Positions 1 through 64,000 of a stretch of DNA of 64,000 nt are shown piece by piece (the first letter of the stretch is position 1; every line of letters begins with the position of its first letter). This DNA is from Amphiura filiformis (lineage: Eukaryota; Echinodermata; Ophiuroidea; Amphilepidida; Amphiuridae). The position numbers and the translations under genes were made by a program. The DNA lies in assembly GCF_039555335.1 (NCBI RefSeq), contig NW_027305495.1, positions 1,116,001-1,180,000 on the forward strand. Direction: 5' to 3'. The notes under the pieces were generated by a model that saw nothing but the letters and a program-made list of their open reading frames with translations, was not told the origin of the DNA and searched no databases.

Positions 1-339
1 GCGGTATATTCAAACGGTATTGTCTGGATCATTGAGTATCGATTGCGCACGTATACAGTAACACGGATGTGTGTGGTCCTCCCCAGGTTTTGACACGAAT
101 TACAAATGACGTCTTGAGTGACCCAGCGTTTTCGAATTTCATTTTATTATTACAAAATTAATCGTCGTTTATCACGAGTCCTTAGAGTCGTACCAGTTCA
201 ATTCATCAAAATTAATTTGTATTAAATGAAAAACAAACAGACAAGTAGAGTCATATGTCTTTCTATGACTGTATTCCTGCCAAAATCTGATTTTCAATAC
301 ACTAGAAACGTGTTGATAATGTATATCTTTGAAAATCGC

Positions 340-430
340 CGAATGTTAACCACAGTCACCGTGGCACAGTAGGCATCTTTAGCATTCATAGTGCAATTGG
401 CAGTGGTTCGAACCCTGGTGAAAATTTTAG
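340..430 (+). repeat. tRNA-like SINE head or tRNA pseudogene
   Basis: An A-box (tggcacagtagg) and a B-box (ggttcgaaccc) stand at tRNA spacing. The T and acceptor stems pair poorly and a T-rich tail follows, so this is a tRNA-derived repeat, not a working tRNA. It shares ggttcgaaccctggtg with the minus-strand element at 62079-62146. Confidence 0.35.
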
Positions 431-598
431 TATTTTTTATTCTTTTTACTAATGCGCTGTGCCGTTTTTCAAACACGCCCCTGAATGAAATTGATGGGCA
501 AGTACCCTTAACCTCATCTCGATACCCGAACTGTTATGAGTCCCAGGATGCTTTCAGTTTCGGCTATACTTAGCGCACATCCCTACAACACTGTTTAG

Positions 599-3500
599 AT
601 GCGATCCTCGAGTGACGGGGCTAGTAACACCCAACCCTGTAAACATCATGCTACGATAAAGACAAACAAGCCTCGAAAGGGCAGATTTAAAAGGAGACGA
701 CCAACGCGTGCCCATCGACTACGTGAAACGGATATGAGTATACTGGAGGTGAACATCAGAGGCCTCAAATCAAACTTAGGAGAGCTATCTAATTTGTGCA
801 ATGAGCCCAAGCCTGCTATTGTTGTTGTTGTGGCAACATTCTTGGACTCCTCAGTAAAGGGTGGAGCTGACTGCACTACCATCCCTGGCTACTCAATTTG
901 CTGCCGCAAGGATAGACATACTGCAGTTACTGTCCGTTTTCCTATACACAATACACAGTGCTCTCACCATTGACGCGTGACCTCTACAAATGATGTATGT
1001 TGGAAGAATGGACACTTGCCTAGTTAACATCACTGTGTGAAAAATAACCAGCCAATATTTATTTTATTCTCCAAATTTCTAGCAAATATATTTCTCTAAC
1101 ATGACCTAAAATTACAGCTAGGTTAGATGTTCAGAAATGGTCGCACTTTTGTAAAATATGAGTGAGGGCAAGGCATAGCTAGCCAACTCCCCGTGTCAAT
1201 TGAATGGAGATTTGACCGAAAATATTGGTATCGGACCGCTCACTTCTGAAGGATGCCACAAAAAACGGTACAAGCTACATTTAAATTATTCTATGAAATT
1301 CTAGAAAATATAGTTTTGTAACATGTCCTAAATTTTTAGCTAATTTAGGTGTTTGGAGAGGGTCGCACTTTTGTGTTTTAGGAAGGATATGTAAACGACA
1401 GATAACACCAAAAATATGAAGAAATTATTTCCAAACCGTGTTAAGTCAACAATCATTATGTTGCTCATTTTCAAGAATGCTGGTTTACAAAAAGCACGCC
1501 ATTGTCTCATTTCGTGAACAAAGGTACACATATCATTGTTTCCTTTCGTTTCCTTTATAATCGGTTACCCAACTGAAGCTATAATACCAGCTTTATTGCG
1601 ATATCGCACATGTAAAACAGACACTTGTGCACAACCAGAGAAGATCCGATTTAATCAGTTGAGCTGTTTCAATGAGTGTTATCTTGGTTTAATAGCTTTT
1701 AATGGGGTTTAAGTCCTGCAAAGGTCGAGATGAATTCTACTGTAGACATGACTGCATCATGACCCAATACAATAGGAGGAGGAGGGTTTTTTATCTACTG
1801 CCTGGAAGGTGTCGCCATTTTCCATGACAAGGCCCTGGACCATACAGACCTGGAACGGATGAGGTTCTCAGTGGCTCTTAGATCTCGGAAACTACTGGTT
1901 GCTGCAGTGTACAGTCCATCGGATAGCAATAGCGATATCATCAGTTACTTAGATACCAACACCTTGTCTAAACTTACCGAGTTCAGCGCCCAATCTGCGG
2001 TCTTACTTAGAGACTTCAATGTCCACCATATAGAATGGCTTGGTAGTCGCAAAAAAGATGCAGCCGGCCGACGCACATTGGATATGTCCAACTCCCTTGG
2101 GCTAAAACAAATTGTTACTGAGCCAACTAGGGAAGACCAAATCCTTGATCTGGTTCTGACCGACCTGTCTTCAACAGCTACAACGGTTGCAAGACTAGGC
2201 ACATCAGACCACAATCCTGTCTTAGTTAAGTTGAAAGTGCCCATCTAGGCCCTATAAAGATAAACCTTGGCGCTATGACAAGGCTGACTACTGACTACTG
2301 ACTGTTACTGAAGTCATATGTGATGCGATGGATATATACATTCCGAGTAAGTTCGTCACCAAAAGACTGGCGACAAAGTTTGGTTTGATGAAAAGCCTGA
2401 AGGAAGTACAACAACAAGCTGAAGGAAGAGCTCTCTGATGGAAGCCTGAGCAGCAAAAAGTGGCGGAACACGGTAAACACTCTTTCTGGAAGAAAAGCCA
2501 GGGCAGACATGTCTGTAATAAAAGATCAAAATCAGGTCTACACCACGGCAAAGGAGAAGGCTGAAATAGTAGGACAGACGTTTGCAAAGAGATGCCAACT
2601 TGAGATTGCAAAGAAATGCCAACTTGAGAATGCGGATGAACCTGCTCCAGAAGTAAATGGGATACCAGGACATCAGGAGGCTATTGAGACAATTAGAACC
2701 TGATAAAGCTAATGGACCAGATGGGATTCCCACTAGAATCCTGAAAGAGTGCAGCGCTGAGTTAGCAAGACCTCTCAGCCGTCTATTTGAGCTGTGCTTC
2801 GCAAAGGGAGTGTTTCACCGCCAGTGGAAGTATTGTGCATCAGTCATCCCGGTCCATACGAGGGATTCAAAGTCTAATCCATCCATGTACCACCCATCTC
2901 TCTTCTTAGCAGCATAAGCAAGATATGGAGGCAGTGGTACAGAAGCAGCTTCAGAAGTACCTCTTGCAGCACCATCTCATATCAGACAGACAGTTTGGAT
3001 TTAGGCCTCATCATAGCACAGCTTAACCATCCTCTCTCAGCAATGGTCCAAAGCTCTAGACAGAGGTCATGAAGTGCGTCTAATTGCCCTGGACATCAAA
3101 GGAGCATTTGTCAAGGTGTGGCATAAAGGACTTTGCTCAAAGCTGAAAGGCAAAGGAGTTTCTGGCAAGCTTCTGACCTGGATTGAGAGCTATCTTTCCA
3201 ACCGGTCCATCAAAGTAGTTCTATCTGGGCAATCCTCAAATAATACATCCATCAATGCCTCTGTACCACAAGGCTCAATCGGCTGCTGTTCTCTGTCTTT
3301 ATTGATGATCTGGGAGATGAATGCAAGAACACCATGTATCTGTATGCCGATGACTCCATCCACCCTATTCTGCGAAATCAGCCCATGACTGTATGGCTGC
3401 AACAGCAAGCCTAAACCGGGACCTGGATAGAATGATGATCTGGGCAGACAAGTGGAAAGTGACCATTGAGTCCTCCAAGTGTAAAGCCCTGACTATCTCA

Positions 3501-4075
3501 AGAAAAAGGAACCCAACTAGGCCAGACCTCTATTTTGGTAACACCAAACTGTCAGAGAAGGATGAGCTGGAAATCCTGGGTGTCACTATTGATAAGAAAC
3601 TCACCTGGTCTAAGCACATTTCCAAGACTCCAACCGGCCAAAAGCTGGCCAAAAGCTCCAAAGGAGAGTAGCAAACAAGCTTCATGTGAAAGGGAGAGCC
3701 ACAGTTAACAAGGCCCAGGTTCGTAGTGTTATGGAGTACGCCTATACTGGATGAGTGCTGCAACCACCACCCTAAAGCTCCTTCACTCCATACAGAATTA
3801 ATGATTATCGGTGTAGATGAGTAGCAGGCAAGATTGGATCTCAACATCCCCTCTCTACATCACAGGCGACAAGTGGCTACTCCTGCACACCAGCGTATGC
3901 CCCCAGAATTGACAGCATTGCTGCCCAAACCTTATGTGATCAGACGACCAGTCTTTCTATGCCAAGTCATTAATGCACTGACTGGGCCATTTCGAGAACC
4001 TTGTGAACGGGCAGAACTTTCGTCTACGTTGCAGTCCATGTCTGGAATGAATTCCCAGACCAAAATGTTTTGAAA
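599..4075 (+). mobile_element. LINE retrotransposon, degenerate, with inserted element
   Basis: Fragments of one non-LTR retrotransposon. The endonuclease start is near 738 (EVNIRGLKSN). More endonuclease lies at 1859-2248 (VAAVYSPSDSN, DFNVHHIEWLGS, LGLKQIV, LDLVLTD, GTSDHNPVL). Reverse transcriptase lies at 2657-3671 (DKANGPDGIP, LDIKGAF, SVPQGS, LEILGVTIDKKLTWSKHI). Several frameshifts break it, and the endonuclease is split by an 846-bp element at 917-1762. The motif set fits the Jockey/CR1-like group. From 2587 on, it is part of the segmental duplication. Confidence 0.85.
917..1762 (+). mobile_element. Non-autonomous DNA element, family P (copy 1)
   Basis: The ends are catactgcagttactg and, in reverse, catgatgcagtcatg, imperfect inverted termini. 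The family recurs at 7549-8102, 39466-40313 and 45415-46276. No protein is encoded. It contains the motif ccaaaccgtgttaagtc, shared with the element at 29125-30331. It interrupts the LINE endonuclease. Confidence 0.6.
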
Positions 4076-5158
4076 AAAAGGGGGGGGGGGGCCTTTTGGT
4101 GACAGGAAAACAAAAAAGGGGGTCATTGGGTGAGAGGGAGTTAACAAATTGGGATCAATGTGGCCGAACAACCCCGTTACCCATTTTAGTGAGTGCCCCT
4201 CCCGGGATCTAAATAGCTTTACAAGCTATATTAATTGGTGTTTGTGGATGTCCTGTTTTACGACATTAATCCAGTATTATGTAATTTATCTTTATGCGTA
4301 AGAAAATTAATTATACACACAGAAATACCATCTCTAAACTAAAACAAAATGCCATTTTAAAATGGACTCCGTTAAAGGTACATTCATATGGATTTCCATT
4401 TGTGAATGTTTGTTTGTTTATTTGTTTAAACGGTCGCTCCGTGTAGAGACATACTTGGGTCCTGTCATGGGACTAGGCTCAAACAAAATGCTCCAGCCAG
4501 GCTATGTAGCAAATTTGACGTGCGCTTCCAATTCATGCCAGGGACGCATTATATCAGGAGGCATAAAATGCCACACTGATAATCGTTGAGAAGGTTCTGC
4601 TTCTTCCATTTCATTCGTCAAACCATCAATAGATGAAGAATTTGGTTCTGCGTACTTTGATACCTCATTCGGATCAAGGCAACTTTATTTTTCCAACTTA
4701 CACCAATTTTAAGAGAGCATTTCAAAAGGGACAAAAACTTGCATAGACTTTCCTCTCGAAATACACTAGTTTAATATACGAGTAGTGTCTTGCTGCAATA
4801 AGCCCTTACCAAATGTGGTAGGAATCGCCCACCCTGAAGGAGAAAATATCTCAATTTGTCACTGTTCATTCAAATTGGTAAAATTTCAGGGGGCTAAGTC
4901 GCATCGTCTCGAATGAGATGTTGAAATATACACAGAACAAGATTATGCATCTATTGATTACTTTATTTTGTAGTTTAGATTTAGTGTCTTTAAGATCATT
5001 GCTTTTGTTTCATGTGTATGGATAATTTTTGTGCGCAGTATAGTTCTATTGTTTTGCTTTGTTATATTTTCCCCCTTAGAAAAGGTGGACAATTCGGTAG
5101 CAAATTTTGTTTTCATTCTTTAAGAACAAATTAAAGCAAAATAAAATTCAATTTTCAG

Positions 5159-5371
5159 AAAATGGGATCCATGTTCGCGCACACATCTGTGAAGTTGGCC
5201 AAGGGAGAAATAAACAGAATGGTTGGCGATGGTTTTTGTCCGATAATGATCCATGTAAATGTACAAGCATCAAACTTAGAGGATTCAACGTAGACACTAC
5301 TGAATGGTCGTTCGATTCTGAGTACAAGAAGTACGTGGATAGTCCGTGGTTTGGAGGCTTGAAATGCAATG
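5159..5371 (+). CDS. Exon: four-cysteine extracellular module, copy 1
   Basis: The exon lies between an acceptor (attttcag) and a donor (g|gtaggaat) and is 213 bp, phase 1 to phase 1, with an open frame of 70 codons. It contains four cysteines (HIC, PCKC, LKC), a GWRWFLSD stretch and a WSFDSEY stretch. I do not recognise the family. The frame has no ATG before the acceptor, so it is an internal exon. The duplicate at 46424-46636 is the same length and intact, which supports real coding. Comparing the two by eye, eight codons differ in amino acid and one is silent. Confidence 0.7.
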
Positions 5372-8300
5372 GTAGGAATCTATTTTCACATTGAGAAAGT
5401 ATACACGTATTTTATTCGTACCTTTTATTGACAAATTTGTTCATATTATTAAGGGCTGGGGTATGAACGTTTGGACAGTATTTATTGTGGGACATTAGAG
5501 CACATCAGACCAGGGGCGTAGCCAGCTTTTCTGGTCGGGGGGGGGGGGGCAAAATAAAATTTTTGGGGCACAGACGAAAAAAATTACAGTTGTAACATAG
5601 AGACAAAAGGCTTTATTGGGACGATATGCGCGCGTAGCGCGCAAAAAATTGGTATTTTACACTATTTTCGCCCATTATCAGGATGGAAAGGGCTTAATGT
5701 TTGCAATATGCGCGCGTAGCGCGGAAAAATTGTGTATTTTCGGGCTGAATTTCGGTAGAAAAGGGCTCCTTGCCCCTTTTCTTTTCCTTTGACCTCATGA
5801 TTCTGGTTTAGGTTTGAAGTGGCCACATTAAAATCTCTTTTGTCGTCGATTAGTTTAAGAATGTTACTTTTTGCACAAGCCAAAAGCCAAATGAGCTTAT
5901 AATACGGCCCTCTGGCAACACTGGCAGTGACGTAGGCAGGTAGGGGGAGGGGGCAAAGGGAACACCTTTGAAAGTTGCCTCCCCCCTTTGCCCACCCTCT
6001 AGAAAAAGGCAGCCATGGTTTCGTCACTGAAAACCGGAAGAGAAAACCCTGTGAACTCGACGATGGCACCCTGTTGCAGACCAAAATTAAGCTTAAAGTG
6101 ATATTATAACAGGTTCACACAAATAAAGATTAGCTTTAGCTTTTACTGTCATATACATCCCCTTTTAATTTTGAGCCGAACAACTAAGGCAAAGCACAGA
6201 AAATTGCCAATACGTATCACTCCTTCGGTCGTGTTATGATATGATCCTTTGTTGTGTAGATCACCATCCCGCACGCCATGTGCGTACTGTGTTATTAACA
6301 TCGCGGATGCTTTCGACTAATATTTCCATGCTAATAATAAAACGACGGTTCCTGCGTTTTATTCAAAATCTCGGATTTTGACAAAACTAGCGCACCTAGT
6401 GTCTTTTGCAGTGTGATTTTTGCAGGGTATGTTAGTTTTATAAAGTACAATATAATCGTGTAAAAAACAGAAATTTGAAAGATATTGAGGGTGTCCTCAG
6501 CAAATGTTATAATATGGCTTTAACTGGATATGGCAAATTATTAGCTAAGACCCAGATGGTCCTCTTATAGATCAGACATATAGAATAATTATTGCAGTAC
6601 CTTACCAGTTCGGTTTGTAAACTATCGCACAGTGTCGATGTCCTATACGATAAATATAAATTTGATACTCCGTTGGTGAGCGACAGGCGAGTGGTATTTC
6701 ACCGAACGCAAGAAAAGGAGTTCTATCTGATTGGCTAGCAATCGATCGCTTAGGTCGCTCAGTAGTCAACTACAAACTCAAAATAGAGCAATGTATTCAA
6801 CTCGATTGAAATCGATTATTCTATTATTGACGTAGATAAAGAGAGTGATAGTGTGTCAATAATGTACATTGTATTGCACCTCAAAGAGTTGAATATTATC
6901 ACAATTTTTACAGTGGATTTCAAATTTTTTACATCAAAATTGCAGTTAAACATATCCACAGCAAAATACCGGTCCTCACTAATTAGTTAATTTAATTTCC
7001 AGTTAGTTAATTTAAACGAAACCTGTGACAACAAATAAAATTTTCTTGCAATAGAAATATCATATGGGATACTGATATGGTAGGCCGCAACAGCCACAAC
7101 GTGGAGCTGCTACGCGTAGCTGACTTTTTGCTCCGTGGAACCAAATTGACCAATCATGTTAGAGTTTTTCATTACTCGGAGGTAAAACTGACCAATCAAG
7201 TACGACTTAGTCATTACGTGAAGCGAATTTATTCATTAAGAATTTGCCAGACGAGCTTCACGTAGTTGCAAGATATCCTCGGTCACGAAATTTATGATTC
7301 AAAAAGTAGTTTATGAAAAGTACGAACCGACTTATTATTAAGATGGACATGCACTCATAAGAAACTCATACAGTATTGTACATAACTATATAGCTAGGCA
7401 GAGTGGTGGTAAACCATGCACACAATTCTGCGATCTGCAGTGTATCGCCGGGAGCTAATTTGTACAACTTGCGCGGGGTGGCCTGCGGAATTCGACCTTC
7501 AGCAAACCAGTTTGGATTTACTTTATATACTAGTAGGCCATAGGCCTACATACTGTACTAGTTACTGTCCGTTTTCCTATACACAATACTCAGTGCGCTC
7601 ACCATTGACGCGTGACCTCTACAAATAGTGTATGTTAGAAGTATAGGCCATTGCCTAGTTGACGTCACTGTGTAAAAAATTACCGGCCAATATTTAAAGT
7701 ATTCTCTGAAATTATAGAAAATATAGTTTTGTAACATGTCCTAAATTTTTAGCTAATTTAGGTGTTTGGAAATATTGGTACTTTTGTGTTTTAGGAAGGA
7801 TATGTAAACGACAGATAACACCAAAATATATGAAGAAATTATTTCTAAACCGTGTTAAGTCTGCAAACCATTATGCTTCTCATTTTCAAGAACGCTGGTT
7901 AACAATAAGCAGACTATTGTCTCATTTCGTAAACAAAAGCCCATGCAGTATTGTTACCTTGCGTTCGTTAAACCAGAGAAGATCTGATGTAACATAGTTG
8001 AGCTGTTTTCATTGAGTGTTATCTTGGTTTAATAGCTTTTAATGGGGTTTAAGTCATTCAAAGGTCGTGGTGAATTCTACTGTAGACATGACTGCATCAT
8101 GATTATTTTAAAGTCAACAACATTCAACAATATGATGTTAGCTCCGCGAAGCGAAAAGTAAGCTACGCGTAGCAGCTCCATGTTGTGGCGGTTACGGCCA
8201 GCCATATACTGATCATGCGAAAATCGTAAAAACATAGAATAGAAACACTGTGGCAGACTCTCAAAATCTCACATTGTATCACAGAGAACCTATTCTTGAG

Positions 8301-11300
8301 AGGGCACTCTATTCACGTGGTTTCTTTTCCAACGCTAAAAGATCACGAATTTTGGTGGTTTGCAAATGAAAACTGTTATGAATAATTTATTAGGTTTTTC
8401 AATGCAATCGCCTCGACCCATTAATACATATTATCTGTATTATCAAAGTACTTGGAATAGCAATACGGTGAGTTCACTGAACTACGAGCTAATACTGATG
8501 GAGTTTTAATGGCGTTTAATGGCGTTAATCCTCTCCATACACAGATGAACAAATACAATAGATGCAGGTCAACACGTATGACCTCCTATGTGACATGTTA
8601 TATGTGATGTACAAAACCTGAATATCATAAAGATCAGTATTCGTTTGTGCATATGAACTGCACATTTACGTTGCTAAATATTACTCATTATATATAATGA
8701 CAAATATTGGTATTATGACAATACGGTATATACATTGTATATAAAACGACTAATAGATCCTACTATCATGGCGTCAGGTCAATGTTCATCATATCCCGTA
8801 TGTTTCTTAAAATTCATTCATATTTGAGACAAATTGCTGTGCCCATTTTATAGGTGCACAGGTAGATCCGTGTTTTTTAAATTTTCATTTCCTTTTAATG
8901 AAAGAATTAAGGTTTTCCACTGCACGGGGGCCACAAGGGTGATACTAATTTTAATGCTATATTTTCAAAACGAATACGTGTTCCCGGTTGGCTCTATAGC
9001 GATTTCACAGAAAAGGTATTTCTAGTGCAATGCAGCGTCGGACTCTAGCTGAGAGCGTAGCCTAAGTCATTACGGACTCCAAGAAGGGCTCTCCATACAC
9101 AAATGAACAAACACAAAGGAGGGTAGTCTCCTCCGTGACCAGCTTGATTTCGATGGAGCGGAACTAAATTGGCTGCGGAGGAGACGGGTTATTTTGCCAT
9201 GCAAATTTTTCAGTGTCAGCCGCCTGATTGTATGCTTAGCCTCAGTCGATCGGCCTATCTCGAATAAAATTACCATGCGTAGCTGTTGAAAAACGTGAGG
9301 ATTCATCATACTATCACGGCAATTTTTGACACGAAGATATAGGGACGATGACGGTGTGTATCGCTCAATTATACCTTAATTTTGCTCCTGTATGTTATAC
9401 CTGACCCTAACAGAACCACACATCAAAAACCCTCAATTCACAAAGCATCTGCAAGCGCGGATGCAATTACGTCATACTGGCACGGAAAGCTTGACCAGCC
9501 AAGGTAGTCCCCCGTGGCAAGGTATTCGCCAGCGAAGTGTTACGTGTAATCCAATTATCACTCGTCAACTAGATCACGCTTTTGAGTTCTGCACCACGAT
9601 CGAAGTGATCGCAACACAAAGTCTATGGCATGTACTATATACCAATTCCAAAAGGTGCGTAATCCAGTTACTAAGGAGTTATGTAACCACGTCGCTGGCA
9701 AATAGCCATTCGCGTGTCGGGCATCCGATTGGTCCCTGGTTCATAGCCGTTCGCGTGTCGGGCATCCGATTGGTCCCCGGTTCAAGGTCAAAACCACACC
9801 CGAGTAAAAAGTTGTCTGTTCTCTTATTCTTCTTTCCTTCCAAAATACACCCTTGTGACTAGAAATACATTTGAAAACATTTCGTAATGTCGACCATGAA
9901 TCTAGTTAATCATAGACCGTGAAGAGATGGACGGTCGTCTGGATCGTAATTCTATAGAAATTTCACATTATGCTGAGACCATGTACGTCTCGCTCGCACC
10001 TGTTGGATTAGCGTGTTTGAAAGAAGCGGCATTCAATCGAAGTACACACGTTGTCTCTGATACAGTTACGACTGCAATGCTCTGTTGTCACATAACAATT
10101 CTAGTTACAAGAAATGAAACGGTAAAAAACGCTTATTTGCTGCAGTTTCAAGTTAATTAAATAAATACATATATTCACCGTTTCGATTTCTCTAACACTA
10201 CCTGTTACTCTGGCATTGAATGAGTTTCAATTTGCGTTATATAAGCTTTGTTCTCAACGTCATGCTTGCACGGATGCTCAGAGCACAAAATTCCATTGGT
10301 TTGCGCCTGATAATGCAATTGAGTGGACGAGAGTTGGGTTATTGACTTTGTGTTTAGGCGAGACGATCATAGCTTCAAAGGATATGCTGCAGATGACCGT
10401 CCATGTCTTCACGGTCTATGAGTTAATATTGCAGTTTCTGTACACTCCAATATTATAGTGTAAGTCCCTGCCGTTCGCCAATATTTTTCAAATAATAGAG
10501 GTTATCCACGTTACCCATGTGTGACGTCTAACAAAAGACGCTGGTTTCCGTAGTATTCCTCATTCAAACCTTCAAACCAATTCAATGCACGGCCTCGGCG
10601 TTACTTGCATGAGTTTGGCGGTCTCTTTTAAAAGAGTCATGGTTGCACATGCAGGTATTTCTTTTGAAAATCCTAAACAAAGTATAGAAGTCGTTGATAT
10701 GATATGCAGCTTATAGAACACGGATAACCTCTATTGGGATTAAGAGTAAATTGTTATTACAATAGAATGTTTCAGGCTAGGAAAACATCAGTACGAAAGG
10801 ACTTACTAATGGTGATGTATGATGATGGGAACAAACATATTAATGTTTTATTTTTGAAACCATCTTGCTTACGGTCTTGCATACATGACTTCAAGTGAAA
10901 TTAGGTGAAAACGCACTGAAAAGTTCACAGAGTTTCACACATTTGGTTATACTCAATCCTTGATTTTCTTTAATTTGTAATCATCATAAATGTTTTGTTC
11001 AGAGGAGACTACTTCTAAGGGAACAACTTCCGATGGAAGTAATTTGCAGAAAATAACTTCTGACATGTTTGAAGGAACAACAATGGAAGGGACAACCTCT
11101 GAGGAAACTTCATTTGAAGGAACCACTTCTGAGACGACTTCTTACCAAACAAGTTTAAAAGAGACATCTTCTCAAGAATCGACGACATTGGCACAAGGTA
11201 CGAAACCCTGTCAAGTAAAAAACTGTTAATCGCCTTAAAGTGGTTCAATTCTATCACGTGTTGTTTTCTAATACGGAAACCCATCCTGTAGACGAATCCA

Positions 11301-14300
11301 ACGAGCCAAGTCATGGTCAGGATTTGGTCGGACATCTTTGGGTAGCCGCTAGCACCAACCTGGTGTTTTGAGCGTCCAATTGCCCGGGTCCAATTGTGCA
11401 AATAAAAGCCGCCTAACACTAGAGAAGATGCAAGGACGAGGAGGGTTAATATAATAATATATATCATAGAGATAATTCCGCAGGCAATCCCATCGCATCT
11501 ATTCATACATAGTCCTTTTGTTCGCAAGTACATCAATGCATAGATACCGCGTGTAGTTAATCCGATTATTATGTATTAAGGTGTAAAACGGGTGATGGAA
11601 TGCAGTTTAAAATTTCCGTCAAGGCCGACGGCTACCCAACTAAAGGCTGCTAGTCAGGTGTAGGAATGCGTGAATTTAGATTAGTCTATACCAGGTGATT
11701 TAATTAATTTGTGACAGCGGTTTTAATATTAAAAGGAAATTAATGTGTATCACAATGGCCAATATAACAGTAAGCTATTGGATGGTACAGAGTGTCCCAG
11801 AAAAAAATACCGGGCGAATGAATTTGGACGTAAGTCGAGAAATCAACATCAGAATCCAAAATTGTTCTGCATCTAATACGCAAATTTTACTAAAATCGGT
11901 TGACTGATACCGAAGAAATGAGCGATTATATAACGTATGCGTCAATTCACTTCATTCCAAGTTTGAAAGAAAGATCATTCAACACAAATTATGCGCACTA
12001 GTGGTTAACTGTCAATGGGCTTCATATTTTGTTCTGTGAAATCCTTTTCGTTCTTTTTAAACAATATTTTTCTTGCAAAACATTCAAATTTGAAAACCTG
12101 CACGATATTGAAAATAAAAGCTTGCATGTAAGATGATGCTCGGTACTTGTAATTTTTTCGTTAATGTTGATATAGATGTTGCATAAAGAATTATTGCATA
12201 AAGAATTCCAGCTGGCTTGAAAAATTTCTCACACACATTAATAATTTTGGAATATTTCCAAGAAATTGTAATGAAAAGTTTAAATCTTTTAAACCCCAAC
12301 ATTAATGTTGCATGGTATCAAAAATCACACGTAAAGCTGTAAGCACTTTATCATTGTCAATTTTGGCTCAAATGTTCCTTGGAAAGTTAAAATATAACAT
12401 ATTTGCACAACATAAAGAATTAAAGTTGGAAAGCTTCCACTTGCAGAAATCAAAGTTTTCTCGGACAAACTGTAATTCATCTTCAGTGAAAGCATGAATG
12501 ACGTAACACCGTCGGATTATAAAATAGATAATGTGGACTAAATTAAATGAGATACGCAAACTTTAGGAAGCGGTAAGCATTTATGAAAAAGCGCCTGTTG
12601 ATCAAACTTGGAATGAACTGCATTGATACATGCATTATGTAATCGTTCATTTCTTCGTAACCACTCAACCGAATCAAATAAAATTTTCGTATGTGGTGCA
12701 CAACAACATAAGCTATGCGATGCATTTTAATTTTTTTGATTTTGATGTCTATTTCTTGACTTACGTTCATTTTGATTCCCTCGGTAATTTTTTATGGGAC
12801 ACCCTGTACACTACAATGTTACCAATTATTTTTCATAACACCTAAACCATAAACGAATCATCTCATGCCAAGTTTTTGGTGGCGTTATGAGAAATATATG
12901 AGTTTTCTTTTGATTCATGTAATTATTTCGTTTAAGGTTAGCAACAACTTTAAACTGTTGCGATTTGGTAGTGCACAGCATCTTGCGAATGGTAGTGAGC
13001 TTTGGTAAAAATTGCATTGCTCAATTCATAGCGAGCATGTAGAAGAATCTAAATATCACAGATATACTTTTGTAGGTCCTGTGGTTCTTGAGTCATGTTG
13101 TAAAAAGGGCTGAAACAACAACACTTTTGAAAAACGTAGATAACTCATTAGCAGTAATAAATTAAGCAAGTTTTCAAAGTATATGATTTGTAGAATTAAC
13201 TTTTGCAAAAAATCAAAGTGTTATTTTTCAATAATATATTGATTTATTGATTCGACCAACAACACCTCGTCTACCCTTAAGCTAACCCAAATCCTAGCCC
13301 TAATCGTAATCATAACCCTAATGCTAACCCTAATCCTAAACTAATCCTAACCTTAATCCTAACCCTAATTTCGTGTAAAATTACATGAAGGAGTAACGCA
13401 AATCCTGTCACACAAGTTTTAGTTTATCCTTTGCACCCACAGAACCAAGCCAAGCCAAACTTTTTTTAGATTTCTGAGATGACCCCAAAACCCCAAAAAT
13501 ATAAACTGGCCCCAAGGGTTTTTTTAAGACGACGTCCAAAATAATCATTATAACTGAAAACGTATGAATACTATTTCTGAACCAAACTAACTTTTTCTAC
13601 AGCCACTTACAGTTTCAAAATATTAAATTAAAATCTGCCCTTTTCTCCATAGCATGTAGTCAACCCATGGCTCTTGGTATGGAAAGTGGATCGATCAGCG
13701 ATGCCCAGCTCAGCGCATCTTCTTACTATGTATGGATTACTGTTCATTTTAGCCCTTCAGAAGGCAGACTCAACAACGACATCTATTGGGCATCTAAAGG
13801 TAACGACATGGGGGAGTGGTTCCAGGTGGATTTCTTATCTGTAGTCACAGTCACCGAGATCATTACACAAGGAACAGGGAAATGGAACGTAGAGGAATGG
13901 GTAACAGAGCTTCGTATTGAATTTGGAGACTCTGCAAGTACATTGTTGCCTATAAGGAATGCTGGTGATAATATGGTAAGTGTTTGTTATAGAAATTATT
14001 ATTAATAACTGTTAAAAATTTATATCATGCATATACTACATGTAGTTACAAGTTACGTCAACCATCACTTCATGATATATTATTTACCCCAGCATGAAAA
14101 ATCCAATAAATCCAACAGCCGAAATTATCAAGCGCAATTATCCAAACACACATGCACACTAACCATGCTAACACGCTGGCCGGTCCAGCGCAACAGTCAT
14201 GGCTTGCTATCTCCGACCCTGCCCTCCGCACTCGAGGGGTGGTCAGTGGCTCTTAACCGGACAGAAGCAAGCTACTTTTCTCTACAGCTTTCTTTCCCTT

Positions 14301-15912
14301 CATCAAAAATATTTTTTAATAAGTAGGATTTTCTGACAAAAAATCTTTTCGTTATTCGTAAAGAATAAAATCATATAGATATGAAAAATGTTTTAAGACA
14401 AGTCTTCAACACTCATATTTTTGTTACGTATACTAGTATTTCGGATCAACCATTCTCCGTCATCAGCTGGTGGTATCCGAGTAGGAAGATAATTGTTTCT
14501 ATCTTACTTGTTTGAAATCCTTAAAACCCTAGAAATACTGAGCCATATTTTGTAACACAGACTGCAACCCCCCTAATTTTTAATTATAAATATCGTTATA
14601 ATTGGTACTATTATATAGCTATGTGTCTCCTCTATCCAGTGATACCAAAATAAGTACAAACATTCCCCACATAATGTTGCTATGACGTCATAATGTGAGG
14701 GCGCCCATGCAAATTTGGGAAATTCTGGCTATGTACAAAAGTATAGGCAAAATTGATTTTCGGCTAAAAATTCTACAAAAATTCTACGATTTTCACCGAA
14801 GTTTCTCCTCAATATAAAAGGAAATGACTATTTCAACCTAGCTAACAAGTAAAAAGTGAGTAGCTCTTGAAATAATTTTACAAGAGCGAAATGAAAATTA
14901 TTGATTTTACTGTAGAAACCAATGGTGGGCCTCAACAACCCCCCTCTATAGTCATCTATGACGGCTGGTCCTACCCCCGGGTAAGGTGCTGGGGTAAAAA
15001 TTTTATCACTAAAATGAGCGCAAAGGAAGGATCTACGATTTGCTTAGGTCGATTGGGCGTAAACGCGTGCGTTTTTTTGTGACGGATAAAAAATCTTAGG
15101 GGGGTGGTAGTTCTTGGTTTAAGGTGTCTAGTGAAGGAAACTTTATGTTCCCATCATTAAACATTCATTCCAAACTCATATGGGTCGGTAATCAAGATGG
15201 CGATGAAATTAGGTGTATTTAATATATGAGGCCGTTTTATCTTTTCGTAATTCGAAAAAATTATGGAAAGGTATAGTGTCGAAGGTGTAGCTGGAGCACC
15301 AACCACCAACACTTTCAAAACATTGTTAAAATCTTATTTGTATCCATATTAATTGTTTTTTGCATTGCTCATTTTTGTTTCTTCTTGCTTGTTTGTGGTT
15401 CGCTCTTTTTGTTATGCGTCTAGATCTATTTGAATAGGTACCTTACAAATTTCCTTTGTATGTATGTAATGTACGAGTATGTATAAACACTGTTACTAGC
15501 TAAACCTATAATACACCAAAATGAGGCATGCAAGAATCTGGATAAACATTTGAAAGCACCTAGGCCTAAACTAGATTATATTAAAGAGTAATCGATTGTG
15601 GCGCAATGTAACAACACTTTGCCTGTGGCAGCTTTGAGAGCCTCCAATCTAAGATATGAGTGCGAAGTTGGAAGAATTTGTGATATAGCATGAGATTATA
15701 TCCCATCGTGTAATTTTTAATGTGAAATGTTCTAATTTAAGTGTCTGTTGTTTTTTCTATTTTTTTTCTAGATATTTACTGCGAATACTGATCAATACTC
15801 CGAAGTTCCTATATTTTTCCCAGAACCAATCACTACAAAGATTCTGCGAATCATTCCTACAGCATGGCAAAAGTGGCGCTCTCTTCGTCTGGAAGTAGTT
15901 GGCTGCAATTAA
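5159..15912 (+). CDS. Secreted cysteine-module / mucin-stalk / discoidin protein, copy 1 (gene span, 5' end missing)
   Basis: Four exons fit together in phase: 5159-5371, 11003-11197, 13653-13975 and 15772-15912 (stop). The first two are symmetric phase 1-1 exons, as is usual for shuffled extracellular modules. The mucin exon ends with a single g that completes an Ala codon at the start of the discoidin exon. The product would be a 70-residue cysteine module, a 64-residue Thr/Ser/Glu-rich stalk and a full F5/8 type C (discoidin) domain ending in GCN-stop. No transmembrane segment follows, so the protein is probably secreted. No ATG or signal-peptide exon is visible upstream in the window, so the 5' end is either further left or lost. 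Convergent with the NLR pseudogene at 18317-25969. Ligand unknown; discoidin domains usually bind sugars or phospholipids. Confidence 0.8.
5505..5790. repeat. Repeat with ggggcgtagccag start, unit 1 only
   Basis: This begins ggggcgtagccagcttttct, followed by a G run. It contains gcgcgtagcgcg twice and is absent at the matching place in unit 2 (about 46737). Its text resembles 53970-54300 and 17960-18300, which end ggctacgctactgcc. Probably the same MITE family. Confidence 0.45.
5925..6029. mobile_element. hAT-like MITE, unit 1
   Basis: Ends cagtgacgtaggc and its inverse, shorter than the 173-bp version at 46894-47066 at the same place in unit 2. The insertion therefore predates the duplication. 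Confidence 0.5.
6097..6519. mobile_element. TTAA MITE family B, unit 1
   Basis: Flanked by TTAA at 6093-6096 and 6520-6523. The right end reads aaatgttataatatggct. The left end is a degenerate version of agccatattataacattt. The same insertion is at 47135-47794 in unit 2. Other copies are at 15913 and 63529. Confidence 0.65.
7077..8205. mobile_element. hAT-like non-autonomous element with about 70-bp inverted termini
   Basis: Long inverted ends (atggtaggccgcaac at left, atggctggccgtaac inverted at right, extending through gagctgctacgcgtagct) are flanked by the 8-bp direct repeat atactgat (7069-7076 and 8206-8213). A family P element (7549-8102) is nested inside. The enclosing 6635-9365 segment is absent from unit 2. 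Confidence 0.65.
8214..9523. other. Non-coding segment of copy-1 intron
   Basis: No convincing exon. Two stretches share ctccatacaca-atgaacaaa (near 8530 and 9090), and inverted gtctcctccg arms occur at 9127-9189, both probably transposon scraps. Confidence 0.4.
9524..9709. mobile_element. Hairpin MITE family H, unit 1
   Basis: Imperfect inverted ends (ttcgccagcgaagtg at left, ttgccagcgacgtgg inverted at right) around a centre with cgatcgaagtgatcg. The same family is at 27270-27441, 48075-48266 and 49361-49556. Confidence 0.5.
9911..10420. mobile_element. hAT-like MITE, unit 1 only
   Basis: Inverted termini of 31 bp with two mismatches (catagaccgtgaag, then atggacggtc). Flanked by agttaat at 9904-9910 and 10421-10427. 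Unit 2 near 48430 holds the empty site (ctagttaatgcag). No transposase. Confidence 0.75.
11003..11197 (+). CDS. Exon: Thr/Ser/Glu-rich mucin-like stalk, copy 1
   Basis: A 195-bp phase 1-1 exon between an acceptor (ttttgttcag) and a donor (caag|gtacga). It encodes 64 residues built from loose repeats of EGTTSE and ETTS, rich in Thr, Ser and Glu, with one Met and no Cys. Such composition is typical of O-glycosylated stalks. The frame joins directly to the discoidin exon. In unit 2 the same exon has lost its acceptor and carries a frameshift. Confidence 0.75.
11288..11692. mobile_element. TA-flanked short element, unit 1 position
   Basis: Matches 51640-52125 in unit 2, where it sits at a different place. 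Ends are gacgaatccaac and an inverted gactaatctaaa. No coding content. A hydrophobic minus-strand frame here is not kept in the other copy. Confidence 0.55.
11788..12806. mobile_element. Mariner-type non-autonomous element with long imperfect inverted arms
   Basis: Ends cagagtgtccca and, inverted, cagggtgtccca, flanked by TA. The two arms stay similar for about 200 bp (for example the gaagaaatgarcgatta blocks near 11912 and 12653). Absent from unit 2. The cagggtgtccca terminus is widespread in invertebrate Tc1/mariner MITEs. Confidence 0.6.
13265..13375. repeat. Degenerate telomere-like (CCCTAA) array
   Basis: About 110 bases of variants of ccctaa (aaccctaatgct, aaccctaatcct, aaccttaatcct). 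An interstitial telomeric-type repeat inside the intron before the discoidin exon of unit 1, not found in unit 2. Confidence 0.6.
13653..13975 (+). CDS. Exon: F5/8 type C (discoidin) domain, N-terminal two thirds, copy 1
   Basis: A 323-bp exon with acceptor tttctccatag and donor atg|gtaagt. It starts in phase 1 and encodes ACSQPMALGMESGSISD, then GRLNN, GEWFQVDF and VTEIITQGTGKW, which are the signature positions of the F5/8C fold (first Cys, the GMESG turn, W-FQVD strand, ITQG strand). It ends in phase 0 at DNM and continues at 15772. The segment around codons 28-32 differs strongly from the copy at 50206. Confidence 0.92.
15772..15912 (+). CDS. Exon: F5/8 type C domain C-terminus and stop, copy 1
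   Basis: The acceptor is a long T tract plus ctag. The 46 codons plus TAA encode IFTANTDQYSEV, then TKILRIIPTAW, and end RLEVVGCN-stop, the classic second-cysteine end of a discoidin domain. The domain terminates the protein. The stop codon lies inside a TTAA that is the insertion site of a 458-bp MITE (15913-16370). In unit 2 there is no insertion and AATAAA follows the stop within four bases. Confidence 0.92.
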   Translation: MFTANTDQYSEVPIFFPEPITTKILRIIPTAWQKWRSLRLEVVGCN

Positions 15913-16370
15913 AGCCATATTATAACATTTTCATACAAAATAGATTAGTATTTTTTTTGCCATAATATGTTAGCTTTTATCATCAGATATGTCCCTTTTT
16001 AATTTTGTGCCGAACAACTGAGGTAAAGCAAAGAAAATTGGAATTTACTACCCGCGCCGATGTCGCCAATGTGTATCACTCCGTCGGTTGTGTTACGGTA
16101 CTATCCTTTGATGTGTATATCCGTCCTGCACGCTATGTACGTACTGTGTTATGAACATCGTTTACGCGTTCGACTAATATTTCCATCGTAATAATAAAAC
16201 GACGGTTCCTACGTTTTATTTGAAATCTCGGATTTTGACAAAACTATAGCACCTATAGTCTTGATTTTTGCAGGGTATGTTAGTTTAATAAAGTACAATA
16301 TAATCATGTAAAAAACATAATTTTGAAAAATATTGAGGGCGTCCTCCTCTGCAAATGTTATAATATGGCT
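15913..16370. mobile_element. TTAA MITE family B at the discoidin stop codon
   Basis: Termini agccatattataacattt, perfect and inverted. TTAA at 15909-15912 and 16371-16374. Unit 2 has the empty site (caattaaaggaataaatg). The stop TAA of discoidin copy 1 is the left target repeat. The element now separates the stop from the AATAAA at 16377-16382. Confidence 0.85.
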
Positions 16371-17278
16371 TTAAAGGAATAAATGCTGAGCCATGGAATC
16401 ATTGGATTTCATTTGGCCAACAGGAATAACTGAAATCTAACCGCAATTTAATTTTAAAACAGTTTCGCTATATCCCCTAATGAAACATGTATGGGTCTAT
16501 TGGGTATCAAGCACAGCGGAGAAATATTAAGAGGATTTACACATTTTTTTTTGACCAACGAATCCCAAGATTGTCAAAAGTAGAATAATTTATAAGATTA
16601 TCAGGAAAATTCTGAGAAAAAAACTTATTTTAGAATGAAGTTTGAATTATATGAAGACGCTACCTTACTTGGATCTTTTGCGTGCAAAGTCAATGGATTT
16701 TTAGGTGAAATATTTCTTCTATTCAAGCAAACAAAAAATCATTGACTGTCTCATTTCATTACCAGTAGTGTCACTCGAAAGTGGATGCTCCATATACTGC
16801 TGTGCCCAGTCAAAGCAATTTATATTCATCTTTCATAATTGTTTTAGAAGCCTCTAACATCTACCTTATGCCAAGTTCTGGCGATATATCATGATAATGA
16901 AAATAGAACATTACAGTTCAGTGGTTTGCCAAATTTAGTAAAAATCCTTTTTCACTTCAAAAGTTCCAAGTCCGGTAGCACACTCTAAGATTCATTCCAA
17001 AGTGATACAATTTGACAGTTTTCTAATAAATACACAATTATTTTGTTTTCTCAACATCGGCCTTCAGTAATAAGTAGGCATTCCAGGATATTGTTAAAGG
17101 TTAAGAGGTCATGTCACGAGATCACTTCCGGGTCAAAGGTCAACCGGAAGTGATCAAAGATCAACCGAAAATACTGCCATTTTGAAAAAAAAAAAAAAAT
17201 TTTTGAGTCGACAAACATTGCAAACAAATGTGAGAGACGAGAGAATTTTCTTTTTTACCATTATTTGGAACATTTTCG

Positions 17279-17425
17279 ACGCAATTCGTTACGCTTTGAC
17301 GCATTTTGCTGCGTCATTAACGCAGTTTGTTACGCCTTTACGCATTTTGCAGCGTAATTGACGCAATTCGTTACGCAAAGATGCATTTCGTTATGCAATC
17401 GACGCATTAGCGCATTTTGCTGTAT
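17279..17425. repeat. Minisatellite, about 21-bp degenerate unit
   Basis: Repeats of gacgcaattcgttacgc alternating with gacgcattttgctgcgt. It is followed by a (ggt)n run (17429-17450) and a looser ctgctcatt-rich repeat (17505-17640). Lies between the two convergent genes of unit 1. Confidence 0.65.
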
Positions 17426-17959
17426 TTGGGGTGGTGGTGGTGGTGGTGGTTCTATATTGCGCGTCCCAAAAATAGATTTAAACTTGAACGAAAGGTACGC
17501 CCTGCTCATTGATCCCTTGCTTATTCCCTTGAATCATTCTCTTGCTCCTTTCCTGCTCATTGACTCATTTGACCGCTCATTCCACCATGTTCCACTGCTC
17601 ATTTCCCTGCCCATTTCCTCATTTTCCTGCGCAATTTACTCAATTTACGATTTTCATGACCTAATCGGCTCACTCTGAGCCCCATTCGCCAAAAAAAATC
17701 AAGTTTTTCACAATTCTTTTATTCCTTCCGGAATACAGCATACAATCATATTGCTTACTATATACTCCATTTCCCCCGTTGATTTACCACAATGGTCCGT
17801 GACGCAGCGGTCAAAACTATGGTACTCTAGGGGGTTTATCCCTCAGAATCTCACATAAAAAAGGGAGGGCCTCCTCCTTTCCTTACCATTTTGACCTTTC
17901 TTATTGAAGCTATTCTTTTGGTGGCAAAAAACGGTATTTCGTAAATAAGAATGGTTAAA

Positions 17960-18312
17960 ATTTTGAAATGAAAAACTGAGATGGCCCGTGTGCTTATTTT
18001 ACTTCTTTTATCTTGTTAAGGAGGGGGTGTTGGGTTTCACAAAAAACATTCGGGGGAAAAGACAAAAAAATCCCGGTTACATCAATTTGACCCGGTGTTA
18101 TCCGGCGTTTTTTTTTCAAAGTGACTGTACATCTTCAAAATGGCTTTATTGCGATGTGCACAAAATTGTGGTGTTTTACACTATTTCGACCCGTGACTGG
18201 GTAAATTCTAGTGGGAAACAGGCTCTATTCCCCTTTTCGTATCCTTTGACTTCCCAATTTTCTCTTTAACTTTTCGTTAGGTGGAACTCTGCCCCCTGTC
18301 GGTTACGCTACT
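17960..18312. mobile_element. Repeat abutting the NLR copy 1 stop codon
   Basis: Ends ggttacgctactgcc four bases downstream of the stop (minus-strand view). The matching repeat is at 53970-54301. Both NLR copies therefore had this 3' neighbour before duplication. Confidence 0.5.
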
Positions 18313-18316
18313 GCCT

Positions 18317-18386
18317 TTAATACAGAGTCACGAAGTCATCCAATTCCTCTGATTGAACACCCTCGGGTAGTAAGCGTCTTGAGAAC
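18317..18386 (-). CDS. NLR copy 1 exon 9: C-terminal tail and stop
   Basis: A 70-bp terminal exon (acceptor ctatcatag) that continues the phase-2 end of exon 8. It encodes GFSRRLLPEGVQSEELDDF, then VTLY and stop. The identical peptide is encoded at 54306-54375. Four bases after the stop a GGCAGTAGCGTAACC-type repeat end begins. Confidence 0.8.
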
Positions 18387-18876
18387 CTATGATAGAAGAA
18401 AATAATTACATATGCAATGTAGTACTTGGTTTTGTTTAATATAGTAATTTAAAAAATGTCTTTAAAATAAAAAGTAAACAAACAAGTTGTCTGCTATGAA
18501 TAATAAATAAAATAGAAAAAGGGAAATAAGTTATGACTTATTTTTTAAATCAAACTAAGTACTTATATTACTAGAAGTTCTTGACATTGGAAAATTGCTG
18601 ATTTGTAAATAGTAATTTAAACACTTAATAACAAAAAGGTAAGGTTTTTGTTAAAAGATACAGATAAAAATTTTAAAATTAATATGACTGAAAAAAGAGA
18701 GAATCATTCACAAATATAAAATAAAAAGTTAAATTAAAATGTATACATTTTAATAAAACTTTTATTTTCCTTATATGAATAACCATTTGCAATTATCAAG
18801 GTGTCATATTGATATTTTATTTATGTTACACTACGAGTATAATTATCCTACCTCCTAATTTAAAAATAATGCTTAC

Positions 18877-20518
18877 CCTAACTCATCAAGGCATTTCAGT
18901 TGACTCAGTCTTGTCAGCTCTTGAAATGACCTCATGTCTAGATGTACTCCATCTAGATACAACCTCTTGATAGACCTTGCTTGCTGCATTCCCTTCATGA
19001 ATGTCGCCACACAATCCTCAGGAATTAAATCATCGCAAGAAGAGGGCAGTATAAGCTCGAGCCAATGCAATTGAGTGCATGATATCAATGCTAAGCCACC
19101 GTGTTTCACTAAGTCTCCTGGATACGGACTGCCTTTGACATACAGTTTCTGTAGACATGTGAGTTTGCTATGTATTGAGTGCAGTAACTCATTGTGTTTA
19201 CTCTTACTCAAATTATCCACATTGATACACAGCTCTAACAGATTCTGAGATAGAGTAACCATTAGGGGTGAAGCTACTGCATCACTCATCGCATTACCTG
19301 TAATACGCAATCCTGTTAGTTGTGATGGTAACTTCTGTGCCAATAATTCCATATCAGGGGATGGTATGTTCATGTTGTGCAAATACAACTTTTGTAATGC
19401 TTGGTTGAGTTTGTTAGCAAAGACCGGTATGCCTTTTCCTGCCTCAGCTTTATTGTATGAGATATCAAGTACACGTAGTAGCGGCATTTTGTGCAGGAAT
19501 GACATAAGTTTTGTGGTTTGTTGCTGTGTAGAGGCAGTTGACCTTGCATACATCTCCAAGAGTGACTTCATATCACCTCTTTCTATTGATTCTAATAAAG
19601 AATCGAAATTACTACCAAGTTTGAAGTAATTCACATTTAGTCTTTTTAATGTGATATTCTTCAAGCTGTGTATTATAGGGCCAATGTTTGTTTCCGACGA
19701 AGACGGTAATCCTTCATATGCCTGAATGCATACAATGTAAGCTGCCAGATGCGCTGGAGTATACAGACAAATCCAGTTCTCGTGTAGGTCTGGGTTTGAC
19801 GAGACAAACGACTCCCGCATTTGTTGTATTTTGTCCTTAGAAAGATATTTCATCCTACGTAGAGAATTGTTGAACATTTCCAAAGATGGTCCAAGACAAA
19901 CATCAGGATCACTGACGTTTGCAATTGGTCGTAATGTTATGTCAGAGATAGCGCCAGCTCCACAATATTTCATGAAATATGCCAGTGCGAGTGCAGTTTT
20001 CGATGAAATTCCATGAAATAAGACCTTGTCATCCACGAAAAATCTCCTTAAAGTCGAAACGAACTCAGCCTTGGCATCAGCTTCAAAGTTGCATTCTAGA
20101 CACAACTCAATATACTGTTGAATAGGTCGCGAGTCGTCTAAGGATAGTTGTTCATTATAATATTTCTGCGCTGGAATTTCAGACTCGAAAATGTTCAACA
20201 GCTTTTGCATAATTGACTTGGCGGCAATTTTTGATCTATACTTAGGGCATCTTTGACAGTGTTTACGTTTTGTAGATAGGATGTTACCTTTCTGGGATTA
20301 TTTTGGAGATAATTGCCAGCGCAAAATTCCTGTCCTGATTTGTGGAAGAATTGTAACGCATGTTCTCCCCTTCTACATAAAATTCCCATGCTGCGTGCTT
20401 GGTCTAGGTATTTCTGTTCACACGATTTCTTGACTTCTTCTTCTGTAAATACGATCTTTGTCGTTGGCGGTGTCAAACCATTGACAGCTAATTCTCCGAG
20501 AGCAGAATATAACATTTC
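18877..20518 (-). pseudogene. NLR copy 1 exon 8: winged helix and LRRs, 25-base deletion
   Basis: A long exon (acceptor tttcag, donor gg|gtaagc). It starts with a NACHT-associated winged-helix segment (LGELAVNGL, GILCRR, FFHKSGQEFCAGNYL) and continues into several LRRs (MPLLRVLDISYNKAE, LTGLRITGNAMSD, LTCLQKLYVKGSP). Compared with copy 2 about 25 bases are missing near 20235-20250. The frame is broken there, leaving 20195-20518 and 18877-20210 open in different frames. Confidence 0.9.
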
Positions 20519-20977
20519 CTGAAACATAATTGAACCAAACGGTCTGAGAACTCATTTGATACATGTGGTATGACTAAACAATAGATAGCATTATAAGTGA
20601 TATCTTTTCAAATTGTCCAGAGCACATTATTGGTATCAAAACATTAATATGAGGCGAAAGCCAATTTTTTTTTATCATATTTTTCAAATTTCAAATTTGA
20701 TCGTGTCTGCCAAAAGAAAAATGGAAACCAATTCGTTCTTTCTTTTCACTTAAAATTGTGCCAAATGTAAATATATGCACAGATAATTATGCTAATCTGA
20801 TGAACATGATGACATTAAACATTCTCCATTTTGGAATCATAACCATAGACATTATTGCCAGTAAAGAAGTCATATTTTTGATTTAATTGTTTTGTTTTGT
20901 AAATAATACACTGTAGTTCAAATATAAATTTCATTATTATCGCTACTTCTAATACGACATTGACAACAAAATTCAAA

Positions 20978-21177
20978 CATGATTTTGATTTAAACTTTTG
21001 ATCCAAACACAAGGAAATAATTTCTACTTCGGAATTTGCAGATGATACTCTATTTTTCATCAGCGAGTGAGTGACTTTATCAGGTCGAGATTTTCTTGAC
21101 CTTTGACCTGATAACAGACTCGTAGACTGATACATTATTTCCTTGTGTTTGGATCAAAAGTTTAAATCAAAATCATG
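20978..21177. mobile_element. Penelope-like 3' fragment with 44-bp palindromic arms
   Basis: Arms 20978-21021 and 21134-21177 are perfect inverted repeats (catgattttgatttaaac and so on). The loop encodes on the minus strand LLSGQRSRKSRPDKVTHSL, matching the tail fragment at 35548-35900. Absent from unit 2. It sits in intron 7 of the NLR pseudogene. Confidence 0.6.
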
Positions 21178-21274
21178 ATTTATACCAACACAGATGAACT
21201 TTCATTAAAACATATTTTCAATTGATACAATCAATGATAAGACGTTCCTTAATAATAAAACAAACGATTCACAC

Positions 21275-21385
21275 CTTCTGTGACTTAACGTTACTTCTTC
21301 TGAATGTTGGTGGTAACAGTCGTGACGAACGAATCCTTTCAACAAGGTTTGGTTGCGCTTGCAGCTCTTGGGCACTTTGAGTACT
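21275..21385 (-). CDS. NLR copy 1 exon 7: short connector
   Basis: A 111-bp phase 0-0 exon (acceptor attttag, donor aag|gtgtga) encoding 37 residues beginning STQSAQELQAQP. It is found only by splice sites and by its match to 58195-58311, which is 6 bp longer and still in frame. Confidence 0.7.
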
Positions 21386-21467
21386 CTAAAATCAAGAACA
21401 TAGCAAATTTGAAAACATAAAACTTTAAGTAATTGATTAAATAATTAGCCAATAATAAAATAACAAC

Positions 21468-21469
<2 letters not shown>

Positions 21470-21511
<42 letters not shown>

Positions 21512-21520
21512 AACAATAAC

Positions 21521-21570
<50 letters not shown>
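21470..21570. repeat. Microsatellite (AAC)n then (AAT)n
   Basis: About 100 bases of caa/aac repeats passing into aat repeats, 25 bp from the NACHT exon donor. Missing in unit 2. Confidence 0.9.
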
Positions 21571-21571
<1 letters not shown>

Positions 21572-21595
21572 CTCTCTCTAAATCGTACGTCTTAC

Positions 21596-22508
21596 CTCAT
21601 CTGAAGTAGATTTCATGAAGTTGTCATACATGATTGTTACTATATCGTCGTAGAATTCACTGACCCTGTCTGGTATGCCCTTTTTGCCATTCGTTGCAAC
21701 CCAGTACCACGAAATCAACAATACCATTAATGGAGTAGAAATATCCAATAACAGTTTATTGTCGTCGATATAATGAAGCAATCTCTTTCCTAATGCTATT
21801 GTTGTCAGATCTGTGGGATTCTGTCCGAAGAGTTTCTTAACGTAAATTCTAACATCCGAGCGCTTCATCTTTTGTAACTCTAAGCGTCTATATACAGGAA
21901 TCTCTGATATAAGTTCCTTTTCCATCCAAGGTCTTGTCGTCACAAGGACGCAGCACTCACGATATTGTTTGAATCGTATGATCTCTACAAGGTTCCCAGT
22001 AATTTCGTGTTTGAATAAATCAGGAGGAGCTTCATCTAACCCGTCAAATACGATAACAACCTCTTTACCTAGAGTATGAATGACTTTCCCAAGTGTAGAC
22101 CTATCCACATTCGAAGACAGCAACTGCGAACAGATAAAATCTTCAATATTGCTGGTATATTTTAAAGTTGCTAATTGAATAATGAATAACAATTGTACGT
22201 CTTTGAGGGAGACAGACTAGATTGATGACACCAGTCAAAGGCCAATTTGGAACAGAATGTAGACTTTCCTTGACCCGGATTGCCTGTCAGTATATAACGT
22301 GCATCTTCCTCGCTCTCGAAAATCTCTTGATATGATTCCAAACGCTCTTTTATCGGTCGCATCCCAGGTATCGTAATGTCAATAGTCACTGGTACGTAGA
22401 TGCGATCTAAGTCCACATAATTTCCAGGTTGCCATGGATACATTTGCTTTTTGCAGTAACTTTTCAGGTAGTATTTCCTTAAATCTGCAGCTATTGATTG
22501 CACCAAGT
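21596..22508 (-). pseudogene. NLR copy 1 exon 6: NACHT domain, 1-base deletion
   Basis: A NACHT NTPase exon with donor gag|gtaaga and acceptor tttcag. Visible motifs: Walker A GNPGQGKST, Walker B VVIVFDGLDEAPP, sensor LVTTRPW and the STPLMVLLISWYW region. A run that is gagggg in copy 2 is gaggg here (near 22209). It shifts the frame, so the exon reads as two overlapping frames (about 22171-22508 and 21596-22192). Length is 913 bp against 914 bp in copy 2. Confidence 0.9.
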
Positions 22509-22665
22509 CTGAAAACAAGAACATAATGAAAGTGAATGTATTCATGTTAGAAAATTAATATATTAGTAACAATGCAACCTGTAGACTAGACCAAAGAATA
22601 CAATTGATGAATGATCACAATATCTTGATTATTTGATATTTAAGAAAGAACGTTTTTAGACTTAC

Positions 22666-22815
22666 CGTTGTAATTTTCTTGAGTGTCAGAGAGAGTTACA
22701 GGTTCAGATTCACGAATGTCTTCATTGACATTAGTTTGGTTTAAAGACACAAGGGGTTCATTTGGCAATTCGGTGTGAGGACTGGTAGCATCTGGTCCTT
22801 CATCAGCATTAACAG
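22666..22815 (-). CDS. NLR copy 1 exon 5: acidic linker before NACHT
   Basis: A 150-bp phase 1-1 exon (acceptor ttaacttag, donor cg|gtaagt) of 50 residues, rich in Glu, Asp, Asn and Thr (PHTELPNEPLVS, EDIRESE). Probably disordered. The counterpart at 61266-61397 is 18 bp shorter and keeps the PHTEL and EDIRES parts. Confidence 0.75.
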
Positions 22816-22884
22816 CTAAGTTAATATAATAAAATTGATAAATACATATTACCCTATTCATATTAGACATTAGAACTTTATTTC

Positions 22885-23035
22885 ATATTCGACATAGCGG
22901 AACTTAATTCATATTCAACATAGCGGGCCTTCGACATAGCGAACCTTCTTTATATCCGACATAGTGAACTGGTAATGGAAATTACCAGTTCGACACAGCG
23001 AACCTTCGACATTGCAAACTTTCGCCATAACGGGC
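22885..23035. repeat. Minisatellite of ttcgacatagcgaacc units
   Basis: About seven degenerate units (cgacatagcggaact, caacatagcgggcc, cgacatagcgaacc, cgacacagcgaacc). Located in NLR copy 1 intron 4, with a small ggtaatggaaattacc palindrome. Confidence 0.6.
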
Positions 23036-23130
23036 GTACACCATATTGTTCCACTCTACTTATTTATGATGAGCGGCTTTTACAGCTACATTTTTGGCTA
23101 ATTTAGGCATAGATTATCAGATTTACGTAC

Positions 23131-23259
23131 CTTGTTCAATGGTGTGCTCTTCACAAGGAGAATCTTCAACAAAATGCATTTGACATAGAAACCCCATACA
23201 GTCAGGACATGCTACGAATACTTCTTCGGCACAACCATGGACTTGACCCAGTTGCACTT
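23131..23259 (-). CDS. NLR copy 1 exon 4: B-box-like zinc finger
   Basis: A 129-bp phase 1-1 exon with donor caag|gtacgt and inferred acceptor ttccgggag. It encodes a compact Cys/His array: C-x7-C-x2-C-x4-C-x2-H-x6-C-x2-H (GCAEE, CPDC, FLCQMH, PCEEH). The spacing matches a B-box zinc finger, except that the second ligand of the first pair is unclear. Unit 2 carries the same exon at 63938, conserving CQ-x-H and C-x2-H up to the window end. B-boxes are usual in TRIM proteins and mediate assembly. Confidence 0.7.
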
Positions 23260-24273
23260 CTCCCGGAAGGGAACCGATAATTGAAACATTTTGTTCATAT
23301 GCGTTAAATCATGTAAGATCATAAATTGATTTCTTAATGACATGTTCGTTGATCGACTATATGCTGCAAGGTCATATTTCGAAAGCAGTGCATATTATTT
23401 ATTATTTATTCATTAATTTTATTTCTTAGTAGGTATTATTTAATATTTTAATCACCCATTTGACAGCGCTCACAGCAAATGTAAAAGAACCGTGTCACAA
23501 AAAATGAAAATTTCGAACATTTATTGATATGAGGTGTGTGAATTGTAAGGTTCTAACTGATATTCTGGTGTGTTTGCAATATATCCGTTTTAAATTCACA
23601 AAAAACAAATACAAAACAAAAGACATTCAAAAGACATTCTAAAGCTTTGAAAATAAGAATTTCAAAACTATCATCATCACCAAAAATTACCAAAGCATCA
23701 ATTAGAACCAGGGATCTACTACGAAGGGATAGGCTTCTGAAATCACGTGACGAAACCGAAATATGTATCCTAGGTCGGACAATAGGCGGATTAGCGGCCA
23801 TTTTGTCTTCGACATGATTTTATTCACGTGTCCTTACACTTTAGTACACAAATATATAAGTTAACAGGCTTACAATATTAAAATTATATTTTGAATATAC
23901 AATATATTCTGTAGTAAATCGATCAAATGACGGTGATTGTTCAGGTATTATATGCTTGATAAAATTAAACTGTCTGACCAGCTAGTATTCTCCTCCGCCG
24001 TCAGTGTGATTCCAGACACACCACGTACCGTGTTGCGAAGGTGGAGGAGACTAAAGCTGTATTGACGAACACGCATGCGTTAAAAAATATGTAGCCTAGG
24101 TCGAACATTAGCATGACGTAGTTTCCGGCATTGTTCCTATGCACTTTCACCTGTTAGAACCTTGTAATTTTTAGCTCACTAGATAACATGCGCATTTTCA
24201 TAGCGTGAAATATTGGCGTGTTTCGGGGCTTCTGAAAATGGGTCACATGTTTATTTCTGCAATAGCTACACAC

Positions 24274-24403
24274 CTGATAGAGAGGCTTTGTTCGTCTGTA
24301 GCGATTCCTCTTGCTTCATTTGAAGAATAATATCTTTCCCGATAGGGTGCACGGTATCCTTATCAATATGCACTTGGGTGTAGGGGGTGACATTTGTCTT
24401 AAT
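24274..24403 (-). CDS. NLR copy 1 exon 3: linker
   Basis: A 130-bp exon, too short to stand out as an ORF. It is placed by its acceptor (aatttcag), donor (tcag|gtgtgt) and phases: it begins in phase 0, matching exon 2, and ends in phase 1, matching exon 4. It encodes 43 residues including VTPYTQVHIDKDTVH and a KQEE stretch. No domain recognised. Confidence 0.65.
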
Positions 24404-25122
24404 CTGAAATTAATAACCGACACAAAATGAAATAGAAATGTCATTGCAATTGCAGTGATACATAAAATGTCAAATCTCTCAAATAGATCAATTTCATGGC
24501 AATTCAATAATAGACCAACGGTCAGTGTACCTGTGCACTTACGCGTTATTTCAAAGGACACATTATTTGCAAGGCTGATAAAAGATCACATTCCTCACAA
24601 AATACCAACCAAAATTATTGATTCAAACCCCAGAAAACTGCTTTAATTATAGGTCCCGGCGTATGAATCTTTATACATAGACATACTTACGCCCAAAAAG
24701 CCGACGTAAGTTTCGGTGTTAGAAGCAATTGGCGACCTTGAAACTTACGAATGTTAGAATATTTGCAGTACGTTATCAAAAATGTTTTTGAATGATATAT
24801 AAACGTTTTATACCCTTTATACGCCCTTTATATAACCCGACATTTAAACGTTTTCTGTCAACCTTTTCTAACCCTTTGCGAATAATGTCGAAAACGTTCT
24901 GTGTTTGCTGGGTTAGTTATGTTTGGTTTGGGAGTTAAAATGTCCAAAACATTCACTCTGTTTCCAACGATACAGATCTTTCAGAGATAGCCTGTATATG
25001 CAATGCAGACGAACGGCGTAAGTATAGTGCAGGGCAATACATTCAGAAATAGTGTAAACCCATTGTTATGGTAATTAATTTAGTTACATCACTACTTCTA
25101 CGGCGAATTACGTCAGACGTAC

Positions 25123-25302
25123 CTCTATCAATTTGTTGCGCAATTCGTCTGCTGATTGTTGTGTGAAATACTGACGTCCTAAACTTTCAAGTCCGTCCAC
25201 GAGATCTGTGATGTCTTTCCAAAATGCGTTAAATGTCAGATCATCAAGTTGAAGTTTGTTTCTTACTTCGAAATGAGCAAGCATATTCCGAATAGAAAAA
25301 AC
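25123..25302 (-). CDS. NLR copy 1 exon 2: HEPN-like domain with Rx4H motif
   Basis: A 180-bp phase 0-0 exon (acceptor cctttacag, donor gag|gtacgt) of 60 codons. It begins VFSIRNMLAHFE, giving the R-N-x3-H motif shared by HEPN domains, followed by LTFNAFWKDITDLVDGLESLG, the helical end typical of DZIP3-like HEPN domains. In HEPN RNases this Arg/His pair is catalytic. Whether this one cuts RNA is unknown. The exon joins exon 1 in frame. Confidence 0.75.
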
Positions 25303-25513
25303 CTGTAAAGGTATAACATAAATCAAAATTTCAGTTATTTCGCTCCAAAAATGCGTTGAACGTGTGGTTATTAGGCTGTAATTTCTTTTTTACCTCCAAA
25401 TGAGGTAAGATATTTCGAATATGGAAATCTATGTACCAAAGAATATTTCATTTGTATACGATGACGCGAAATCACAATTATGTTAAATTTATAATTATAG
25501 TCACAATTTTTAC

Positions 25514-25969
25514 CTTCATTATTTGTTCAAATACAGATTGATCGCCGCCATGAAATCCCTTAAATTTACTCATAATCATGAGTAATGAAGCTGCATCAAA
25601 ATCCGCCAAGATTGAGAAAGTCTTCTTGGCTGGTATCCGAAGTACAAAGAGTTTGATGACTTCCAAAGGATCTTTGCTGAATAACGTTGGATTGACATTA
25701 GTCCATTGTAAAGATCCATACGATGGGTATACCTGAGCTTCGATGTCTGCCACCCAGTCAATGCATCTCTGACACGCTTTGTTTTTGATGGAGGGTTTCT
25801 TGTTTTGTGGACATTGGTTAGGAGTGGCACAAGCTTGAATAGTTTGCTTGGTTTGATAATGCCAAGTATCAATTGCATGTTGAAGACTTGGAAGTACATC
25901 CTCCAATATGGTTTGTATTGCAGCTATGCAAGTCATAAAATTGTTATATGATTTTGGACCCATTTTCAT
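25514..25969 (-). CDS. NLR copy 1 exon 1: HEPN/CXorf38-like domain, first part
   Basis: An open exon of 152 codons starting at an ATG (25967-25969) and ending AAG|GTAAAA. An in-frame TAG lies seven codons upstream of the ATG. A possible acceptor (tatgcag) ends one base before the ATG, suggesting a non-coding first exon. The protein has a CQRCIDW motif, LQWTNVNP, PLEVIKLF and DAASLLMIM. This order resembles the animal CXorf38 family and related HEPN-type N-termini of invertebrate receptors. The assignment rests on remembered family features, not on a search. Confidence 0.7.
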
Positions 25970-25970
25970 C

Positions 25971-27269
25971 CTGCATACGAATACTATCTATAAACATGGT
26001 AAATATAGAAGAAGGTGTAGAAGTGAAATAATATTGTTATCTATTTTACTAATTAATTTAAGGTGATATGGAATCAAAAGAAAATGGCTTTGTTTTGGGG
26101 AAATTCAGTGTTGTACTTTTTTTTATTTTCATCGATGTGTATAATCATGGACGTATAATAAGCCCGGGATAATACGAAGGACTGGGAACCGCTAGCTCTT
26201 TTATTGTCCCTATGATCGTTCACCGGTGCACCGGTGCAGCAAGCATAATCTCAGCCGACTATCCAGTTACCATACGGAATAAAACAAATGCTTTATCGGG
26301 TTCAGTGCTTCACTGGTACCCTAATCGTTGCTTTGTTTCAAGTAGCAAATATTGATTGGATTGCTCAACCAAGCGCGCCTTCGGAAAATTCAGAAAATTC
26401 AGAACAGGCCGTTGGCATCCGAGATTGTTTGGCACTAATATCATGTATTATTAGCATGTGTCCAATTCTTACTTAAATAACATATTGTTATTAAAATGAT
26501 GTCGTGATCTTGCTAATAATATCTGCAGACATACCTTGATTTGAATTCTATTTTGGGTTGAATGCGCAATAAATAGCTGTTAAATGATCGGCTTTCCACA
26601 GTATACAATTCGTTATAAAATAAATGTAACCGTTCAATTTATTGTGTGTAAACTTCAAGTTTTTATGTGACTTTTTAGCATCTTAAGTCCCGAGCTCAGT
26701 GAAATCTACCTATCTGGTGGTGTCAAATTCTAAACCCCGTCTGTATGATAGAATTATATTTAAAAAAAATCGAATTCTAACAGATGTGCAGCAAACCAAG
26801 ATTTATCAGCATTTAAAAGAGATGCTAATTGACAAAGATATAAAATCGAGTATAATGACAATTGACCACATGTAACCCAGTCGCGAATCTTACAATCAAG
26901 GAGGTGACACTAAATTTAATATGATACTAATTTTTTGTTATAACCAACTGGTACACGAAATAGCTTATTACCTATACAGAAATGTGATTATCAGCCTTCA
27001 CTCAGCAAAATGACATGCCCGGCATATGCAGCCATTCTCCATCTGGGTAACATGACTGTCGCCCTCAATACGTCTGGGCACAAATTTAAATAACAATACG
27101 CTATTTACATATCAATGCGGCCTCATGCTAATGAAAGCTGCCCCATCCAGGAGTTCATCTATGCTTACAATTCTGGTCCGCGCGATTTCCTGAGAATCCA
27201 CGTCACTGCAACCTTTGACCTCAGTCAGACTAGCCCAATTTTTGGTTCATTAGCGCTTTAACATCGTAG
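25971..27269. other. 5' flank of NLR copy 1
   Basis: The region upstream of the first recognised NLR exon. No further exon, TATA box or repeat stands out. The receptor promoter and any non-coding first exon should be here. Confidence 0.4.
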
Positions 27270-27441
27270 TCAATTCAGTATCGAAGTTACGTAATGTTAC
27301 TATGCCAACGGGATCACGCGCCAGAGTAATGAACTACGATCGAAACAATCACCACACAAAGTATATGGTACTCGAAGGATATAAAAATAGCGTGATCCGG
27401 TAACCAAGAGAATTACGTAACCACTTCGATGCTGAATATTG
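27270..27441. mobile_element. Hairpin MITE family H
   Basis: Inverted ends ttcagtatcgaagtta and ttcagcatcgaagtgg (inverted). The interior has cgatcgaaacaatc and cacaaagtatatggtac, as in the copy at 9524. Confidence 0.5.
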
Positions 27442-27579
27442 TGTGATTTTCTTTACCTACTTATAAAATCAATAATTCATGCCCACACCACTCCACGCCA
27501 TACAGAAATTCTCCCAGTCACATTTCCCCAATATGAAATTTAAAAAAGTAAAATTTAAATTTTGCTTCTTTTAAAATTT

Positions 27580-27669
27580 GGCAGAGGCGGGGTTCGAACT
27601 CACGGCGCGCCGCGGCGCCGCTTATAATGCTCTATGAGCCTAGCGCCTTAGACCACTCGACCACTTGTC
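27580..27669 (-). tRNA. tRNA-Leu-like pseudogene
   Basis: Read on the minus strand, tggtcgagtggtctaaggc matches the D-arm/A-box of tRNA-Leu and gagttcgaacc is a B-box. A long GC-rich variable arm is present and the length (90 nt) fits a type II tRNA. Acceptor and anticodon stems do not pair, so I call it a pseudogene or SINE head. Confidence 0.4.
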
Positions 27670-29124
27670 TTCATGGAATTCATTTGAAACTTATTTGAAG
27701 ATATAATCGCAACTTCAATATAGGCATACCACGTGACAAGCAAAAGCAGAAAACGTACCAGATTTTGGAATGTTATTTGCCTAAATACATTAATGTGTAT
27801 TAATAGCGCTCAATTGTTGTTAATCCGACCATAAACATGATAAATGCGCGTCTATATGGACAATACATGATATCGATTTTGACACGTGCTCTCACGGTGT
27901 CAGTACATTTCCATGGTCAGTAAAATACTATAGAGGAACCTACCATTTTTCTTGTATACACGTTCGATGTTTTTATCAATTACATAAAAATTCCATTTTA
28001 GACCCCAAATGTTTTTTTTTTTTTTTTAAGATTAGATTACCATAAAAACGAAACAGTAATCTTTTGCCGGGTCTAATGTAATATTCACATAGGATTTTCA
28101 ACGTTTTTTCTATCCTTATTCTTGCTCAATTAAAAAAATTTTTGGCGTATATAAAATTGAAATAAAATTCTCTGCCTCTTAAACGGCATCAAATGCGCCA
28201 TAATTGGGTATCACGAATCGTTATATATGATGTGCAGCTAATATTCATATTTTCTTTTATACAGAGGATGCTTCAGTTTTGACAGGAAAATTTTTTTCTT
28301 GAAAACCCTCTCACTCGGTTATTTTAAAAAGGTAACCACGCTTCCCTAGAATGTGCAATAAATTAGCATTAAAATTTTTCTTATTCTAACAGCAAGCGTT
28401 TCTAGAATGTATTTTGGCGAAATGTGGTGTGATTCATGCCGGGAGCCAAGTAACATTATGTCTGATTAATGCCGATTGATATTTTTTCACACAAGGACGC
28501 GCCATGATACAAGGTCACGTGAGGTGCGAAGGTTTTTGTGACTTTAAATACTTGTATTTAATTTCTTATATCTGTCGCGCATTTCCTTCGTATTATTGCT
28601 AGTAAGTCCTAATTTCGACATCACTATAGCAAATAGTCATTCCCTTATCAAATTAGAAGACTTTCTTGGAAATACAAATGTGTGATTTGCTCCACATCGA
28701 CGCCCTCAATTTTTCTCGAATCTCTACTTTTTGCATGATTGTAATGCCCAATGGTGTACTAAAATACCACGTTTTTATAATAAGCCCGGAGATATGCAGT
28801 TTTATTCCGAACACCTCTCGTACATTTGTGTATCATTGAATCAGCGACGTATAAACTGCGTGTATATCGCTATTTGTCTTACGACTTATTTATACGTCCC
28901 AGCTGCGTGAAGCTCAATAACGATCGGCGAGCTAATACACGCATTGACGATAATTACAGGCGCTGGAATGATATAGAAATTATCTTCGTTTTACCTCATT
29001 AATTTTGTTGGCTCGAAATTAAAAGGGGACATAATGTGAAAACTAACATTTTGTGGAAAACAAATAAGAATCTATTCTTGATTAAAATGGCACATTATTG
29101 CTTTAAATTTCACATTCAACATGT

Positions 29125-30331
29125 GAAGAGCTTATTTCCAAACCGTGTTAAGTCCACCCACCTTCAAAATTGAGATTTTGATGAAAATTGGTAGTGAGTA
29201 ACTAGGGCTACCCAGCAATGTGTGTGTTTTTTTCCAAAATTAGTCAAGTCCCGAAATATTGACACACAAAGTATCGATTTTTTTCCAAAACGTGTTAAGT
29301 CCAATCCAGTTTGGTAGCAAACTGTGTTAAGTCCACGAACAATGCCCTTGTGGGCAGCTTGTAGGCAGGTAGCACGGCATAGGGCTTCCAATAGTTAATC
29401 GCCCAAGTTCTGCATGATTGATAACATTGCCTTGCTATGCGTCTTCGTTCTTGTTTGGTCCCGAGACTAGTATACCTGAATTTGCCGTGGTCTGCATAAG
29501 AAGTTGTTTTTTTTTTTTTTTTAATAATTAGTAGGCCTAGCTTGTATAGGCTTTCTTAAATATTTGATAGATACCTCCAGAAAGACATGAAAAAGATGGG
29601 AAGGGGAAGAGGGGGAGGTTGTGATGGTAGAATTTATGTTAGGATGGTGATTAGTTTTTCATATTATTATTTTGTATGATTATCTAAATGTGCTACTAAA
29701 TTCAAGGTATTAATTTAAAGACTTAAAAACTAACCGCTGTCAATATGATATTAGGGTGGCAGCATGGGGGAGGGGGAATTGTGATATCTGATAATGTGAT
29801 AAAACAAGTGGGTATTTCGGGTCATCACTTATTGTCAGTGAAATGATGTTTATTCAATTCTGAGAAATGCAATACAACTCAGTTTTGAATTTTGAACTAT
29901 TTTAAACATCAAATTTTGGTAAAAATGGTTGGGAGGAGGGGTTCAAGATGCAAGGTGTTTTGTGTCAAAAGTGTGTTTTATAGTAGAGAGAATCACATGT
30001 TGTATGTTTTTAATAAATTTGTTATCCTTTAAGACTAGTTTGAGAAAAATATGGTATGTTTTGTGTCAAAATGTGTTAAGTCCATGCCAGAAATTGCGTT
30101 TTGTGTCAAAACGTGTTAAGTCCATGCTATTTTTAAAACAAATTAATTCATTAAAAAAAATCAAAAGTCTCTAGATTTTAACTTAACATGTTTTTATGGT
30201 CCTATATATGTCACCTTCACTTCACTGTAATTTTATAGAAATCGAACTTTATTTCATTGCCATAAAGAAAATTCCTGATTTTCTTCAAAGTGAATCTTGT
30301 GGACTTAACACGGTTTGGAAATAAGCTCTTC
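29125..30331. mobile_element. DNA element with 33-bp inverted termini and repeated internal motif
   Basis: Termini gaagagcttatttccaaacc (continuing gtgttaagtccac), inverted at 30299-30331. The motif aaaccgtgttaagtccac or close variants recurs at 29140, 29287, 29319, 30067 and 30107. No transposase frame. Related by this motif to family P. Confidence 0.6.
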
Positions 30332-31955
30332 ATGTTCAAAAAATAAAGTAAGCACTTACCTACAAACTAACGCAGGGTGGTACCCATGAACAATAGCGAA
30401 GTTGTTCGAACTGGTGCTCTAATTGCGAAACGTCTACAGCGTGATCCATTTACAGTCATGGCGTTGAGCGTTACGTTGTCGCCATTCGATTTGAACACAT
30501 GTAGCGATGACATGTCGGGCAAAAGAGCGAAGTAAAAATGCTACATTTTCTTCAGTAAATACTTTTGTAAGGATAAAAACAGCCAATTTTCGCCCATTAT
30601 TTTAGGGTGTTGTTGCATGCATCGTCATCAGTCGTTCCAAGCTGCACGTATACCAGTGGACTTTGACTATGTACATTATACATGATAAAGGTAGACTCTG
30701 CAATACGAGATATGATGGTCCATGCGATATGCGGCTAAAATTTAAAAAAAAATCATTTAAAAAGAAATGGGGCGCCCAATGGGATATTTGATGTGCTGTC
30801 AGCTTGAAATGTAACCGTTTGGATACCATTTACTTAGTAAACAAAGTAAGATTATGAAATTCAAGGCATATATTCCAGTGGGAGAGGTGTAAAATGGTAC
30901 TGCATAGGATGCAAGAGGATTGGTTTCAAATAAAGGGAATGAAGCTCATACAGGTTACCGTACCATTTCCATTACTATTGTTAGGCAATCATGGTATATC
31001 ATGTTGGGGGAAGGGGCGTTATTGGAGCAGAATTATAATACTTAAAATATAGCTTTGCATATTGAATACTTCTGGATTGTTTTCCAAATAATAATTTTAT
31101 AGAAATCGAACTTTATTTCATTGCCATAAAGAAAATTCCTGATTTTCTTCAAAGTGAATCTTGTGGACTTAACACGGTTTGGAAATAAGCTCTTCATGTT
31201 CAAAAATAAAGTAAGCACTTACCTACAAACTAACGCAGGGTGGTACCCATGAACAATAGCGAAGTTGTTCGAACTGGTGCTCTAATTGCGAAACGTCTAC
31301 AGCGTGATCCATTTACAGTCATGGCGTTGAGCGTTACGTTGTCGCCATTCGATTTGAACACATGTAGCGATGACATGTCGGGCAAAAGAGCGAAGTAAAA
31401 ATGCTACATTTTCTTCAGTAAATACTTTTGTAAGGATAAAAACAGCCAATTTTCGCCCATTATTTTAGGGTGTTGTTGCATGCATCGTCATCAGTCGTTC
31501 CAAGCTGCACGTATACCAGTGGACTTTGACTATGTACATTATACATGATAAAGGTAGACTCTGCAATACGAGATATGATGGTCCATGCGATATGCGGCTA
31601 AAATTTAAAAAAAAATCATTTAAAAAGAAATGGGGCGCCCAATGGGATATTTGATGTGCTGTCAGCTTGAAATGTAACCGTTTGGATACCATTTACTTAG
31701 TAAACAAAGTAAGATTATGAAATTCAAGGCATATATTCCAGTGGGAGAGGTGTAAAATGGTACTGCATAGGATGCAAGAGGATTGGTTTCAAATAAAGGG
31801 AATGAAGCTCATACAGGTTACCGTACCATTTCCATTACTATTGTTAGGCAATCATGGTATATCATGTTGGGGGAAGGGGCGTTATTGGAGCAGAATTATA
31901 ATACTTAAAATATAGCTTTGCATATTGAATACTTCTGGATTGTTTTCCAAACAGG
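30231..31955 (+). repeat. Direct tandem duplication, 863-bp unit, nearly identical
   Basis: Bases 30231-31092 recur at 31093-31955 with only about one indel seen by eye. The unit includes the right terminus of the preceding element and about 620 bp beyond. A minus-strand frame in it (reading FALLPDMSSLHVFKSNGDN, then more to a stop) is open for about 60 codons, but I cannot assign it. Confidence 0.9.
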
Positions 31956-32267
31956 AGTATTTATTTCGCATGAGTGACTGCATTGGTAAAGGAGACAAGA
32001 ATAAATAATCTGAACGAGTGTTATTTAGTGAATTTTTATTTAATCAATACTGAAAAAGATAAGAATATACACATTAAGATAACAATGTTTTTATTTCGAA
32101 ACACCAATGAAAATGAAGTTTAAGTTAACATTAACAATGACCTGTGGCCGGACACGATGCACAACAATTCAAAACCGACGACGATCAATTAGAGGTCAAT
32201 GTCCATTTATCATCTGAACAGTTGTGTTGAGCTTGGTCTCAGATCTCGGCTTCTCTCCTCATATGAT

Positions 32268-32440
32268 CTTACCGGACTTTCGGTTACTCGCTCTTTTAGA
32301 AAAGCTGGGATGCTTCATTTGCCATAGGTGCTCCCAAACTATGCAATTCCAAAGAGATGGAATGGGCTCAAGCGCATCCTCGGTCCTGATGTGACCAGGA
32401 TCAAGCAAACTGTTCATGCAAAGCTGAAAAGCTTTTGAAT
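32268..32440 (-). CDS. Possible orphan exon, unknown
   Basis: A phase 1-1 frame between acceptor tgcaaaccag and donor tccg|gtaaga encodes AYSKAFQLCMNSLLDPGHIR, then a segment with WNCIVWEHLWQMKHPSF. The composition looks protein-like, but no partner exons were found. It may be a transposon-protein remnant. Confidence 0.3.
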
Positions 32441-32967
32441 ATGCTGGTTTGCATGGAGAGCAAAGAAAAAAATTAAATAAAAAAGAGCAAGGATAAGAAA
32501 GGCAAACCCTCCGTCCCAAAATGATCATGATCGAGAAAAATGAAATTGAATATGCTACAAATACGACATGTTTTGGTGAAAACTACTGGTTCCCGATGCG
32601 CCAGCGGAGGGAAATATTGGACCAGCAGTTTTCAGTAATTCCCCTCATAGCATGTTGTATTTTGTATACCGTACTATTTCCCCAATATAACAGCTTTTAA
32701 AATAAGTCCCTTTTTCACTGATGAGTAAATAAGCTACGTTTCTATCATAGCAACCTCATTCTAAAAACATACAGGCCTAATCTTTTATCACTAATAAAGC
32801 CAATTCTTATCATAAAATGTTCCGCGCATGCGTAAGTGTAATTAGTAGCAACGGCTTATTATATTTTTTGTCATTATATTTTTTTATTAGAAAAAGCAAA
32901 TATAGATATAAATATAAATATAATCAAGCAACGGCTTATTATCGTGAACGGCTTATTATCGTGTTAA

Positions 32968-33324
32968 GGGGTACTACACCCTCGATAAATTTGTGTCTAT
33001 TTTTGCATTTTTCTCAAAACTAATAACACAGTGGTAACAAAAGTTATGTATATTATAGGGGCAAGGAATCCAATTACTACACTGGAATTTCAGGGACCCA
33101 AGACAAGCGGTTTGTTATTTATGATAAGAAATAAGGTACCGATAGGATGTACCTCGTTTCCTATCATATATACTGAACCGCTTGTCTTGAGTCACTGAAA
33201 TTTCAGTGTGGTAATTGGATTCCTTGCCCCAATAATATACATAACCTTTGTTACCATTGTGTTATTGTTTTTTGAGAAAAATGTAAAAATAGTCACAAAT
33301 TTACCACATGGGTGTAGTACCCCC
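32968..33324. mobile_element. TTAA MITE family A
   Basis: Flanked by TTAA (32964-32967, 33325-33328). The ends are ggggtactacaccc and its inverse, with inverted arms of over 100 bp that both contain ctatttttgca-type text. The right end lies under 100 bp from the putative leader exon of discoidin copy 2. Confidence 0.8.
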
Positions 33325-33369
33325 TTAACAGCGTCATTTTGGTTGTGCTAGGCAATCAAACCGTAGTTT

Positions 33370-33427
33370 GTCTGAATTTGTAGGAAGGACAAGAAACCGA
33401 TTTACATGGAGGAAGTCTTAGATAAAA
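33370..33427 (+). promoter_or_regulatory. Possible 5' leader exon of discoidin copy 2
   Basis: A stretch ending at a strong donor (aaaa|gtaagt, 33428) lies about 400 bp before the signal-peptide exon. It has one upstream ATG reading MEEVLDK into the donor. The left limit is unknown. A TTAA MITE (32968-33324) ends immediately upstream, so the start region may lie next to or inside that element. I see no clear TATA box. Confidence 0.3.
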
Positions 33428-33836
33428 GTAAGTTTTGTCATTTTCTTCGTATTTTCGAATTTTGATCATGATCAGAATAACGCAATGGTTTATTCAATAA
33501 TGATGATCAAGATTATTGTATATTCGTTGCCTAGGCAAATTATCACCCCCTGAAATTTTCAGGGATGAAAATGGGGACGGCAAAGAGTAAAGTGTCATTG
33601 AAATGAATAAAATTGGGACACACTAAAAAGCTGGCTAAGTTACTGATATTTTTACATCAATATTAAGCATAGGGTCAGCACTTATTTCAAACTTACGAAT
33701 AGCAGGAATGACAACTTTTAGCGGTTGAGGTTTTGACATTTTGCGTTACTTGAGTTGCAGCTGATGCTGAAACTGCTATAAATTGTTTTTATTATTAATG
33801 TTTGGGAAGTCTGATTCTAATTATTTTCTTTCCCAG

Positions 33837-33916
33837 CTCGTTAATCATGTGGATATCCCACCTGATGAATCGGTACAACGTTGTAGTAATTCTACAACTG
33901 CTTTGCGTTCTGCCAG
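33837..33916 (+). CDS. Exon: signal peptide, start of discoidin gene copy 2
   Basis: The acceptor is ttctttcccag. ATG is at 33847-33849 and the donor is ccag|gtaggt. The 23 codons MWISHLMNR then YNVVVILQLLCVLP form a textbook signal peptide (basic n-region, hydrophobic core, Pro/small end). The exon ends in phase 1, the phase needed by 46424. A donor-like site after 33427 (gataaaa|gtaagt) suggests a small leader exon just upstream. No counterpart is visible for copy 1. Confidence 0.6.
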
Positions 33917-36895
33917 GTAGGTAATCTATACTTAAATCCCCAGATCACGTACATCTCAACATTTGGTTTATTATTGTTTTAATGAAGTATTCAGTAATAC
34001 CCATCACATTGGATGTAACTCAAGTTAAAATTGGCTCTGTACGATATTCATAGTATTGGTATAGGGTAAATATCAGAGTTATCATAGCTGTTCATTTGCA
34101 AAGCATCATACAGTTATTGTTAACTACATGTATGCACACAACACAGGGGCACTCACAATAGGCAATTGACCCGTACTGGTAGCGCTGTGTTGTAGATATA
34201 GGAGATGAACTAGTTAGCGTCATATATGAAAAAGTATAAAAGCTATGATTGTAGTACTTCAATTTCTTATTCTTTTCAAAATATATGAATTTTTAACCCG
34301 GTACAAGCTTTAATAACGGGGGACCATACATTTGTATGAGAAAGGAAATCTACATCTTATCCAAACTCCCGTGTTAATCCAATGCACATTTTGCTTCACC
34401 GGGCCGCACTGACTTGGTCGCATTTGGAAGATGCGTACAAATTTAGTACTTTCTGTCAATCAAATATGGTTTATTCTCTACATGTCAAGCTTTAAATTAT
34501 TAGCATAGTCCTTATAATAACGGGTGACCGCCTTGATAAGTAAATGATAGCAAACCAGTGAAAAACACCCCAAAATCAGTCAGTGGAGCTCCGCCCGTAC
34601 ATGTCAATAGCATCATTATCGATTGGATTAGTCGACCGTAGCGGACAATTCGATCGCTCATTGGGTTAATATTATCACGTGGTAAGAAATTTGCATTGGA
34701 CAGTCGATTACTATAATGGTTTAGCATATTGCGGTTTAATCTTCACTAAGCGGGGTTATGGCTGAAAAGGTCACGGTGAATTTGCCGTGGACAAAACTGC
34801 ACTATGGACGGTGGCTTTGTGCTATGCAGTGCGTAAAAATAGCAGAATGAGCACAAAAGAATGGATCTACGATAAGGTTCATTTTGGTGTAAATACAAGC
34901 GATTTTAGTAAGCCGTAAAAACCCTAGGGAGCACTGTTGTAACAACCTTCCTCTCCTCGCCTTTCATAGAACGTAGGGAAGGGTGGGGGTGTGGGTTTGT
35001 AAACAATAGCATATGGAATTTAAATACGATATTGAAAGTTAACCTATAGTCTTGGCTTAATTGGATATCATCATCAGGTAGAAATGTAATTAACATTAAT
35101 TTTTAACGTGATTGTGCGAGTCTAATATGATGCTACGGGTCATACTTTCGTCGTTAGAGTTTGACGATTGAGATATGACCAGATACATTTTTTCTTAATG
35201 ATCTTTAAAGAAACCCAACCCAATATTCATTTGATTTAAAGTGATCGCTTATATGTCGCTCCATCGTTCTAGAATAACAATAAAAGAAGGCTGTTGGTAA
35301 TTACAACCGAAATATCAAAACAACTAATAATGTATCACTCTAATTGAACTTGTTGAAGCAGTTCAACCCGCGACTGCATTTGAAGCGATTAAAAAGTTAA
35401 GGGGTGTAAAGAGGGCGGGAGCATGGTTTGGATTCCAGAGGGAATGTGCTTTTTAAAGACACAGTCATCAGAAAAGGACTAGCTCAGATTGCGGGCGAAA
35501 TAAGGTTGTGAAACTCAGTGCATTACCATTAAGTCAACTAACTGAATTTATAATTTTGATGATTTTGATTTAAACTTTTGATCCAAACACAAAGAAATAA
35601 TTCCTACCTCGGAATTTTCAGATGGTACTCCATCTTTCATTAGCGAGTGAGTGACTGTATCAGGTCGCGATTTTCTTGACCTTTGACCTGATAACAGTCT
35701 CGTAGACTCCTGAAAGTTTGAACCGGCCCCGTCTTTGTTGAGAGATGGTTTTGATATGAACTGCTTCTTTGACTCCACGTTGCAAACCATCTACTGTCTC
35801 TGTCAAGTATGCGGACTTTATCCAAGTCAACAAAATGTCCCGGAGACTAATGTTGAGACCTCTGATGCTGTACTACTGGATCTCCTAACTGAATTTATAT
35901 TAGCTGCGAGAAGTTTGATAGTCATCCTTGATATTGCTGAATAGAATAGATCAATACTGATATTTATCTAATGTACTATGCTATTCAAAACAGACGTTCC
36001 ATATTAACTAGGAATATGTGTACATCCATATCAAAATGATGCACTTGTCGGCTGCTACATGTGTCTCTTTTCACATAATATGCTCCTTCAACAAAATGAT
36101 AAGAGTTTTTCGTTTCTACACGTGTCTCTTCTTCCACATTACTGGCAATAAATATCAAACAGTCATAATTGCCGGTCATTTCAAATCATCCCCAAGTCAA
36201 CGAGGTTCAAGAAAGTTCTCTCATTGTTAATTGTTGGTTATATACAAAATACAATGCCTGGTAACCCACCACTTGAACAGGATTTAGCCAAAGCAAACAA
36301 AGACCAGAGCTATTAAAAATTATATAGCCATCTAAGGTAAAAGCTTATTATCCTCTTCAACAATAGGATTATTGATTGGTGTTTGACTATCAAATGAGAT
36401 AGATGTCGCGCCAACATGAGGTACCGATAAATACACTGTAATCAAAATACAATTTAGGACATTTACGGCTCATTCGTGCTGTACAGTCAAATATTATAGT
36501 TTTATCTGAATTGTTGTTACAGAAATTTATAAAACATTTCAGCCTAAATGCCCCTGCGGACTGAATAAGAAAGGTTTCGGAATAATGACCCTTTTAGATG
36601 AAGTAAATATACTTGTAACATTTCAATTATGTCATTTGGAATAAAACCTTTCGGACAAATGACCCTTTGGAGCAAACTTGTCAGGTTTATGACCTTATAG
36701 AAAAATGTGTTCTGATAATAGCATAAATGAACCTGCGTGATAAAAAATTCGGAAAATCAACTTCTTCGTAGGCTAAAGCGCTATTAGAAATCCGTATATT
36801 AAGTAGGTCATGTATTCATCTTTCATTCAATGTACCAATCAATATAAAGCAGTGTACTTGCACTATTGTTTTTGAATTAAATAAGTATTTTCCTG

Positions 36896-36957
<62 letters not shown>

Positions 36958-39900
36958 GAAAATAAAAATGCTGTATTTGTCTGGAATTAGGAGTAGCTTT
37001 GTTTCTGAAATCCTTTTATGATGTGAAGTTATTCAAATTTATTGAATGACAAATATCACGCACGAAGGCCTTGATGCAAACACTTAGACATTCAATTACT
37101 AAAAGTAAGTGTTACTTTCAACAATTTGATATGAGATTGCGCCGTGTTTAAAGCTTTTGAAAAGAAAAAACCGATCCAGTTCAATTTTTTCAGAAGTAAA
37201 TCGCTCGCAGAGTTTAGTTCACCCCACTTCTTGTAAGACAAGGGTTTAACAACAAGATCCTATAGCTGCATCTGCAGTCAAACAATTTTTTTAACTACTA
37301 TCTGAGACGAATAATTTAGTTATATTCATCTCAGCTACTATTTAGGGGATTTTTCAAACCATGCATTAATTTTCTTTGTTCCAATGTATTTTAGTATCTA
37401 ATATATACCTTAATAAAATGTACCCTATTCCAATAAATTTAACATTAAAATTAATAAAAGGTGGAATTAATAGGCGCCTTACGCATCAAGTGACACAGCC
37501 ATAGCACCGTGAACTGCCTTTTGTAGTTCATATTTTATTTATACGTCTTGGAGATGCACGTCAGCCGTATCATTAATATACTAGCCCTATGTGATAAAAG
37601 AGCAAGTTCAGCAGATCCAGTACTGCACTGAATGATCTGTTGGATGCTGAAATTACCTACATTTTCAATATGCTATTTCATTTCGGTACATGGTTATCGT
37701 TAACAATTGATAGTGAAAATTATAATTATGATCACTCAAACATAAATCTAGACAGTTTACTGGTTTATTGACATTTATCATATTTACCAACATCCTCTTA
37801 GATTTGACGAATTTAGTTATGAGGCGTACTCCAATTAAGTATGTCACAACAATGGATGGGTAGCAGGGGTGTACTTTATGCGATAGGATCACCCAATCCG
37901 AACGGTGTTAAGGCTACAAGAGATGCCAACTTGAGATTGCAAAGAAATGCCAACTTGAGAATGCGGATGAACCTGCTCCAGAAGTAAATGGGATACCAGG
38001 ACATCAGGAGGCTCTTGAGACAATTAGAACCTGATAAAGCTAATGGACCAGATGAGATTCCCACTAGAATCCTGAAAGAGTGCAGCGCTGAGTTAGCAAG
38101 ACCTCTCAGCCGTCTATTTGAGTTGTGCTTCGCAAAGGGAGTGTTTCACCGCCAGTGGAAGTAGTGTGCATCAGTCATCCCGGTCCATAAGAGGGATTCA
38201 AAGTCTAATCCATCCATGTACCACCCATCTCTCTTCTTAGCAGCATAAGCAAGATATGGAGGCAGTGGTACAGAAGCAGCTCCAGAAGTACCTCTTGCAG
38301 CACCATCTCATATCAGACAGACAGTTTGGATTTAGGCCTCATCATAGCACAGCTTAACCATCCTCTCTCAGCAATGGTCCAAAGCTCTAGACAGAGGTCA
38401 TGAAGTGCGTCTAATTGCCCTGGACATCAAAGGACCATTTGTCAAGGTGTGGCATAAAGGACTTTGCTCAAAGCTGAAAGGCAAAGGAGTTTCTGGCAAG
38501 CTTCTGACCTGGATTGAGAGCTATCTTTCCAACCGGTCCATCAAAGTAGTTCTATCTGGGCAATCCTCAAATAATACATCCATCAATGCCTCTGTACCAC
38601 AAGGCTCAATCGGCTGCTGTTCTCTGTCTTTATTGATGATCTGGGAGATGAATGCAAGAACACCATGTATCTGTATGCCGATGACTCCATCCACCCTATT
38701 CTGCGAAATCAGCCCCTGGCTGCAACAACAAGCCTAAACCGGGACCTGGATAGAATGATGATCTGGGCAGACAAGTGGAAAGTGACCATTGAGTCATCCA
38801 AGTGTAAAGCCCTGACTATCTCAAGAAAAAGGAACCCAACTAGGCCAGACCTCTATTTTGGTAACACCAAACTGTCAGAGAAGGATGAGCTGGAAATCCT
38901 GGGTGTCACTATTGATAAGAAACTCACCTGGTCTAAGCACATTTCCAACACTGCTGCCGGCCAAAAGCTGGCCAAAAGCTCCTAAGGAGAGTAGCAAACA
39001 AGCTTCATGTGAAAGGGAGAGCCACAGTTAACAAGGCCCAGGTTCGTAGTGTTATGGAGTACGCCTCTCTATACTGGATGAGTGCTGCAACCACCACCCT
39101 AAAGCTCCTTCACTCCATACAGAATTAATGATTATCGGTGTAGATGAGTAGCAGGCAAGATTGGATCTCAACATCCCCTCTCTACATCACAAGCGACAAG
39201 TGGCTACTCCTGCACACCAGCTTATGCCCCCAGACTTGAAAGCATTGCTGCCCAAACCTTATGTGATCAGACGACCAGTCTTTCTATGCCAAGTCATTAA
39301 TGCACTGACTGGGCCATTTCGAGAACCTTGTGAACGGGCAGAACTTTCGTCCACGTTGCAGTCCATGTCTGGAATGAATTCCCAGACCAAAATGTTTTGA
39401 AAAAAAGGGGGGGCCTTTTGGTGACAGGAAAACAAAAAGGGGGTCATTGGGTGAGAGGGAGTTAACATACTGCAGTTACTGTCCGTTTTCCTATACACAA
39501 TACACAGTGCTCTCACCATTGACGTGTGACCTCAACAAATGATGTATGTTGGGAGAATGGACACTTGCCTAGTTAACATCACTGTGTGAAAAATAACCAG
39601 CCAATATTTTATTTATTCTCCAAAACTTCTAGCAAATATATTTCTCTAACATGACCTAAAATTACAGCTAGGTTAGATGTTCAGAAATGGTCGCACTTTT
39701 GTAAAATATGAGTGAGGGCAAGGCATAGCTAGCCAACTCCCCGTGTTAATTGAATGGAGATTTGACCGAAAATATTGGTATCGGACCGCTCACTTCTGAA
39801 GGATGCCACAAAAAAACGGTAAAAGCTACATTTAAATTATTCTAAATAGGTTCTAGAAAATAAAGTTTTGTAACATGTCCTAAATTTTTAGCTAATTTAG

Positions 39901-42900
39901 ATGTTTGGAGAGGGTCGCACTTTTGTGTTTTAGGAAGGATATGTAAACGACAGATAACACCAAAAATATGAAGAAATTATTTCCAAACTGTGTTAAGTCA
40001 ACAATCATTATGTTGCTCATTTTGAAGAATGCTGGTTAACAAAAAGCAGGTTTTTGTCTCATTTTGTGAACAATGGTACACATACCATTGTTTCCTTTCG
40101 TTTCCTTTATAATCGGTTACCCAACTGAAGCTGTAATACCAGCTTTATTGCGATGTCGCACATTGAAAACAGACACTTGTACACAACCAGAGAAGATCTG
40201 ATTTAATCAGTTGAGCTGCTTCAATGAGTGTTATCTTGGTTTAATCGCTTTTAATGGGGTTTAAGTCCTGCAAATGTCGAGATGAATTCTACTGTAGACA
40301 TGACTGCATCATGAATAAAAATTATGCTCAGATTTGCTTGAAAATGATACAGAATGTGGAGATGGGTGAGAAAAACTCACCTGCCAATTTTTAATTTTTT
40401 CCAAAAGAGAATTTTTGACTTATGTAATTTTTTGTGATTGGAAAACCCCATAGACTTTACACACGGCAATTTTTTGGCATGTTGCCAAGTTCTTCAAATC
40501 AGCTTAATTTTTGAAAACAAGTAATTTGTTTAAATGTGATTTTCTCTCCTTTATACCCACTGCATAAATCTGGTTTTTAATTTATTTTATTGCAAAAATG
40601 CTACTTAATAAAGGACAGCAATCTTTTCCAAGATATTGGCCTTAACAAAGGAGATATAAAATGGTAATGTTAGTACTTTTTTCAATTTTCTTGACTTTTT
40701 CTAGAAACACTAAATTACCTAAATTCTAGAATTTTTTTGGAGCTAACTGTAGGTCCAATTTCAACAAACAAGGTGTCATATGAAAGGTAATCAAATTTAG
40801 AAAATTCTCTCGCCAGCTTTTTTTAATTAAGTGTTTCTATTTTAAGTTATAGGTGTTTCTAAATTTCCCTAAAATCAAAAATTTAAAAATTAATTTTCTA
40901 ACAAATTAAACACTTTATCCAAAAAAGCTGGCGAGAGAATTTAGATATTAAGCTTATACACCATCCCTGAAAGTTTGGAAATCATAGCACACTCCATGTT
41001 GGCAAAAAAAATTATAATGTGGAAAAATGTAGGTAAATTTCAAAAAATAAAGAAATACATAAAAAATGGTAAAATTTTTATGAAACTCTAAAATTAGGTA
41101 GAGTGAAGACTTATCTTTAGTTTGTTCTGTGAGTTTTAAATTAATACATAATTCCAATTTGCTATTGTGGCTATTTTGCTGCAAGCTTGATTAGCCGTTC
41201 ATACTACCTAAGGAATAGGGTGGGCAAATGAAAAATTGTCAAGAGAAATGAAAGAATGAGTAAGTCAAGTTCACAATTAATAAAAATTCCTTTAAAAGGA
41301 ATAGGGCGAGCAAATGAATTGTCAAGATAAAGGTGTAGTTCCATATTGATAAGTCCAAGTAAAATAAAAAAACATGTTTCACGTCCAAATCGATGTAAAT
41401 ACCCATATTTAGAGCTATTTTAGCGTGCACAATAATGCCTGCAAAAAGGAGGAGGCCTCTTTTTATTTGTTGTTCTGAGGGGTAGGCCCCCTCTAATGAT
41501 CTCGAAACCTTCCAAATTGTTTCTTGTATATTGGGAAGGCTATAGAAAGCATCTCAACTCCCTAGACATAATTTTTAAAAGTTATAACTGAATTGCAAAA
41601 TATAAAAATATAATTGAAGAAACCTCCAAAAAAGGAGGGAGGGACGTGAAACATGTTTATTTTTGTATTTGGCCTAATGCAGTATTACTTCGATTATCAC
41701 TTGTCATCATTAGCAGAGGAGTGAAATTTTGATTGAAAGAATTAAACTAAGGGACGCACCATTTGATACTGAGAGGGGGGGGTAGGAAGTTGGGGTCGGG
41801 GAAAGTTTTTTTTTTTTTTTTTTTTTTTTGTGGGTGAAGTTTTTTTTTTTTTTTGAAAACTTCCTACCCCACCCTGAGAATCTAATGGTGCATCCCTAAG
41901 AAGGTTTGTGTTTGAAGTTATATAAATAACGAACTAAGAGCAATCGAATTAGGACAACAAAATAAAAAATAAAACCCACACCATAGGACTGTACGGTAAA
42001 ACATGTACCAACAGGCTACTTTTTAGTCACCCACCTTTGTAGGACTACACAACAAAATAGCCCTCCACCATAGGACTTTGCGGTAAAATATTTAGAGGAG
42101 TATGCCAATTAAGGCCAAGTAAAAAAAATGTATATGTCCGGACTTTTTCAAAAATTGGTGAGGGAGGTCCTTATTATTTGTTATTGTGGTATTGTTTTAC
42201 CATTCATTTCTGTGTAAAATTGCAATGGCAAATGTTTGTCAACACATCATAAAATCGGGGAGGCCCCTAATATTTTTGTTATTTCCCCACAGCCCTACCC
42301 CTAGCTTGAAGAAAGTGTTTGCAATGTGTTTATAAATGATAACCAAGAACTTCTAAACATGTCATTTTATCACAACAATTTTATAAACAAAGTAAGGAAG
42401 CATATAGGAAAAATAACTAAAATATTTGAAAATCTCCAAAAATCGGAGAGGGCGGGGACGATATACACATTATTTATTTTACTTGGCCTAAACAATGAAT
42501 CACCACTCATGACTCGAGGTCAAAACCATTATGTAAATAAGATAATGTTTGCATGCGATGTCAAACAAGGAAATGTTGACATAAATTAATTGACTGTTTG
42601 GTTTTCACGATGCTATTAATTTAGCCCAAAGATTAGGAAAACTAGCAAAACTGGTGAACTGGTACTGTTCAAATAAAAACATCTGCAAATCTTGCTGCAA
42701 TTTCCAAATAGTATTTCTATTACTTAACTAATTATTTTTGTTATTTCTTTTAATACAAACACATTACTGCCTATGACGACTTTATCGTATTACTTACATA
42801 TCAAAATCAAGTAATAATTACAAAACTCGCCGTAAACTATCACCTCTGTGGGTGTTTGGGATATAACCGGCACGAATATTTTCTCAACACTGCGGCATGT

Positions 42901-45900
42901 GAAAAAGTAGGTCAATAGTCAGAGAATACAGGGTGGGTGCGGCACGCCGCACCCACCCAAAAATTGGGATCAATGTGGCCGCACAACCCCGTTACCCATT
43001 ATTAGTGAGTGCCCCTCCCCGGGATCTAAATAGCTTTACAAGCTATATTAGTTGGTGTTTGTGGATGTCCTGTTTTACGAGATTAATGCAGTATTATGTA
43101 ATTTATCTTTATGCGTAAGAAAATTAATTATACACACAGAAATACCATCTCTAAACTAAAACAAAATGCCATTTTAAAATGGACTCCGTTAAGGGGGTAC
43201 TACACCCCTGTGGTAAATTTGTGACTATTTTTGCATTTTTCTCAAAAAATAATAACACACTGGTAACAACAGTTATGTATAATTGATTGGGGCAAGGAAT
43301 CCAATTACTACACTGAAATTTCAGTGACTCAAGACAAGCGGTTTAGTATATATGATAGGAAATGAGGTACATCCTAGCGGTACCTTATTTCTTGTCATTA
43401 ATAACGAACCGCTTGTCTTGGGTCACTAAAATTCCAGTGCAGTAATTGGATTCCTTGCCCCAATAATATACATAACTTTTATTACTACGGTGTTATTAGT
43501 TTTTGAGAAAAATGCAAAAATAGACACAAATTTATCGAGGGGTGTAGTACCCCCTTAAAGGTACATTCATATGGATTTCCATTTGTGAATGTTTGTTTGT
43601 TTATTTGTTTAAACGGTCGCTCCGTGTAGAGACATACTTGGGTCCTGTCGATGGGACTAGGCTCAAACAAAATGCTCCAGCCAGGCTATGTAGCAAATTT
43701 GACGTGCGCTTCCAATTCATGCCAGGGACGCATTATATCAGGAGGCATAAAATGCCACACTGATAATCGTTGAGAAGGTTCTGCTTCTTCCATTTCATTC
43801 GTCAAACCATCAATAGATGAAGAATTTGGTTCTGCGTACTTTGATACCTCATTCGGATCAAGGCAACTTTATTTTTCCAACTTACACCAATTTTAAGAGA
43901 GCATTTCAAAAGGGACAAAAACTTGCATAGACTTTCCTCTCGAAATACACTAGTTTAATATACGAGTAGGGGCTCGGTGCAATGAGCCCTTACCAAATGC
44001 GGTAGGAATCGCCCACCCTGAAGGAGAAAATATCTCAATTTGTCACTGGTCATTCAAATTGGTAAAATTTCAGGGGTTAAGTCGCATCGTCTCGAATGAG
44101 ATGTTAAAATATACACAGAACAAGATTATGCATCTATTGATTACTTTATTTTGTAGTTTAGGTTTAGTGTCTTTAAGGCGATATAATACCCTGATTTTCA
44201 TCAGTACCCATCTTCTTTTTTTTGTTGCAAATTTATGAAGTATATAAATATGTTCATCATCTCATGTCCTGAACTTAAATATCTCTACATACAAAGTGGT
44301 TTTAAACCATTTTAGAAAATCATTTTAGCCATATATATTTTTTTTGTTTACTGTATTCTGGTAACTGAGATGTGTGTTTCATAACAAACCATAATTTATT
44401 CTATTGAACATGTCCAAGTAGAATACATGAATAGAATACATTAAATCCTTTGTTATACTATCTATAGAAATGTACTCACTGATTATAACACTGAATAAAT
44501 TAAATAGGCCTAATCTCTTCCACATAGACAATTTAATACTACACCATGTATGTATATTCTATAATGTGTTGTTAGGAAAAGAGATTAAAAAAGGCTATAA
44601 GGTCATCAAAGCTCAGGTTATAGGTCAATTGGTTCAGGTCAAATTCAGGCATCAATTTTGAATACATGTGATATCATACATGTCATAATGAGGCATCAAT
44701 TTTGATATTTTGTCTGTTACTGGATATATAATGGAAATGTGTGAGGTGGATATACTAAAATACCTTGGGATGTAAATGATGAGTACAATTTAGATTGCCT
44801 AGTTGAGATAGATTGGGCAAATAACTATAAAATAGTTACCAGAATCACAAAAATGAAGCTTACGGAAAACTACCTAATATGGTGGTATAGGTGACAAAAA
44901 ATACAATCTTTTTCAACATTGCTGCAGTGTGGTTGTGGTAACCTGTTACCTATGGCTTAATTAAGTTTCAGTGACATAGTGTCGCAAGTTCAAAATACAA
45001 AATATAGCTCAACATTGAAAATAGAAGCATTTTAACCGGTTCGTTTTTTGATAGTTGTGGAGCACCAAGTTCATGAAGTCATAAAAGAAATCAGGGACCA
45101 CTTATTCCCATTTTACATATCAACATTATTTCCCTAATGTGTTAGCAACACATATCCAAAATTTTAACGAAATCCGTTGATAGTAAGCTTTCCATAATAA
45201 AGTGAATTTAAAACATCAGTGATGTACCACTTTTTGGCTTATACCATTAGAAGCATGTACGCGTCATTGATACTGATGCCACCAATTGAACGAGAAGATT
45301 TGCCCCTTCATTTTGCATACCACTTTGTCCAATTTCTTTTTCTCATTTCTTCACAAAATGCAAAAAAAAATGCAATGGGTGTAGTACCCCCTTAAGATCA
45401 TTGCTTTTGTTTTACATACTGCAGTTACTGTCCGTTTTCCTATACACAATACACAGTGCTCTCACCATTGACGCGTGACCTCTACAAACAGTGTATGTTA
45501 TAGGTATATGGGCGTTGCCTAGTTAACATCACTGTGTGAAAAATAACCAGCCAATATTTAAACTATTCTCCAAACTTCTAGCAAATATATTTCTCTAACA
45601 TGACCTAAAATTACAGCTAGGTTAGATGTTCAGCACTTTCGTAGAATATGAGTGAGGGCAAAGCATAGCTAGCTCATAGCTAGCCAACTCCTCGTGTTAA
45701 TTGAATGGAGATTTGACCGAAAATATTGAGCTATATTGGTAACGGACCGCTCCGTTCTGAAGGATGCCACAAAAAAAACCGGTACAAGCTACATTTAAAC
45801 TATTCTATGAAATTCTAGAAAATATAGTTTTGTAACATGTCCTAAATTTTTAGCTAATTTAGGTGTTTGGAGAGGGTCGCACTTTTGTGTTTTAGGAAGG

Positions 45901-48900
45901 ATATGTAAACGACAGATAACACCAAAAATATGAAGAAATTATTTCCAAACCGTGTTAAGTCAACAATCATTATGTTGCTCATTTTCAAGAATGCTGGTTT
46001 ACAAAAAGCAGACCATTGTCTGATTTCGTGAACAAAGGTACACATACCATTGTTTCCTTTCGTTTCCTTTATAATCGGTTACCCAACTGAAGCTATAATA
46101 CCAGCTTTATTGCGATATCGCACATGTAAAACAGACACTTGTGCACAACCAGAGAAGATCCGATTTAATCAGTTGAGCTGTTTCAATGAGTGTTATCTTA
46201 GTTTAATAGCTTTTAATTAGGTGAAAAGTCATGCAAAGGTCGAGATGAATTCTACTGTAGACATGACTGCATCATGATGTGTATGGATAATTTTTGTGCG
46301 CAGTATAGTTCTATTGTTTTGCTTTGTTATAATTTCCCCCTTGGAAAAGGGGGTCAATTCGGTAGGAAATTTTGTTTCCATTCTTTAAGAACAAATTAAA
46401 GCAAAATAAAATTCAATTTTCAGAAAATGGGATCCATGTTCGCGCACACATCTGTGAAGTTGGCCAAGGGAGAGATAAACAAATTGGTTGGCGATGGTTT
46501 TTGTCCGATAAGGATCCATGTAAATGTACAAGCATCAAACTTAGAGGATTCAACGTAGACACTACTGAATGGTCGTTCGATTCTGAGTACAGGAAGTACG
46601 TGGAGAGTCCGTTGTTTGGAGACTTGAATTGCAATGGTAGGAATCTATTTTCACATTGAGAAAGTATACACGTATTTTTATTTCGGTCCTTTTATTGACA
46701 AATTTGTTAATATTATTAAGGTTCGTATATAAAACATTTTCATTTGGGAGAAATTCTAAATTATACGCTTCTGGTTTTGGTTTGAGTGGCCACATTAAAA
46801 TCTCTTTTGTCGTCGTTTAGTTTAAGAGTGTTACTTTTTGCATAAGCTAAAAGCCAAATGAGCTTATATAATACAGCCCTCTGGTAAAACCGGCAGTGGC
46901 GTAGCCAAGTAGCCGGGAGGGGGCAAAGTGGACGCCCTTGCCACCTTCTTGACCCTTCTTGTTTTGTACCTTTTAGGCCATTTGTGTCTATTTTCGTTAA
47001 ATTCGCCCCCCTCGAAAGGTGCCTCCCATTTGCCCACCCTCTGAAAAAGTGCTGGCTACGCCACTGAAAACCGGAAGACTAAACTCCCGTGAACTTGACG
47101 ATGACACCCTGTTGCAGACCAAATTTAAGCTTAAATCCATATTATAACATTTTCATACAAAATAAATTTGTATTTCTTTGCCATAAAATGTTAGCTTTTA
47201 CTGTCATATACATCCCCTTTTAATTTTGAGCCGAACAAATAAGGCAAAGCAAAGAAAATTGGAATTTACTCCCAGCGCAGATGTTGCCAAAACGTATCAC
47301 TCCTTCGGTCGTGTTTATGACACGATCCTTTGTTGTGTAGATCACCGTGCTGCACGCCGTGTACGTACTGTGTTATTTTAACATCGCGGATGATTTCGAC
47401 TAATATTTCCATCGTAATAATAAAACGAAGGTTCCTGCGTTTTATTCAAAATCTCGGATTTTGACAAAACTACAGAACCACAGAATTTTGAAAGATATTG
47501 AGGGCTTCCTTCTCAGCAAATGTTATAAGGCCAAAAAAAAAAAAAAAGGCTTGTCTCAAAGCTCACGAGAAATTTAAAACAAATGCGAAATGCGATTTTT
47601 TAAATTTTTATTCCTGACTATTTTTCATGGTATTTTGAGAAAAAGTCTGATTTTCGCCGATTTTTCTGGAAAAACTAAAAATTTTTTTTTTTTTAATAAA
47701 AAAATTTCCGCATTTGTTTTTGTCAAATCGTGAGATTTTACAAACGCGCACGCAAGCTTTGAGACGAACCTTTTTTTGTGTGCCTAATATGGCTTTAACG
47801 GGATGTGGCAAATTATTAGCTAAGACCCTATAGATCAGACATATAGAATAATCAATGCAGTAGGCCTACTTTACCAGTTCGGTTTGTAAACTATCGCTTA
47901 ATTACACCTTAATTTTCCTCCTGTATGTTATACTTGACCCTAACTGAAAAACACATCGAAAACCGCCAACTCACAAAGCATCTGCAGGTGTGGGTATCCC
48001 TCATGATGCAATTACGACAACATGCGAATGGCCATACGGGCACGGAAAGCTTGACCAGCCAAGGTATTCCCCCCTGGCAAGGTTTTCGCCAGGGAAGTGT
48101 TACGTGTAATCCAATTATCACTCGTCAACTAGATCACGCTCTTGAGTTCTGTACCACGATCGAAGTGATCGCAACACAAAGTCTATGGCATGTACTACTA
48201 ATTCCAAAAGGTTCGTGATCCAGTTACTAAGGAGTTATGTAACCACTTCGCTGGCAAATAGCCGTGCGCGTGTCTGGCATCCAAGGGGTCCCTGTGTCAA
48301 GGTCAAAACCGCACCCGGGAAAAAATTGTCCTTTCTTCTTCTTTCTGTATTCTTACTTTCCTTTCATTCTTTAAAATACACCCGTATACTAGAAATACAT
48401 TCGAAAATATTTCGCAATGTCGATGATGAATCTAGTTAATGCAGTTTCTGTACATTCCAATATATAGTGTAAGTGCTCGCCAAGATTTTTTAAATACTTG
48501 GGATTAAGAGAAGATTGCTATTACAATAAAATGTTTCAGACTAGGAAAACATCAGTACGAACGGATTTATTTATGGTGATGATGGGAACAAACATATCAA
48601 TGTTTTATTTTTGAAATCATCTCGGCATAGGGTCTCGCATACATGACTTCAAGTAAAATGAGGTGAAAACGCACGAAAAGGTCCACAGAGTTACACGCGA
48701 AAGATTTGTGTTAAACTCAGTACTAATTTTTAAAAGGGAACAACTTCCAATGGAAGTAATTTGCAGAAAATAAACGTCTGACATGTTTGAAGGAACAACA
48801 ATGGAAGGGACAACCGCTGAGAAAACTTCGTCTGAAGGAACCACTTCTGAGACGACTTCTTACCAAACAAGTTTAAAAAAGACATCTTCTCAAGAATCGA

Positions 48901-51900
48901 CGACATTGGTACAAGGTACGAAACCCTGTCAAGTAAAAAAAACTGTTGATCACCTTAAGGGGGTACTACACCCCTGGCCAATTTTGTGCCTATTTTTGCA
49001 TTTATCTCAAAAATTATAGCGTATTATAACACATTGGTGACAAGTACGATATGTATATTATAGGGGCAAGGACTACAACTACTGCACTGGAAATTTTATT
49101 ACAGACAACAGTTGTGGAGTTACAGTCAAAAATGAGGGAAAACCAGTATTTGATCAATAAATACTTGCCTTGAGTTGCTGAATTTTCAGTGCAGTAGTTG
49201 CAGTGCTTGCCCCTATAATATACATATCTTACTTGTCACCAATGTGTTATAATTTTTGAGAAAAATGCAAAAATAGGCACAAAATTTGCCAGGGGTGTAG
49301 TACCCCCTTAAAATGGTTCAATTCTATCTCGTGTTGTTTTCTGATGCGGAAACCCATCATATTCGCTGTCGTAGTGTACGTTAGTAACCATTGGTTACTG
49401 GTTCAAGCCTGGGCTCATACACTGGCACCTGTTTCGAATTTTGATATGCCATAGGCTTTGTGTTGTGATCATTTTGATCAGTGGTACGTCACAAAGACAG
49501 CGTGAGCCAGTTGACCTAGCAACGGTCATATTCTAACGTGCACTACGACAGCGAATTCCAGGTGCTTAAATTAATTTGTGACAGTGGTTTTGATATAGGC
49601 CTATATATAAGCTGGGTTAGACGTCAATTTTTGGAGGTTGGTTTCTTTTATTCACCGAGAGCAATATATTGAACAGAATATAAGATATAATCCGGACGCA
49701 CTCCAACTTTAGACCCCCTTTTCAGCATCACTGTCAACCAAAGACCCCGCATGCTCTGTCATTAAAACACATCATATATTTCAGTTGCATCTGTCACCCA
49801 AAGATCTTCATTTTTCAATTAGAATCTTCAGCGTGCAACTTTCATTTTATCACTGATTTTGTAATTTATTTTGAAAACCATTTTAAACTAGAAAGTCAAT
49901 GTTTGAGGCTTCTTTTGGCTCTCACCCAAAGCCTTAGGACCCCATATTTTGTACATTTTGCTCTCACCCAGTGCCAGAAATCATGTTCTCACCCAATGAC
50001 CCCATAATGTTTATATTTTATATTTTGTTCTCACCGAATACCCTTACTGTGAAAGTGTTGGAACTACACCTATATCCATTTTATATTGAAGTGAGCCTCG
50101 GGGATATAATATCGTATCAACACATGATGAAAGAAAAAGGGCATTCTTTCTACAGCCACTTAAAGTTTCAAAATATTACATTATAATATGCCCTTTTCTC
50201 CATAGCATGTAATCAACCAATGGCCCTTGGTATGGAAAGTGGATCCATCAGCGATGCCCAGCTCAGCGCATCTTCTTACTATATATGGGGTATATTTCAT
50301 TATAGCCCTTCAGAAGGCAGACTAAACAACTACATCTATTGGGCATCTAGAGCTAACGACACGGGGGAGTGGTTCCAGGTGGATTTCTTATCTGTAGTCA
50401 CAGTCACCGGGATCATTACACAAGGAACAGGGAAATGGAACACAGAGGAGTGGGTAACAGAGCTTCGTATTGAATTTGGAGACTCTGCAAGTACATTGTT
50501 GCCTATAAGGGATGCTGGTGATAATATGGTATGTATGTTAGAAATTATTATTAATAACTGTTAAAAATTATTTATTTATATCATGCATACAAGTTACGTC
50601 AACCATCATTTCATGATATATTATTTACCCCTGCATGAAAAATCCAATAAATCCAATAGCAGAAATTATCAAGCGCAATTATCCAAACACACATACACAC
50701 TAACCATGCTAACACGCTGGCCGGTCCAGCGCAACAGTCATGGCTTGCTATCTCCGGTCCTGCCCTCCGCACTCGAGGGGTCAGTGGCTCTTAACCGGAC
50801 CGAAGCAAGCTACTTGTCTCTACATCTTTGTTCTTTCTTCTTTGCCTTCATCAAAAATATTTTTTAATAAGTTGGATTTTCTGACAAGAAAATCTTTTCG
50901 TTATTCGAAAAGAATAAAATTATATAGATAAAGAAAATGTTTTAAGACAAGTCTTCAACACTCATATTTTTGTTACGTATATTTCGGATCAACCCTTCTC
51001 CGTCATCAGCTGGTGGTATCTGAGTAGGAAGATAATTTTTTTCCTATCTTACTTGTTTGTAATCCTTAAAACCCTAGAAATACTGAGCCATATTTTGTAT
51101 GGTGAGCCTCAACAACTCCCTCTATGGTCATCTTTGACGGCTGGTCCTACCCCGGGTAAGGTGCTGGGGTAAAAATTTTATCACTAAAATGAGCGCAAAG
51201 GAAGGATCTACGATTTGCTTAGGTCGTTTGGGCGTAAACGCGTGCGTTTTTTGTGACGGATAAAAAATCTTAAAGGAAACTTTATGTTCCCATCATTAAA
51301 CATTCATTCCAACCTCATATGGGTCGGTAATCAAGATGGCGATGAAATTAGGTGTATTTAATATATGAGACCGTTTTAGTTTCGTAATTCGAAAAAATAA
51401 TTATGGAAAGGTATAGTGTCGAAGGTGTAACTGGAGCACCAACCACCAACACTTTCAAAACATTGTTAAAATCTTATTTGTATCCATATTAGTTGTTTTT
51501 TGCATTGCTCATTTTTGTTTCTTCTTGCTTGTTTGTGGTTTGCTCTTTTTGTTAAGCGCCTAGATCTTATTGAATAGGCGCCTTAGAAATCTCCTTTGTA
51601 TGTATGTAATGTACGAGTACACTGTTACTAGCTAAACCTATAGACAAATCCAACGAGCCAAGTCATGGTCAGGATTTGGTCGGACATCTTTGGGTAGCCG
51701 GTAGCACCAACCTGGTGTTTTGAGCGTCCAATTGTGCAAATAAAAGCCGCCTAACACCTAGAGAAGATGCAAGGACGAGGGTTAATAGAATAATAGCTAA
51801 TAATATATATAATGGAGATAATTCCGCAGGTAATCCCGTCGCATCTATTCATACATAGTCCTTTTGTTCGCAAGTACATCAATGCATAGATACCGCGTGT

Positions 51901-52535
51901 AGTTAATCCGATTGGTGTCACTTCAACAGCGAGGCCATGTAGAAGCTTGTAAACTTTTTAAAGTTAAAATCATTCTTTTGTCTACCTGTGTTTTTGCGGA
52001 AGGTGATCGAATGCAGTTTAAAATTTCCGCCAAGGCCGAATCATTTCACATTTTGGGTGCATTGTAGCCGACGGCTACCCAACTAAAGGCTGCTAGTCAG
52101 GTGTAGGATGTGTGGATTTGGATTCCTCTATAATACACCAAAATGAGGCATGCAAGAATCTGGATAAACATTTGAAAGCGCCTAGGCCTAAACTAGATTA
52201 TAAGAGTAATCGATTGTGGCGCAATGTAACAACACTTTGCCTGTGGCAGCTTTGAGAGCCTCCAATCTAAGATATGAGTGCGAAGTTGGAAGAATTTGTG
52301 ATATAGCATGAGATTATATCCCATCGTGTAATTTTTAATGTGAAATGTTCTAATTTAGTTTTCTGTTGGTTTATTTTCTACCTTTTTTTTCTAGATATTT
52401 ATTGCGAATACTGATCAATACTCCGAAGTTTCTATATCTTTCCCTGAACCAATCGTTACAAAGATTCTGCGAATCATTCCTACAGCATGGCAAAAGTGGC
52501 GCTCTCTTCGTCTGGAAGTTGTTGGCTGCAATTAA
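33837..52535 (+). CDS. Secreted discoidin protein, copy 2 (gene span)
   Basis: Exons: 33837-33916 (signal peptide, inferred link), 46424-46636, a decayed mucin exon (48733-48915), 50206-50528 and 52395-52535 (stop). All inter-module junctions are phase 1, so the signal exon can splice to the cysteine module and that module can splice straight to the discoidin exon, skipping the dead mucin exon. The predicted protein is a signal peptide, 70-residue Cys module and discoidin domain. The link from 33916 to 46424 crosses 12.5 kb including a LINE and MITEs and rests only on phase, orientation and the lack of a competing start. Convergent with the NLR at 54306. Confidence 0.65.
33917..35540. other. 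Intron/intergenic stretch
   Basis: Downstream of the signal-peptide donor. No further exon with good splice signals was recognised and no repeat is named here. Confidence 0.4.
35548..35900 (-). mobile_element. Penelope-like element C-terminal fragment
   Basis: Minus-strand frames read DRDSRWFA, then (after a frame change) SKPSLNKDGAGSNF and LLSGQRSRKSRPDTVTHSL. The RWFA...SLN-DG pattern is typical of the region after the GIY-YIG domain in Penelope-like elements. Frameshifted, with no reverse transcriptase left. Confidence 0.5.
36897..36957. repeat. (AAT)n microsatellite
   Basis: About 60 bases of uninterrupted aat repeats. The surrounding 35950-37917 holds no gene that I can support. Confidence 0.95.
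37917..39403 (+). mobile_element. LINE retrotransposon 3' part, duplicate copy
   Basis: Nearly identical to 2587-4075. It keeps the reverse-transcriptase catalytic box YADD (38665 on: MYLYADDS), out of frame in the first copy. Frames change at several points and there is no 5' half, so it is inactive. The left end is the duplication boundary, not a LINE integration end. Confidence 0.85.
39466..42958. other. 3.5-kb unit-2-specific insertion block
   Basis: In unit 1 the flanks are contiguous (ggagttaacaaattggg near 4140-4151). Here they are separated by a family P element (39466-40313), AT-rich non-coding DNA, inverted arms ctctcgccagctttttt (40805/40922), inverted aaacatgtttcacgtcc (41370/41643), a Harbinger-like MITE and a terminal 13-bp palindrome at 42931-42958. 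No gene. Confidence 0.65.
41751..41896. mobile_element. Harbinger-like MITE
   Basis: Inverted ends gggacgcaccatttgat and gggatgcaccattagat, flanked by TAA (41748-41750, 41897-41899). T-rich centre. The 3-bp TWA duplication and end sequence fit PIF/Harbinger. Confidence 0.6.
43193..43554. mobile_element. TTAA MITE family A with empty site in unit 1
   Basis: TTAA at 43189-43192 and 43555-43558. Unit 1 reads ggactccgttaaaggtac with a single TTAA at the same point (about 4370). Same subfamily as 32968-33324. Confidence 0.9.
44177..45391. mobile_element. Long TTAA element (1.2 kb), family A-related
   Basis: TTAA at 44173-44176 and 45392-45395. The empty site is at about 4990 in unit 1 (tgtctttaagatcattgc). 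The right end gggtgtagtaccccc matches family A and the left end is degenerate. No transposase frame. Confidence 0.7.
45415..46276 (+). mobile_element. Family P element, unit 2
   Basis: Full-length relative of 917-1762. Unit 1 lacks it at this place (ttgtttcatgtgtatgg near 5008), so it inserted after the duplication. Confidence 0.65.
46424..46636 (+). CDS. Exon: four-cysteine extracellular module, copy 2
   Basis: Same length, splice sites and phases as 5159-5371. All four cysteines are kept. Eight residue changes separate it from copy 1 (for example W to L and G to D near the end), against one silent change counted by eye. Family not recognised. Confidence 0.7.
46894..47066. mobile_element. 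hAT MITE with 8-bp target duplication
   Basis: Ends cagtggcgtagcca and its inverse. Flanked by aaaaccgg at 46886-46893 and 47067-47074. Confidence 0.75.
47135..47794. mobile_element. TTAA MITE family B with nested MITE
   Basis: Same insertion as 6097-6519. A second element at about 47529-47785 lies inside its right end. Its inverted ends contain gtctcaaagct, acaaatgcg and A runs. Confidence 0.6.
48075..48266. mobile_element. Hairpin MITE family H, unit 2
   Basis: Ortholog by position of 9524-9709, with ends ttcgccagggaagtg and ttgccagcgaagtgg (inverted). Confidence 0.5.
48733..48915 (+). pseudogene. Decayed mucin-like exon, copy 2
   Basis: Homologous to 11003-11197. The acceptor and first codons are replaced by unrelated sequence (tactaatttttaaa), and one extra base near 48771-48775 puts TGA in the original frame and TAA just upstream in the other frame. 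The downstream part is still open from 48783 (MFEGTTMEGTTAEKTSSEG) to the donor acaag|gtacg. Because the flanking exons are phase 1, skipping it keeps the protein in frame. Confidence 0.75.
48959..49307. mobile_element. TTAA MITE family A, second subfamily
   Basis: TTAA at 48955-48958 and 49308-49311. The empty site in unit 1 is near 11234 (cgccttaaagtggttc). The interior (cagacaacagttgtggagt) is shared with 58343. Confidence 0.88.
49361..49556. mobile_element. Hairpin MITE family H, clean copy
   Basis: 24-bp terminal arms with one mismatch (attcgctgtcgtagtg, continuing). Pairing continues imperfectly inward. A tRNA-like B-box text (ggttcaagcc) is inside. Absent from unit 1. Confidence 0.65.
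49690..50060. repeat. Repeats of ctcacccaatgacccc
   Basis: Degenerate spaced units (ctcacccaaagc, ctcacccagtgcc, ctcacccaatgaccccat, ctcaccgaatac). The same text occurs at 62430-62840 and inverted near 4120. Confidence 0.55.
50206..50528 (+). CDS. Exon: F5/8 type C domain, N-terminal part, copy 2
   Basis: A 323-bp exon with acceptor tttctccatag and donor atg|gtatgt. It encodes ACNQPMALGMESGSISD, then GEWFQVDF and GIITQGTGKW. It is intact and in the same phases as copy 1. Thirteen residues differ from copy 1, several of them consecutive (WITVHF against WGIFHY), while the framework positions are identical. Confidence 0.92.
51640..52125. mobile_element. TA-flanked short element, unit 2 position
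   Basis: Inserted in ctaaacctata/tataatacacc. Unit 1 has ctaaacctataatacacc uninterrupted near 15505. The related copy in unit 1 is at 11288-11692. Confidence 0.7.
52395..52535 (+). CDS. Exon: F5/8 type C domain C-terminus and stop, copy 2
   Basis: 47 codons including the stop, ending RLEVVGCN-stop. Four residues differ from copy 1, all in the first half (IFIANTD, SISFPEPIV). AATAAA at 52539-52544 follows the stop almost at once and may be the polyadenylation signal. Confidence 0.92.
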   Translation: MFIANTDQYSEVSISFPEPIVTKILRIIPTAWQKWRSLRLEVVGCN

Positions 52536-54305
52536 AGGAATAAATGCTGAGCCATAGAATCATTGGATTTTATTTGGCCAACAGGAATGACTTAAATCTA
52601 ACCGTAATTTAATTTTAAAACATTTTCGCTATATCCCCTAATGAAACATGTATTGATCTATTCGGTATCAAGGACAGCGACCAACGAATCCCAAGATTGT
52701 CAAAGGTAGAATCATTTATAAGATTATTAGGAAAATTCTAAGAAAAAAAAACTTATTTTGGAATGAAGTTTGGAGGACGCTACCGGACTTGGAACTTTTG
52801 CGTGAAAAGTCAATGGGATTTTTAGGTGAAATATTTCTTCTGCTGTTTATGCAAACAAAAAATCGTTGACTGACAAGATTACCAGTAGTTTTACTCGAAA
52901 GTGGATGCTTCATGTAATGCTGTGCCCCAGTTAAAGCAATTTCTGTTAATCTTTCATAATTGTTTTAGAAGCCTCTAAAATCTACCTTATACCAAGTTCT
53001 GACGATATAATCATGATAATAAAAAATAGATAATTACTATTCAGTGGTTTGCCAAATTAAAAAAAAAATCGTTATTCACTTCACATACCAAAGTTCCAAG
53101 TCCGGTAGCACATTTCTCCATTTCACGCGGTATTTCATTGCTAAAATTATTGGAATATAATACTGATATCCAGGTTTTTTTTTATCTAGACGGCTACAGC
53201 CATAGCTGCGAATCACCTTCGCACTACATTTTCAGATTCACTTTAAAATATACCCTAGCATTTTCCTTGACACCCTACATACAAATTCTGAGCCCCATTC
53301 GCCAAAAAACAATTCTTTTCTTCTTTCCGGAACACAACATACATTCATATTATTACATACTCCATTTTCCCCCCTGATTTATCGCAGTGGCCCACGCGTG
53401 ACGCAGCGGTCAAAGCGACGACGGTACTCTAACTCTAGGGGGCTTATCCCTCAGAATCTCACATGAGAAAGGGAGGGGCCTCCTCATTTCCTTACCATTT
53501 GACATTTTTGTTCTCCCCAAGGTGAGGTCACATGAAAAAAAAATCAAATTCCCCCTTTTTTTGACGAAAAGTTCGCGACCTTGAGCTAAATTGATTAATA
53601 ACAGGTCACTTTATAAAGTACAATATCTCAGCGACGCAATCAGCTATGACCTTCTTATTATGGGGGCGGGATCATTTCTGCGTAAATATAGAGGGCCAGG
53701 AGATTCACTCTCATTAAGTTATTAAAAATAAGTGACGAAATCAAAGAATCTTGGAGTAAATATTGTAATGTAATAATTGCCAGACACAATATCGATCAAT
53801 GTTGACCTTTCGTATTGAAGCAAAGACCGTGAATGATTGAAGCTATTCTTTTAGTGGCCAAAAAGGTATTTCCTAAATAAGAATGGTTAAAATTTTGAAA
53901 TGAAAAATTTAGATTGCTCGTGTGCTTATTTTACTTCTTTCATCGAAAGTAACAAACATGTCCAGTATCGTCTTGGTTGGGGTGTAGACAGCTTTCTGGT
54001 TGGGGAGGGATGTGTTGGGGTTCACAAAAAACATTCGGGGGGGGGAGACAAAAAAAATCACGGTTACATCAATATTTGACCCGGTGTTATCCGGCGTTTT
54101 TTTAAAGTGACTGTACATCTTTAAAAGGGCTTTATTGGGATGTACACAAAAATGTTGTATTTTACACTATTTCGGCCCGTGATCAGGGTAAATTCTATTG
54201 GGAAACAGGCTCTATTCGCCTTTTCGTATCCTTTGACTTCCCAATTTTCTCTTTAACTTTTCGTTAGGTGGAACTCTGTCCTCCCTGCCGGCTACGCTAC
54301 TGCCT

Positions 54306-54375
54306 TTAATACAGAGTCACGAAGTCATCCAATTCCTCTGATTGAACACCCTCAGGTAGTAAGCGTCTTGAAAAT
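54306..54375 (-). CDS. NLR copy 2 exon 9: C-terminal tail and stop
   Basis: A 70-bp exon (acceptor ctatcatag) encoding the same 23-residue tail as 18317-18386 with no residue change. It is preceded by the phase-2 donor at 55433. Confidence 0.8.
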
Positions 54376-57300
54376 CTATGATAGAAGAAAATAATTACGT
54401 ATGCAATGTAGAACTTGGTTTTGTTTAATATAGTAATTTAAAAAATGTCTTTAAAATAAAAAGTAAACAAACAAGTTGTCTGCTGTGAATAATAAATAAA
54501 ATAGAAAAGGGAAATAAGAATATGACTTATTTTTAAATCAAACTAAGTAATTATATTACTAGAAGTTCTTGACATTGGAAAGTTGCTCATTTGTAAATAG
54601 TAATATTACACATAACAAAAAGATAAGTTATCTGTTAAAAGATACGAATAGGATTTTTGAAATCAATATGACCGAAAAAAGAAAGAATCATTCATATTTA
54701 TATACTTCATTAATATATTCTTGTTCATTGATTGGTCAAAAGTGGATCACATGACCAAAAATAGTTCTACCATCAGTACTCCTATCCGTAAAATTAGTAC
54801 CTCTAAGCCGTAAATAGTATTTTCAATGTCCCGGATGAGCCGTAAATAGTACCCCCAAGCCGTAAATAGTACTTTTGACCATGCATTCCGCGTGCGCGCT
54901 TTCGATGCGACGGAACAGTTCACGCACGCGAAACTGCCATAGCGTGATTTCGCGCTGCTGTAATTGGTTAGCCCGATTTTAGCCTATTCGATTTTTTTTT
55001 GAAGGGCAAAATATAGGTTGTGCTTAAATTGGTCGTGCTGTTCACTCAGGATAGAAGCTAGGTAATCAAAACGTCAAATAATTTTCTTTTAACCAATCAA
55101 TGAACAAAGAACATATTAATGAAGTATATAAAACAAATATATACTGCCTTTATTCGAGGTTCTGGTTAAAACTATGGTCCCTCGTTGAGATCAATTAATA
55201 CTAATAGTACTATTGATCTCACCTCGGGCCCATAGTTTTAACCAGAACCTCTCATGGCAGTATATATTTGTATAATATAAAAGAAAAAGGTATATTAAAA
55301 TGTAAGATATAGTTTAATAAAACTATACTTTTCCTTATTATGAATAACCATTTGCAATTATTAAGGTTTCATCTTGATATTTTATTTTATATTAGACTAT
55401 ATCCTACCTCCTCATTTAAAAATAATACTTACCCTAACTCATCAAGGCATTTCAGTTGACTCAGTCTTGTCAGCTCTTGAAATGACCTCATGTCTAGATG
55501 TACTCCATCTAGATACAAACTCTTGATAGACCTTGCTTGCTGCATTCCCTTCATGAATGTCGCCACACAATCCTCAGGAATAAAATCATCGCAAGAGGGT
55601 ATGAGCTCGAGCCAATACAAATGAGGACATGATGTCAATGCTAAGCCACCGTGTTTCACTAAGTCTCCTGGATACGGACTGCCTTTGACATACAGTTTCT
55701 GTAGACATGTGAGTTTGCTATGTACTGAGTGCAGCAACTCATTGTGCTTACTCTTACTCAGATTATCCACATTGATATACAAGCGTGTCAACTGCCGAGG
55801 TAGAGTAACCATAAGGTGTGAAGCTACTGTATCACTCATCACATTACCCGTAATATCTAATCCTGTAAGCTGTGATGGCAAATTCTGTGCCAATAATTCC
55901 ATATCATGTGATGGTGCTTCCATGTCATTCAAACACAACGCCTGTAATGCTTTACATTGGTTGAGATTGTTAGCAAGGATTGGAATACTTTTTCCAGCCT
56001 CAGCTTTATTATATGCGATATCAAGTACATGTAGTAGTGGCATTTTGTGTAGGAATGACACAAGTTTCGTGGTTTGTTGCTGTGTAGAGGCACTTGACTT
56101 TGCATATATCTCCAACAGTGACTTCATATCACCTTCTTCGATTGCTTCAAGTAAATAATCAAAATTACTACCAAGTTTGAAGTAATTCACATAGAGTCTT
56201 TTTAATTTGATGTTCTTCAAGCTACGCATGATAGGGCCAATGTTTGTTTCCGACGAAGAAGGTAATCCTTCATATGCCTGGATGCATGGAATATAAGCTG
56301 CTATATGCGTCGAAGTATACAGAGAAATCCAGTTNNNNNNNNNNNNNNNNNNNNNNNNNACAAACGACTCCCGCATTTGTTGTATTTTGTCCTTAGGAAG
56401 ATATTTCATCCTACGTAGAGAATCGTAGAAAATTTCCAAAGATGGCCCAAAAACATCTGGATCACTGACGATTGCAATTGGGCATAATGTTATGTCAGAA
56501 ATAGCCCCGGGATCACAGTAGCTCATGAAGTATGCGAGTGCGAGCGTAGTTTTTGATGAAATTCCAAGAAATAAGATCTTGCCATCTACAAATAAACTCT
56601 TAAAAGTTGAAACGAACTCAGCCTTGGCATCAGCTTCAAAGTTGCATTCTAAACACAACTCAATATACTGTTGAATAGGTCGCGAATCGTCAAAAGATAG
56701 TTGCTCATCATAATATTTCTGTGCTGGAATTTCAGATTCGAAAATGCTCAACAGCTTTTGCATAATTAACTTGGCGGCAGGTTTTGACCTAGATGCAAAT
56801 ATCAGGACAGGAGCTATACTTAGGGCATCTTTGACAGTGTTTACGTTTTGAAGATAAGATGCTACCTTTCTGGGATTATTTTGGAGATAATTGCCAGCGC
56901 AAAATTCCTGTCCTGATTTATGGAAGAATTGCAAAGCATGTTCGCCCCTTCTACACAAAATTCCCATGCCGCGTGCTTGGTCTAGGTATTTCTGGCCACA
57001 CAATTTCTTGACTTCATCTTCTGTAAATACGATCTTTGTCGTTGTCGGTGTCAAACCGTTGACAGCTAATTCTCCGAGATAAGAATATAACATTTCCTGA
57101 AACATAATTGAACCAAACGGTCTAAGAACTTATATGCTACATTTGGTATGACTAAACAATATAGCATTAGGCTGTTCCATTTAAAATCTACATTGTAGGG
57201 CAAAAATGTGGAAGATTTAGCTAAGTCTTCCACAAAGGGAGTATGAGTTTTGGATACAATAGACAATTGGGGAACCTCCATTTGAAATACACCAGTTGTG

Positions 57301-60300
57301 GAAGATAATGTTACAGCCATAATACAGGGGGCGTGTGAGTTTCAAAATGATTAACCCTAACCAATTACATTTGAAAAACATATTCCTTCTGTTGAAGATA
57401 TTTCCAAAATCTTCCACAGGGGGAGTGTGGATTTCAACTGGAATAGCCTAATAAGTGATATCTTTTTCAATTGTCCAGAGCACATTATTGGTAAGAAAAC
57501 ATGAGTATGAGGCTGGTTTTACGAGATAACATTCTCTAAAACTTCTTATGAATGAAATCAACATTCGACAGGCGGTCACGGTTCCATCCGGTTTCCATTG
57601 TTTAGAACAATAGAAACCGGACGACACCGGACGGAACCGGTGGTCTACCACCGGTCGAGTTTTGATTTCTTCCCTTAGAAATGATATTCTTCACATTTCA
57701 AATTTGACCATTTCTGCAAAAACAAACAAACACGGAAACCAATTTATACTTTCTTTTTCGGTCAAAATTGTGCCAAATTTCAATATATCCATAGATAATT
57801 ATGCTACTCTGATGAAATTAAACCCTCATTTGATATTCTCAATTTTGAAATGTATTTACTTGATATCCAATACAGGACCATAAAACATTATTGCCAGTAA
57901 TGAAAGTACATTTTATTAATTGAAATTTAATTTAATCGTTTTGGTTTATCCACGAATAAGACGTTGTAATCTACTGAACTTACTTTTTGTGGGTAGCAAT
58001 ATTTTGTTCTATACACTTGCGTTTAATAAAAATTAATAGTAAAAAAACATATAAAAATGATAATTCAAATTTAGATTTCATTATCATCGCTATACGCCTA
58101 ATACGTCATTGACAACAAAATTAAAACATATATTTTCAATTGATACAAACAATGATACAAGAAATCTCTTAATAAAAAAACAAATGATTCATACCTTCTG
58201 TGACATAACGTTACTTCTACTGAATGTTGTTGGTAACAGTCCAAAAGTTGACGTAAGAATCCTGTCAACAAGGCTTGGTTGCTCTTTCAGCTCTTGGGCA
58301 CTTTGAGTATTCTAAAACAAGAAAATGGCAAAATATTCTTAAGGGGGGTACTACAACCCTGCCCAATTTTGTGCCTATTTTTGCATTTTTCTCAAAAATT
58401 ATAGCGTATTGGTGACAAGTAAGATTTTTATATTATAGGGGCAAGGACTAGAACTACTGCACTGGAAATTTTATTTCAGCACAGACAACAGTTGTGGAGT
58501 TACAGTCAAAAATGAGGGAAACCAATATTTGATCAATAAATCAATAACTACTTGCCTTGTCACCAATGCGCTATAAGTTTTGAGAAAAATGCAAAAATAG
58601 GCACACAATTGGGCAGGGGTGTAGTATCCCAAGCAAGGAAAGTCTATTATTAGAAAGCTTGCGTACCTACAAGCGGTTACTATTAACGCTTGTTCACTGT
58701 ACCCATTAAAGCTTGCATAAGATTGGTCTATTGGTAGTACTGCTGTGATATTTAGCATGTTTTGTGGTTTTCCAGGTGACACTGTACTGTACATTTTGTG
58801 CATGGTTCCAAGTAGAGTTTTCTTCCACAGTTATCATGTTATCCTAGGCATATCAAAACAACTGTTCCTTTCAATTTAGCCAGAAGTAATGACAATGTCA
58901 AATGTCAACTCTTACAGACAGACATTATCTAATTCACGTGATTAATATTGCTACTGAAAAAGCATGTAGAATTAATAGATGAGATCTGTTTCCGAAAATC
59001 AAAACTTGCAAAAACAAGAATATTTTAACGTTTATTCACTCGTATAATCTAACATAAATATGAGTACATCTTACCTCATCCGAAGTAGATTTCATGAAGT
59101 TGTCATACATGATGGTTACTATCTCGTCATAGAATTCACTGATTCTGTCTGGTATGCCCTTTTTGCCATTCGTTGCAATCCAGTACCACGAGATCAACAA
59201 TACCATTAATGGTGTAGAAGTATCTAATAACAGTTTGTTTTTGTCTATATATTGAAGCAAACTCTTTCCTAATGTTATTGTTGTCAAATCTGTGGGATTC
59301 TGTCCGAAGAGTTTCTTAACGTATGCTCTAACATCAGACCGTTTCATCTTTTGTAACTCTAAGCGTCTATATACAGGAATCTCTGATGTAATTTCCTTTT
59401 CCCTCCAAGGTCTTGTCGTCACAAGTACGCAACACTCACGATATTGCTTGAATCGTATGATATCTACAAGATTCCCGTTGATTTCGTGTTTGAATAAATC
59501 AGGAGGAGCTTCATCTAACCCGTCTAATACGATAACAACCTCTTTACCAAGGGTATGAATAACTTTCCGAAGGGTAGAGCTATCCACATTCGAAGACAGC
59601 AACTGCGAACAGATAACATCTTCAATATTGCTGGAATGTTTTAAAGTTGCTAATTGAATAATGAATAACAATTGCACGTCTTTGAGGGGAGACAAGCTAG
59701 ATTGCTGACACCAGTCAAAAGCCAATTTGGAGCAGAATGTAGACTTCCCTTGACCCGGACTGCCTGTCAGTATATAACGTGCATCTTCCTCGCTCTCAAA
59801 AATCTCTTGATATGATTTCAAACGCTCTTTTATAGGTCGCATTCCAGGTATCGTAATGTCAATAGTCACTGGTACATAGATGCTATCTAACTCTACATAA
59901 TTTCCAGGTTGCCATGGATACATTTGCTTTTTGCAGTAATTATTCTGGTAGTAGTTCCTTAAATCAGCAGCTATTGATTGTACCAAGTCTGAAAACAAGA
60001 ACATAATTTTAATAAGTAAATATGACACTGAATGTAAATCTGTATTACACATCTGTTTGATCCCCCAAGAAAACCTCATTTGAACCTCGATCTCCTAGTA
60101 GTGTTGCCGGTATGCTGATGCCTTATAAGCAGTGAAAGCACAAAGGCGTGGCGAATTGCCCTCCAAGACTGCGGCAAAATGTCCTCCTTGGGATTTGAAA
60201 AGAATGAACTTGTAAAGAAAATATTATTTCAAACAATATCCAAAACTGGGATATAAAGTTAAAGAGTCATATATTTTGCTGAAACCTTGGTAAACGATCT

Positions 60301-63300
60301 AATGTTATACACTGAACTACCACAAATGGCGCCTTAACGGCGGTGTTGACAATATTGTACCTTATTATACAGCCAGATTAAGTAACACAATAACACTTGC
60401 ACCTCTAAAATCATTTGGCAAAAGTGACTGTTTTTTAGCAAAAAAAATGTATCTTCTTATTGAACACCAATCCCAAAAATTATATTATCATTACGTGGAT
60501 TTTTTAATCCATGTGCAGCTAAAATAGTTGTTTTGGCTAAATTCAACCTGTGCTAAACTTGATACATGGACTATTACCGGTGTATTTCATGGACTACTAC
60601 ACACGTACGGAAGCAATATGTACGTCCAAGACTGGGTCGCAGAGGTCGAATGTTTCATATGAGTTATAGACCTAGTGTCTCCAAACCTACGTGATTAGCA
60701 ATACAACCTTTAGGCCAAAGAATACTTAAAATACATTTTAATGGGTAGGTAGTTGACTGATTGATAATAAGGCACGGTTGTTTGATGTGATCAATTTTTT
60801 ACTTTTTCTAACAAAACATTATATTAACGTTCAATCTAGACCTGAATAATACCAACAGCTATCACCCTAATAACCTGTATACACACATATATATTTTAAC
60901 ATAGATTTTCGTTCCTAAATCAAAATTTTCATCATTTTCTGCGTTTTTGTGGTAACTTTTATTCTGTAAACTATATAATTGTGGGCAAATTGAGGGCGCT
61001 ATTTATATATATCTTAAATTTTAGCTAAATAATATGAGTTGACCTTGAATTAAACATGATGAAAAGTTTTTTGAAAATTTCTTTTTCATTTGTTGGTCTT
61101 TTTGCTGATGATCTAATACCATTATACAAGTGTCTATCCCTTGTAAAGATACAAATAAGATTTAAGATAAATAGCGCCATCATAGTTAAACTTTTCTTTA
61201 AAATGACTCAGTTTTACATGCCACCCAACAACCGTGAATGATTTAATGCACGTTTTTAGACTTACCGTCGGACAGAGCTTCTTTATCAGACTCACGAATA
61301 TCTTCATCGGCACGAGTTTGGTTTCCAGACACAAGGGGTTCATTTGCCAATTCGGTGTGCGGACTGACGGCATCTGGTTGTACATCGGCACAATCCGCTA
61401 AGATAAATAAATAAATGTTTAAATAATACATTTTATTGTTGTACATATAGGAGTCCAAAATATTCGAAGACATAATTGCATTATGACATCATTCTGGCGT
61501 CAGAAGGAAGTTGCAAAGTTTATTTACTTTTTTCGAATAGCGCGCGGTACAACTATGTACTTAGTGACAGGCCTCTATTGATACCTGACTTGACTTTTAG
61601 TTTTAAAAAAAGCGCAGTGATTTATAGTGCGCTACGCACAGGCAAAACGCCTAAACGTTGATCCACAAGCCTCAGCACATTTTACAGATTGTCGCTGACC
61701 ACTACGGCTCACATCATTCCATAAACCATTTAACAACAACACAGGGACTTTGCAGCTTCAAGAGCGCACACCTTAGAGTAATTTCCAGTATCTAAATAGC
61801 GCCACCAATCTTGTCATAATTAGATACATTTTATATCCGAAAAAGCTTTAAAATATGCTGTGAGATTGAATAATGTTGTAAATATGTGGTAATTAATGTT
61901 GAAAATTACTCAAAAGCATCTGTATATATTAGTATGATACCGCTTTAAGCTGTTTAAGCCTAAAAATTGGGTTGTACATGATGTTTTGTTTGAAAAACTA
62001 ATAAATGATCACATCAAACAACCGTGTGTCCAGGGGACTTTCAAGATGACTCAATTTTTCCACGAGAGCGTACTAACCACCACCAGGGTTCGAACCCGCA
62101 ACCTCTCGCACCATAGTCGAACGCCTTATCGATTGAGCTAGCTTGACTGCTATTAGTATTGTGGAACGCCAAATAATAAATAAATTCAGGAAAGTTTTGT
62201 CTGTTTATGAGGTTGATCTGCAAACATTAAAGCCGAACTACTGACCGTTGCTAACCATCAGCTAATGTACCGAAATGTTTCGAGATGATTATAATCTAGG
62301 TGGCTTATCGAAGGGAGAGGGTAAAGCTGCCCTCCTGCAGGACATACTTTTATGTAAGAGTTGATCAACACCCGGGGGGCACTTCCATGAGAGATATGCA
62401 TCATGTGCCTCGGGATAGACCCCCTTTTTCAAACCGGCTTGTACCCAATGACCCCCTTTTTGTGTTATGGTCCTACCTATTACCCAATGACCCCCTTTAA
62501 CAAAATTCATGTACTCAATGACCTCCTTTTTCTATTTCCTGCTATACCCAAATGACCCCCTTTTAATTCCCAAATTTAGGTGGTATTTGTGTTCTCCTCC
62601 AGAAATAATGAGATTTTTCACATTTCCAAGGTGACCAAGTTGTTCTTACGCAGTTTGGCACTTATTTATGTGTACTTAATGATACTCTTTTGGCAATCCT
62701 GTACTCAATGGACCTATTTTACTTTTTGTTACCCCAATGACCATCCTTTTTTCAAAGTTTCATACCGAATGACCCCATTTTTATTCAGGTTGTGTACTGA
62801 ATGACCCCATATTTTTGTAATTGTACATTTGACCTGAATGCCCCCTACTTTTAACATGGCCGAGGCACATCCCTGCCATTTCAGATAGGGAGTGCCTCCC
62901 CCGGGGATCAACACAATGGTCCTTAATTCTCACGATATATAATACGACGTATGATAAATAGATATAAAATGGATGTGTTATACAGGGTGTCCCAGAATGA
63001 TTTATACCGAAAAATTGAATTTTTTTTAGGTATGAAGAGCATTACTATTGGCAGTATTGTTTTAAATTATAAAATTCACATAATTTAGCACCTGTCCATT
63101 TTCAATAATAGCAATGTCACGCCAAAAAGAATCAAGCTATTTCAATGAAAGTCACAGAATATTAGTAGGAGAAATGTGTGTCATTGTATTGCACTTATTA
63201 AAATCAGTTACACTGTTGATCATACATTTGTGATATTTTGTTCAAACACGGTATAAATCATTCTGGGACACCCTGTACATTTAAATTGCATATGCTCCTG

Positions 63301-64000
63301 TGGCCTTTGTTTGTCCACATTATCCAATAATGCGCTGCATATTTTGGCCTCTCCCCAGCAACCGCTGGAGGCGCATCGTATTGTGAATTGACCGAATTCA
63401 AACTGACATTGCGCTTTATATCTGTGGCTTTTACAGCTTTTTATCATCCTTACTAACAGGGGCGTAGTAACCCTTTTAGTGTGTGTCCTCATTTGTCAAT
63501 TTTGTTGTCAAAAATTTAGTCATTTTAAAGCCATATTATATGTGTAGAAATTTGGAATTTAATAGCCAGCGCCGATATCGCCAATACGTATCACTCCTTC
63601 GGTCGTGTTATCATGGTAACGATACGATCCTTTGTTGTGTAGATCACCGTCCCGCACGTCATGTACGTACTGTGTTATGAACATCGCGTATGCGTTCGAC
63701 TAAAATTTCCATCGTAATAATAAAACGACGGTTCCTGCGTTTTATTCAAAATCTAGGATTTTGACAAAACTACAGCACCTAGGGTGGTGATTTTTGCAAG
63801 GTATGTTGGTTTAATAAAATACAATATAATCATGTAAAAACAGAATTTTGAAAAATATTGAGGGCGTCCTTCGCAGCAAATGTTATAATACGGCTTTAAT
63901 GACACTTTAACTTGCCACTGCTTGCTAATTTAGGTACCTTGTTCAATTGTATGCTGCTCACAAGGAGAATCTTCAACAAAATGCCTTTGACATAGAAACC
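54306..64000 (-). CDS. HEPN?/B-box-like/NACHT/LRR receptor, copy 2 (intact where visible, 5' end outside window)
   Basis: Exons, all minus: 63938->64000 (B-box-like, cut by the window end), 61266-61397, 59075-59988, 58195-58311, 55433-57096 and 54306-54375. Every junction is phase-compatible and each exon is open, including across a 25-N gap that keeps the frame. Visible product: end of the B-box-like finger, acidic linker, NACHT (Walker A GSPGQGKST, Walker B VVIVLDGLDE), winged helix, LRRs and the 23-residue tail. By analogy with copy 1 the HEPN-like exons should lie just beyond the window. Known role of the family: cytosolic sensing with ATP-driven oligomerisation. Confidence 0.88.
54699..55269. 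mobile_element. Unit-2-specific insertion with two inverted-repeat systems
   Basis: Outer arms (tacttcattaatat with tgttcattgattggt, 54699-54740 and inverted 55091-55133) enclose four aagccgtaaatagtac-type repeats (54785-54875). Directly after is a hairpin with arms of about 56 bases (55136-55195 and 55211-55269; ggttctggttaaaactatgg). In NLR copy 2 intron 8. Confidence 0.55.
55433..57096 (-). CDS. NLR copy 2 exon 8: winged helix and LRRs
   Basis: 1664 bp, phase 0 to phase 2, open throughout. The N-terminal part (LGELAVNGL, FFHKSGQEFCAGNYL) is the NACHT-associated winged helix. A helical spacer follows, then LRRs from about residue 370 (MPLLHVLDIAYNKAE, LTGLDITGNVMSD, LTRLYINVDN, LTCLQKLYVKG, SIKSLYLDGVHLD). 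Nine residues are unknown because of the N run at 56335-56359. Confidence 0.93.
56335..56359. other. Assembly gap of 25 N inside the LRR exon
   Basis: The flanks align to copy 1, which has exactly 25 bases between the same flanks (ccagtt and acaaacgac). The gap length therefore keeps the reading frame and is probably close to the true length. Confidence 0.95.
57170..57448. mobile_element. Harbinger-like MITE in NLR copy 2 intron 7
   Basis: Ends ggctgttccatttaaaatc and ggctattccagttgaaatc (inverted), with tta/taa at the borders. Unit 1 is empty (gcattataagtgat near 20590). cttccacaaaggg and its inverse are repeated inside. Confidence 0.65.
58195..58311 (-). CDS. NLR copy 2 exon 7: short connector
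   Basis: 117 bp, phase 0-0 (acceptor gttttag, donor aag|gtatga), 39 residues beginning NTQSAQELKEQP. It links the NACHT exon to the winged-helix exon. Confidence 0.75.
58343..58630. mobile_element. TTAA MITE family A, 3' end eroded
   Basis: Left TTAA at 58339-58342 and the left terminus is intact. The right terminus reads gtagtatccc and the right TTAA is lost. In NLR copy 2 intron 6. Confidence 0.75.
59075..59988 (-). CDS. NLR copy 2 exon 6: NACHT domain
   Basis: 914 bp, starting in phase 1 and ending in phase 0 at SDE|gtaaga; 304 codons, intact. Motifs in order: an N-terminal lead ending PIKERL, then YILTGSPGQGKST (Walker A), VVIVLDGLDEAPP (Walker B with an extra acidic residue), VLVTTRPW (sensor 1), RRLELQKM and STPLMVLLISW (the helical region after the ATPase core). 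The upstream frame past 59988 belongs to the intron. Confidence 0.94.
59989..61265. other. NLR copy 2 intron 5
   Basis: About 1.28 kb against 157 bp in copy 1. The extra DNA is AT-rich and non-coding. It holds one arm (60773-60793) of a 21-bp inverted repeat whose partner is at 62006-62026. Confidence 0.6.
61266..61397 (-). CDS. NLR copy 2 exon 5: acidic linker
   Basis: 132 bp, phase 1-1 (acceptor tatcttag, donor cg|gtaagt). It contains PHTELANEPLVSG and EDIRESDKEAL, matching copy 1 exon 5 with an 18-bp in-frame deletion. Confidence 0.75.
62079..62146 (-). repeat. tRNA-derived SINE-like fragment
   Basis: Minus strand: tagctcaatcgataagg (A-box-like) and gggttcgaaccc (B-box). A seven-base loop with T33 can be drawn, but the acceptor stem does not pair. 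Confidence 0.4.
62370..62910. mobile_element. Element with cccgggggg ends and internal ccaatgacccc repeats
   Basis: Ends acccggggggcacttcc and, inverted, tccccgggggaggcactcc. The interior has about ten spaced acccaatgacccc variants. No coding frame. Confidence 0.6.
62983..63275. mobile_element. Mariner-type MITE
   Basis: Perfect inverted ends beginning cagggtgtcccagaatga (27 bp), flanked by TA on both sides. Confidence 0.8.
63529..63895. mobile_element. TTAA MITE family B in NLR copy 2 intron 4
   Basis: TTAA at 63525-63528 and 63896-63899. Ends agccatattata and agccgtattataacattt (inverted). Confidence 0.75.
63938..64000 (-). CDS. NLR copy 2 exon 4: B-box-like finger, partial
   Basis: The donor caag|gtacct lies at 63937/63938. 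The visible codons read GFLCQRHFVEDSPCEQHTIEQ minus the first residue. The exon continues past the window end, where the CPDC part is expected. Confidence 0.75.

Follow-up and report, generated by a model that had tools for sequence, protein, structure and literature searches.

Two NLR genes in tandem

The window, by which is meant the whole 64,000-nucleotide stretch of Amphiura filiformis DNA analysed here, carries an NLR gene (unit 1) and, about 36.5 kb from it, a tandem copy (unit 2; Table 1). Unit 1 consists of nine minus-strand exons with GT..AG borders, placed as an earlier sequence-only reading had them, and its domains follow the order HEPN, Cys/His array, NACHT and LRR. The agreement of all eight junction phases (0,0,1,1,1,0,0,2) claimed in that reading holds only if the reading frame is set locally before and after each of two frame breaks, which had been missed.

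Table 1. Positions in the window of the exons of both NLR units and of one exon duplicate
Feature	Position	Strand	Content
Unit 1 exon 1	25514..25969	-	first part of CXorf38-type HEPN, with Cys4 ribbon
Unit 1 exon 2	25123..25302	-	end of HEPN, with Rx4H motif RNMLAH
Unit 1 exon 3	24274..24403	-	linker; least supported exon (basis: splice sites and phase only)
Unit 1 exon 4	23131..23259	-	Cys/His array; alternative exon start 23241
Unit 1 exon 5	22666..22815	-	linker, fast evolving
Unit 1 exon 6	21596..22508	-	NACHT; 1-base deletion relative to unit 2
Unit 1 exon 7	21275..21385	-	linker joining the NACHT exon to exon 8; both units have its splice sites
Unit 1 exon 8	18877..20518	-	post-NACHT region and LRR; 25-base deletion relative to unit 2
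Unit 1 exon 9	18317..18386	-	last coding exon, with stop
Decayed exon 2 duplicate	25348..25421	-	inside intron 1 of unit 1
Unit 2	54306..64000	-	exons 1-3 outside the window
Unit 2 exon 4 (part)	64000-63938	-	21 codons visible
Unit 2 exon 5	61397-61266	-	
Unit 2 exon 6	59988-59075	-	
Unit 2 exon 7	58311-58195	-	
Unit 2 exon 8	57096-55433	-	N run 56335-56359
Unit 2 exon 9	54375-54306	-	

Exon 3 and the acceptor of exon 4 are the weak points of the gene model. The exon 4 acceptor is GAG, the other seven being CAG or TAG, and 18 bases further downstream there is an AAG acceptor in the same phase. A Pfam scan of exon 3 returned no match, and by codon usage a different frame outscores the one assigned to it; some other frame is equal or higher for each of exons 3, 4 and 5, by a slight amount in exon 5. 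Codon scores as high as those of exon 3 and exon 4 occurred in 12% and 32%, respectively, of 1000 open non-coding windows, all of which scored below exons 2 and 5.

Intron 1 contains a decayed duplicate of exon 2 (73% identity over 74 bases) that reads RNILPH, is out of phase with its AG, is followed by a stop and gave no match in a Pfam scan. Outside the two NLR genes there are 214 further open reading frames of at least 55 amino acids; 21 were scanned with Pfam, and the convincing matches among these were F5/8 type C and LINE pieces only. Nothing reached cut-off in NCBIfam, and Rfam and tRNA scans were empty. No relatives came from IMG/VR, searched with exon 1 extended by 11 intronic codons and with exon 6 of unit 2, or from GTDB contigs, searched with exon 6 of unit 2, as expected for an animal gene.

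A CXorf38-type HEPN domain

The spliced query matched DUF4559 (PF15112, which we take to be the CXorf38 model) over residues 6-217 with 71.2 bits (1.4e-19; curated cut-off 27), and the match is continuous across the junction between exon 1 (ending at residue 152) and exon 2 (ending at residue 212). Exon 1 alone scored 59.8 bits (4.1e-16; cut-off 27) and reached profile position 151; exon 2 alone had no DUF4559 match in Pfam and produced only HEPN_DZIP3 at 16.0 bits, under the cut-off of 27. The catalytic-type Rx4H motif RNMLAH, within the Rx4-6H pattern, begins at residue 157 (25290-25273). Four cysteines in exon 1 (C47-x5-C53 / C66-x2-C69; 25831-25763) form a putative Zn ribbon inserted in the HEPN, as named for the CXorf38 family in the consulted part of PMC3710099. 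A DZIP3-like HEPN was rejected, as HEPN_DZIP3 (PF18738) reached 18.4 bits on the spliced query against a cut-off of 27. Searching the domain against PDB sequences returned only weak acetyl-CoA carboxylase matches (E 0.44 and worse). Judged by profile and motif, this is a genuine HEPN domain that belongs with CXorf38 (Pfam DUF4559) and not with DZIP3. The profile search that had been suggested for exons 1-2 bears out the HEPN; its reading as a domain that carries an Rx4H motif and precedes the NACHT-LRR region is supported, and the proposed CXorf38/DZIP3-like affiliation keeps its CXorf38 half.

A Cys/His array in exon 4

From residue 265, exon 4 encodes C-x7-C-x2-C-x4-C-x2-H-x6-C-x2-H, and in unit 2 the 21 visible exon 4 codons retain the four final ligands (C, H, C, H). 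Two patterns were searched for in the six frames of the window, a strict Cys/His one written after exon 4 had been viewed and a looser B-box-like one; each has a single hit, at exon 4, and neither occurs in 60 simulated windows. The array is real and probably binds zinc.

The identity of the array as a B-box, which the earlier reading took from its spacing, did not fare as well. The spacing fits a B-box consensus from the second ligand onward, with C/H swaps; no B-box model reached cut-off in Pfam, and the only one listed, ANCHR-like_BBOX, scored 13.3 bits against 27 in a search whose HMMER filters discard most weaker matches. The best Pfam match of exon 4 was Transp_Tc5_C (20.8 bits, E 5.2e-4; cut-off 27.4), which fell to 16.7 bits (E 0.01) in the spliced protein and has 25 residues aligned, and AN1 was subthreshold at 14.7 bits. 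Nine shuffles of exon 4 that preserved Cys and His gave no family match in five cases, C5HCH in three (13.6-16.4 bits) and AN1 in two (13.0 and 8.7), and no shuffle hit Tc5_C or any B-box model; the AN1 score is therefore close to background, and other models commonly give scores as large as the B-box one. Exon 4 matched no PDB sequence at E up to 10, and its single-sequence AlphaFold2 model had a mean pLDDT of 46.5, too low to inform on a cross-brace fold. The B-box identity is accordingly unsupported by Pfam, PDB sequence search or single-sequence folding.

NACHT and LRR region

The NACHT domain is clear from its Pfam matches (3.4e-25, 89.2 bits in unit 2; 3e-15 in unit 1 on the 3' frame of exon 6 alone), and unit 2 carries the Walker A motif GSPGQGKS and the Walker B motif VVIVLDGLDE. 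For the winged helix that had been placed after the NACHT, no Pfam model was listed and PDB matches stop within exon 6. The LRR region of unit 2 has a chain of six [LI]xxLx[LIV] motifs at a spacing of 26-29 residues, with no chain as long in 5000 shuffles, the motif pattern having been picked after the sequence was viewed. The Pfam LRR models were all under cut-off (LRR_4 15.9 of 27; LRR_14 13.6 of 40) and the LRR region of unit 1 had no match in PDB; it is the periodicity that supports a predicted C-terminal LRR domain.

Constraint between the units and frame breaks in unit 1

In unit 2 the reading frame stays open throughout the 985 residues that the window shows, from within exon 4 to exon 9, of which 8 are X from the N run; across this run the frame depends on the stated 25-base length, for which the alignment to unit 1 has no gap. 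Over 957 codons of exons 4-9 the pair has a dN/dS of 0.33 (bootstrap 0.25-0.44), which shows purifying constraint on these exons taken together. In exon 5, 102 of 132 aligned bases are identical between the units and dN/dS is 0.78; exon 9 has no amino-acid change in 23 codons.

Relative to unit 2, exon 6 of unit 1 lacks 1 base in a run of C (near 22210-22207) and exon 8 lacks 25 bases bounded by a TAG direct repeat (near 20239-20238). Owing to these losses, literal splicing of exons 1-6 loses the frame inside exon 6 and the protein ends after residue 460, shortly beyond the Walker A at residue 424. Exons 1-5 are open. Exons 4-9 read in the frame of unit 2 contain the terminal stop only, so the breaks look recent. 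An intact frame through NACHT-LRR is therefore absent from unit 1 as assembled and present in unit 2 over the part in the window. The gene as assembled in unit 1 is not intact, and is probably a recent pseudogene or codes only for a truncated HEPN/zinc fragment; unit 2 is likely the functional one of the two, provided that it has HEPN exons upstream. As far as the sequence goes, the linkage of HEPN to NACHT comes from one copy, unit 1.

Alternative explanations

A full receptor encoded by unit 1, as the sequence-only reading assumed, would imply that both frame breaks are assembly errors. This is unlikely: the 1-base break, in a run of C, could be such an error, the assembly does contain an N run, and exons 4-9 have no other in-frame stops, but 25 bases lost between TAG repeats are an ordinary deletion signature and less easily an assembly error. 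It is very improbable that unit 1 instead makes a functional truncated product of 460 residues (HEPN, Cys/His array and Walker A fragment), serving a full receptor as decoy or regulator. Its exons 1-5 are open and its HEPN matches the family well, but translation of the message would stop early, with several junctions still to come, which is a usual trigger of nonsense-mediated decay, and the breaks look recent and not settled.

The weak points of the gene model bear on whether exons 1-2 belong to a separate CXorf38-like HEPN gene lying upstream of a zinc-NACHT-LRR gene made of exons 4-9. Such a division would be in keeping with an exon 3 without homology or clear coding bias, with the weak exon 4 acceptor, with an exon 2 that can be read four codons past its donor before a stop is met, and with the existence of CXorf38-family proteins without NACHT, the vertebrate ones being fused to dsRBD (PMC3710099, consulted in part). 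We consider it decidedly unlikely, as the parts share a strand, the introns on either side of exon 3 (719 and 1014 bases) have compatible phases, and CXorf38/DUF4559-NACHT fusions are reported from several animal groups in the portions of PMC3710099 and PMC8298618 consulted. For the exon 4 array itself, descent from a captured C-terminal zinc domain of a Tc5-type transposase, rather than from a B-box, is possible if doubtful: Transp_Tc5_C is the best Pfam match of the exon and appears in none of the shuffles, but the score is below cut-off and weaker in the spliced protein, the aligned part is short and the shuffles number only nine.

Proposed mechanism

The explanation that we favour, and regard as probable, has two animal NLR genes lying in tandem, unit 1 joining a CXorf38-type HEPN, a small Cys/His module, a NACHT and C-terminal LRRs, and an RNase mechanism modelled on the families concerned. 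By analogy with these families, the LRR part would keep the protein inactive until it meets a ligand or a damage signal, upon which the NACHT would exchange nucleotide and oligomerise, bringing HEPN domains together; paired HEPNs with Rx4H motifs could then cleave RNA and, much like RNase L, halt translation or degrade viral RNA, and the Cys/His module may aid assembly or substrate contact. A zinc exon between a CXorf38-type HEPN and a NACHT is one for which we found no description in the literature. More speculatively, and with low confidence, a constrained zinc-binding exon in this position, possibly from a Tc5-type transposase, might mark an animal NLR subfamily in which the built-in RNase relies on the zinc module to drive its assembly or its contact with RNA.

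Comparison with known systems

By sequence, the top-scoring solved chains for the NACHT were NAIP and NLRC4, which likewise have a C-terminal LRR and carry N-terminal BIR or CARD domains where a HEPN stands here. Among HEPN proteins, the nearest are those of the CXorf38 family as described in the consulted part of Anantharaman et al. 2013 (PMC3710099), where the family has an inserted Zn ribbon, is fused to NACHT, DEATH and CARD, is called active and is proposed to have an RNase L-like role, and where the NACHT fusion is given for cephalochordates and cnidarians. Unit 1 shares the HEPN family, the putative Zn ribbon within it, the active-type motif and the NACHT fusion; the partners named in that part (dsRBD, NACHT, ankyrin, CARD and DEATH) do not include a Cys/His array between HEPN and NACHT or LRRs, LRR being named there for the DZIP3 family. 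In the clam Corbicula fluminea, DUF4559 occurs in 45 of 99 NACHT ('NLRP') members of an expanded family, for which the sections of PMC8298618 consulted give no domain order and do not mention zinc or LRR by those words. The combination had been thought not to be a described family, yet its core HEPN-NACHT pairing is already in these two sources.

The DZIP3/hRUL138-like receptors of pearl oyster, cnidarians, corals and Aplysia (PMC9646362, PMC8260672, PMC10236652 and PMC9334734, each consulted in part) also join HEPN with NACHT, some with LRRs and in clustered copies, and those of pearl oyster have an Rx4-6H motif as here, but theirs is a different HEPN family. In the TRADD-N expansions of Crassostrea virginica (Kaur et al. 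2021, PMC8195603), the variable C-terminal regions use STAND NTPases, HEPN RNases and B-box among others behind a transmembrane DED-TRADD-N constant part; a chain of CXorf38-type HEPN, zinc array and NACHT-LRR was not found in the portion consulted. Likewise in part, PMC3386278 names NACHT and B-box in separate clusters, and the text seen of PMC12196990, on CXorf38, has no word on HEPN. With CXorf38-type HEPN and NACHT reported together in 2013 (PMC3710099, in the part consulted), what the locus contributes is a further example, one that has a possible zinc module and a sister copy in decay, not a new principle. The full protein, if made, would give an animal a receptor whose single chain includes an RNA-cutting effector, a logic similar to that of the bacterial HEPN-STAND proteins mentioned in the same part of that source.

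Exon structure and reading frame

The nine minus-strand exons of unit 1, an NLR gene proposed in the sequence-only reading, are bounded by introns that all (8/8) start with GT and end with AG, and these exons stand. Acceptors are CAG or TAG in seven of eight cases and GAG at exon 4, for which an alternative in-phase AAG acceptor would place the exon start at 23241. The reported agreement of junction phases (0,0,1,1,1,0,0,2) holds only for local frames flanking two breaks, because the frame is lost in the literal splice: summed exon lengths do not keep it, exon 6 is entered at phase 1 and loses frame internally, and the translation of spliced exons 1-6 ends after residue 460. Exons 3 and 4 cannot be told apart by codon usage from open stretches of non-coding DNA (their scores are reached by 12% and 32%, respectively, of 1000 windows), and exons 3, 4 and 5 each have an alternative frame with an equal or higher score.

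Features of the window (unit 1 exons rebuilt from the minus strand)
Feature	Position	Strand
Exon 1	25969-25514	minus
Exon 2	25302-25123	minus
Exon 3	24403-24274	minus
Exon 4	23259-23131	minus
Exon 5	22815-22666	minus
Exon 6	22508-21596	minus
Exon 7	21385-21275	minus
Exon 8	20518-18877	minus
Exon 9	18386-18317	minus
Exon 7, unit 2	58195-58311	minus
Decayed exon 2 copy	25348-25421	
F5/8 type C (discoidin) exons	13568-14005, 50187-50564	plus
LINE-like element	about 599-5311, 37918-46576	
Identical 300-base stretches	30339-30638, 31202-31501	
Inverted-repeat (foldback) family	32979-33340, 43177-43560, 48955-49312, 58338-58630	

Domain content

Joined, exons 1 and 2 match Pfam DUF4559 across their junction (71.2 bits, cut-off 27), which bears out the proposed HEPN domain on its CXorf38 side and not its DZIP3 side (HEPN_DZIP3, 18.4 bits, cut-off 27). 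Exon 1 by itself reaches 59.8 bits and exon 2 by itself has no DUF4559 match in Pfam, so the assignment to this family comes chiefly from exon 1 and from the match to the two exons joined. The Rx4H motif RNMLAH lies at residue 157, and four cysteines in exon 1 are compatible with the 'Zn ribbon inserted into HEPN' described for CXorf38 in PMC3710099. Intron 1 contains a decayed copy of the catalytic exon 2 in which RNILPH is still readable; the copy is not in phase with its AG, and a stop comes after it.

Translated in six frames, the window contains the exon 4 array, C-x7-C-x2-C-x4-C-x2-H-x6-C-x2-H, a single time, and 0/60 simulated windows contain it; a looser B-box-like pattern gives the same result. 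The final four ligands of the array are preserved in the tandem copy (unit 2), the first three falling outside the window. Pfam scores were 20.8 for Tc5_C (cut-off 27.4), 14.7 for AN1 (27.9) and 13.3 for the ANCHR-like B-box (27), while among nine shuffles preserving C and H the highest scores were 16.4 (C5HCH) and 13.0 (AN1), and neither Tc5_C nor any B-box model drew a match. The spacing resembles a B-box from the second ligand on, with C/H swaps, and no B-box model reaches its cut-off; exon 4 thus likely encodes a zinc module of no assigned family type.

The NACHT domain is confirmed on unit 2 (3.4e-25), with Walker A GSPGQGKS and Walker B VVIVLDGLDE; an overlapping NPHP3_N match also passes its cut-off (27.3 vs 24.8), and the top-scoring solved chains are NAIP and NLRC4. 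No profile supports the winged helix that had been placed after it. The claimed LRR is upheld in its periodicity, unit 2 having a chain of six [LI]xxLx[LIV] motifs spaced 26-29 residues apart (0/5000 shuffles; longest shuffle chain, four), and not in profiles: LRR models in Pfam all stay below cut-off, and the unit 1 region matched nothing in the PDB.

Tandem copy and constraint

Repeats spaced about 36-37.5 kb, among the best 20 of at least 60 repeat families, reveal the second gene copy. Identity between units is 58/63 bases for exon 4 (the part visible in unit 2), 102/132 for exon 5, 845/913 aligned bases for exon 6, 100/111 for exon 7, 1449/1608 aligned bases for exon 8 and 67/70 for exon 9. 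Relative to unit 2, unit 1 lacks 1 base in exon 6 and 25 in exon 8, the remaining exon 8 length differences being 3 or 6 bases. Unit 2 is a single open frame from exon 4 (part) to exon 9, with 985 residues, 8 of which are X owing to an N run. Between units dN/dS is 0.33 (bootstrap 0.25-0.44; 957 codons), a test that covers exons 4-9, since unit 2's exons 1-3 fall beyond the edge of the window. Given this open frame and low dN/dS, unit 1 probably acquired its breaks recently, with constraint acting on at least one of the gene's two copies. By exon, dN/dS is 0.20 (exon 6), 0.34 (exon 8) and 0.78 (exon 5, small sample); exon 7 has 11 non-synonymous and 0 synonymous differences in 37 codons, also a small sample, and may be a fast-changing linker. 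Exons 5 and 7 would then both be fast-evolving linkers, though from small samples.

Each unit also has a discoidin exon, on the other strand from the NLR gene. The LINE-like element has an endonuclease piece above the Pfam cut-off and reverse-transcriptase pieces just under; its longest paired stretches (96-100% identity, among the best 20 of at least 60 repeat families) exceed most NLR exons (77-96%), other copies ranging from 69 to 97%, and later insertion or conversion is possible. The identical 300-base stretches lie 863 bases apart, and foldback arms are 82-95% complementary.

Proposed receptor and comparison with known systems

The order of the domains, the catalytic-type and nucleotide-binding motifs, the periodicity of the LRRs and the joint constraint on exons 4-9 are direct observations. 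As the explanation we consider rather probable a tandem pair of NLR receptor genes in which, in unit 1, a HEPN domain (a putative RNase-type effector) and a Cys/His module precede NACHT and LRRs. A ligand would relieve autoinhibition, the NACHT would oligomerise, and the HEPN domains would pair and then cleave RNA. As assembled, unit 1 is unable to yield such a receptor. It could come from unit 2, provided that HEPN exons exist past base 64000. That a separate HEPN gene (exons 1-2) lies upstream of a zinc-NACHT-LRR gene (exons 4-9) seems improbable, at slightly better odds, and the receptor pair at slightly lower confidence, since exon 2 by itself does not match DUF4559 and other reading frames of exons 3-5 do no worse.

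In the open-licence literature, CXorf38 together with NACHT was found only in PMC3710099 (2013), and among the papers listed for NACHT with a B-box or zinc finger, as far as their accessible text goes, none describes this zinc exon. The core architecture is known from published HEPN-NACHT fusions, contrary to the suggestion of an undescribed family. DUF4559 is present in 45/99 NACHT members of Corbicula fluminea (PMC8298618). Pearl oyster, cnidarians, corals and Aplysia are reported to have HEPN-NACHT proteins of DZIP3 type, of which some carry LRRs (PMC9646362, PMC8260672, PMC10236652, PMC9334734), and an oyster TRADD-N expansion includes HEPN, STAND and B-box among its variable domains (PMC8195603). 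PMC3710099 lists NACHT, DEATH, CARD, ankyrin and dsRBD as partners of the CXorf38 family, places it in vertebrates, Saccoglossus, Branchiostoma, Ciona and Nematostella, labels it 'Active' and proposes an RNase L-like role tied to apoptosis or defence.
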